A stretch of 36,757 bases of DNA from positions 1-36,757 of the forward strand of contig CACNQE010000015.1 in assembly GCA_902622515.1 (NCBI GenBank). The letters run 5' to 3'. Source of the stretch: an uncultured SAR116 cluster alpha proteobacterium (GTDB taxonomy: Bacteria; Pseudomonadota; Alphaproteobacteria; Puniceispirillales; Puniceispirillaceae). Of this stretch, positions 1 to 36,757 are shown one piece after another. Positions within the stretch are counted from its first letter, which is position 1. Each line of letters starts with the position of its first letter. Both the position numbers and the translations under genes were made by a program. The notes under the pieces were generated by a model. The model worked only from the letters and a program-made list of their open reading frames with translations. It did no database searches and was not told the DNA's origin.

Positions 1-15
1 GTAATATTTTATTCA

Positions 16-100
16 TGGTGGTGGGGGTAGGATTCGAACCTACGTACGCTACGCGGGCAGATTTACAGTCTGCTGCCTTTAACCACTCGGCCACCCCACC
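16..100 (-). tRNA. tRNA-Tyr (GTA anticodon)
   Basis: On the minus strand the sequence folds as a long-variable-arm tRNA. The 7-bp acceptor arms are GGTGGGG and CCCCACC, followed by discriminator A and an encoded CCA. The anticodon loop is CTGTAAA, giving GTA (Tyr), and the T loop is TTCGAAT. It is divergent from the methyltransferase gene that follows. Confidence 0.95.
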
Positions 101-176
101 TTAATCGACTTTCTATAACTTAAAGATTTACTTGCGAAAATCAATTAGTTCTGCGAATTAAAAAAGCTTAAACAAT

Positions 177-1073
177 TTGTCAACAAAGAAGTCAATGATG
201 CGACAAAAAAATTTAAAGAAGAAACAATTAGGTTTTGATATTGACAAAAAGAACAAAAAAAAAGTTATTGAAAAAAACACATTTTCAAAAAATGCGGATC
301 CTCAATCACGAAAACGTCGGCTAACCGCTAAAAATGGATATTATTTTATCTGGGGATATCATGCAGTAACAGCTGCCCTTTCAAACCCAAATCGTTTTGT
401 ACGAACATTCTATGCCTCCCCAAAAACAAAAGAAATGGCTATGAATCTCATTCAAAATGCAACATGTAAAACAGACACAGACCCATTGAAACTAATGATT
501 TTAGATGTGGCACAGTTTAGTTTACCACCTGATTCTTCCGAAAAGAGAGTACATCAACAACTCATGATTGAGGTTAAACCACTTGAGATTACTGATTTAT
601 CAGACATTTTGTTTGCTAAAAAGCATTTGCGACTAGTGGTGCTGGATCAAATAACTGACACAAGAAATATAGGCGCGATTATTAGATCTGCAAAAGCTTT
701 TGGTTGCGATGCTGTTATTATTTCTAAACATAACGCACCTGCGGAAAATGGAAATTTGGCGCGTGCTGCCGCAGGTGCTTTAGAGGATATTCCTGTAGTT
801 AAAGTCACAAATCTGAAAAGAACCATAGAAACATTAAAATCAAACGCAATTTGCTGTATTGGTTTAGATACATCTGGTAGCAATAATTTAAATCAATTTT
901 CTTTAGAGCCAAAGCTGGCGATAATCATGGGTTCAGAAAATTACGGAATGCGTCGATTAACTAAAGAAGCATGCGATCATGTTGTAAAAATACCGATGCA
1001 AAATGAGATGGAATCATTAAATGTTTCCGTTGCTTCTGCAATTGCTCTTTACGCCACACAAAAAAATAATTAA
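177..1073 (+). CDS. rlmB: TrmH/SpoU-family 23S rRNA (guanosine-2'-O)-methyltransferase, RlmB-like
   Basis: This is a SPOUT-fold 2'-O-methyltransferase. RlmB methylates G2251 of 23S rRNA in the peptidyl-transferase P loop using S-adenosylmethionine. The three family motifs are visible in the C-terminal half: NIGAIIRSAKAFG, then IMGSENYGMRRL, then ESLNVSVASAIALY, which together form the trefoil-knot cofactor site. The N-terminal region (about residues 55-135, WGYHAVTAAL...) matches the substrate-binding domain of RlmB/TrmH proteins. A very basic Lys-rich tail of about 45 residues precedes it, as in many alphaproteobacterial homologues. The start is uncertain: TTG at 177 gives 298 residues, while ATG at 195 or 198 gives slightly shorter products, and none has a strong ribosome binding site. 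Family assignment is firm; the exact rRNA target is inferred. Confidence 0.9.
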   Translation: MSTKKSMMRQKNLKKKQLGFDIDKKNKKKVIEKNTFSKNADPQSRKRRLTAKNGYYFIWGYHAVTAALSNPNRFVRTFYASPKTKEMAMNLIQNATCKTDTDPLKLMILDVAQFSLPPDSSEKRVHQQLMIEVKPLEITDLSDILFAKKHLRLVVLDQITDTRNIGAIIRSAKAFGCDAVIISKHNAPAENGNLARAAAGALEDIPVVKVTNLKRTIETLKSNAICCIGLDTSGSNNLNQFSLEPKLAIIMGSENYGMRRLTKEACDHVVKIPMQNEMESLNVSVASAIALYATQKNN

Positions 1074-1141
1074 ATAGAATATGTAAAATTAACCCGTAAT
1101 TTTTTAATTAATTACAGCTAAAAATATCTATTTTTTATTTG

Positions 1142-1167
1142 CGTTTACGTAGTATTATGCGTAAACG
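1142..1167. repeat. Inverted repeat upstream of tRNA-Thr
   Basis: CGTTTACG at 1142-1149 and CGTAAACG at 1160-1167 are perfect 8-bp arms around a 10-nt spacer. The repeat lies between the rlmB stop and tRNA-Thr, so it could be an operator or part of the tRNA promoter. No T run follows, so it is not an obvious terminator. Confidence 0.4.
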
Positions 1168-1185
1168 TTTTGAAATAAGAATATT

Positions 1186-1261
1186 GCTGGCATGGCTCAA
1201 TTGGTAGAGCACCCGATTTGTAATCGGGCGGTTGGGAGTTCGAGTCTCTCTGCCAGCACCA
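1186..1261 (+). tRNA. tRNA-Thr (TGT anticodon), integration target
   Basis: This is a complete cloverleaf. Acceptor arms are GCTGGCA and TGCCAGC with A and encoded CCA. The anticodon stem CCCGA/TCGGG encloses TTTGTAA (anticodon TGT), and the T loop is TTCGAGT. Its last 14 bases are repeated at 15650-15663, and 45 bases of its 3' half are repeated with one mismatch at 23013-23057, so the gene is the attachment site of two insertions. The gene stays intact because the elements restore the 3' end. Confidence 0.96.
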
Positions 1262-1316
1262 CTTTCCCATATATTATATAATAAAATCAATTATTTAATT
1301 TAAAGCACTGGATTTC

Positions 1317-1337
1317 TATCCACCTTTTTATCCACCT
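1317..1337 (+). repeat. Left-end integrase arm-type repeats
   Basis: TATCCACCT occurs at 1317-1325 and again at 1329-1337, a 12-bp period. The same pair with the same period and orientation lies at 15499-15519 next to the integrase start. Matching repeats just inside both ends are typical of arm-binding sites of P4-type integrases; binding itself is inferred. Confidence 0.65.
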
Positions 1338-1377
1338 ACTAAAATTAGTTTTTATTTTAGTGTATGATAGTTTTGCT

Positions 1378-1995
1378 ATGACAAACCATGATCACTCTGA
1401 AAGAGCTCGAGCATGCGTTCGAGAATATGTAGAACAAAACTGGGATCTTATTCATTCTTGGCTAGAGGGCAGTGGCACACTCGAAGATGTAAGCGCAGAA
1501 CTCATATTGTCCGAGGTGGAAAGATACAATTTTGACGGCAAACCTGATCTGCGAGGTATTGCTGGTCCAATCATAGATAAAATTTTTAGAGAGGCGCCTG
1601 GTGGTAAAATAGCTGCACGGCGGTATCTAGCAGAGTGCATTGCCTCTGGTCATGGCGTGCCAGAAGAACTTGAACAGCTGTGGCGAGAATTGTTGCTTAA
1701 TAAGCCCATTGAAAAATCCTCTAAGGAATCTTGTACTAAAAGAGGTCCAAAGTACAAAAATGGACGAAGAGATCTGCTTATTTGGTTGCTGATGAAAGTG
1801 TTACAGGCCAATTTTGATATTTCCAAGAGATCGAATGACGCTCGAGAAGATGACCCAGACTTTCCTGATAGCGCTATTGAAATTATTCGTGACGAGCTCT
1901 CTAAAGTTGATCCAGAAATTGGTAAAATTAGTTTGAAGCGATTGCATAACGCTGCACAAGAATTTGCTTCTAATTATGAATGGTTTACGAACTAG
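1378..1995 (+). CDS. Uncharacterised element protein
   Basis: I do not recognise this protein, about 205 residues long. It is acidic at the N-terminus, followed by a mid-protein basic stretch (TKRGPKYKNGRRD) and a helical C-terminal half. It is the first gene inside the element after the left arm sites and precedes the regulator AlpA, so it could be a control or replication accessory protein. ATG at 1378 is preferred; GTG at 1360 would add six residues and neither has a clear ribosome binding site. A strong hairpin follows the stop, so it is probably a separate transcription unit. No catalytic motif is visible. Confidence 0.6.
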   Translation: MTNHDHSERARACVREYVEQNWDLIHSWLEGSGTLEDVSAELILSEVERYNFDGKPDLRGIAGPIIDKIFREAPGGKIAARRYLAECIASGHGVPEELEQLWRELLLNKPIEKSSKESCTKRGPKYKNGRRDLLIWLLMKVLQANFDISKRSNDAREDDPDFPDSAIEIIRDELSKVDPEIGKISLKRLHNAAQEFASNYEWFTN

Positions 1996-2001
1996 GTATT
2001 G

Positions 2002-2038
2002 TGCCCGCTATTTGTGCCTAATTAGCGGGCATGCTTTT
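2002..2038 (+). terminator. Probable intrinsic terminator
   Basis: TGCCCGCTA (2002-2010) and TAGCGGGCA (2023-2031) are perfect 9-bp arms with a 12-nt loop. A short T-rich tail (GCTTTT) follows, just after the stop codon at 1995. Confidence 0.6.
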
Positions 2039-2090
2039 CCTAGCTAAGACTGGGATCTTCTGAGAACGATAAACGTTTCAGGAGATATAG

Positions 2091-2285
2091 ATGCACATCC
2101 TTCGCCTTCCCGAAGTCTCACAGGCAACTGGCCTTTCACGATCAACTATTTACCGCCTTGTCCAGGCTAGCGACTTTCCACCGCCCTTAAAACTTACCAC
2201 TCGAACAATCGGCTGGTATTCAACAGATATCGAAACTTGGATTGCCGCACGGGCTGCTACTTCAAAGGATCAGGCTGATGAATAA
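2091..2285 (+). CDS. AlpA-family transcriptional regulator / excisionase-like protein
   Basis: This is a 64-residue winged-helix DNA-binding protein of the MerR-like AlpA family. LRLPEVSQATGLSRSTIYRL forms the helix-turn-helix and TIGWYSTDIETWIAAR is the typical family C-terminal motif. AlpA proteins control integrase or excision genes of P4-like satellites and islands. The ribosome binding site GGAG at 2081-2084 is six bases before the ATG. The gene's end overlaps the start of the primase gene by eight bases, so the two are co-transcribed. A role in excision control of this element is inferred from family and position. Confidence 0.88.
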   Translation: MHILRLPEVSQATGLSRSTIYRLVQASDFPPPLKLTTRTIGWYSTDIETWIAARAATSKDQADE

Positions 2286-2907
2286 AAATTTGCCACCTAA
2301 TCTGGAAATAGCGCACCAATTCGTGCAATTGATTTCATCTGGATGGAGAGAGGTTAGTAATGATGCGTCGATGGAGCTACGTGCTCTTGGAAGTAGAACA
2401 CAATCTCTTCGCTTCAATCCTAAAAAGGAGGAGGAATTAGCAGCTACTTTGGAGGCTGCCGTGCAGTTAAATGCGAGTGGCTCCAATATTCATATCACTG
2501 TTAATCCTGCCGGGCCCTTCACGCCAGACTGCAAAAGACGCGCACTTAAAGACAATAACATTGTTGCTGCAACAGCATCATTTATAGATGCAGACGAGCG
2601 TGGCATCGCAGATAACCTGCCCGATAATGCTCTGGTCAAGCCAGATGTTGCCATCATTACAGGACTGTTGCCTTTCACCCGAGCGCATTTTTATTGGCTT
2701 CTGAAAACGCCAGTCTCAGACCTTGAACGATGGAGGAGGTTTCAGCAAGATCTGGCCGAACGGTACGGCACAGATCCCGCAGTTTGCAACCCATCTCGTG
2801 TCATGCGACTACCCGGTTTCGTGACACACCCAAATGCAGCCAAAATCGAAAGAGGTTATGAATCAGAAATGGTGCAGATCAAAGTTTTTGATGGTGGCTT
2901 GTCGTGA
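2278..2907 (+). CDS. RepB-type DNA primase domain protein
   Basis: This 209-residue protein resembles the RepB-like primase (archaeo-eukaryotic primase fold) of mobilisable plasmids and satellites. Visible marks are the acidic metal-site motif FIDADE, then HFYWLL, then DPAVCNPSRVMRLPGF with the conserved Arg near the end. It would prime replication of the excised element. The start at 2278 is chosen over an upstream in-frame codon because ATG overlaps the alpA stop and follows AAAGGA at a normal distance. The stop overlaps the next gene's GTG by four bases (GTGA), indicating translational coupling with the ATPase. Primase and helicase domains, often fused in satellites, are here separate genes. 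Confidence 0.8.
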   Translation: MNKNLPPNLEIAHQFVQLISSGWREVSNDASMELRALGSRTQSLRFNPKKEEELAATLEAAVQLNASGSNIHITVNPAGPFTPDCKRRALKDNNIVAATASFIDADERGIADNLPDNALVKPDVAIITGLLPFTRAHFYWLLKTPVSDLERWRRFQQDLAERYGTDPAVCNPSRVMRLPGFVTHPNAAKIERGYESEMVQIKVFDGGLS

Positions 2908-4352
2908 TCGAGTTTGAAGATCTTGTAAAGGCCCATGAGGCTTCGCCTGCTTTTGGAACAACTCTTAGGAATTTTCTGTTGGCGCCACCCCAGCAAACGA
3001 GCATACCCACCAAACGTCTTGATATATCAAAAGCAATGGCAGACATTCAGGCTAATGATCGCTGGCACGATAACGCCCTTAGAATGGTTGCTCGATTGGT
3101 TCATGAAGGGCTTACAGATGAGGAGATCCTCGTGAGGGCAGGAGAGTTTCAGTGTGAGGGATACTCTCTTGAGCAGACCATTAATGAGATACAGGTGATG
3201 ATTGATGGAGCCCGTAGAAAGGGATTCGATCAGAAGGCAACCACAGCGACTGAAGAAGCAAATGTAATAAGTCCTTCAAATAGAAAGCCGTTTCTTAGAA
3301 GGCTGTCAGACATTACCCTCGAACCAACCCAGTTTTTAATAGATGGCTTTCTACCGCAGGGTAGCTTATCTATGCTCTTTGGCGATCCTAGTTGCGGTAA
3401 AACCTTTCTAGCAATTGATATTGCAATGTGTATTGCAACTGGCAGCAAATTTCACGGCAAATCAGTTAAAGGAGGTGCAGTCGTTTATATTGCTGGCGAA
3501 GGATATCGCGGAATTACACAACGAAAATGGGCTTGGGCTGCTCACAAGGAAATCTCCATTGAAGCTGCTAATATATATATTTCAGAAACAAGCTTAGACA
3601 TCCCTGATATTTATGCGCAAAAAATGCTAACTTCTGAAATCCATTGCGTACTTGGCAATTTTGGGAAGCCTGATCTGATAGTGATTGATACTCTTGCCAG
3701 GAATTTTGGAGGGAATGATGAGAACTCAACAAGGGATATGGGTGCCTTTATCAAAGCTGTTGATGCCATAAACGCAGAGTTTAATTGCGCAACATTGCTA
3801 GTGCATCACACTGGGCACACTGATAAGTCGAGGGCGCGTGGAGCTATTGCGTTGAAGGCCGCGTTAGACACTGAATATCGACTTTCAAAGAATGATGAGT
3901 TTCTGACCCTCGAGTGCACGAAAGCAAAGGACTTTGAGGAACCAAAAGGCATGAAATTTATGCTGCAATCTATAGAGTTCCAGAAGGAAGAGGATATTTT
4001 TGAGAGTGCAATCATAAAATTGCGTGATGGTGCCTTTGAGAGAAAAAGGCTCACAAAGACTGAAAAAAGATATCTTAGATCATTCTTCGATGCATACGAT
4101 CACATTTACGCCGATAGACAATCTGGCCAAACACTTTCCCTGCACCTAGAAGAGTGGCAGGATTTCTACCTGCCCCGCTCACCTGCAGACAAGCATGAGT
4201 CAAAAATGAAGGATTTCCTCAGATGTCGGACCGCTCTCGTCAACAAAGACGTCCTAACAGTTTTAGACGATATTTACACCTGGACCCCAGTCTCATACCA
4301 GACATGTCCGGGACAAACATCGGACATGTCCGACAAGCATCATGAAAACTGA
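2904..4352 (+). CDS. RepA-like AAA/RecA-fold ATPase (replicative helicase type)
   Basis: This 482-residue protein has a RecA-fold ATPase core. Walker A GDPSCGKT is at residues 160-167, a Walker B strand LIVIDTLAR is near residue 255, and the following strand ends in LLVHHTGH, as in RepA hexameric helicases and AAA_25 proteins. The N-terminal 130 residues are mostly helical, and DRWHDNALRMVARLVHEGL resembles the linker seen in primase-helicase proteins. GTG is the start, overlapping the upstream primase stop. It would unwind the element during replication. The last codons run into a cluster of TGTCCG repeats and a long hairpin that may be the origin it acts on. Confidence 0.82.
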   Translation: MIEFEDLVKAHEASPAFGTTLRNFLLAPPQQTSIPTKRLDISKAMADIQANDRWHDNALRMVARLVHEGLTDEEILVRAGEFQCEGYSLEQTINEIQVMIDGARRKGFDQKATTATEEANVISPSNRKPFLRRLSDITLEPTQFLIDGFLPQGSLSMLFGDPSCGKTFLAIDIAMCIATGSKFHGKSVKGGAVVYIAGEGYRGITQRKWAWAAHKEISIEAANIYISETSLDIPDIYAQKMLTSEIHCVLGNFGKPDLIVIDTLARNFGGNDENSTRDMGAFIKAVDAINAEFNCATLLVHHTGHTDKSRARGAIALKAALDTEYRLSKNDEFLTLECTKAKDFEEPKGMKFMLQSIEFQKEEDIFESAIIKLRDGAFERKRLTKTEKRYLRSFFDAYDHIYADRQSGQTLSLHLEEWQDFYLPRSPADKHESKMKDFLRCRTALVNKDVLTVLDDIYTWTPVSYQTCPGQTSDMSDKHHEN

Positions 4353-4406
4353 CCGGACAGACACGGACACACGCCTATAGGCGTGTCCGTTGTCCGGCTC
4401 ATGATG
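4302..4406. repeat. TGTCCG repeat cluster with long hairpin, candidate origin or terminator
   Basis: TGTCCG or its complement CGGACA occurs seven times in about 95 bp (4305, 4321, 4327, 4354, 4364, 4384, 4391). Positions 4321-4332 form a perfect palindrome. From 4338 to 4406 nested arms pair: CATCATGA with TCATGATG, CCGGACA with TGTCCGG, and CGGACACACGCC with GGCGTGTCCG around a TATA loop. The structure straddles the end of the RepA-like gene and separates it from a convergent gene. It lacks a T run. Repeats beside a replication ATPase suggest an origin; a two-way terminator is the alternative. Confidence 0.55.
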
Positions 4407-4422
4407 TGAATGAAATTAGTGG

Positions 4423-4755
4423 CTAATCAATAACACCAGCAGCACGTAGCCTAATTTCAATCATTTTCGTCCTTGCCCAGAACTCCCTTGAGATTTTTGC
4501 ATCTTCTTTTCGTTTTAAAATTTTATCTTTTGTATATTTACCATGCTTAGTGTTTGCATTTGCAATCATTGCACGTCCAGCATCTGTTTTAGGGCCTGTA
4601 CTTGCTCCACCATGCAATCGGCAACGACCGTTCTTCTTATTGGCAGGGCGCTGGCAAGCAGTGCCTTTTCGGGTTTTGGCACCGCATCGTTGGCCTGGCC
4701 AATCAGCCCCAAAACGCCATTCAATACCTATTTTTACACTACCTTTTACTATCAT
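4423..4755 (-). CDS. HGGxSTG motif protein
   Basis: This small basic protein of 110 residues has the signature RCGAKTRKGTACQRPA, then GRCRLHGGASTGPKT, seen in many short proteins of alphaproteobacterial phages and islands. The two cysteine positions followed by Cys and His suggest a compact metal-binding module; function is unknown. The C-terminal 50 residues are charged and helical. It is transcribed convergently toward the RepA-like gene. The start ATG at 4755 is the first in frame; a ribosome binding site is not evident. Confidence 0.7.
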   Translation of the reverse strand: MIVKGSVKIGIEWRFGADWPGQRCGAKTRKGTACQRPANKKNGRCRLHGGASTGPKTDAGRAMIANANTKHGKYTKDKILKRKEDAKISREFWARTKMIEIRLRAAGVID

Positions 4756-5537
4756 TAATAAGACGCCGATTACGGGTGTTATTATAACAAATTATAAGGC
4801 TATCCGTAAGGTACAACACATATAGCGTGCAACCGCCGTTACTTGCACCTAAATTATGCAAAGTTATAATGAGTGTTACCTAGTCTTTTGAAAAGAACAA
4901 ACAATCGTTTTACCCAGCTATTCAATTGGTCTATCCACTTAAATACATCGTATTAATCAATTAATATAATACGAACTTTAACTTTGTCTTAAAGATGATA
5001 AAAGTACCCACTTTTTTACCTAGATAAATGACGTTTTAACGAAAATTGGTTGTGGAGGTCGAAATTAATTCTAAAATATGTTAATTTAATAAAAAGGAGA
5101 AATAAGGCTAATGGCCAAGAGTATTTGAATTTTTTCGAGAATGGATTAGGCAGCTTTAGGCGAACCTTCTCCGGAATTAGTACTGTTGCATGATGCAGTA
5201 TCACTTAACCTGTGTTCCATTACATCTAATAAGTGCGTTGCACATAGTCATATTATTTTGAACTCTTCTAAGACTTTAGTTGGCGATATTGACATCACTG
5301 AAAATCTTGATAATTGTTCATTTATCGGATCCCTCACTGTCGACAGGACAAGTCTTAGTCCGGTTCGAAGTTCATGCCGGATGATTGGTCGCGAACCAAA
5401 TACAGCATATGTATTGACGGTTAGTGGGTATTGTGGATAATTGCAGTTAGGTTATGATCCTTTAAAAAATATACAGTTGCACATTCAGTTGTGAAAGACT
5501 TACATAACTTGCGCGAATTTGATACAGGAGCATGGAA
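4756..5537. other. Gene-poor segment of about 780 bp
   Basis: I find no convincing gene here. Open frames of 60-90 codons on both strands lack ribosome binding sites and family motifs. Near 4922-4940 is a stretch resembling the dispersed repeat found at 15741, 16781 and 23116. CGTATTA and TAATACG form a short inverted repeat near 4949-4973. The segment may hold decayed sequence between the replication block and the cargo. Confidence 0.5.
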
Positions 5538-5984
5538 ATGAGACACGCCCAGCAGATTTCGATCGTTAAAATATTGTTTTTAAGTACATTTTTATCGTTA
5601 TCGCCGCTGTCCGCCTTTGGTGAAAATGTCACTCTGAAATTCGAGGACATTTACGACAGGGATGGAAACTTGTCGGAAGTGATTTCAGAAACTGACAAAC
5701 AATGGGTTACAATCGAAGGGTTTATGGCACCAGTTTTGAAAGCGGGTGTGAAATTTTTTGTGCTAACTAAAAAACCGCTAGAGGTATGTCCGTTTTGTGA
5801 ACCTGATGCAGAATGGCCACCTGACATCGTGCCTGTTTTCACGAAAAGGGTTGTTACCGAAGTACCTAACTGGCGAAGGATCGAAGTCACCGGCTTGATG
5901 AGCGACGAGCCTCATATTGACCAAGACACCTCATTTTACAGCAAGTTCAGGTTGCTAAAAAGTAGTTTTACACCAATAAAATAG
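5538..5984 (+). CDS. Exported DUF3299-like protein
   Basis: About 148 residues with an N-terminal signal peptide (hydrophobic ILFLSTFLSLSPLSAFG). The mature part contains VTIEGFMAPVLKAG..FFVLTKK followed by EVCPFCEPDAEWPP, the layout of DUF3299 proteins (a glycine-rich strand, then a cysteine/proline segment). The CPFC pair could bind a metal or form a disulphide. DUF3299 genes are, to my knowledge, often found with DUF2796 and ABC transporter genes of Zrg type, which are present in the same element at 11.4-13.9 kb. ATG at 5538 is preferred to 5532 because AGGAG at 5526-5530 is then seven bases away. The match to the family is approximate. Confidence 0.6.
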   Translation: MRHAQQISIVKILFLSTFLSLSPLSAFGENVTLKFEDIYDRDGNLSEVISETDKQWVTIEGFMAPVLKAGVKFFVLTKKPLEVCPFCEPDAEWPPDIVPVFTKRVVTEVPNWRRIEVTGLMSDEPHIDQDTSFYSKFRLLKSSFTPIK

Positions 5985-5991
5985 TGCTCCT

Positions 5992-6609
5992 TTACTCTAA
6001 GCAAACGCTGTAATCATGTGATCTGATCTCTCTAGGAATTGCGTTGAAAGCAACGCTTATCCTAGTTGTACCCTTGTTAGTGGGGACTTCGTGGTACAGG
6101 TAGCTAGGAAACAGTAAAACGTCTCCTGATTCGGCAGTAGGAATGGTCCACAATTCAGCATTGAATTGGTTCACGACAGACGTTTCAGAGGCATGTGTGA
6201 AGGTAAAGGTGTTGTGCCCTATCTGTCTGTGAAAAACAGTTCTGCTACTCTCGTGTGCCTTTGAAATATAAATTATCCCCGAGATAAAGCTGTTTGCATG
6301 ATTGTGGACATGCTGGTGGCCACCTTTTTCACTAACGTTGCTCCAAATCTCTTTTATTTTCCATTCAAGAACATCACCAAGCAGCAATTCACCAAAATCA
6401 ATTATAATTTGCCGCAATTTTGGTTTTGTAATGGCGAGTAGTTTTTTGGCATCTTTGTCTGCCGGAGATGAATGGAATAGGTTACTAGAATTTTTATTGG
6501 GTGTGTTTGCTTTGCTTAAGGCTAAATCTTTTATTTGATTTAATTCGCCGTCGTCAAAAACCGACTTTATATGCGCTATCGGGGTTGGAAAAAGTTCAAA
6601 AACATCCAT
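5992..6609 (-). CDS. Putative 2-oxoglutarate/Fe(II)-dependent oxygenase (TIGR02466 type)
   Basis: This 205-residue protein has the double-stranded beta-helix features of TIGR02466 oxygenases: FPTPIAHI at the N-terminus, a His-rich strand GHQHVHNHANSFISGIIYI, and near the C-terminus LLFPSYLYHEVPTNKG followed by TRISVAFN. The histidines of HVHNH and of YLYHEV are probable iron ligands, and Arg in TRIS the probable 2-oxoglutarate anchor. The substrate is unknown. ATG at 6609 is chosen because GGAGG lies five bases upstream; a TTG 12 bases further up overlaps that site. It follows the DUF3604 gene in the same direction but a strong terminator intervenes. A second member of the family lies at 10718-11338, so the element carries a pair. 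Confidence 0.8.
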   Translation of the reverse strand: MDVFELFPTPIAHIKSVFDDGELNQIKDLALSKANTPNKNSSNLFHSSPADKDAKKLLAITKPKLRQIIIDFGELLLGDVLEWKIKEIWSNVSEKGGHQHVHNHANSFISGIIYISKAHESSRTVFHRQIGHNTFTFTHASETSVVNQFNAELWTIPTAESGDVLLFPSYLYHEVPTNKGTTRISVAFNAIPREIRSHDYSVCLE

Positions 6610-6619
6610 TTTTTCCTCC

Positions 6620-6650
6620 AAAAAAAAGCCCAGCTAATAATAGCTGGGCT
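6620..6650 (-). terminator. Intrinsic terminator overlapping the next gene's leader
   Basis: On the minus strand AGCCCAGCTA, loop TTAT, TAGCTGGGCT makes a perfect 10-bp stem followed by eight T. It ends the DUF3604 transcript. The T run abuts the GGAGG ribosome binding site of the oxygenase gene that follows, so any transcript of that gene must either read through or start within this hairpin. Confidence 0.85.
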
Positions 6651-6672
6651 CTGCATTTTTTGTCAAATTTTA

Positions 6673-8709
6673 TTACGACTTTAAACTGATGAAAATAGGG
6701 TTAGTGTAGAAGAACACGTCAGCCCAAGCCTCTACGTCAGCATCTAAATACCCATTAATATGTGGTGGGCATGCCGGATCTGTACAAGCTATGTTGTCAC
6801 TCAGATTATCAGGTAGTGGGTTACCATTCATATCACGCTCATTTGGCGTACCCGCAGGGATATTTGAGCCGCGCGACCGGACATAAGAGTTCGTTTCTGC
6901 GACAAAGCTATAAACGAGCCTCTTTACCTCACCCTCGCCAAGTTCATCGCCAGACCATTGCTTTGCAATTTTAGTTGTCTCAGGCGCCATTGGGTCAAAG
7001 TATTTTTCATCTTGCGGCGTGAACTTCTGACCAACTACCCCAGTTATCATGTCGACGTGGATTAGTTTTGGATTGCTCAGCGGAATTGCCTGCCCAATTT
7101 GCAACAAGGATGGGTTGTTGAAGTGATATGGGCTATTATTAGGTTTGTCAGGATCTGTGACCGTGAGGAACACATCAACTTTGTCACCCTTGGAGACCAT
7201 TAGCTCACCACCCATCGGAGCACAAACCCCGTTTGAACAAGCCTTGAATTCCAAATCGGTAACTATGTCTCCTTGTGTCACATATGTATTGCCGCTTCGC
7301 AAGGCGTCCACAACGTCTCTGGCAGGATTATCTAAATTATTGTCAACCACGTAGGTCCAGTTGTGTTGATATTCACCAGGCCAAAAGTCAACAGTTGACT
7401 CATAGTCTAAAGGCCCGAAGGAGCCGCGGCTATGCCAATCCGATGAGCCAAAGAACCAGAACCTCCGACCTTCACTAAGCATTGCGTCCCACAAGGTTCT
7501 TACGCCCGGGCGGGCTAATACAACGCGGCTTATATCATCACACTTTTCGCCCTCGAAACATTGTGTTTCTGGGTTTATTGGATTTCCGTCGAAATCGAGG
7601 CCCGGCTTCGTAATTTCTGCTGCAGAATATGCACCAGTGCCTCCATATGTCCAAAAACCTGCAGTAGGCCTCTTGCCTGCATAGGACCCTCTTGTCCTAA
7701 CAGCTTGGTGACCAGGCTGAGATTCAAAGCCGAAGGCAATGTCTGGGGCAACCTCGTTGTAATCTCTGATATGCTCGACATTAAAACCTTTTGCCCCGTC
7801 AGGCAAGTAGGCTCCCTGACGTTCAACGTGAGCCTCTACAAACATACTTTCCATTGGAGCCTTTTCCTTCATCCAAGCCACGCCAGCAAGACCGCGAACG
7901 TGCTCACCTTTATCGATTGGATTTTTCCCATCAACCAGACTGGAATTATAATCTACGACACCTTGATTATCTGTACGACCCTCCATCATGCCAATAATCA
8001 TTTCATTATGCTCAGATGAAATTTCACAAGTCCAACCTTGCCCGCCGCCTTGGCTCATATCGGCATCACCGCGACCAAAACAGTATTCATAATGGGCCAA
8101 CAGGTCAGCGTTCGGTTCAGCATCATATTGGCCAGTAATAATCGACGTCGAAACATGTTCATGACCAGGAACGCTTTGTTCTAAGCCGAGAAATGCCACT
8201 TTATCTTCATTACCAGGCTGTTCACGCACATCTACGATCTGCGGCAGCATATAGTCTTGCGCCATCTGCCAACGCCACATGTTACGAACTTTTTGAACAA
8301 CTTCTGTCCCGTCGTGGTTTTTGATCGTGAACTCTGTGAACTTTTCATCGCCCTTGAAATCTAATGGATCGCGTGTATTTGACCATAGCCCTGCGGTACC
8401 TCCGCCACCTTTCCTTGTGTGATATAGGAAATCATCTATGTAACAGTCACGCGTGCCGGACCCTGAGTGCCCCACTGAGATGAACCAATCCTGACGGTCG
8501 AGCGATTGTCTAGTCAGTGTTCGCACAGATGTGGTCCCATCTGAACAAACTGTGTGATTGTGGAAGTCACCACTACGATATTCCCCTTGCGGATTTGCAC
8601 TTGTTCCAGCCGAATGCCCATCTGACAACGCTACCGATGAGACTCCAACCGCTAGTGATGTTGATGCGGCAGCGAGCGCAGTCACAAACTGCTTCTTATT
8701 TGAATACAT
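6673..8709 (-). CDS. Exported DUF3604 protein, PHP-like metal-dependent hydrolase
   Basis: This 678-residue protein has an N-terminal signal peptide (hydrophobic stretch to about residue 29). The mature start carries a PHP-type metal motif, GDFHNHTVCSDGT, with His50, His52 and Asp57; WFISVGHSG follows, and much later FFGSSDWHSRGSFG supplies further candidate ligands. DUF3604 proteins are predicted periplasmic phosphoesterase-like or related hydrolases with divalent metal centres, substrate unknown. AGGAGA lies eight bases before the ATG. The gene is divergent from the PpiC/HupE operon across a region with two inverted repeats. DUF3604, PpiC-like and HupE-like genes are, as I recall, neighbours in other marine proteobacteria, which suggests a conserved module. 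Base composition is visibly richer in G+C than the flanking chromosome. Confidence 0.85.
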   Translation of the reverse strand: MYSNKKQFVTALAAASTSLAVGVSSVALSDGHSAGTSANPQGEYRSGDFHNHTVCSDGTTSVRTLTRQSLDRQDWFISVGHSGSGTRDCYIDDFLYHTRKGGGGTAGLWSNTRDPLDFKGDEKFTEFTIKNHDGTEVVQKVRNMWRWQMAQDYMLPQIVDVREQPGNEDKVAFLGLEQSVPGHEHVSTSIITGQYDAEPNADLLAHYEYCFGRGDADMSQGGGQGWTCEISSEHNEMIIGMMEGRTDNQGVVDYNSSLVDGKNPIDKGEHVRGLAGVAWMKEKAPMESMFVEAHVERQGAYLPDGAKGFNVEHIRDYNEVAPDIAFGFESQPGHQAVRTRGSYAGKRPTAGFWTYGGTGAYSAAEITKPGLDFDGNPINPETQCFEGEKCDDISRVVLARPGVRTLWDAMLSEGRRFWFFGSSDWHSRGSFGPLDYESTVDFWPGEYQHNWTYVVDNNLDNPARDVVDALRSGNTYVTQGDIVTDLEFKACSNGVCAPMGGELMVSKGDKVDVFLTVTDPDKPNNSPYHFNNPSLLQIGQAIPLSNPKLIHVDMITGVVGQKFTPQDEKYFDPMAPETTKIAKQWSGDELGEGEVKRLVYSFVAETNSYVRSRGSNIPAGTPNERDMNGNPLPDNLSDNIACTDPACPPHINGYLDADVEAWADVFFYTNPIFISLKS

Positions 8710-8780
8710 TTAATCTATCTCCTTTAAAAAATGGTACTTTTTCTTAATCCTATGGGTTAGCGACCAATTATTACGTTTTT

Positions 8781-8839
8781 ATGACATCCAGAGACGAAAA
8801 TCAGATGTCATGCCTTTTAAAATATTGTTGAAATATTTT
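8781..8839. promoter_or_regulatory. Two inverted repeats in the divergent DUF3604 / PpiC promoter region
   Basis: ATGACATC (8781-8788) and GATGTCAT (8804-8811) are perfect 8-bp arms 15 bp apart. AAAATATT (8819-8826) and AATATTTT (8832-8839) are perfect arms 5 bp apart. Both lie between divergent starts at 8709 and 8881, so they are candidate operators for shared control. The regulator is unknown, and neither clearly matches the candidate Zur site upstream of the DUF2796 gene. Confidence 0.45.
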
Positions 8840-8880
8840 GTTAAAAATGATTTGAAAAAATTCTGTACAATAGTACTTTA

Positions 8881-9735
8881 ATGACGTCTATTTTAGTAAA
8901 GCAAGCGTCGGGGTCCCTTATGCAAAACCTTTTTAAATCTGCGATAGCACAGCCAATTTTTCAGTTTTTTATTATTGCCGCTGTCCTTTACACCGCCATT
9001 TACATGTCAGGCAAACTTTCGGGTGATGAATACAATGTAAACATATCAGATAAGGTTACGAATGATCTTTATTCGCGATACAAATCTGAATATGGTCTTG
9101 CACCTGACGAGGTCACTTTCCGTGCATATCTCGATGATTGGATGCAAGAAGAGATCCTATTCAGAGAGGCCAAAGCTATGGGGTTAGACATTGGCGATGA
9201 GATGATTCGGGAGCGGCTTGTCCGGAAGTTTAAAGACGTTTTACTTGGCGAAATATCCACCGGTGGTTGGGATGAAAAAGATTTACAAAAATGGTTTAAC
9301 GAAAACAGCTCACTTTTCGATGTCCCGCCACTTTTTGATATCGAAGAAATCGCTCTCAATAAGTCAACCTATCAAGCTCAATTCGAAAGCATAGTTTCAG
9401 ACGAATACAAAGCCGTAGATCTTAAAACTCGCAAATTCTATGGAAGATCGCCTGCCAACATCAACCAACTTTTTGGCAAAGATGCAATTAACACCTTGGG
9501 AAATCACGACGAAGGTGGGTGGGTCCTTATCAAAAATGCCGAAAGTTTACATGCTGTTCGGATAACCAAGATCGTCGCGTCACAAAAGTCTAACTTTGAA
9601 GACGTGAGAGTGAGAGCGTCGCAAATTTATAAGGATCAACTGATGAAGGAGCAACTCAACATCAGGCTTTCTGATATCGCAGCGAAATATGAGATTAGTT
9701 TCCCTGAGCAACTAATTCCCACACAAAGGGATTGA
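8881..9735 (+). CDS. Membrane-anchored PpiC/SurA-like peptidyl-prolyl isomerase family protein
   Basis: About 284 residues. One N-terminal membrane segment (PIFQFFIIAAVLYTAIYMSG, about residues 24-43) is followed by a SurA-N-like chaperone helix bundle (SRYKSEYG, DDWMQEEILFREA) and a C-terminal region in the position of a PpiC rotamase domain, though its catalytic motif is poorly conserved. It probably assists folding of an exported partner, perhaps the DUF3604 protein or HupE-like protein. The ATG at 8881 follows a TACAAT box by only about ten bases and lacks a ribosome binding site, so translation may begin leaderless or at ATG 8920. The stop is seven bases before the HupE-like start, giving an operon. 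Confidence 0.75.
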   Translation: MTSILVKQASGSLMQNLFKSAIAQPIFQFFIIAAVLYTAIYMSGKLSGDEYNVNISDKVTNDLYSRYKSEYGLAPDEVTFRAYLDDWMQEEILFREAKAMGLDIGDEMIRERLVRKFKDVLLGEISTGGWDEKDLQKWFNENSSLFDVPPLFDIEEIALNKSTYQAQFESIVSDEYKAVDLKTRKFYGRSPANINQLFGKDAINTLGNHDEGGWVLIKNAESLHAVRITKIVASQKSNFEDVRVRASQIYKDQLMKEQLNIRLSDIAAKYEISFPEQLIPTQRD

Positions 9736-9742
9736 TTGCAAA

Positions 9743-10705
9743 ATGATACGCCGCACATCAACAATACTAATATATTTTACGCTGATGGTTTTTTGCAACG
9801 CGTCATATGGACATGAAACACCAATCGCCACGATCGACATAATCGAGCGCAACGATAACATTTTTTTCGTGCGCAACAACTTCGTTTCACCGACCGAAGA
9901 CTGGGAACCTAAATTTCTCTTGCCAGAACAATGTGTTGCCGTTCGCAACTTCATTAAATGTGAACCACCTGGTCTTGTTGGAAATCTCTCGATAGAACAA
10001 ATTGGAGAGAACTTCTCAGGTGCCGTGATAAGACTGCAGCGCCAAGATCAAAGCCTCAGCGTCTTTACTCTTTCAAATGATAAAAAAAATGTCTTTATTT
10101 CAGAAGATAGTTTTGCAGCGAGACTCCATACCATTCGTGTTTATACGGTTCTAGGCATAGAACATATCCTTATTGGAGTAGACCACCTAGCATTTGTCCT
10201 CGGATTGAGTTTGCTTTTTACAAGGTTGTCTACAGCAGTTAAAACCATAAGTGCCTTTACTATAGCGCACTCAATTACGCTGGGCATTTCAGCGGTTGGT
10301 CATGTGACATTGCCAATCGCGATTGTAGAAGCGTTGATTGCTCTCAGCATCTCTACTGTTGCAGCTGAAAAGCTTCTTCAGTCACGAGGATACGTTCCAT
10401 GGTCTAATGACAAACCCATGATTATTGGATTTATGTTTGGCCTCTTGCATGGATTTGGTTTCGCTTCTGTTTTGAAAGATTTAGGGTTGCCTAAAGATAG
10501 CGCGCTAATGTCTCTATTTTCTTTCAATATCGGTGTGGAGATTGGTCAAATCATTTTTGTTTGTTTGGTTTTTGCATGTTTATTTGGCATGAGAAGGTTT
10601 TTATCTGTTAAATTACATGCATCATCTCAAATTGCGGTGGCTTACTTGATCGGCATATTGGGTTTGTTTTGGGCGATTGAACGTACAGTTGCAATTGTGA
10701 CTTGA
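9743..10705 (+). CDS. HupE/UreJ-family membrane protein
   Basis: This 320-residue protein has a signal peptide, a periplasmic domain of about 110 residues, then six to seven membrane helices of the HupE/UreJ_2 type. Conserved motifs are present: GIEHILIGVDHLAFVLGL, FTIAHSITLG, GFMFGLLHGFGFA and FNIGVEIGQ. Histidines in the first three are the presumed metal-binding residues. HupE and UreJ are thought to move nickel or cobalt; this extended subfamily has no proven substrate and could act on another divalent metal. It is second in an operon with the PpiC-like and oxygenase genes; its ATG is seven bases after the upstream stop. The metal link fits the putative zinc transporter genes on the same element. 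Confidence 0.87.
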   Translation: MIRRTSTILIYFTLMVFCNASYGHETPIATIDIIERNDNIFFVRNNFVSPTEDWEPKFLLPEQCVAVRNFIKCEPPGLVGNLSIEQIGENFSGAVIRLQRQDQSLSVFTLSNDKKNVFISEDSFAARLHTIRVYTVLGIEHILIGVDHLAFVLGLSLLFTRLSTAVKTISAFTIAHSITLGISAVGHVTLPIAIVEALIALSISTVAAEKLLQSRGYVPWSNDKPMIIGFMFGLLHGFGFASVLKDLGLPKDSALMSLFSFNIGVEIGQIIFVCLVFACLFGMRRFLSVKLHASSQIAVAYLIGILGLFWAIERTVAIVT

Positions 10706-10717
10706 TTGGTAAATATA

Positions 10718-11338
10718 ATGGAAAACATCAAACAAAGCTTGTTAACTATTTTCCCAACAGTAATTTCTAACAATTTCATCGAAGATATGGAGGAAGGAAA
10801 CCAACAGATTTGTCAATACATTTTTGAGCTCGAAAATAAAAATAAAAATAGCGTAACAAGAAGCAACATTGGCGGATTCCATTCCATTGGAAATATTCTT
10901 TTCCAAAACACCCCTGCTCTTATCAACTTAAGGAAGAAAGTCTTTGAAAAGCTAGCTGCCATTGACGCTCATTTCTACAAGAAAAAATACTCTTATGCAC
11001 GCACCACGATCGAAAGCTGGGCTAACGTTAATAGGTTTGGAGCTTATAATTCAATCCATACCCACCCCAACTCTCGGTGGTCAGGAGTCTATTATGTCAC
11101 TTCCAACCCTGAAGCTTCTTTGGAACACCCTTTGAGCGGACGTTTTGAATTCATTGATCCACGACCCGCTCAAAGTGTTTCTTACTTCGGTGAAAACGCA
11201 GTTGATAAAAAGTATCTTATCAATCCAGTTGCAGGACAGCTGTTGATTTTTCCAAGTTGGCTCCAGCATCAAGTACACCCCAACTTTGACAATCAACCAA
11301 GAATATCAATTGCATTTAACGTGGCTGGCCTTAAATAG
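10718..11338 (+). CDS. Putative 2-oxoglutarate/Fe(II)-dependent oxygenase (TIGR02466 type), second copy
   Basis: About 206 residues, the third gene of the PpiC-HupE operon. The family core is clear: SWANVNRFGAYNSIHTHPNS, WSGVYYVTSNPEA, FEFIDPRPAQ, then LLIFPSWLQHQVHPNF and RISIAFN. His of HTH and of LQHQV are probable iron ligands and Arg of RISI the cosubstrate anchor. It is a much more typical family member than the copy at 5992-6609; the two are diverged paralogues. ATG at 10718 is preferred over TTG at 10706, which directly follows the HupE stop. The gene converges on the ABC permease gene with an 18-bp gap. Confidence 0.82.
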   Translation: MENIKQSLLTIFPTVISNNFIEDMEEGNQQICQYIFELENKNKNSVTRSNIGGFHSIGNILFQNTPALINLRKKVFEKLAAIDAHFYKKKYSYARTTIESWANVNRFGAYNSIHTHPNSRWSGVYYVTSNPEASLEHPLSGRFEFIDPRPAQSVSYFGENAVDKKYLINPVAGQLLIFPSWLQHQVHPNFDNQPRISIAFNVAGLK

Positions 11339-11356
11339 CCCAAAGCTCGTTATCTC

Positions 11357-12694
11357 TCAGTTTTCCCGTAACCCAGCTACAATGGGTCGCTGGCTTTCTA
11401 TAATCGCTGGGACGAGAATAGCCAAAGAAGTTATGCCTAAAAAACCTCCAATAAGGTGCAATTCTTCCCAAAGAATAACACCCTGCACTCTCAGGCCGAC
11501 CAACTCTGAAACGTAGCCTGAAACGATCCCTATCGAAATAAACCCGACTAGCGTGCCTAAAATTGTGCCGGATATGATTATGGTTGCGCCATACCACCAC
11601 ATAACCGCGAGAACAAACCTTCGCGGGGCTCCTAAAGCCTGCAGCAAAGCGAACCGATGACGAAGTAATTTAGCAAAGACTGATATGCCAAGAATAATAC
11701 TGAGGCTGACAAGAAATTGAGTAATTGTTGATAAAACACTGAAAAGCGCCCGCACATCGCCCAATACAGCATGAAGCCGAGATAAAATATTTCCTGGAAA
11801 AAAGGCCATCAATCCATCGCGATTAAAATCTTCCCTTACGTTGTAGAGATCATAGAGTTTCTTTGTCTTTACAATGACTGCAGACGTGCCAGGAAACGAA
11901 ACAGGATCGAAAGGATGACCAAGTTGCATTTCATTGGGCTTGTCTATATCGTTCCCAATATGACCATCTGGCAAGCCATGAACAACCCAAACAGATTCGA
12001 TAGTAACAAGAATAGCTCTATCCCATGGAGTTCCGGTAACAGGCGCAACCTGCGTTATTTCGATATCATCCACATGCTCGGCCATTGGGTCGTTATCTCG
12101 CTGTTGCCCCCCTGCCAACCCATGACTTGGCTTAATGCTCCGGCCCGCCTCAAGGCCCACACCAACGCCAGCTATGCCGTCCCATAAGCCGTTGAAATAT
12201 ATTATATCCTTTGTGCCGTAAAGATGGTTTAAGAATTCATTCGTAGTTCCAATTATTGGATATCCATTCCAATTGTCTCCAAAAGCTAGGGGCGCAGCCA
12301 TGGTCACATTAGGATGGTTTTTAATTTCATTTAGGGTATTGCCATCCAGTAGATTTGTTTTTAACGGTTGAAGGAAAACCACCTTAAGCATTTGCGTGAT
12401 TTCACTACCCGAAGGCGCAACGATCAGATCAAATTTATTTACAGCGTTAGCTGTTACTTCTCGTACCGCACGCTCTTGTATGATTAGCGCTACGGAAATG
12501 GCAATAGATGTGGCAATCACTACCACAAAAACAATGTTGACTGTGAAGTTTTTAATAAAGATAGACCGTACCACCGCATAAGGCGCGAATCGGAAACTTA
12601 CTGCAAAAGCAACTGCAACCACTGGCAAAACCAGAGATAAAAATATTAAAAAATCTTGCTGATTAGCACTTAATTCTCGCCAAATTTCATACAT
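11357..12694 (-). CDS. ABC transporter permease, FtsX/MacB-like
   Basis: About 445 residues with four predicted membrane helices: a start pair around residues 15-70 (LIFLSLVLPVVAVAFAVSF, IVFVVVIATSIAISVALII), a large periplasmic domain of about 250 residues, then three C-terminal helices of the FtsX fold (FLVSLSIILGISVFAKLLR onward). Such permeases work with an ATPase of LolD/MacB type and usually do not move small ions through a classic channel. With the ATPase and DUF2796 genes upstream it forms a Zrg-like set, known from Vibrio cholerae as a Zur-regulated zinc uptake system. ATG at 12694 is preferred; GTG at 12703 is also possible. It overlaps the ATPase gene end. Confidence 0.82.
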   Translation of the reverse strand: MYEIWRELSANQQDFLIFLSLVLPVVAVAFAVSFRFAPYAVVRSIFIKNFTVNIVFVVVIATSIAISVALIIQERAVREVTANAVNKFDLIVAPSGSEITQMLKVVFLQPLKTNLLDGNTLNEIKNHPNVTMAAPLAFGDNWNGYPIIGTTNEFLNHLYGTKDIIYFNGLWDGIAGVGVGLEAGRSIKPSHGLAGGQQRDNDPMAEHVDDIEITQVAPVTGTPWDRAILVTIESVWVVHGLPDGHIGNDIDKPNEMQLGHPFDPVSFPGTSAVIVKTKKLYDLYNVREDFNRDGLMAFFPGNILSRLHAVLGDVRALFSVLSTITQFLVSLSIILGISVFAKLLRHRFALLQALGAPRRFVLAVMWWYGATIIISGTILGTLVGFISIGIVSGYVSELVGLRVQGVILWEELHLIGGFLGITSLAILVPAIIESQRPIVAGLREN

Positions 12695-13352
12695 CAGTTT
12701 CACGCAGTTGGGTTAAACTCAGATTGTTGATAAACCTCGAAAGGACATCATTATCGTGACTCACTACTACCAGCGTAGTAGAATGATTCTTATGATAAGA
12801 GAACAGACAGTCCATCAAAATCTTTGAATTTCTTCCATCCAAGCTAGCGGTTGGTTCATCGGCTAGAATAATTTTTGGATTATTTACCAAACCCCTCGCC
12901 ATTGATAACCTTTGCTTTTCACCACCAGAAAGCACACTAGCTGTTTTTCTACCCTTTAACGGTACCTTGAAAAGATCGAGAAGCTCTATTGCTCGCTCGT
13001 TGACTGCCTTTTTCGATAAATTTGCGTTGAACGCACTCTGTATGGTGACGTTGCTAAGGGGATCTAATTCATCGAACAAAAATGGACTCTGAAAGATAAA
13101 CCCTATATTTTCCCTACGAAATTTATTTAATTTGTTGTCCGCCATAGTTGTGACATTATGCTCGTCCCAATTAACGAAGCCTTCATTTGGTTTTATCAGT
13201 CCAGATAAACAATAAAGTAAGGTGGTTTTCCCAGAACCTGATGGGCCGGAAATACTGGTTGTCCCTCCATTTTCTACCACCAGTTCGTCAACGCTGACGA
13301 TGACTTCACCGTCAGCGTTCCGAACAACAAGGTCTTTCACATAGCATTTCAA
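12687..13352 (-). CDS. ABC transporter ATP-binding protein, LolD/MacB-like
   Basis: This 221-residue ATPase has Walker A GPSGSGKTTLL, Q-loop FIFQSPFLFDELDPLSNV, signature LSGGEKQRLSMARGL, Walker B IILADEPTASLDG and the switch His in VVVSHDND. It is the partner of the downstream permease, with which it overlaps, and follows the DUF2796 gene by 12 bases. It would power the Zrg-like metal transporter. The start is TTG at 13352 with a weak ribosome binding site; GTG a few codons later is possible. Family is certain; substrate is inferred from gene context. Confidence 0.92.
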   Translation of the reverse strand: MKCYVKDLVVRNADGEVIVSVDELVVENGGTTSISGPSGSGKTTLLYCLSGLIKPNEGFVNWDEHNVTTMADNKLNKFRRENIGFIFQSPFLFDELDPLSNVTIQSAFNANLSKKAVNERAIELLDLFKVPLKGRKTASVLSGGEKQRLSMARGLVNNPKIILADEPTASLDGRNSKILMDCLFSYHKNHSTTLVVVSHDNDVLSRFINNLSLTQLRETDV

Positions 13353-13364
13353 TTTGAGCTCGAA

Positions 13365-13856
13365 CTATTTGAGGTCAACAAACGGACTTTCTTTAGTAAC
13401 TGAATACTCCGACATTCCATTTGCTGTGATCATTTCGATATTAACTTGCGTGAGCGATGGGAAAAATTTGAACAACCCTATTTCAAATGATTCAAAGGAA
13501 CTGGGCGACCCACACTTCATTTCTCCTTCTACCTCGAACTCCATATGCTCGTCATCGATATGCAGCGATCCTTTTTGGGCGGTGACATTGCACCCCGCCT
13601 CGTAATTGAGACTAATAAGCTCCTTATTATTAGTTAGGATATCAGATGCCTCTTTAACCGCATCTTTTTCTGCCGTCGTTTCAGGTTTTTTTTCAAACCC
13701 AACAACATTTTCGCCGGGAATTTCCATGAGGTAATTAATAGTATCGCCCTCGATACTCATTTCAAGAACAGCTTGACCATGCAAGTGATCTTCCTTCGAT
13801 GCGTTTGCCGTGGCTGACAGCACAATCAGCGTTACAAATGTTATTAATTGTCTCAA
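13365..13856 (-). CDS. DUF2796 / ZrgA-like periplasmic metal-binding protein
   Basis: This 163-residue protein has a signal peptide ending near residue 19. Family marks are HLHGQAVLEMSIEGD, then EIPGENVVGFEKKPETTAEKDAV, a typical DUF2796 N-terminal half, and a C-terminal half ending in FFPSLTQVNIEMIT. His24 and His26 at the mature N-terminus and DDEHMEF are possible zinc ligands. ZrgA of Vibrio carries a long His-rich linker in the middle; here it is reduced to a few residues. TTG at 13856 is the start, set by AAGGAG six bases upstream. It leads a three-gene operon with ATPase and permease. A Zur-like operator lies in its promoter. Confidence 0.85.
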   Translation of the reverse strand: MRQLITFVTLIVLSATANASKEDHLHGQAVLEMSIEGDTINYLMEIPGENVVGFEKKPETTAEKDAVKEASDILTNNKELISLNYEAGCNVTAQKGSLHIDDEHMEFEVEGEMKCGSPSSFESFEIGLFKFFPSLTQVNIEMITANGMSEYSVTKESPFVDLK

Positions 13857-13882
13857 AACAAACTCCTTTTAAGTTGAATAAA

Positions 13883-13900
13883 GTAATAATATAACATAAC
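13883..13900 (-). promoter_or_regulatory. Candidate Zur operator in the DUF2796 promoter
   Basis: On the minus strand GTTATGTTATATTATTAC agrees at 15 of 18 positions with the palindromic Zur-type pattern GTAATGTTATAACATTAC as I remember it. It lies 27-44 bases upstream of the TTG start and overlaps a possible promoter (TTGCGT, 16 bp, TTTATT). That position would allow zinc-dependent repression. The region is AT-rich, so chance similarity is possible. Confidence 0.4.
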
Positions 13901-14284
13901 GCAAAAATGTGACATAATTATTACATCAATATAATCTCCTTTTGTCCACAAGTTTACAAAACATTCAAATACAAGATATTATTCATCGCTTGGTTAGCTT
14001 CACTGTAAAATATTAACAACAAACATCAAGCGCTGGCTGGGTGGTCTTGCAATGCAAAAGTTGCCGCACAGAGTGGTAAATTAGAGAAAAGACTGTTTAA
14101 TTTGAAGGATCGTAATAAAGCGGCTTTAACTTTTGATATTCAAATTCAGTGTTTTAAAAGCGAATAAAATAGGTGTGTAAAGGAAAAAAAGCCTAAAAAT
14201 CTTTTTTGAAACTCTCTTATAAAGCTAGGCATATAACTAAGAAACGAACAACCTCATACTGAAATGGAGGGGTGCGAATAACGC
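13901..14284. other. Non-coding stretch between the cargo operon and the integrase module
   Basis: About 385 bp with no supported gene on either strand. A second imperfect dyad near 13907-13926 (ATGTGACATA, then TTATTACAT) lies just upstream of the candidate Zur site. The rest, including an initiator-tRNA-like fragment that follows, looks like a junction between modules. Confidence 0.45.
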
Positions 14285-14312
14285 TAGTTGCGGGGGCAAA
14301 ATTTGAACCTAC
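14285..14312 (-). pseudogene. Fragment resembling the 3' end of initiator tRNA-Met
   Basis: On the minus strand GTAGGTTCAAAT is followed by TTTGCCCCCGCAACTA. This closely matches the T arm, acceptor strand and near-CCA end of initiator tRNA-Met as I recall it (GGTTCAAAT...CCCCCGCAACCA), with about four differences. No 5' half is present. It lies 24 bp beyond the integrase stop. It could be the attachment scar of an earlier element whose integrase module was recruited here, or a chance match. Confidence 0.45.
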
Positions 14313-14336
14313 ATAAGGTGCGCATCAAAAATTTAC

Positions 14337-15494
14337 TTAACCAAGTAAGTATGCAGCCCATTTCTCCATAATTTCTTTGCGTTGATCGAGAAAATCTGTC
14401 CGCTCATAAGCCCTGACTACTTTAGATGCTGGACGATGAGCCAAAACCATTTCAGCCACTTCAAGACTTACGCTTTGTGTTTCTGCTATCCATGTTCGAA
14501 GGGTTGATCTAAAACCATGAGGCCTTGCTTCTATCCCTGCCCTTTTCATGATGCTCGACATAGCAGCGTCACTGAGGATGTTGCCTTTGTGATTAGCAAA
14601 AATAAAATCATTGGGCGTTCTATCTTTAGCGATAGTAATGATCCGTTTTGCTTCGTCGGATAGTGGAACCCTAAAATCAGGGGTCTTTCCGGCAGCACCT
14701 TTCATTTTAGCCCCTGGAATTACCCATAAATCTTCCTCAAACTCATCAGCTTCGGCATATCGAACAGGATAAGATCGAACACCATTAAGCATAAGCAGTT
14801 TTAGCGCTAGTCCTGCTTGTGTTGTCTCATCCAAGGATTGGTAATAACTTGGGGCATCTGCCCACAACATTGCAGGAATATTTTGTTTTTGTTGTTTTGA
14901 TTGACCCAGCAAAGCTTTTGCCTTTTCCACAGCACCAATATCAACATCCAACCCCATCGCAGCAGCGTGCTTTATCACAATGTTAAGCCTATGAAGGGCT
15001 TTCTTTGCGGTTTCCCCCTTGCTGTGCCAAATAGGGCTGATGCAGGTTTTTATGTCATGCTGGTTGACTTGCTCTATTGGCATTTTCCCAATCTTTGGCA
15101 GAACATGCAATTCCAGGGGAGAAAACCATCGACCATTCTTTCCACCTCCTTTGAGTTCAGCCTTCTTTGCTTCAAATGCAAGCGTAGCGATCATACTTAT
15201 TGTGTTTGATGATCTGGCATATTCATTTTTAAGCCTTAGCTTTTCATTTATTGGGTCAATATTGGATGCTATTAGGGCTCTGGCATGGTCTGCTTTCTTT
15301 CTGGCAGTTGCCGATCCAACATTATTTAATCCACCAAGCCCAGTTTCTTTTCTGTGACCGAATAACGTATACCGGAAAAACCATTGGCCGCCGCCACCTG
15401 CCCTTTTATGAAGCCAAAGCCCTGCCCCATCATTATATTTGCCCGGGCTACATGATTTTATGAATGCTTGGGAAAGTTTATATCTGGCACCCAT
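14337..15494 (-). CDS. int: P4-type tyrosine integrase (DUF4102 N-terminal domain)
   Basis: This 385-residue tyrosine recombinase has an N-terminal arm-binding domain (about residues 1-90; NDGAGLWLHKRAGGGGQWFF and ETGLGGLNNVGSATARKKAD), a core-binding domain, and a C-terminal catalytic domain. The active-site residues are all present: Arg240 (LMLNGVRSYP), Lys265 (GAKMKG), His326 and Arg329 (RPHGFRS), His353 (LAHRPASKV) and nucleophile Tyr363 (RAYERTD). It would insert and excise the element at the tRNA-Thr 3' end. Two TATCCACCT repeats lie directly upstream of the ATG and the right attachment copy is about 155 bp away. The gene looks functional, unlike the integrase remnant at 22.7 kb. Confidence 0.95.
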   Translation of the reverse strand: MGARYKLSQAFIKSCSPGKYNDGAGLWLHKRAGGGGQWFFRYTLFGHRKETGLGGLNNVGSATARKKADHARALIASNIDPINEKLRLKNEYARSSNTISMIATLAFEAKKAELKGGGKNGRWFSPLELHVLPKIGKMPIEQVNQHDIKTCISPIWHSKGETAKKALHRLNIVIKHAAAMGLDVDIGAVEKAKALLGQSKQQKQNIPAMLWADAPSYYQSLDETTQAGLALKLLMLNGVRSYPVRYAEADEFEEDLWVIPGAKMKGAAGKTPDFRVPLSDEAKRIITIAKDRTPNDFIFANHKGNILSDAAMSSIMKRAGIEARPHGFRSTLRTWIAETQSVSLEVAEMVLAHRPASKVVRAYERTDFLDQRKEIMEKWAAYLLG

Positions 15495-15498
15495 TATT

Positions 15499-15519
15499 TA
15501 TCCACCTATTTATCCACCT
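15499..15519 (+). repeat. Right-end integrase arm-type repeats
   Basis: TATCCACCT at 15499-15507 and 15511-15519 has the same orientation and 12-bp period as the pair at 1317-1337. It sits immediately before the integrase start codon, where integrase binding could also repress its own gene. Confidence 0.65.
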
Positions 15520-15649
15520 TTATGCCTGAGATGTCATGACACCCTATGACATATAGTGAAACTAAAATACATTACATATTATTGTAATATATAATATTTT
15601 TTATGATTTTGAAATACCATGAAACACTGTGGAATTATTATACAGTGCA

Positions 15650-15663
15650 CTCTGCCAGCACCA
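15650..15663 (+). repeat. Right attachment site (attR) of the element
   Basis: CTCTGCCAGCACCA is identical to the last 14 bases of tRNA-Thr at 1248-1261, and the bases on both sides differ. CACTGT and ACAGTG (15625-15630, 15642-15647) form an inverted repeat just inside it, possibly integrase core or accessory sites. Confidence 0.85.
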
Positions 15664-15740
15664 TTCTCCCTATCACATCATGTGCTAACACGCTGTAATT
15701 GAAGCTATGCCTAGAATCTCACGTACAACCTGAGACGTCA

Positions 15741-15763
15741 AGTGTATCAATTTGGTCTACCCA
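15741..15763 (+). repeat. Dispersed 23-bp direct repeat, copy 1
   Basis: AGTGTATCAATTTGG followed by TCTACCCA is identical at 15741-15763 and 16781-16803 and has one mismatch at 23116-23138. The first two copies flank a segment of about 1.0 kb that is missing beside the third copy, which suggests the segment was inserted or deleted by recombination between repeats. Confidence 0.75.
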
Positions 15764-16065
15764 GTGGGTTACGACAAACACGACTTCAAAAATACCGTTG
15801 AAGACCCACTTATTGTTGTTGTTATTGAGTTTTGTTGTCGTCTCTAAAGTCTAACTAAAGATTAAATGGCTGGGGTGTCTGATGTTATCAAAAGAAGGGG
15901 TTTAGAATGCCTATTGCTGACTCATACAGAGTCACTGAAAGGGTGGTGGAGATATGTGGACTACCAAAGAGGGTCTTAAGAGGCGCTGGTTAGTCTTATT
16001 TGGGATTGTTCTTTCTCAGTTTTTTGTCACTTAAATTGATACAAGTGACTTTTGGTAGGAGTAAA
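15764..16065. other. Stretch without a supported gene
   Basis: About 300 bp with only very short open frames. One of 28 codons from ATG 15907 and one of 26 codons from ATG 15954 overlap in different frames; neither can be supported. Confidence 0.4.
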
Positions 16066-16146
16066 ATGCTAAGAATAACGTGGCTGTTTGTCGCATTGTT
16101 TTTAATAGTAATTTGGAATACTTCTAAATTAGGACAAAGTCATTAG
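16066..16146 (+). CDS. Possible small membrane protein (26 residues)
   Basis: ATG at 16066 follows AGGAG (16057-16061) at a short but usable distance and opens a 26-codon frame. The product begins MLRITWLFVALFLIVIW, one membrane-length hydrophobic helix, with a short polar tail. It is too short for homology. The ribosome binding site and hydrophobicity favour it, but chance is possible in this AT-rich stretch. Confidence 0.3.
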   Translation: MLRITWLFVALFLIVIWNTSKLGQSH

Positions 16147-16173
16147 GCATGAAATTGTCCCTGATAGCTATCA

Positions 16174-16247
16174 AAGACCCCACTAGATTTTATCATTGAC
16201 GTTTATTTTACTTATTAAATAAACGATTATCCCACTAGTGGGGTCTT
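16174..16247. repeat. Nested inverted repeat (74 bp)
   Basis: Outer arms AAGACCCCACTAG (16174-16186) and CTAGTGGGGTCTT (16235-16247) are perfect 13-bp complements. Inner arms CGTTTATTT (16200-16208) and AAATAAACG (16217-16225) are perfect 9-bp complements around an 8-nt loop. This could be a strong RNA hairpin at the end of a transcript or a miniature inverted-repeat element. It lies inside the 1.0-kb segment bounded by the 23-bp repeats. Confidence 0.75.
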
Positions 16248-16322
16248 AAACGACTCTGCTGAGGGTTTGGTATCCTCCCTTCCCTCAGTGGAGTTTTTAC
16301 TCCCATTGCATAGGCAAGCCAA

Positions 16323-16628
16323 TCAACCACGGTTGCTGTTAAATTTACCAAACTTTGAATTTACCACTGTTGCCAATTCATCTGAGCTATTGAGAATAAC
16401 TCCTGTTTTAGTGCGTAGTTTAATGACCTCTTCGTCCATCAGAAAAGCTTCAACACGACTTGGGTTTTTGATTTCAAACATATCATACACAGGAGTCTCA
16501 TCTTCATTTGCATAAGCGAAATGCACTTTCATACCGTACTCTTCTAGCTTTGATTTCAACTCGACATCTACAAGTTGAAGCCATCTACCAAAGTCTTTCT
16601 TAATTTCAAATGTACTGACCATTTTCAT
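16323..16628 (-). CDS. Small uncharacterised protein, possibly DUF3764-like
   Basis: This 101-residue protein has no signal peptide. The pattern STFEIKKDFGRWLQLVD, KVHFAYANEDETPVYDMFEI, then a short helix RVEAFLMDEEVIKLRTKTGV resembles small ferredoxin-like alpha-beta barrel proteins such as DUF3764, known mostly from marine cyanobacteria. The match is by general pattern only. AAGGAGAG precedes the first ATG by about ten bases, supporting expression. It lies alone in the 1.0-kb segment between two 23-bp repeats, so it may be a passenger gene of that insert. Confidence 0.6.
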   Translation of the reverse strand: MKMVSTFEIKKDFGRWLQLVDVELKSKLEEYGMKVHFAYANEDETPVYDMFEIKNPSRVEAFLMDEEVIKLRTKTGVILNSSDELATVVNSKFGKFNSNRG

Positions 16629-16780
16629 TTTGGTGTCTCTCCTTGTTCAAGATGTTTTTACGATTTAAGGTTCGACTACTATTATACAATTTTAGTGCCG
16701 GTAAAAGGGGCAAGAATGCACCTTAAAAAGAATGGAAATTTCAGTCCATCACAGTATGCAACTAATTATCATCCTCGTCG

Positions 16781-16803
16781 AGTGTATCAATTTGGTCTAC
16801 CCA
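16781..16803 (+). repeat. Dispersed 23-bp direct repeat, copy 2
   Basis: Identical to 15741-15763. From here to 17215 the sequence is patchily, then closely, similar to 23116-23509. Confidence 0.75.
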
Positions 16804-16977
16804 CTTCAACTGTCCCACCCCGTGCAGGACTCAACCCCCACACCATACGTATATGTACTCAGCTTTCTACACTCATTAAGTTTACAGGGTGTTAACCTTA
16901 CACCGGATGTGAATAGCTTATGTGTGAATTTAAAAGAAATCATTAATGACGTTTTAAGAATTATTAATAGGCGTTTC

Positions 16978-17214
16978 TTAATAGGCCGGAAAAGTTTCAT
17001 CGTCTGTAACACCACCGGAGAAAGCCATTTTGTGCTTTGCCCCTCTCCAAGCAGTTGGCACCCTTGTAGATGCGGTAACCTCTACCCAAAAGACAATCCT
17101 GTCTCTAATTTTTGCAGGTTGCCAATCATTAGACTCATCTCGTTTATCAACAAACCATCTACCCGGAAAGTCCATATTAATAAGTAGAACGTCAATTACC
17201 TTACCACTTAACCA
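16978..17214 (-). pseudogene. Truncated copy of the uncharacterised gene at 23290-23718
   Basis: The minus strand encodes WLSGKVIDVLLINMDFPGRW onward, almost identical to the C-terminal half of the protein at 23290-23718, through TASTRVPTAWRGAKHKMAFSGG. DNA identity is high from 17011 to 17215 (against 23305 to 23509) and stops abruptly after CTTAACCAA. The N-terminal half is absent and the C-terminal tail differs. It marks the joint between duplicated flanking sequence and the copper segment. Confidence 0.75.
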
Positions 17215-17334
17215 AATCACTGATTGTAAATGTTGTTTTTAATTTTTTAATTTCTGAATGCCGCCCTAATTACCCTCCAAAGAAAGTGATTTTTTACTAT
17301 TTATATGATAGTTGAGAACCTGAAGATAAAAATA

Positions 17335-17532
17335 TTATTTTTTAATCATACCTGCAAATTTTGATCTTCCTTTCAAACTTGGAGATATCTTACAAATTAA
17401 TAAATACAATATGAGACAAGCTCGATCACCATTTAACGTTTCAGGCAATACATCAATATCAATTCCATGTGTTTTTTCAAAAAACAAATCTGCCGATTGG
17501 ATTCCAAATTGGACGTTACGACACAGGTCAGT
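17335..17532 (-). pseudogene. Possible remnant of an unidentified gene
   Basis: An open frame of 65 codons on the minus strand without a start codon. It reads FGIQSADLFFEKTHGIDIDV, later LPETLNGDRACLILYLLICK, and ends KGRSKFAGMIKK. The composition looks protein-like. An in-frame stop lies just upstream, so it would be a 3' fragment. I cannot name a family. The rest of 17216-17676 holds nothing else I can support. Confidence 0.25.
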
Positions 17533-17676
17533 TTATCTATGATATTGCCCATAATTTTCTTATAAAAACTAACTGGGTAAATATTAGAAAGAAATTATTA
17601 GAGCAAATATTATATAGATGAAGGTAAAAAACTCAAAACTTCATCTATAAGCAAGGTCTGAATTAAATAAACGAAT

Positions 17677-18546
17677 TTAACCGCCCATAGGTAAAGTCAT
17701 CGAAGTGGTAAGAATACTAGTTAAGGATAAAATGAGTAATGCAATGAACATTTCAATACGAATGGATTTTTTTAGTTGAATCGAGCCAACTGTAGGCTCG
17801 TTTTTTATTAATGGAACATTTTTAAATTTATTTAGCGCTCCAAATGAAAGTAATAAAGAAACTAAAGACATTTTAATTAAAAATGCGTTGCCATAAGAAG
17901 TGCTGAACAATAAACTAACCTCATTCATCAAGATATATGCAAATAAACTTCCAGATATTATTAAAACAACTAAATAAAAAACAGCTAGAATACCAAATCT
18001 GTGGGCTATTACATGAAGGTTGCTTGTTTTAGCAGATGAGCACATATTGTGTAATGGGATAAAAGATCCAAGCCAAAACGCCACACAAATGAGATGAAAT
18101 AATAGTAAAATCTGTGCCAAGATACCAGATTTTTGGGAATGCCCTGTAGAAATAAATGATAAAAGAACAAAACCAATACCTAGCCACCCAAGGACCTTTA
18201 GAGAAACTACTTCATGTCTTGTGCTAATAAAAGTAAGTATAAAACCTATAAATGCAAAAATCGTTGCGTACCCTGCTTTTGACGTTAAAGCAAGCTCTAA
18301 AATCATTGGGTCTAAAATACTCAAAAACTCTCCACCTAAATTACCTGCTATGGAAAATATCATCCCAACCGATATTATAAGGCCATACAAACAACTCTTT
18401 TGAAATAACAAGTTACAGTATTCCAAGTTGTCTATTGATTGATACTTACTAAAATGAAGACTAAATAATTTTGTTCCAACTACCGCTAATCCAACTAAAT
18501 AAAGTAGAACTTTCAAAACAGGAGTGAAAAAGATCCATACATCCAT
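17677..18546 (-). CDS. copD: CopD-family copper resistance membrane protein
   Basis: About 289 residues with eight predicted membrane helices. CopD features include SIAGNLGGEF, LSFISTGHSQ, the conserved WLGSFIPL helix (HLICVAFWLGSFIPL), FLIKMSLVSLLLSFGALNKF and a C-terminal SILTTSMTLPMGG. CopD works with CopC to move copper across the inner membrane. It is the last gene of the five-gene cop operon, 34 bases after the multicopper oxidase. AAAGGG precedes ATG 18546. A diverged paralogue with the same C-terminal signature lies at 29797-30672, beside its own copC. Confidence 0.9.
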   Translation of the reverse strand: MDVWIFFTPVLKVLLYLVGLAVVGTKLFSLHFSKYQSIDNLEYCNLLFQKSCLYGLIISVGMIFSIAGNLGGEFLSILDPMILELALTSKAGYATIFAFIGFILTFISTRHEVVSLKVLGWLGIGFVLLSFISTGHSQKSGILAQILLLFHLICVAFWLGSFIPLHNMCSSAKTSNLHVIAHRFGILAVFYLVVLIISGSLFAYILMNEVSLLFSTSYGNAFLIKMSLVSLLLSFGALNKFKNVPLIKNEPTVGSIQLKKSIRIEMFIALLILSLTSILTTSMTLPMGG

Positions 18547-18580
18547 CAACTATACCCTTTAAAACCCTTAGATGTATTTA

Positions 18581-19987
18581 CTAACTTTTCCTATAATTTG
18601 ATTTTACAGCTGTAAATTGACTTGTTTTTATTTCAGATTTTGAAGACATAAGCGAATTGCCTGTTCCATTTATTTTTGACATTTTTGGCATTTCTCCCTT
18701 ATACTCATACGCCTGTTTACCCACAGGATGTTTAAACCAGCCGGGATCAGTGTAATCACCTGGGGCTTGATCAGCTCTAACCTTAAGTATACTAAACATA
18801 CCTCCCATTTCAACAGAGCCATAAGGACCATCTCCCGTCATCATTGGGATTGTATTATCTGGTAATGGCATGGTCATTTCAGTCATATCAGCCATTCCTC
18901 GTTCACCCATAACCATATAATCTGGCACTAACTTCTTAATCTTTTCTGACACACCTCTATGGTCAACACCAATCATTGTAGGCACATTATGGCCCATAGC
19001 ATTCATTGAATGATGGCTTTTGTGACAGTGAATTGCCCAGTCTCCCTCTTCCTCAGCAATAAACTCTATTTGCCTCATTTGGCCAACCGCTATATCACTA
19101 GTTACCTCTTTCCATCGACTCTCTGGTCGAGTTGGTCCACCATCTGTCCCTGTTACCTCAAACTCTATTCCATGGACATGTATAGGATGGTTTGTCATTG
19201 TTAAGTTTCCAATTCTTACTCTAACACGTTCATTTTTTCTTGCTATAAGGGGTGAAATTCCAGGAAAAATTCTGCTGTTCCAAGCCCATAAATTAAAATC
19301 AAGCATAGTCATTATTTTTGGTGTCTCTGAGCCAGGGACAATATCAAATGCATTTAGTAAAATACAATAGTCTCTATCTACTTTGCTAATCCAGGGATGT
19401 TCTTTTTTTGGATGAGTAACCCAAAATCCCATCATACCCATTGCCATTTGAGTCATTTCGTCAGCATGAGGATGATACATAAAGGTTCCTGGTCGTTTTG
19501 CTTCAAATTCATATACGAAGGTTTTACCAGGACTTACAGCTAATTGGTTTAGCCCTGCTACTCCATCCATTCCATTTGGTAGCCTTTGGCCGTGCCAATG
19601 AATACTGGTATGTTCTGGTAATTTATTTGTAAGGAAAATTCTAACTTTATCACCCTCAACAACTTCAATTGTAGGGCCTGGACTTTGACCATTATATCCC
19701 CAAAGATTAGCATTCATTCCAGGTGCTAGTTCACGAACAATAGGTTCAGCAACTAAATGAAACTCTTTAAAGTTACCGTTCATTCTGTAAGGCAATGTCC
19801 ATCCATTAAGTGTAACAACGGGATTATACTCGGATGTTTCTTTCGACTTATTTGGACTGATTGTGTCTGCAGATGTTTGTATCATCGGCTCGGGTAACCC
19901 TGCGAGTGACGAGTTAGCAACCGATGCACCTGCTATTGCTGTGCCTGCTAATGCAGATAACCTTATAAATTCGCGTCTTGTATTCAC
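18581..19987 (-). CDS. Tat-exported multicopper oxidase (copper resistance)
   Basis: This 468-residue three-domain copper oxidase has a Tat signal (TRREFIRLSALAG). All four copper motifs are present: SIHWHGQRLPNG, GTFMYHPHADE, HPIHVHGIEFEV, and the C-terminal HCHKSHHSMNAMGH with the type-1 Cys. Met-rich loops (MGERGMADMTEMTMPLP and GPYGSVEMGGM) suggest Cu(I) binding. Such enzymes oxidise toxic Cu(I) to Cu(II) in the periplasm. The start is GTG at 19987, with GGAGAC upstream. It lies between the TolC-like and CopD genes in the cop operon. I avoid the symbol copA because it also names a P-type ATPase, which is absent here. Confidence 0.93.
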   Translation of the reverse strand: MNTRREFIRLSALAGTAIAGASVANSSLAGLPEPMIQTSADTISPNKSKETSEYNPVVTLNGWTLPYRMNGNFKEFHLVAEPIVRELAPGMNANLWGYNGQSPGPTIEVVEGDKVRIFLTNKLPEHTSIHWHGQRLPNGMDGVAGLNQLAVSPGKTFVYEFEAKRPGTFMYHPHADEMTQMAMGMMGFWVTHPKKEHPWISKVDRDYCILLNAFDIVPGSETPKIMTMLDFNLWAWNSRIFPGISPLIARKNERVRVRIGNLTMTNHPIHVHGIEFEVTGTDGGPTRPESRWKEVTSDIAVGQMRQIEFIAEEEGDWAIHCHKSHHSMNAMGHNVPTMIGVDHRGVSEKIKKLVPDYMVMGERGMADMTEMTMPLPDNTIPMMTGDGPYGSVEMGGMFSILKVRADQAPGDYTDPGWFKHPVGKQAYEYKGEMPKMSKINGTGNSLMSSKSEIKTSQFTAVKSNYRKS

Positions 19988-20019
19988 TTAAGTCTCCATT
20001 TTTTCACTATTATTTCTCA

Positions 20020-21420
20020 CTAATGACCTTTTTTGGCTTTGTTAGAAGCAACCTCTGTGGTCCTTGATTTTGCTCCTAGTTTTCTTCCTACAGCAACACT
20101 ATTTAAGTTTAGTTCTGCAATAAATAAGTTTTGTAATGCGTCTATAGCTTTTATTTCAGCTGTTGATTTCTCAAGCCCACTTTGCATCAACTCAAATATT
20201 CCGATTATCATTCCATTATAATTATAAGTTGCTTCTTCTAAGAGTATTTCGTGCATTGGAATAACTTGATCATAATAATGTTTCGCGATATCGAAGGCTG
20301 TCCTATACATTTGGTAGGCTTCACGAAATTCAGAGGCCGCAGTAAGTACGATATTCTCATAACTTTTTTGCTTCGCAATTAGTTCTGATTGAATTTTATC
20401 TCTTTGAAGATTACCCCAATCAAAAATTGGAATTTTAATTTCAAGTTCATAGCCTTTTTTGTTTGAGATAACTCCATCATCTTTTATTCTATCATTTCTA
20501 TATCCGAATTCGATATCTGTGTAAGAATTAATTTTTTCAACTCCTACCTGTTCCAATAACAACTCATATTCGATACGAGCCATTTTAACATCAAATCTGT
20601 CACTAATTTTATTAGCAATTTTCTCTATTGATATCGGTGCTTTTGGTAATTCTGGTAATTTTTTAGGTATGGTAAAATTTTTAGCTTCACTCTCTGTTAG
20701 ACCTATTTTACGTATTAAGTTTTCCCTACTAGAAATTTTTCTCATTTTCGCTTTGGCAAGAGCTATAGTAGCTTCCGAATAGATCAATTGTTCACGAACT
20801 CTATCACTAGTTGTCATATTACCAGTTTTTTTCATTCGTTTAGCAAGTTCAGCATTTGCAGAAAGAGCGATAAAAGCATTATCATAAAGAGTTAGTTGTT
20901 GTTCTGAAGCAACTGCTTCAAACCAAGACATTCTTACGTCATTTATTACCCCATAAATTTCAGAGGCAAAATTTACATCATTCAAATCAACAGCAAGTTT
21001 TGAGGATTTTTGTTTGGTTGGAAGAAAAAGCAAATCAAGGAGCCCAAAACTTAAAAACCTTCCATATTCTATTTCAGAACCCTTAACCATTCGTTCAAAC
21101 GAAAACGCTGGATTAGCAATCCTCCCATTTTGAGCAGCAGCTGATCCACTCTCGCGATATTTAAATAAAAGGGATTGAAAACTAGGACTTTTGGAAAGCA
21201 TTAATTCTACAGCTTCCTTTTCACCAACCTCTGAATTTAGCAGCGCTTTTGAATTGTTAAATAATTCATCTTGTTGTTCCTGATTAACAGCTGCGGTTAT
21301 TTTACCGGCAATAACTATCTCTTTGTTGCTGTTAATGTCATTTAAACTATCTTCAAATTTATAAGACGTACAACCAGATATTAAAAATATTAAGCCAATG
21401 TAAAAAATACTCAATTTCAT
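20020..21420 (-). CDS. TolC/CusC-family outer-membrane efflux lipoprotein
   Basis: About 466 residues. The start at 21420 is chosen because it gives a clean lipoprotein signal, MKLSIFYIGLIFLISGC, with lipobox LISGC; the longer open frame upstream overlaps the previous gene. The body has the paired alpha-helical hairpins and repeated coiled-coil of TolC proteins (for example VNDVRMSWFEAVASEQQ and EFREAYQMYRTAFDIAKHYY). It would form an outer-membrane exit duct. No matching CusA/CusB pump is in the window, so its inner-membrane partner is elsewhere or unusual. The C-terminus is Lys-rich. Confidence 0.88.
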   Translation of the reverse strand: MKLSIFYIGLIFLISGCTSYKFEDSLNDINSNKEIVIAGKITAAVNQEQQDELFNNSKALLNSEVGEKEAVELMLSKSPSFQSLLFKYRESGSAAAQNGRIANPAFSFERMVKGSEIEYGRFLSFGLLDLLFLPTKQKSSKLAVDLNDVNFASEIYGVINDVRMSWFEAVASEQQLTLYDNAFIALSANAELAKRMKKTGNMTTSDRVREQLIYSEATIALAKAKMRKISSRENLIRKIGLTESEAKNFTIPKKLPELPKAPISIEKIANKISDRFDVKMARIEYELLLEQVGVEKINSYTDIEFGYRNDRIKDDGVISNKKGYELEIKIPIFDWGNLQRDKIQSELIAKQKSYENIVLTAASEFREAYQMYRTAFDIAKHYYDQVIPMHEILLEEATYNYNGMIIGIFELMQSGLEKSTAEIKAIDALQNLFIAELNLNSVAVGRKLGAKSRTTEVASNKAKKGH

Positions 21421-21427
21421 CGCTAAC

Positions 21428-21748
21428 CTATTTTTTTTCCTCGCTTTTTTCACGAGAGTAATATTGCCAACCACCAATCTCATCAACTATTTTATTTGAA
21501 ATGATCCAGTCTAATGTTTCCTCCCACTCCCATTTTTCATAAGCGTCAAAAATAGATTCATATATGTTTTTATTTATTGAATTATCTTCACTTTTAGCGG
21601 CTACTGAAAACGAAATAGTTCCGGCAATCATCAAGAAAAATAAAGCTTTAAAAGTGTATAAGAAATTATGAAAGTTAAAGTAGTAAGCTGACATAAAAAT
21701 AGTTTTTTTAGAATTAGTTTTTGTAGATATATCTTTTTTTATATTCAT
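21428..21748 (-). CDS. Small exported protein of the cop operon, unknown function
   Basis: At most 106 residues. A hydrophobic segment FKALFFLMIAGTISFSVAA followed by KSEDN looks like a signal peptide, so the true start may be internal. The mature part of about 50 residues is rich in Glu, Trp and Tyr (YESIFDAYEKWEWEETLDW, GGWQYYSREK). I do not recognise it. It lies 14 bases after the CopC-CusF stop and ends seven bases before the TolC-like start, so it is part of the operon. It has no Cys or Met cluster typical of copper chaperones. Confidence 0.7.
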   Translation of the reverse strand: MNIKKDISTKTNSKKTIFMSAYYFNFHNFLYTFKALFFLMIAGTISFSVAAKSEDNSINKNIYESIFDAYEKWEWEETLDWIISNKIVDEIGGWQYYSREKSEEKK

Positions 21749-21762
21749 CTTTTGTTAGACCC

Positions 21763-22392
21763 CTATTTTGACTCAATTTTAAGAAGTTGTAACTCTTCAT
21801 TCACTTGAATCTTAACTTCATCTCCCCGTTTAAAGTTTGAAATTAGTTTCTTGTCTGAGACATTAAATTCCATTGTCATTGCTGGCATTAACTCTCCTAA
21901 AGGTCCATGTTTTATTGTTATTTTTGTCCCTCTTACGCGTTTAACTTGACCTTCACCAATCAACAATTTTACATCATCGACTGATAAGTCTGAGCCTTTG
22001 GGTGACACCTCAAATATAAACTCTCCCTTAATGGCGTGACCATCTTCACTAAGAGCGCGCCATGCTGTTTTATATATACCATCATCTAATTTAGGGAGAC
22101 TTATAATGTGTCGTCTTGATTCCTTCATAAGATGCTCTTTATCTAATTTTATAGGGGCAAGAGCTTCGTTCCCAAGCAGGCCACTAAGTAATAACTTTTC
22201 TTGGTTTGATGTGACTTTGGAAAACTCAACTTTAATCAGTTTTGCTGGTGCAGTAAAAACGATTTCCATTTTTTCTGGGGCCTTTTTGATTATAGACCCA
22301 TCTTTTGGTACCACAAAACCTACTGGAGAGTGAGCTGTAGCAGTTGAAAAGTTTAAGAATAAACTTAATACAAAAATTCCGAGTATCCTCAT
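21763..22392 (-). CDS. CopC-CusF fusion, periplasmic copper-binding protein
   Basis: About 209 residues from ATG 22392. The signal peptide ends in STATA and the mature chain starts with His, as CopC needs for its Cu(II) site; DGHAIKGEFIFEV near residue 120 is the second CopC motif. A C-terminal CusF-type OB domain follows, with ITIKHGPLGELMPAMTMEF: His and the two Met of the Cu(I) site are kept, while the Trp of canonical CusF (GWPAMTM) is Met here. The CueR-type promoter lies inside the longer open frame (to 22533), which rules that frame out. GGAG lies ten bases upstream. It leads the operon and probably shuttles Cu(I) and Cu(II) in the periplasm. Confidence 0.85.
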   Translation of the reverse strand: MRILGIFVLSLFLNFSTATAHSPVGFVVPKDGSIIKKAPEKMEIVFTAPAKLIKVEFSKVTSNQEKLLLSGLLGNEALAPIKLDKEHLMKESRRHIISLPKLDDGIYKTAWRALSEDGHAIKGEFIFEVSPKGSDLSVDDVKLLIGEGQVKRVRGTKITIKHGPLGELMPAMTMEFNVSDKKLISNFKRGDEVKIQVNEELQLLKIESK

Positions 22393-22466
22393 TAGATATT
22401 CACTCCAATTTCTTTGAAAAAATTTATAAAAATCAAGATTTTTAAAAAAAAAAATTAATTTTATTT

Positions 22467-22497
22467 TATATAAACTTTCCCCTAAGGGGAAGGTCAA
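22467..22497 (-). promoter_or_regulatory. CueR-type promoter/operator of the cop operon
   Basis: On the minus strand TTGACC (22497-22492), a 19-bp spacer and TATATA (22472-22467). The spacer holds the dyad TTCCCCTTAGGGGAAAG. The 19-bp spacing and CCTTCCCC half-site are the hallmarks of CueR-activated copper promoters. It lies about 75 bp upstream of the CopC-CusF start. Confidence 0.9.
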
Positions 22498-22623
22498 ACA
22501 TATTTTTACTTTTTTATTATTTCTACTTTTCATCTCAGTAAATTTATCAGAATTTACAAATTCAAAATAAATCGATTTAACGATCAGATCACGATCAAGA
22601 GAAGTGTTTCTTGGGCTTTTCCC

Positions 22624-22843
22624 TTAGTGGATTATAAACTCAATTTCGTGAGCTTTTATTCGAGCATCTTTTAACGCAACGACTCCTACTTTACCAATCC
22701 TGATTTTACCCTGTTTTTTTCTAAAATAATAATAAGTGCCAGTTTTTCTAACTCTAATTATCAGTGGTGATTTTGGGTTGGTAAATGTCTGTTTTGTTTT
22801 GACAGTCTAAGTTGTAAAACAGACTTATCAGTGCTGTAGGCAT
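22624..22843 (-). pseudogene. Truncated, frameshifted tyrosine integrase remnant (DUF4102 domain)
   Basis: The minus strand reads SPLIIRVRKTGTYYYFRKKQ, then GKIRIGKVGVVALKDARIKA and HEIEF before a stop. This is the N-terminal arm-binding domain of a P4-type integrase. A likely start, MPTALISLFYNLD at 22843, is in another frame, so a frameshift lies near 22800. The core-binding and catalytic domains are missing; the copper operon promoter follows instead. It lies about 170 bp from the tRNA-Thr remnant, the normal distance of such an integrase from its attachment site. Confidence 0.8.
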
Positions 22844-22880
22844 TTTTCAATTAGGCGTCACTTTAGAGGTCATATTTGTT

Positions 22881-22911
22881 TTGTTTTACATTTAATTACA
22901 TTGTTCTACAT
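22881..22911 (+). repeat. Candidate arm-type repeats of the lost integrase
   Basis: TTGTTTTACAT (22881-22891) and TTGTTCTACAT (22901-22911), 20 bp apart, lie upstream of the integrase remnant, the same position as the TATCCACCT repeats of the intact element. Their sequence differs, so the two integrases had different specificities for arm sites. Confidence 0.4.
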
Positions 22912-23012
22912 AAACACAATTATAATACGAAAAAAGTATAATGTACTGTTTTTACGATATATATTGAGTTTCAAAAATCTATATTAATTCTTGTTCAATC
23001 ATGCGAAACTCT

Positions 23013-23057
23013 GATTTGTAATCGGGCGGTTGGGAGTTCGAGTCTTTCTGCCAGCAC
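23013..23057 (+). pseudogene. tRNA-Thr 3'-half remnant (attachment scar)
   Basis: 45 bp match tRNA-Thr positions 1215-1259, from the anticodon stem to the acceptor end, with a single difference (C to T). The 5' half and the terminal CCA are missing, so it is not a gene but the far attachment copy of an insertion. Confidence 0.92.
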
Positions 23058-23115
23058 AAACCTTACACAATAATTGTGGCTATGCTCGGAATCTCTTGTA
23101 GAAGCTAACATTTCA

Positions 23116-23138
23116 AGTGTATCAATTTGATCTACCCA
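23116..23138 (+). repeat. Dispersed 23-bp repeat, copy 3
   Basis: It differs from the copies at 15741 and 16781 by one base. A partial second unit, GGTCTACCCACTTCAA, follows at once. Confidence 0.65.
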
Positions 23139-23289
23139 ATGGTCTACCCACTTCAATTATCATACCCTTCATGCAGGAACCACCTCTATGCCATACGTAT
23201 ATGCACTCAGCCTCCTGTACACATAAACTGTTTAGCTTGTAAACCTTACACAGCATGTGAATAGGTTAGGTGCGGGTTTAAATCTATGT

Positions 23290-23718
23290 TTAATTATCTA
23301 TAATACCACCGGAGAAAGCCATTTTGTGCTTTGCCCCTCTCCAAGCAGTTGGCACCCTTGTAGATGCAGTAACCTCTACCTTAAAGACAATCCTGTCTCT
23401 AATTTTTGCAGGTTGCCAATCATTAGACTCATCTCGTTCATCAACAAACCATCTACCCGGGAAGTCCATATTAATAAGTAGAACGTCAATTACCTTGCCA
23501 CTTAACCAAGATTTTTCTGTTTTGGTTTCATGAAGATGTAATCTACCTCCAACAAGCTCTGTCGCTTCTGAAGTTCCGCAAACCCAAAATCCTGAAGTGA
23601 ATATATTTTTGGCATCATTTCTTACCCAACTAGGTGGGTCTTTTTTGTGATAAGCATCAACACCAAAGCCTCTGTTTGTTTCTGGATTAAGTCTGCATAT
23701 TAGATGCAATGCCTTCAT
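23290..23718 (-). CDS. Uncharacterised protein, intact copy
   Basis: About 142 residues, soluble, no signal peptide. I do not recognise the family. Visible blocks are NRGFGVDAYHKKDPPSW, TSGFWVCGTSEATELVGG, RLHLHETKTEKSWLSGKVID and RVPTAWRGAKHKMAFSGG; the last resembles small beta-rich nucleic-acid-modification associated proteins, but I would not assign a function. ATG 23718 fits TTTAGGATGTC as ribosome binding site; ATG 23727 is also possible. Its 3' half is duplicated at 16978-17214. It lies directly outside the tRNA remnant, so it may be the original neighbour of tRNA-Thr. Confidence 0.7.
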   Translation of the reverse strand: MKALHLICRLNPETNRGFGVDAYHKKDPPSWVRNDAKNIFTSGFWVCGTSEATELVGGRLHLHETKTEKSWLSGKVIDVLLINMDFPGRWFVDERDESNDWQPAKIRDRIVFKVEVTASTRVPTAWRGAKHKMAFSGGIIDN

Positions 23719-23991
23719 TCGTGACATCCTAAACTTCTATTTATTGGATACTCATTTACTTAAATCTTGCCGCTTTTCCTCAATCAGTCAACTCTGTTAG
23801 TGCCTAAGTGAAAATTTTAAAACCTTCAATAATCTGCTGCTGCAATAAATACATCACTTCCATGAAGAAACAGCAGTATGAAGTGGCACAAAGTTTTTTT
23901 AGTAAGTTTAGTCACCTATTTTTCCTCCCGATAAGTGACTTAATAAGTAAGGAAAGAGTTTGTTTTTCGATATACTAACCCTTACTTTTTA

Positions 23992-24090
23992 TTAAAGAAT
24001 ATAAAAGAAGGTTCCAACTAACGTCACAACAATGGAAAGAATATGCCATATTTTGGTTAATTTTCGTGCCGAATGACTAAGTTTTATCAT
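23992..24090 (-). CDS. Possible small membrane protein (32 residues)
   Basis: A 32-codon frame reading MIKLSHSARKLTKIWHIL and then SIVVTLVGTFFYIL: a basic N-terminus and one membrane helix. It lies 55 bases downstream of the cueR-like gene in the same direction, so it could be co-transcribed. There is no clear ribosome binding site. The rest of 23728-24145 shows nothing supported. Confidence 0.3.
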   Translation of the reverse strand: MIKLSHSARKLTKIWHILSIVVTLVGTFFYIL

Positions 24091-24145
24091 TAGGCTAATT
24101 TATTTATAAACGCTTATTTTTTAATTTTTTAGCAGAACAAAATTT

Positions 24146-24535
24146 TTATTCGCTGGTTAATGCGTCTAAAATAGGACAGTTTGGTCTTTCGTCCCCCTGA
24201 CAGGCCGAAGCTAATGTATTCAATTGGTCTTTTAACACTTCAAGCTCTTTTAACTTTAAATCAATTTCTGCAATCTTCTCTAATGTCAGAAACTTTACCT
24301 CTCTACTAGACCTTTCCGAGTTTTCATATAATGCTAACAACTCTCTACATTCATCTATGCTAAAATCAAATTTTCTTGCCCTACCTATGAATTGGATTTT
24401 AGCAAGGTCAGCTCTTGAAAAGTCTCTGTAACCATTTCTTTCATTCACTTCCGGCTTAATTAAACCAATATCGCTGTAATATCTTATTGTCTTTACCGTT
24501 AACCCAGATAATTTCGCTACTTGTCCTATATTCAT
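24146..24535 (-). CDS. cueR: CueR-type MerR-family copper-responsive regulator
   Basis: 129 residues from ATG 24535. The N-terminal winged helix is NIGQVAKLSGLTVKTIRYYS, then a dimerisation helix. The metal loop ACQGDERPNCPILDAL has Cys112 and Cys120 at the same numbers as in E. coli CueR, and Ser77 (RSSREV), which in CueR marks +1 metal ion sensors, in place of the Cys of ZntR-type sensors. It should therefore sense Cu(I), Ag(I) or Au(I). The start is set by GGAGAGG upstream; a longer frame would run through the divergent promoter. Predicted targets are the divergent DUF4396-cytochrome operon and the cop operon promoter at 22467-22497. Confidence 0.92.
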   Translation of the reverse strand: MNIGQVAKLSGLTVKTIRYYSDIGLIKPEVNERNGYRDFSRADLAKIQFIGRARKFDFSIDECRELLALYENSERSSREVKFLTLEKIAEIDLKLKELEVLKDQLNTLASACQGDERPNCPILDALTSE

Positions 24536-24542
24536 TTTTTGC

Positions 24543-24573
24543 TTGCCTCTCCTGTTACAGGAGAGTATAGCTT
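24543..24573 (+). promoter_or_regulatory. CueR-type divergent promoter/operator
   Basis: The perfect dyad CTCTCCTG-TTA-CAGGAGAG (24547-24565) is centred between TTGCCT (24543-24548) and TAGCTT (24568-24573), a 19-bp spacing. The distance from -35 to dyad centre is the same as in the cop promoter. It lies between the divergent cueR and DUF4396 genes and overlaps the cueR leader, so autoregulation is likely. Confidence 0.82.
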
Positions 24574-24594
24574 TCTTTTTCTTTGAGGTCAAAA

Positions 24595-25041
24595 ATGATA
24601 TCTGTACCTATAAACGTTGCGATAAATTGGAAATGCAAACATACATGGAAAACTTCGTCTTATAACACTTCATGGTGTTTGATTGGATGTTCCATCGGAG
24701 ATTTAGGTACCATAGCATTCTTTCAATTTACTGGTATACCATGGCCAGTGTGGGCAATTATGTGTCTGGCAATTTTAAACGGAATTATGACCTCAATAAT
24801 GCTTGAAACCATAATTTTAATTAGACAAATGGCATTGAAAGTAGCTTTTAAAACAGCGATAGGAATGTCACTCATTTCGATGATTGCAATGGAGGCTGCA
24901 ATGAACATAACCGATGTTATGCTCACTGGCGGCGCTATTTTAAAATGGTGGGTTATACCAATAATGCTAATTGCAGGATTTATTGCTCCTCTACCCTATA
25001 ATTATTGGCGTTTAAAAGCTCTGGGAAAGGGATGCCATTAG
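24595..25041 (+). CDS. DUF4396 membrane protein, copper-regulated
   Basis: 148 residues with four membrane helices. DUF4396 marks are NTSWCLIGCSIGDLGTIAFF, NGIMTSIMLETI, GMSLISMIAMEAAMN and the end APLPYNYWRLKALGKGCH. Repeated Met and Cys residues in the helices suggest metal handling, but no function is proven. ATG 24595 is chosen because GAGG lies at a normal distance and an upstream TTG falls at the predicted transcript start. It is preceded by a CueR-type promoter and followed after 19 bases by a cytochrome c gene, so both should be induced by copper. Confidence 0.85.
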   Translation: MISVPINVAINWKCKHTWKTSSYNTSWCLIGCSIGDLGTIAFFQFTGIPWPVWAIMCLAILNGIMTSIMLETIILIRQMALKVAFKTAIGMSLISMIAMEAAMNITDVMLTGGAILKWWVIPIMLIAGFIAPLPYNYWRLKALGKGCH

Positions 25042-25060
25042 AGGAATTGGTGATAAAAAA

Positions 25061-25531
25061 ATGTTCAAAGGCATCAAGCATATCTCATTCATAGTGGTAA
25101 TTTTTTTGTTCTTAGGAATGGGAATATATTATACACAATTTTCTACTAGTGAAATCGTGACAAATGTATCGCTAAAACCAAACGACGCTCTAACTATTAA
25201 ACTAGGAGGGTCTGTATATGCCAAAAATTGTGCCTCATGTCATGGCGCTAATTTGGAGGGGCAAATCAATTGGCGTCAAAGAGACTCAAATGGATACTTG
25301 CCTGCACCTCCTCATGATGAGTCTGGCCATACTTGGCACCATTCAGATCAATATCTCTTTCTAATGACGAAATATGGGATTGAAGAAATGATTGGTAAAA
25401 GATACCCAAATAATATGCCTGCCTACAAAGACGTGCTGACGGATGATGAGATAATTGCGGTTCTATCATACATAAAAAGCACATGGCCAGAGCAAATTAA
25501 GCAACAGCATAATACACTAAATTCACGCTAA
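25061..25531 (+). CDS. Membrane-anchored or exported c-type cytochrome of a copper cluster
   Basis: 156 residues. An N-terminal hydrophobic helix (HISFIVVIFLFLGMGIYY) serves as anchor or signal. One haem site, CASCH, lies near residue 58, with a likely axial Met in NNMPAYKDVL. The segment NGYLPAPPHDESGHTWHHSD, rich in His and Pro, is typical of cytochromes found in copper resistance clusters. It could carry electrons from, or tune the redox state of, copper-handling proteins such as the multicopper oxidase. It is the second gene of the CueR-controlled operon. Confidence 0.88.
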   Translation: MFKGIKHISFIVVIFLFLGMGIYYTQFSTSEIVTNVSLKPNDALTIKLGGSVYAKNCASCHGANLEGQINWRQRDSNGYLPAPPHDESGHTWHHSDQYLFLMTKYGIEEMIGKRYPNNMPAYKDVLTDDEIIAVLSYIKSTWPEQIKQQHNTLNSR

Positions 25532-25714
25532 TTTTTTGTTAATTTATACTTCATTTATTAAGTTAAAAGATATCCTTATACTTTTTAAAAACTCGTGAAA
25601 AACAGCAAAAATTCAATTTTACTTATATTAAAATATCTTAACTGTTTTTAAATTTATAAAAAATGATTAAAAATTGATGTGCCTCGGCATAAACATCTTT
25701 CTAACGTAAAAAAA

Positions 25715-25730
25715 TGGCATAGTTTTTGCA
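25715..25730 (+). promoter_or_regulatory. Candidate sigma-54 promoter
   Basis: TGGCATAGTTTTTGCA matches the -24/-12 pattern TGGCAC-G-N4-TTGCA at all core positions, with correct GG to GC spacing. The predicted start, 12 bp downstream of GC, is the first G of a G-rich structured segment at 25741. No rpoN or activator gene is in the window. Confidence 0.5.
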
Positions 25731-25740
25731 AATATAAGTT

Positions 25741-25835
25741 GGAGGTGGGGGAGTTCTGCTCCTTACTTACAGAAAACATATTGAACCAAGCGGTTGCAGA
25801 TAAGCCCACCTCATCCTCCTATCCCCTCAAAAAAT
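25741..25835 (+). ncRNA. Candidate structured RNA or 5' leader
   Basis: GAGGTGGG (25742-25749) pairs perfectly with CCCACCTC near 25806-25813. Inside this are the hairpin GGAG-TTCTG-CTCC and a second hairpin AACC-AAGC-GGTT, giving a three-way junction. A C-rich tail (CCTCCTATCCCCTC) could compete for the G-rich strand, so a switch is conceivable. The motif TTGAACCAAG resembles part of 6S RNA, but the rest does not fit. It lies in a 467-bp gap between cytochrome and kinase genes and may be a free RNA or a leader of the kinase. I know no family for it. Confidence 0.4.
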
Positions 25836-26022
25836 AAAATAAGCAATTTACTATAAACAAAAGTTGTGGCAATAAACTCCAAGACAAAAATGTGATGGAA
25901 TTAGTAAGCTAGATTTTCTATTTTTTCAGATAAATCTGCCAAGCGTGCTAATTTTTAAAATAGCTTCAGGCCACCTAATAGAGAAAAAATAATTTACGGT
26001 GAAGCTACAAAAAGGCAAAAAA

Positions 26023-27021
26023 TTGACTAATACTTACCCAAACATTTTGTGTATTGGAAACGCCATAACAGACGTAGTATCATCATCAACTGAACAATTT
26101 ATATCAAATAACGGAATGATCAAAAATGCAATGAACCTTATCGATCATAATCGTTCAGAAGAAATAGATAAATTAATAAATGATGCCACAATAGTCGCAG
26201 GCGGATCTGCTGCCAACACTGCTGCGTGCTTGTCAAAATTTAATTGTTCATCAAACTTCATTGGAAGAGTTGGTAGCGACGAGTATGGTGTAAATTATCG
26301 AAATAATCTAAAAAAACAGCTTGTAAAAACCCATTTAATAAATGACCTAGAATATCCAACTGCACGCTCATATATATTCGTAACCCCTGATAAAGAGAGA
26401 ACTATGAATACTCACTTGGGTGCATCTATTAATTTACGACCAAACGACATACCTGAGTTTCTAATTCAATCTGCTGATATAATATATGTGGAAGGTTATC
26501 TTTATGACGCTCCAGAGGGTCCAAAATGCTGGGAAAAAATTGGAAATTCTGCAAAAAAATTTGGAACAAAAGTAGCAATATCACTTTCTGATAGCTGGTG
26601 CGTAGACAGACATAGAAACAAACTATCAAATTTTATAAAAAAATATGCTGATATTGTGATATGCAATAAAGATGAGCTAATGTTGATGTTTGGTGGCTCA
26701 TTCGATTATGCAATCGAACAACTAAAAAACATAGTGGAAGCTGGCTCAGTAACGGATGGAGCGAATGGTGCCATTGCATTTTCTAAGAATGAAACAAAAA
26801 ATATCGAAGCTCTAAATACATCTGATATTGTGGATACAACTGGGGCCGGTGATTTCTATGCTGCTGGCTATATTTTTGGTCAACTTATCACCTCAAATTT
26901 GGATGTGTCTTTAGAGCTAGGAAGCATGCTTGCCGCTAATGCAATCAAACAAATAGGAGCATCTCCAACTGATGATGTTGCAAATGAAATTTTTAAAAAA
27001 TATCCTCAATTTGCTAGGTGA
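26023..27021 (+). CDS. PfkB-family kinase, adenosine kinase-like
   Basis: About 332 residues. The ribokinase/PfkB fold is evident: ILCIGNAITDVVSS at the start, GGSAANTAACLSKF and GRVGSDEYG for substrate binding, and DTTGAGDFYAAGYIFG with the catalytic Asp near the C-terminus. The overall pattern matches alphaproteobacterial adenosine kinases, which convert adenosine to AMP with ATP. TTG at 26023 is preferred: AAAGG lies seven bases upstream, and the product then starts just before the first strand, whereas GTG at 25999 adds eight residues and has a weak site. It stands alone before the transporter genes; sugar or nucleoside specificity is inferred. Confidence 0.82.
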   Translation: MTNTYPNILCIGNAITDVVSSSTEQFISNNGMIKNAMNLIDHNRSEEIDKLINDATIVAGGSAANTAACLSKFNCSSNFIGRVGSDEYGVNYRNNLKKQLVKTHLINDLEYPTARSYIFVTPDKERTMNTHLGASINLRPNDIPEFLIQSADIIYVEGYLYDAPEGPKCWEKIGNSAKKFGTKVAISLSDSWCVDRHRNKLSNFIKKYADIVICNKDELMLMFGGSFDYAIEQLKNIVEAGSVTDGANGAIAFSKNETKNIEALNTSDIVDTTGAGDFYAAGYIFGQLITSNLDVSLELGSMLAANAIKQIGASPTDDVANEIFKKYPQFAR

Positions 27022-27190
27022 TAATTATTTCTTAAGATAAAGCAGAATTTTGATTACGTGAAACATTATCTTATTTGGTTGAAATCATATTTAAACATAT
27101 TCACTGACTCACTTTTACTAAAAACTCTTTTGATGATTGATTAGCCGTTTCTGAGGATATAATAAAAATTTAAATAATTACCATTTTTTT

Positions 27191-28132
27191 ATGAATAAGG
27201 TTACATCAATTACAAAAATAGCAAATTCATTTCCATATTTAATGATTGTCTCTGGTGCATTAATAATAGCGTCAAATCACGTGCTGGCACGATACTTAGA
27301 TGGAGCAATCCCGCCTATGGGATTCGTATTCTGGCGCATGGTAACAGGAGCAATATTCCTGCTACCGTTTACTGTTTACGGTTTACTGAAAAACCGTGAA
27401 TTTATTCTTAAACATTGGAGATTATTTTTACTGATGGGTGCCTTATTTGTACCATTGGGTAATGGCCTCATATATGTTTCATATCTTTATACCACGGCAA
27501 TAAATGGAGGTGTCGTCTCAGCTTCTCAACCTGCATTAACGGTACTATTATCATGGTTATTATTTAATGAATTTATTAACTGGAAACAAAGTATTGGTAT
27601 TTTAATCGCCGGCGTAGGTGTGCTTTCCATCATAACAAACGGGGAGCTATCAACACTCGCTGGCCTTCAATTTAATATCGGTGATTTAGTGATGCTAGCC
27701 GCAGTAATTTTTGGGGCCTTATATAACGTGCTTATTCGCAAGGTACCAAGGGAAATTCCGGTATCCCAGCTTTTAATTATAGTTCTTTGTACTGGGAGCA
27801 TTATAACCTTACCCTTTTACATTCTAGAGACCATTTATTTTGCACCAGTCACAATCACACCCTTAAATATTTTTTCAATTATATGGGTTGGAGTTGCTGT
27901 AACCACAATTGCTGTTGGCATGATTAGCTTTTCTATAAGGAAAATAGGTGCTAATAAGGCAAGCATATCAAATTATATGCGGGCACTATTTACTGCATTA
28001 TTAGCAGTTTTGATATTAGATGAAAATTTTGAGTTTTATCATATGTTTGCTATAATTTTCGTGATTAGTGGTGTTTTCCTTATGACCTTAGGAACAGCTG
28101 CAAAGAATGATAATCGAGTAAAGCAACAATAG
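27191..28132 (+). CDS. EamA/DMT-family transporter
   Basis: 313 residues with about ten membrane helices in two EamA repeats. GLIYVSYLYTTAINGGVVSA, then SQPALTVLLSWLLFNEFINW form the end of the first repeat and IGANKASISNYMRALFTALL, then AVLILDENFEFYH that of the second. Drug/metabolite transporters of this group export or import amino acids or other metabolites; the substrate cannot be read from sequence. It is followed 95 bases later by a second, distantly related member, so the two may form one unit. Confidence 0.87.
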   Translation: MNKVTSITKIANSFPYLMIVSGALIIASNHVLARYLDGAIPPMGFVFWRMVTGAIFLLPFTVYGLLKNREFILKHWRLFLLMGALFVPLGNGLIYVSYLYTTAINGGVVSASQPALTVLLSWLLFNEFINWKQSIGILIAGVGVLSIITNGELSTLAGLQFNIGDLVMLAAVIFGALYNVLIRKVPREIPVSQLLIIVLCTGSIITLPFYILETIYFAPVTITPLNIFSIIWVGVAVTTIAVGMISFSIRKIGANKASISNYMRALFTALLAVLILDENFEFYHMFAIIFVISGVFLMTLGTAAKNDNRVKQQ

Positions 28133-28227
28133 ACACTCTAAATTTTATAAATTTATCTACTCCAAATCAATCTTTTAATTAAATTTAAACTGTTAATAAT
28201 AATTAAAAATCACCTAATGAGAAAAAA

Positions 28228-29118
28228 TTGAATAACTTTAAAGGTAGTGTCTTCATGACACTTGCAATGCTTGCTTTCACTGTGGAGGATTTTTTTCTCA
28301 AAAAAGCTACAAAGGTTGCGCCATTGGGGGAAATACTGATTATTTGCGGCCTTCTTGGATTTATTTTCTTTTTAGGATGTTCTTTCATTTCAAAACAAAA
28401 AATGGTTTATAAAGAGGCTTTCAAGCCTATTCTTTTAGTTCGTTCATTATTTGAAATTGGTGGACGAGTATTTTATGCATTAGCGATAGCATTGATGCCC
28501 ATAACAAATGCCTCTGCTATATTGCAAGCCACACCACTTGTAGTTGTTTTAGGAGCCGTAATTTTTTTAAATGAAAAAGTAGGCTGGCGAAGGTGGGCCG
28601 CAATCATTTTTGGTTTTTTTGGTGTATTACTTATAATACAGCCTGGAACCGAAGGCTTTAGTATATTCTCTATTCTCGCAGTGGTAGGCATGATTGGTTT
28701 TGCTGGAAGGGACTTAGCCACTCGATTGAGCCCAGTGAATATGTCCAATTTTCAGCTAGGTAGTTTTGGCTTTTTGATGGTTTTTATATCAGGGATATTA
28801 ATCACACTTTTCAACCTATTTATTTTCCCATCAAAATCAATTTGGGTAACTATTTCAGTTGAAGACTGGTGGATTATATTAGCCAACGGTTTAGCAGGCA
28901 TATTAGCCTATCAATGTCTGACTATAGCAATGCGCAATGGGGATGTATCCTTCGTGACTCCTTTTAGATACGTGCGTGTACTCTTCGCTTTGTTTTTTGG
29001 AATAATATTTCTAGGTGAAGAACCAAATAATCTAGTTTTGTGCGGTAGTCTAATTGTAGTATTATCAGGTATTTATATTATTTTGAGACGAAATAAAGTT
29101 GAAAGTAAAAAAAAATGA
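28228..29118 (+). CDS. EamA/DMT-family transporter
   Basis: 296 residues with ten membrane helices. The start NNFKGSVFMTLAMLAFTVED and the repeats ATPLVVVLGAVIFLNEKVGW and TPFRYVRVLFALFFGIIFLG match the RhaT/EamA family subgroup common in marine alphaproteobacteria. TTG at 28228 is the likely start because the conserved N-terminal helix begins there; ATG at 28255 would cut it. The second half ends in a Lys-rich tail. Substrate unknown. No terminator separates it from the preceding transporter. Confidence 0.86.
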   Translation: MNNFKGSVFMTLAMLAFTVEDFFLKKATKVAPLGEILIICGLLGFIFFLGCSFISKQKMVYKEAFKPILLVRSLFEIGGRVFYALAIALMPITNASAILQATPLVVVLGAVIFLNEKVGWRRWAAIIFGFFGVLLIIQPGTEGFSIFSILAVVGMIGFAGRDLATRLSPVNMSNFQLGSFGFLMVFISGILITLFNLFIFPSKSIWVTISVEDWWIILANGLAGILAYQCLTIAMRNGDVSFVTPFRYVRVLFALFFGIIFLGEEPNNLVLCGSLIVVLSGIYIILRRNKVESKKK

Positions 29119-29450
29119 AAATTTAGACGATCAAAAAACATAATGAAATTTAGGGTTCAAATTTTTTAACTTGAAAAAAATTCAAAATACACTACAAAGC
29201 ATTTACCCTGAGTTAGATATTTTGATTAATGTTTGTATGAAGTAAAACATCTTCATTTTTGTCTCAACCCTCCCATTACAGGATGTATTAAACATTAAAT
29301 TATTAGCATTGATAGAAATGACGCTATTCATAAGATGACTTTTTCATTTTTTGAAAACACTGGAGTGATAGAAAATTTCATCCAGTTAACTGTAAAAAAC
29401 TTTTTAATAAAGCATATTTAGACGAATTATTAAGTATTAAGGATATTAAA
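29119..29450. other. Intergenic stretch of 332 bp
   Basis: AT-rich sequence with no supported gene, no clear hairpin and no CueR-type dyad, although a copC gene follows. The second copCD pair is therefore probably not under the same control as the cop operon. Confidence 0.5.
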
Positions 29451-29795
29451 TTGAAACAAATAATCATTATATTTTTGCTGATTTTTATCAATTCAGCAGC
29501 CTTTGCTCATTCTCAATTAACTGAAATTTTACCCAAAGATAATGTTACCTATAATGAGGTTCCTCCTCAAATAGAGATGAAATTCAAATCTGAAGTTAAA
29601 TTAGTTAAAATTGATTTGATTAGAGTTGATATTAAAGAAAAAATTAAATTGGATTCAAGTTTTGTGAAAAATAATTCTAATAATTATTCTATACCAATGC
29701 CTAAATTGGATGCAGGGATATATCGGTTTGAATGGCGTGCATTAAGCACGGACGGACACATCATAAAAGGTAAGTCTGATTTTGAAGTAAAATGA
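29451..29795 (+). CDS. copC: CopC-family periplasmic copper-binding protein
   Basis: 114 residues. The signal peptide ends in SAAFA and the mature chain starts HSQLTEILPKD, giving the N-terminal His of the Cu(II) site. A second His lies in STDGHIIKGKSDFEV at the C-terminus, typical for CopC. There is no Met-rich Cu(I) loop and no CusF domain, unlike the fusion at 21763-22392. The start is TTG, with AAGGAT seven bases upstream. The next gene, copD, begins one base after the stop, so the two are a translationally coupled pair, probably for copper uptake into the cytoplasm or tolerance. Confidence 0.9.
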   Translation: MKQIIIIFLLIFINSAAFAHSQLTEILPKDNVTYNEVPPQIEMKFKSEVKLVKIDLIRVDIKEKIKLDSSFVKNNSNNYSIPMPKLDAGIYRFEWRALSTDGHIIKGKSDFEVK

Positions 29796-29796
29796 T

Positions 29797-30672
29797 ATGT
29801 TTTTTGATATTTGGACAATCATAAATCCAGTTTTAAGAACGTTAGTCTATATAACCGTTCTAACGACTATAGGCACTGTTCTTTTTCAATTTCATTTCAA
29901 TAATTTTTTTGACAAAGAACTTTATAACTATTGTAGGGCTCTTATAAAAAAAATGTCTGTATTTGGTTTATTTACCAGTCTAGTTGTTTTCTTGTCAGTG
30001 GCTGGAAATTTGGGCGGTGACCTGTACAGTACAACTGATTTGTCCTTGTTAATGTTAGCTTTTGAGACTTTATCAGGAAAATCTGCCATTTTATTGTTTG
30101 TAGGCTTTTTCGTTATAATCATCTCCATCTTCATCAACGGTACTTTTTCAAGCTTAACTAAATTTCTAGGTATTATTTTAATTCTTTGGTCTTTTATTAT
30201 AGTTGGTCACTCAACTTTAAAGGGACTTTCGACACAGACCCTAATCTTAATACATATATTTTGTATTTCATTTTGGTTAGGTTCATTTCTACCACTTCGA
30301 TTTATGTGTATGAATAAAAACTCAAAAAATTTAAGTGTGATTTCTGAAAAGTTTGGCGATTATGCAATCTTTTATATTAGCAGCTTATTAGTAACTGGAC
30401 TTATTTTTTCATATATATTGGTAGGCGGGATTGATGCCTTAATATCAACGAGTTACGGAATTTTTTTAATGGTCAAATTATTTTCTGTGTCGACCATATT
30501 ATTTTTGGGTGCTTTAAATAAATTCAGATTAGTCCCTCACCTGAGAATAGACTATGATAAGGGAACTGCGAGACTTAAAAACTCAATTCAAGTTGAAATT
30601 ATGATTGCCTTGATCATTTTATTGTTGACTAGTATTCTTACAACTTCTCTTACAACTCCTATGGGAGTATAG
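29797..30672 (+). CDS. copD: CopD-family copper membrane protein, second copy
   Basis: 291 residues with eight membrane helices. It is the clear paralogue of the copD at 17677-18546: both share SVAGNLGGD or SIAGNLGGE, the WLGSFLPL helix, LGALNKF and the terminal SILTTSLTTPMG. Identity is moderate, so the duplication is old or the copies came from different sources. It is coupled to copC. Together they form a minimal copper transport unit lacking oxidase or efflux genes. Confidence 0.9.
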   Translation: MFFDIWTIINPVLRTLVYITVLTTIGTVLFQFHFNNFFDKELYNYCRALIKKMSVFGLFTSLVVFLSVAGNLGGDLYSTTDLSLLMLAFETLSGKSAILLFVGFFVIIISIFINGTFSSLTKFLGIILILWSFIIVGHSTLKGLSTQTLILIHIFCISFWLGSFLPLRFMCMNKNSKNLSVISEKFGDYAIFYISSLLVTGLIFSYILVGGIDALISTSYGIFLMVKLFSVSTILFLGALNKFRLVPHLRIDYDKGTARLKNSIQVEIMIALIILLLTSILTTSLTTPMGV

Positions 30673-30935
30673 AAAATAGTTATATAGTTATCATTCTATT
30701 CCGTGGAGTAGTTTTTGCCATATTTTTGGTCATTACAGTTCTGGGTAGACATATGAGAAATTTAAAATAGATGCTAATTTTTAAATTCTTTTCGATTAAT
30801 TCTTGAGTGAAAAATAAAAATGATGCCTTCTTTAGCACTCCCACTTTTTTGGTAAAATTATACTGATCAAGCTATTAATCTTTCATGTAACATTTAAAAC
30901 ATTAAATATAGCCAAGAAATTTAAAAGGAAAATTT

Positions 30936-31676
30936 TTGATTTATTTTCACAAGATACTTCCGCTAATAGTTTCCCCTCTAATATTAATCATTTTTATATT
31001 ATTGCTAAGTATATTTTTGAGAAAGTCTAAGTTAATTTTTTTAGGCATTTTTTTAATTTGCCTTTGTTCTTTAAAGATAACATCCCATTTAATATGGGTT
31101 TCTCTTGAACGCTCAAATCCACCCAAGCAATTAAAAGAAATTGAAAATTATGACGCAGTAGTTGTATTAAGTGGAATGTTGACAACAAATAAAATTCACG
31201 GTGTGGATTTCGTTGAGTGGGGTGACCCAGACAGATTTTTTGCTGGTTTGAGCATCTTAAAGTCCAATAAAGCAGAAAAAATCATCTTTACTAGAGGCCT
31301 TTTACCCTGGTCTAATTCTCCTCCTGAGGGTGAGATACTAAAAAGAAAAGCTATTGAATTAGGAATACCAGAAAAAAAAATAATTCTGACAAAAATAGCA
31401 GCCAACACATTTGAAGAAGCTGAAGCAATTAAGGAATTATTGACCGTGGAAAATATCAATAAAGTTATAATAGTAACTTCAAGTTTTCATATTCCAAGAA
31501 CAGAACTCATATTCCTCAAACAAGGAATTAGCGCCGATTCATTCCCCGTTGATTTTAAAGCCCTCGGTTATGAAATTAATTGGACATTCTTTTTTCCAAG
31601 TGCACATGGTTTTTATGAAACAAGCAAAGGCATAAGAGAATATATCGGGCGACTATATTATTATCTCAAACAATAA
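30936..31676 (+). CDS. YdcF/ElyC/SanA-family membrane protein (DUF218)
   Basis: 246 residues with two N-terminal membrane helices (LPLIVSPLILIIFILLLSIF and KLIFLGIFLICLCSL) and a DUF218 domain: YDAVVVLSGM, DRFFAGLSI, NTFEEAEAIKELL and VIIVTSSFHIPRTELIF. E. coli relatives ElyC and SanA act in envelope integrity and may touch lipid-linked precursors, but the chemistry is unsettled. TTG at 30936 is the start, with AAAAGGAAAA upstream. It is a stand-alone gene; 263 bp of AT-rich non-coding sequence precedes it. Confidence 0.85.
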   Translation: MIYFHKILPLIVSPLILIIFILLLSIFLRKSKLIFLGIFLICLCSLKITSHLIWVSLERSNPPKQLKEIENYDAVVVLSGMLTTNKIHGVDFVEWGDPDRFFAGLSILKSNKAEKIIFTRGLLPWSNSPPEGEILKRKAIELGIPEKKIILTKIAANTFEEAEAIKELLTVENINKVIIVTSSFHIPRTELIFLKQGISADSFPVDFKALGYEINWTFFFPSAHGFYETSKGIREYIGRLYYYLKQ

Positions 31677-31769
31677 AAAAATTTCTATCTTTTCAAACAA
31701 AATTAATGATACCCTAATCTAAAATATAAAATTAATCACAAAAACTTATTTTGTTTTCAGGAGGGGAAA

Positions 31770-31898
31770 ATGGCGAGTTTGGAGCGTAAAAATTTTGAGA
31801 CAGAGGCGGATGAAGTTTCAACACCTAACAATGCTAGAGTTGAAACAGTCAATGTGCTTGGGGCGAAAATCATTAATATTTTTATTTATAATTTGTAA
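31770..31898 (+). pseudogene. N-terminal stub of a small cupin-type gene
   Basis: ATG 31770 follows a near-perfect GGAGGGG and opens a 42-codon frame: MASLERKNFETEADEVSTPN, then ARVETVNVLGAKI. From memory this start resembles that of short cupin-domain proteins (MA.LE.K...PDE.R..), but after about 33 residues it ends in an unrelated hydrophobic tail and stop, with the cupin barrel missing. It is most likely the remnant of a deleted gene; a functional micro-protein is less likely. Confidence 0.45.
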
Positions 31899-31959
31899 CA
31901 AAAACCTGAAAATAATTTAAACCCACCGTGTTTTTTGCATTGTAGGGAGTAAAACATTT

Positions 31960-32940
31960 ATGAAAGCTATTGTACTTGGCTTAAACGGCGTTGAGATAGC
32001 AGACGTTGAAAAACCAACTATAAATGAAACTCAGGTTTTGATTGAAGTCTATTCCTCCACCATAAATCGATCAGACCTTTTAGAAACCCAGGGGCAATCT
32101 TTTGGTCATGTGTCAGGAACACAAAAAATTTTAGGAGCTACTTGTTGCGGAAAAATAGTCGAAATTGGCGAAGGAGTCTCCGGTTTTTCAGTCGGAGATA
32201 AAGTGGTTGCACAAGGTGCAGGCGGATGGGCAGAATATAATGTTGCAGACTATAGACGCGTTTTACCTATACCCTCAAATGAGATGACCTTTGTGCAGGC
32301 AGGAGCATATAATTCTGCTGTTTTAACGATGCATGATGCAATAATAACCAATGGACTTTTTAAAAAAGACCAAACGATTCTCATACAGGGTGCTACTAGC
32401 GGAGTTGGTTTAATGGGGCTTCAGATAGCAAAATTTCTTGGAGCAAAAAAAATATTTGGTAGCACTCGTGATAACAGTAAATTTAATATCCTAAAACAAT
32501 ATCACGCAGATATTTGCATAGATATTTCTGATAAGAATTGGAAAGATACCATTTTAAATGCAACGGAACAAAAGGGGGTTGATTTAGTGGTTGACCAACT
32601 CTCAGGACCCTTTGCGAGCGCTAATTTATCAGTAACAAAAATTGGTGGTAGGATAATAAATGTCGGAAGATTAAGTGGTCAGTCGTCTGAATTTGATTTT
32701 AATAAGCATGCAGAGAGACGTATTACTTTCATTGGAACGACAGGTCGAACGAGAAATATTCAAGAGCACCAAAAAGTAACAAAATCTGCTTTTAATGATT
32801 TGTGGGATGCAATCGCTTCAAAACATCTTCAGATGCCAATAGACTCTCAATTTCAATTCAAGGATATTGATATGGCTCTTCTTAGAATGGCAAAGAATGA
32901 GCATATTGGAAGAATAATGTTAGTATTTAAACAGGAATAA
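31960..32940 (+). CDS. Zinc-free MDR-family NAD(P)H quinone oxidoreductase-like protein
   Basis: 326 residues. The medium-chain dehydrogenase/reductase fold is clear: INRSDLLETQGQ near the N-terminus, GATCCGKIVEIGEGVSGFSV, GDKVVAQGAGGWAEY, and the nucleotide site ILIQGATSGVGLMGLQIAKF. The zinc-ligand pattern of alcohol dehydrogenases is missing, placing it with quinone oxidoreductases such as PIG3 or QorA. It would reduce quinones or enones with NAD(P)H. The start ATG is preceded by TAGGGAG. It stands apart from the neighbouring genes. Confidence 0.88.
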   Translation: MKAIVLGLNGVEIADVEKPTINETQVLIEVYSSTINRSDLLETQGQSFGHVSGTQKILGATCCGKIVEIGEGVSGFSVGDKVVAQGAGGWAEYNVADYRRVLPIPSNEMTFVQAGAYNSAVLTMHDAIITNGLFKKDQTILIQGATSGVGLMGLQIAKFLGAKKIFGSTRDNSKFNILKQYHADICIDISDKNWKDTILNATEQKGVDLVVDQLSGPFASANLSVTKIGGRIINVGRLSGQSSEFDFNKHAERRITFIGTTGRTRNIQEHQKVTKSAFNDLWDAIASKHLQMPIDSQFQFKDIDMALLRMAKNEHIGRIMLVFKQE

Positions 32941-33078
32941 ATATTTAAGAAAATTTTTTATTTCACTTTAATAGTTTAGCTTTTATAAAATACATTCGAT
33001 GAGGGTAGCTATTTGTCAATTAGCTGTTTAAGTTATTGAGTCAAATAAGGAATGTAAATATATAAAGAAGCTAATGAT

Positions 33079-33225
33079 ATGAATAATATTACAAAAATTA
33101 TAATTGCTGGCTCAGTGTGGCTTATCTGGACTCTTATAGCTGAGAAGTCTAACTTATCAGGTTGGAAGTACTGGGCCGGTTTCAGTATAGCTAGTTTGGC
33201 TACTATTGCATTATTCAATGGCTGA
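33079..33225 (+). CDS. Possible small membrane protein (48 residues)
   Basis: The frame reads MNNITKIIIAGSVWLIWTLI, then AEKSNLSGWKYWAGF and SIASLATIALFNG: two membrane segments with a short polar loop containing Trp and Lys. AAAGAAG lies about ten bases upstream. It lies between the MDR gene and a convergent DUF2652 gene with 25 bases to spare. The composition is protein-like for so AT-rich a region. Unrecognised. Confidence 0.45.
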   Translation: MNNITKIIIAGSVWLIWTLIAEKSNLSGWKYWAGFSIASLATIALFNG

Positions 33226-33250
33226 TGAATTGATGCCTATTTTTAAAAGC

Positions 33251-34363
33251 TTATTTCGTTTGAACTTGGGTTAATTCATCTGCAAGTGATGCTATACTGT
33301 CAAGAACGACTGTCATTCCCTCCTGTAATGTATCTCTCACCTTTTTTCTAATAAAGCCCACCAATATTTTACCCAACACACCAGATGTATCTATCTCAGA
33401 AAACCTTGTTTTAACAATACATTTGTCGCCATTTTGAATAAACTCTGTTGTCTCACGCACACATAGACCAAAAGGAAGAACGTGTTTTAATGAAACATAG
33501 CTACCTGTTTTCCAATCTGTTATTTCCATTTTGAAAACTTGGTCTCCATGATGACAATGAAAGGATGTTCCTTCACCTAATTTTGCTGAGTTCTTATTAA
33601 ATATTTCCATCTTGTCTGCATGCATTACCTTTTGTCGCCATTCAGGTTTAGTATAAATAAGAAACGCTAATTGAGCTCCAGCGTTAGCTTCTACAGTAAT
33701 TTCATCAAATAATAATTTATCAAAAGGCTCGATATAGTGCCTTTTTGCCTGGCGATGAATTTTCCAATCTTTACTCAAATCATCAACAACAAAATTAATT
33801 TCTCCTATATGTTCATAATTTTGTGACAATTTATATTTATCATTCTTATAATCAGAAAGAGCCATTGCCTCCAATGCATTGTCTGTGACTAATAGATAGG
33901 GTTCAATATTAGTATTCTCGACAACATCATTTTTCATAAGCCTAAAAAGACTATTCACATCCGAGCCGGCTAACTCCTGCCTACCCTGCAATGACTGATT
34001 AATGTATTTTCCATAATGGATGAATATCTTTAAATCCAATTCTGACATATTTGAGCAGGCACTGCATTTGCAAGAGGTATTAATATTAATTAGTTCTTTT
34101 TTATCCGCAAAAGCGTTATAAACATCTTGAGCGAAATCCAGCATATGTTGTGAATTTAAATATGCATGATCATCGCTATGCCCAAAAATCGCATCTCCCA
34201 TAAATTTTGAAATTTCAACGGATTTCTCAAAGCAAGGAATTATTGCATCAAATAAATCTTTTATAATTCCATTGGCATGCTCGAGCTCTGTATCTGCCAG
34301 AAAACGAGTATATCCAGAAACATCTGCTACAACTAAAAAACCACTTCTTGCTTTTGCGGACAT
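33251..34363 (-). CDS. DUF2652 protein: cyclase-like domain plus SRPBCC-like domain
   Basis: 370 residues. The N-terminal half starts FLVVADVSGYTRFLADTELE, the class-III nucleotide-cyclase-like fold of DUF2652, with KFMGDAIFGH in the position of the second metal motif. The Cys cluster CKCSAC near residue 100 could bind a metal. The C-terminal half (about residues 205-360; QLAFLIYTKPEWRQKVMHAD to VLDSIASLADE) looks like an SRPBCC ligand-binding domain. True cyclase activity is doubtful because base-selecting residues cannot be confirmed. AAGGG precedes the ATG. It is alone on this strand between convergent and tandem neighbours. Confidence 0.82.
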   Translation of the reverse strand: MSAKARSGFLVVADVSGYTRFLADTELEHANGIIKDLFDAIIPCFEKSVEISKFMGDAIFGHSDDHAYLNSQHMLDFAQDVYNAFADKKELININTSCKCSACSNMSELDLKIFIHYGKYINQSLQGRQELAGSDVNSLFRLMKNDVVENTNIEPYLLVTDNALEAMALSDYKNDKYKLSQNYEHIGEINFVVDDLSKDWKIHRQAKRHYIEPFDKLLFDEITVEANAGAQLAFLIYTKPEWRQKVMHADKMEIFNKNSAKLGEGTSFHCHHGDQVFKMEITDWKTGSYVSLKHVLPFGLCVRETTEFIQNGDKCIVKTRFSEIDTSGVLGKILVGFIRKKVRDTLQEGMTVVLDSIASLADELTQVQTK

Positions 34364-34508
34364 CTAATTTTACCCTTATAAAAAAATCTTATTAAATAAT
34401 AACCACGCTAGTTTATTTGTGGTAAATCGACAATACAAATAGCCAATTTTTAAGAATATTGTATTAGTTTGATAAAACACCTCTTCATGTAAATTTTAAA
34501 ATATTTTT

Positions 34509-35663
34509 TTAAAAATATGACTCTAAATCATTTAAATCTGCTGGTATGTCAATTAAGTTCCCGGTTTTTGCAGCAAGGTCAATAGCCAAACATATTGCTA
34601 GATTCTCATGACCCTCCTTTGCTGTAGTATGTGGTGTTTTAGCGCCAGTCATAAGCCTATGGAACCATGAAAATGTCTCTTCCCTTATTGGTCCCCACAT
34701 TTCCGACTGGCTTCTCTGACCAAATGGAATGCTTGTAAGAAAATCAACATTCCTACTCTGATAATTTATAGTTGATACATCTACTTTATCTATTGATTTT
34801 TTTTTGTATCCTGCTGGTTGATATTGATTGCTTGCAAGTATTACATCTTTATGCATGTCATCAATTTCAATTACACCTTCCGTACCAATCAGTCCAATTT
34901 GCATTCCATAAACACCGCCAGGCCAATTTTCTGGAGCTGCCCAGCTGTGGCTTACAGAAAGCAAAATATCATTGTCAAATTCTATGATAGCCATGGTAGT
35001 ATCTTTACTACCTGCATTGCCAAAAACTTTGTCAGTTGACTTCGCAAAGATCTTTTTGGGCTTGCATTCTCCTGCCAGCCATAAACACATATCTAGCATA
35101 TGTGTTCCACTAATTACCATCGGTGTAATATTTGTATGGTCATTCGCCCTCGAAAGCACCATATTTGCTATTGTACGGTTAAGTAATCCTCTGGCTGAAA
35201 TAGATGTTACAGCTCCAATTTGGTTATTTACGAGTTTTTCTTTTACTATTAGAAAGCGCTGTCTAAAACGCTGTGTATAGCCCATGACAGCATCAATATT
35301 ATGGCACATGATTTTATTTAATAATTCTTTTGATTGTTTGAACTCAACTGCCAGAGGCTTTTCAATGAACAACGATAAATTTCTTTCAATAGCAAGTGAA
35401 ACTGGGACAAAATGCGCGGTCTCGTTTGTAGCAATAATCACAGCATTTAGCTCAGAGCGGGATAGCAATTCTGATGCATCATTTGTAACAAAGTCAGCGT
35501 GAATTTCCTCAGCCAATAACTTTGCTAACTCTATATTTACATCACAAACTCCTATCCACTCAACAGCCGGATACATTCTTGCAAATTGAGCTCTAGCTTT
35601 ACCAATATCTCCGCATCCGATTAATGCCAAACCAATACTGGTTCTTATGTTATTGCTAGACAC
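34509..35663 (-). CDS. Gfo/Idh/MocA-family NAD(P)-dependent oxidoreductase
   Basis: 384 residues. A Rossmann start, GLALIGCGDIGKARAQFARM, is followed by VIIATNETAHF, the catalytic LFIEKPLAVE, GYTQRFR, and SGTHMLDMCLWLAG with the conserved His/Asp pair. The C-terminus ENLAICLAIDLAAKTGNLID is usual for sugar-type members. It probably oxidises a sugar, inositol or related cyclic polyol. The start is GTG at 35663, with TGGGGTGA upstream. No sugar transporter or catabolic partner is adjacent, so its substrate cannot be inferred from context. Confidence 0.88.
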   Translation of the reverse strand: MSSNNIRTSIGLALIGCGDIGKARAQFARMYPAVEWIGVCDVNIELAKLLAEEIHADFVTNDASELLSRSELNAVIIATNETAHFVPVSLAIERNLSLFIEKPLAVEFKQSKELLNKIMCHNIDAVMGYTQRFRQRFLIVKEKLVNNQIGAVTSISARGLLNRTIANMVLSRANDHTNITPMVISGTHMLDMCLWLAGECKPKKIFAKSTDKVFGNAGSKDTTMAIIEFDNDILLSVSHSWAAPENWPGGVYGMQIGLIGTEGVIEIDDMHKDVILASNQYQPAGYKKKSIDKVDVSTINYQSRNVDFLTSIPFGQRSQSEMWGPIREETFSWFHRLMTGAKTPHTTAKEGHENLAICLAIDLAAKTGNLIDIPADLNDLESYF

Positions 35664-36020
35664 CTGTCACCCCATTTATTCAATAAAATTATATAGCTAC
35701 ATCACGCTTATCATTAAAACAAATCATAAACTGCAGCTTTTTGAAAATTAAAAAATCACTACATACAAATTTGCGCCCTCATTTTTATTGAATTTTTAAG
35801 AATAGTACCCTAAAAAATATAAGTAATTTTTGCTCTATGACATTTCTTTCAATATAGATTTTTTGAATTTATTCAGTTTTATCAAAATATTGACTGGTTT
35901 ATATATTGGAAAGATGCTTTATCTACAATCTTCAATGACTTAATTTGGTTTTGATAGGTATAATTTTTTTTCTTAGGTACCAACATAGCAAGTCTCAAAG
36001 AGCATAAGGTTAGATAATAT
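35664..36020. other. Intergenic stretch of 357 bp
   Basis: AT-rich sequence between divergent genes. It holds promoters for both directions by position but no repeat, hairpin or gene that I can support. Confidence 0.5.
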
Positions 36021-36757
36021 ATGTCAACTCACAATAATGTACCTCTTGCTATTTCTTTGTTTATTGGAGCTGTAAGTTTGAACGCTATTAAAGATGGTAT
36101 TGCAAAACTATTATCAGCAGAAATCATGCCAATAACAATTTTATCCATCCAATATATGTTTCTTGTCGTTATTTTATCTGTACCTATTGGTCTTTATTTC
36201 GGAAAGAGAGCGCTTATACCACCTAAAATTTGGCTTCAAATATTACGAAGTCTCACTGCCTGCCTAGGCATCGGATTTTATTATTGGTCTGTAAGTTTTA
36301 TACATATAGCTGATGCAATAGCAGTGGTATTTGTCTCTCCTTTGATAGTAACTGCGTTATCACCGTGGTTATTAGGCGAACGTCCTCTCGGTCTCAGACG
36401 CATTATCGCAGTACTTGTTGGTTTTTCAGGTGTAGTTGTAATTTTACAACCTAGTCTGGCAGGTGAAACACCTGGTTATCTTGTTGCGCTGTGTTCAGGG
36501 TTATTTATCTCTTTTTTTTATCTATTGAATCGAAAATTAGCACCAGAAAGTCCACTTATCTGTGGAGTTTTTCATATCTCAATTTGTTCATCATTTTTAC
36601 TTCTACCCCTATTATTCTTCTTCTCGAGTCCGATCAGCTCATCCCAGCTTCCCTATTTATCTTACTTTGCTGTATTCTCTGCACTTGGCCAAATAGGAAT
36701 GATTGCTGCTTTTAGATTAGCAGCTGCTAATATAGTATCTCCCTTTGTTTACTTCCA
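36021..36757 (+). CDS. EamA/DMT-family transporter, cut by the window end
   Basis: ATG 36021 opens a frame that runs to the window edge, 245 codons. The first helix is AISLFIGAVSLNAIKDGIAK; then ACLGIGFYYWSVSFIHIADA, VVFVSPLIVTALSPWLLGER and a second EamA repeat starting near ETPGYLVALCSGLF. This is the RhaT-like subgroup with ten helices, of which about nine are visible. Substrate unknown. AAGGTTAG upstream is a weak ribosome binding site. The C-terminal 40-60 residues lie outside the window. Confidence 0.87.
   Translation, partial: MSTHNNVPLAISLFIGAVSLNAIKDGIAKLLSAEIMPITILSIQYMFLVVILSVPIGLYFGKRALIPPKIWLQILRSLTACLGIGFYYWSVSFIHIADAIAVVFVSPLIVTALSPWLLGERPLGLRRIIAVLVGFSGVVVILQPSLAGETPGYLVALCSGLFISFFYLLNRKLAPESPLICGVFHISICSSFLLLPLLFFFSSPISSSQLPYLSYFAVFSALGQIGMIAAFRLAAANIVSPFVYF

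Follow-up and report, generated by a model that had tools for sequence, protein, structure and literature searches.

The window, the whole 36,757-nt stretch of SAR116 cluster DNA that was analysed, contains a 14.4-kb island that holds the whole gene set considered here and is inserted exactly at a tRNA-Thr gene (Table 1). A 21-nt tRNA-Thr repeat forms both borders of the island, and a near-identical relative, G659, carries the exact empty insertion site. An earlier note on this DNA had called the set possibly mobile, and the repeat borders and the empty site bear this out. The island displays site-specific integration at a tRNA, as phage satellites do, and the integrase island is shown to be the route by which the PHP-PpiC-HupE-oxygenase set entered this SAR116 genome. 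The metal-related genes are the cargo of a satellite-like island that was recently inserted.

Table 1. Features of the island, with window coordinates and the evidence for each assignment.
Feature	Position	Strand	Evidence
Left attachment repeat, 3' end of tRNA-Thr (tRNA 1186-1261)	1248..1268	+	Repeat search; junction compared with G659
RepB-type primase	2242..2907	+	PF16793, 25.9 bits (cut-off 24.3)
AAA_25 replicative helicase/primase-like protein	2904..4352	+	PF13481, 126.5 bits; phrog_2850, phrog_906
Small protein, weakly like terminase small subunits	4423..4755	-	phrog_9231, E 1.4e-6, 29.3 bits
150-aa protein, signal-like start (by eye), earlier "DUF3299-like"	5532..5984	+	No family match
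OXY1, 2OG-Fe(II) oxygenase, no signal-like start (by eye); probable start, as for L018, the ATG at 6609	5992..6621	-	PF13759, 78.5 bits; TIGR02466, 70.9 bits
PHP-fold metallohydrolase, CehA/McbA-related, signal-like start (by eye)	6673..8709	-	Profiles, alignment, model
PpiC-type foldase, N-terminal hydrophobic stretch (by eye: membrane-anchored)	8881..9735	+	PF13145, 29.1 bits
HupE/UreJ_2 permease with a short ZrgA/anglerase-like domain at the N-terminus; His24 as putative first mature residue (by eye)	9743..10705	+	PF13795, 155 bits
OXY2, second TIGR02466 oxygenase, the more divergent one; directly abuts HupE	10706..11338	+	Profiles, alignment
FtsX-type permease, Zrg-like set	11357..12703	-	PF02687, 24.7 bits, just below cut-off (25.5)
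ABC ATPase, Zrg-like set, LolD/MacB type	12687..13352	-	PF00005, 102 bits; best NCBIfam LolD, 162.8 bits, below cut-off (307.75)
ZrgA (DUF2796) family protein	13365..13856	-	PF10986, 109.6 bits; PDB 7ahw and 8ezw by sequence
Tyrosine integrase	14337..15494	-	PF13356, PF22022, PF00589; phrog_1
Right attachment repeat, 19/21 nt as in left copy	15650..15670	+	Repeat search; G659 junction

The hydrolase had been labelled DUF3604, and this identity was rejected: PF12228 gives no match to it at E≤0.1, and the same model scores 694 bits on a genuine DUF3604 protein. The protein is related instead to the CehA/McbA PHP proteins, whose model NF038032 is matched by 22 of 22 aligned PHP-type members at E≤0.001; the window protein scores 53.7 bits and does not reach the curated cut-off of 80, and from these scores it is treated as a relative of that family and not as a member. 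Metal ligands in PHP proteins follow a pattern of His, Asp and Glu. Residues H10, H12, D17, H41, E137, H143, H145, H294, D384 and H386, numbered from the first aligned residue, are invariant in 22 PHP proteins, and a model of low confidence (mean pLDDT 54) aligns with 3E38 (Z 13.8, rmsd 3.3, 207 residues) and 2ANU (Z 13.3); the predicted fold and the conserved candidate ligands are together those of the PHP superfamily. A Foldseek search with the model returned no match at E≤0.001, and scans of viral proteins with the PHP protein, together with phage records, gave no lead.

When genome loci were found by the PHP protein alone, PpiC and HupE were present in 21 of 23 and an oxygenase in 20 of 23, and the loci that miss cassette genes are contigs cut off. 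PHP-PpiC-HupE-oxygenase is a real, conserved unit, which supports this part of the set proposed in the earlier note; in line with that note, searches of the literature brought up no paper that describes the combination. Its distant carriers are, by record title, mostly Burkholderiales, with Methylocapsa and Hyphomicrobium also represented. One further locus, L018, was considered as a transfer between classes and rejected, given that 4.8 kb of its flank is 76.6% identical to the window's own genome, which makes its record title (Cellvibrionales) or its binning doubtful. The window's own genome is placed in the Alphaproteobacteria through genomes of the same class, mainly G380, whose DUF3604 shares 90% identity with the one in Rhizobium sp. 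N324. More distant PHP relatives (23-31% identical) occur without the cassette: tblastn found no PpiC or HupE beside L002-L009 (about 1.5 kb each side) or in the plasmid loci L011 and L012 (about 6 kb each side). Both oxygenases were correctly recognised, scoring 70.9 and 91.9 bits against the TIGR02466 cut-off of 62.5. OXY1 is 36-40% identical to ten aligned cluster oxygenases and, judged by this alignment, is the counterpart of the oxygenase kept in cassettes elsewhere. Given that the only two PF13759 genes of the genome both lie on the island, 4.7 kb apart, their pairing here exceeds chance.

The assignments of PpiC (Rotamase_2/PpiC, 29.1 bits against a cut-off of 27) and of HupE_UreJ_2 (155 bits against a gathering score of 24.5) also stand. 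The front domain of HupE models as a ZrgA/Ang-1-like fold, nearer to ZrgA 8EZW (Z 7.8, rmsd 3.0, 91 residues) and PA4063 (Z 7.1-7.3) than to Ang-1 9GCE (Z 6.0, rmsd 3.3, 92 residues), with all ZrgA-fold matches under Z 8. By sequence, HupE matched neither 9GCE, as a single protein or as a 21-row profile, nor the ZrgA structures; as a positive control, the long-class HupE of L142 matches 9GCE at 5.3e-17. Foldseek with the whole HupE model gave no match at E≤0.001. A His follows the signal-like stretch, with cleavage judged by eye, in the window's HupE and most listed relatives and also in many HupEs of other classes. In the HupE alignment the start was fixed at the HE motif (L028, an over-long ORF without a detectable motif, was left out), so that conservation of His1 there is by construction.

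The window's HupE falls in a shorter, PpiC-linked sequence class. Among 106 sampled HupE_UreJ_2 genes, taken from the listed matches that score 120 bits or more with the window's own gene excluded and weaker and partial matches outside the count, PpiC lies within 400 bp on the same strand in 29 of 29 members of this class and DUF3604, counted on either strand, within 2.5 kb in 25 of 29; for the remaining genes the figure is 0 of 77 for either at those distances. The survey covered 104 regions, which reached at most about 7 kb to each side and in some cases ended at a contig edge. The class border, a score of 230, was chosen after the scores were known and lies in a gap between 234 and 219, and the training set of the profile consisted of 30 HupEs, drawn from PpiC-linked loci and joined by a single short HupE of L013, with 0 of the 106 in it. 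In five plasmid regions DUF3604 takes the position beside PpiC-HupE that PHP has in the cassette loci, and the two proteins give no match to each other's Pfam model; the plasmid neighbourhoods are hand-picked examples (3 of 22 PHP records and 5 of 427 HupE records). Literature searches found no description of a DUF3604-PpiC-HupE operon. Given that our own profiles found an oxygenase in 0 of the 106 HupE loci, the oxygenase is confined to the PHP-type variant. The PpiC-HupE operon offers a concrete genetic handle on the function of exported PHP/DUF3604 hydrolases, and on what is transported by HupE/UreJ_2 proteins in settings other than hydrogenase and urease.

The constancy of the PpiC-HupE pair, and the interchange of PHP and DUF3604 beside it, are what would be expected of a pair that serves an exported metalloenzyme. 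This raises the possibility that PpiC and HupE form a maturation unit that folds and metallates the exported hydrolase (PHP or DUF3604). The substrate of the enzyme, perhaps a phosphoester or a carbamate, would then be unrelated to metal nutrition. This is somewhat unlikely, and three points count against it: first, no DUF3604 gene lies inside 2.5 kb of four of the 29 PpiC-HupE pairs. Second, metal-uptake genes adjoin several PHP-type loci. Third, PMC12537917 refers to HupE/UreJ-2 proteins as nickel permeases, and import into the cell is not an obvious way to metallate a periplasmic enzyme.

On the far side of OXY2 lies the DUF2796/ATPase/permease set, which was identified as such in the earlier note and is upheld by PF10986 (109.6 bits, cut-off 27.4) and PF00005, with the permease just under its cut-off; ZrgA scores 89.2 bits on NCBIfam NF047873, against an equivalog cut-off of 185. 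The ORF at 5532-5984 had been likened to DUF3299, a likeness that was not confirmed: PF11736 gives no match at E≤0.1, and its alignments to a true DUF3299 protein are weak (BLASTP over 19 residues, E 0.023; HHalign probability 1.5). This ORF matched nothing in Pfam, NCBIfam or PHROGs and nothing credible in the PDB. Among the 23 PHP loci, ZrgA adjoins the cassette in two, L018, where the module is that of the window itself, and L040 of Malikia spinosa; the locus profiles were built from two and then three sequences, so that distant ZrgAs may escape the scan. A single system that includes the Zrg genes is not borne out by this distribution, and the Zrg set is considered separate, given that Malikia and the lineage of the window are the only PHP-locus carriers in which the two sets adjoin. 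The two sets may share the island as accidental cargo with unrelated jobs, a reading that falls slightly short of an even chance. ZrgA is above cut-off in 66 of 398 sampled genomes and, when the two match lists were compared by eye, the window's own genome was the only one with ZrgA less than 20 kb from a HupE_UreJ_2 on the list, as accidental company would predict. Nevertheless, both sets adjoin in Malikia too, although the Malikia proteins have diverged far from those of the window (PHP 38%, ZrgA 22%), and the front domain of HupE itself models as ZrgA-like.

The earlier note proposed a possible zinc-economy module, such that a single Zur-controlled system would capture zinc and deliver it to the hydrolase. 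The presence of ZrgA on the island, of ZnuA next to the window's module in L018 and of a full Zrg set beside the Malikia cassette is consistent with this, as is the zinc- or Zur-dependent expression reported for Zrg-type operons in Vibrio (PMC9817125) and Pseudomonas (PMC11481552). However, the cassette has NikR beside it in L010, CopC in L020 and FTR1 in L034, so that nickel, copper and iron genes are among its neighbours in other loci and zinc is not supported as the cassette metal; a TonB receptor and HupE_UreJ also occur there, and the number of such metal-related neighbours, found by eye, has no chance baseline. Furthermore, Ang-1 gains stability from copper and nickel, and zinc destabilises it slightly (PMC12537917). 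A Zur-like palindrome that precedes the zrgA ORF by 26 nt was rejected as proof of Zur control: the window contains 2 matches (at most one mismatch, both strands) against 1.53 expected, and a single such site is expected by chance. The direction of transport is disputed as well, given that the Zrg-type transporter is reported to contribute to zinc acquisition in Vibrio (PMC9817125) and to be a MacB-type exporter in P. aeruginosa (PMC11481552). The absence of ZnuA from the window's own genome was also rejected as an argument; in G659, contig ends carry ZnuA in two partial matches, and an assembly gap is the likely cause of its absence. A single zinc system is quite improbable.

It is suggested instead, with about an even chance of being right, that the island combines a portable metal-scavenging cassette with a separate zinc-starvation-type Zrg set, the two co-travelling in the window's lineage. 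In this cassette PpiC would help the exported PHP enzyme or the front domain of HupE to fold, and the front domain, through its N-terminal His1, would catch a periplasmic transition metal and pass it to the membrane part of HupE. The periplasmic PHP hydrolase may free the metal or a metal-binding organic compound, or may itself receive metal, and the cytoplasmic oxygenase could modify a partner molecule. ZrgA and its ABC transporter would form the separate zinc-starvation-type system that accompanies the cassette. Given that a tRNA-inserted island bears the cassette and an adjoining zinc-starvation transporter set, this suggests that metal scavenging may travel as portable cargo. A broader form of the proposal is rather unlikely: PHP/DUF3604-PpiC-HupE would be a widespread envelope system, so far undescribed, that is based on another class of metal-catching HupE permease and in which an exported metallohydrolase, a His1 ZrgA-fold permease and its own foldase strip and import metal from organic complexes, the cytoplasmic oxygenase would finish the freed ligand, and phage-satellite-like islands would spread the set.

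Several known systems resemble parts of the island. With phage satellites and tRNA-borne integrative elements it shares a tyrosine integrase, a tRNA attachment site with an exact empty site, a primase, a helicase and a weak terminase-small-subunit match; it differs in showing no capsid-hijacking gene or helper phage and in its metal-related cargo. As in ZrgABCDE and PA4063-PA4066 (PMC9817125 and PMC8561739), PF10986, a LolD/MacB-type ATPase and an FtsX-type permease stand in one run. The window differs from both in a ZrgA below the NCBIfam equivalog cut-off, in having no proven DUF3299 partner and in the oxygenase, PpiC, HupE and PHP genes that lie between the permease and the ORF once called DUF3299-like. 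The Ang-1-HupE/UreJ-2 fusion (PMC12537917, 9GCE) likewise has a PF13795 permease whose front domain is extracytoplasmic and probably begins, once mature, with a His (in the window judged by eye), although the front domain of the window is about 98 residues in the model against 168 in 9GCE, has no sequence match to 9GCE, and belongs to a HupE that adjoins PpiC, the words "PpiC" and "isomerase" being absent from the main text of PMC12537917. Finally, the DUF3604-PpiC-HupE operon of the five plasmid regions and 25 sampled loci has the same PpiC-HupE pair as the window, where a CehA/McbA-related PHP protein stands in place of DUF3604 and oxygenases are added.

Comparison with G659, a near-identical relative of the same genus, identified the island as a recent, precise and site-specific insertion, given that the flanks align at 99.76% (window 1-1268) and 99.75% (15650-28679) identity and that G659 lacks exactly the stretch between 1268 and 15650. 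The window is a complete contig of its own genome, and the PHP gene was found in that genome alone among ten of the genus, five of which are at least 90% complete. The small protein of the island gives a weak match to the terminase small subunit. Beside island insertion, the cargo has moved by other routes too: window 5028-14085 aligns to contig L018 as two segments, 92.1% and 91.9% identical, leaving unaligned the stretch (8722-8915) that separates PHP from PpiC. In L018 a ZnuA gene (9212-10255) directly adjoins the module, in place of the island replication genes, and the replication and integrase proteins of the island have no tblastn match in this contig, which stops at the module edge on the integrase side. 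Beyond ZnuA, the flank shares 76.6% identity with a different contig of the window's genome, in which neither module nor ZnuA was seen in the 16 kb inspected. The module is thus closer (91.9-92.1%) than this flanking background, and is placed differently in the two genomes. The mobility proposed in an earlier note is thus borne out by the empty site in G659 and by the second placement in L018. The L018 record is titled Cellvibrionales and its flank resembles the window's own, seemingly alphaproteobacterial genome; its label or binning is doubtful. Downstream of the island, a second element lies in tandem at the same tRNA-Thr (15671-23057), and this element is found in G659 too. Similar stretches of about 220 nt (16994-17215 and 23288-23509) flank its copper genes and are possibly a duplicated edge; they are found in relatives too.

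Features of the window and of the loci compared with it
Locus	Feature	Position	Arrangement
Window	tRNA-Thr gene	3' end at 1261	
Window	21-nt repeat of tRNA-Thr 3' end	1248-1268 and 15650-15670	19/21 nt identical
Window	RepB primase, AAA_25 helicase, small protein, nine cargo genes, tyrosine integrase		island genes, between the repeats
Window	OXY1 (oxygenase), PHP	5992-6621, 6673-8709	one shared strand
Window	PpiC-HupE-OXY2 (second oxygenase)	8881-9735, 9743-10705, 10706-11338	divergent from OXY1/PHP; gaps 7 and 0 nt
Window	ZrgA-ATPase-permease	13365-13856, 12687-13352, 11357-12703	convergent with PpiC-HupE-OXY2; beside PHP-type cassette
Window	CopD, multicopper oxidase, outer-membrane efflux protein, CopC/CusF-type gene		second element
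Window	45-nt tRNA-Thr fragment	23013-23057	end of second element
L010 (plasmid)	NikR, TonB receptor, gene without known function, lipoprotein, PHP, spermidine-synthase-like membrane protein, PpiC, HupE, oxygenase, PCu(A)C-like protein	PCu(A)C-like 14256-14714	gene order; NikR and TonB receptor beside PHP-type cassette
L018	ZnuA		beside PHP-type cassette
L019	HupE_UreJ		beside PHP-type cassette
L020	CopC, HupE_UreJ	CopC 12228-12695	beside PHP-type cassette
L034	cupredoxin, FTR1 iron permease	11162-12331	beside PHP-type cassette
L040 (Malikia spinosa)	ZrgA, ATPase, permease, true DUF3299	17790-21791	Zrg set beside PHP-type cassette, convergent with it

The protein read as DUF3604 in the earlier note has no PF12228 match, which rules out that identity, and is instead, as modelled, a PHP-fold protein: its low-confidence model aligns by fold to PHP phosphoesterases, ten His/Asp/Glu positions are invariant as candidate metal ligands, and 22/22 relatives have a sub-threshold CehA/McbA match. 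HupE is a PF13795 permease, in whose model (297 residues, mean pLDDT 83) the first 98 or so residues form a front domain that aligns to ZrgA, PA4063 and Ang-1; of 50 matches listed, the seven confined to residues 1-98 are all to one of these three. OXY1, 36-40% identical to ten cassette oxygenases from other loci, is by this likeness the counterpart of the oxygenase elsewhere, and OXY2 is more distant (25% identity to OXY1); these are the only two PF13759 genes of the genome. Between PHP and OXY1 (6625-6652) lies a twelve-pair hairpin with a T tail beside an 11/12 promoter-like site, given which OXY1 may be expressed separately; the scan as a whole found 7 terminator-like sites against 8.4 expected, which is not above chance.

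Scanning genomes with just the PHP pair gave 23 loci, of which L018 is the window's own module and the remaining 22 include several from one genus. PpiC and HupE were present in 21/23 and the oxygenase in 20/23; the contigs of L032 and L037 stop before PpiC, and L031 stops 40 bp past HupE. Not counting L010, a spermidine-synthase-like gene and a lipoprotein each occur in 18/23 loci, and 12/23 have a PCu(A)C-like gene. The PCu(A)C-like proteins of those 12 loci and L010 have His first after a signal-like stretch in 13/13 cases (HEYY 11, HEYF 1, HQYY 1), which may be a further metal site built on an N-terminal His. The spermidine-synthase-like gene is absent from the window; within the L010 cassette (9119-11728) it encodes 869 aa, with a spermidine-synthase domain and, by eye, a long hydrophobic part. 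In the phylum sample the PHP protein was matched in 9/398 genomes, all partial-length except in the window's genome among the matches listed. Searches by tblastn found no PpiC or HupE within about 1.5 kb each side of the weaker relatives L002-L009, nor in the plasmid loci L011 and L012, and such relatives count against a general PHP-cassette rule. On a Pseudoalteromonas plasmid (L013), a distant PHP relative annotated as a phosphoesterase (27194-28636) has a TonB receptor on either side, accompanied by sigma factor and FecR genes; the plasmid also carries a DUF3604-PpiC-HupE operon, 15 kb away.

ZrgA scores above its cut-off in 66/398 sampled genomes, and among the matches listed, compared by eye, it lies within 20 kb of HupE_UreJ_2 in the window's genome only; among the 23 PHP loci it is found in L018 and L040 only. 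Given that the L040 proteins are very distant from those of the window (PHP 38%, ZrgA 22% identity), L040 is a second association of the Zrg set with the cassette, and two lineages are few. There, a HupE_UreJ gene adjoins ZrgA on the side opposite the cassette. The window's ATPase scores best against LolD, and MacB is one of the other models listed, all below cut-off. PMC9817125 places the Zrg operon of Vibrio parahaemolyticus within the Zur regulon and says that ZrgA contributes to zinc acquisition; PMC11481552 describes a zinc-responsive Zrg-type operon in P. aeruginosa, yet interprets it as an exporter of the MacB type, linked with pyochelin and cobalt. Metal-related neighbours of the cassette were chosen by eye among the genes flanking twelve loci and in other loci displayed, and their number therefore has no chance baseline; they agree with a metal cassette, but not with zinc as its sole metal. 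From fold and context, it is proposed that the cassette captures metal. Behind the mobile zinc-economy system put forward earlier stands a real mobile set with a conserved core of PHP, PpiC, HupE and oxygenase, for which the searches found no description, but reading it all as a single system for zinc only claims more than the evidence shows.

PF13795 was matched in 118/398 sampled phylum genomes, 96 of them above cut-off, and neighbourhoods were taken around 106 HupE matches among those listed. By sequence, 29 belong to the window's class, with a same-strand PpiC at most 400 bp away in 29/29 and DUF3604 within 2.5 kb in 25/29, and profile search found no oxygenase, PHP-type or ZrgA gene beside these 29; PpiC or DUF3604 was so placed in 0/77 of the others. 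The literature searched, with few subscription papers covered, held nothing on HupE together with DUF3604, and the match for DUF3604 is on Chlamydia transposons. The main text of the anglerase paper (PMC12537917) has no word starting isomerase, oxygenase, PpiC or DUF3604. The Ang-1 structure 9GCE is matched in sequence by the long-class HupE L142, but not by the window's HupE or the PpiC-linked L118. The window's HupE therefore falls in a class other than that of the published Ang-1, whose affinities for copper (Kd 74 nM) and nickel (Kd 220 nM), as given in PMC12537917, need not hold for the window's class.
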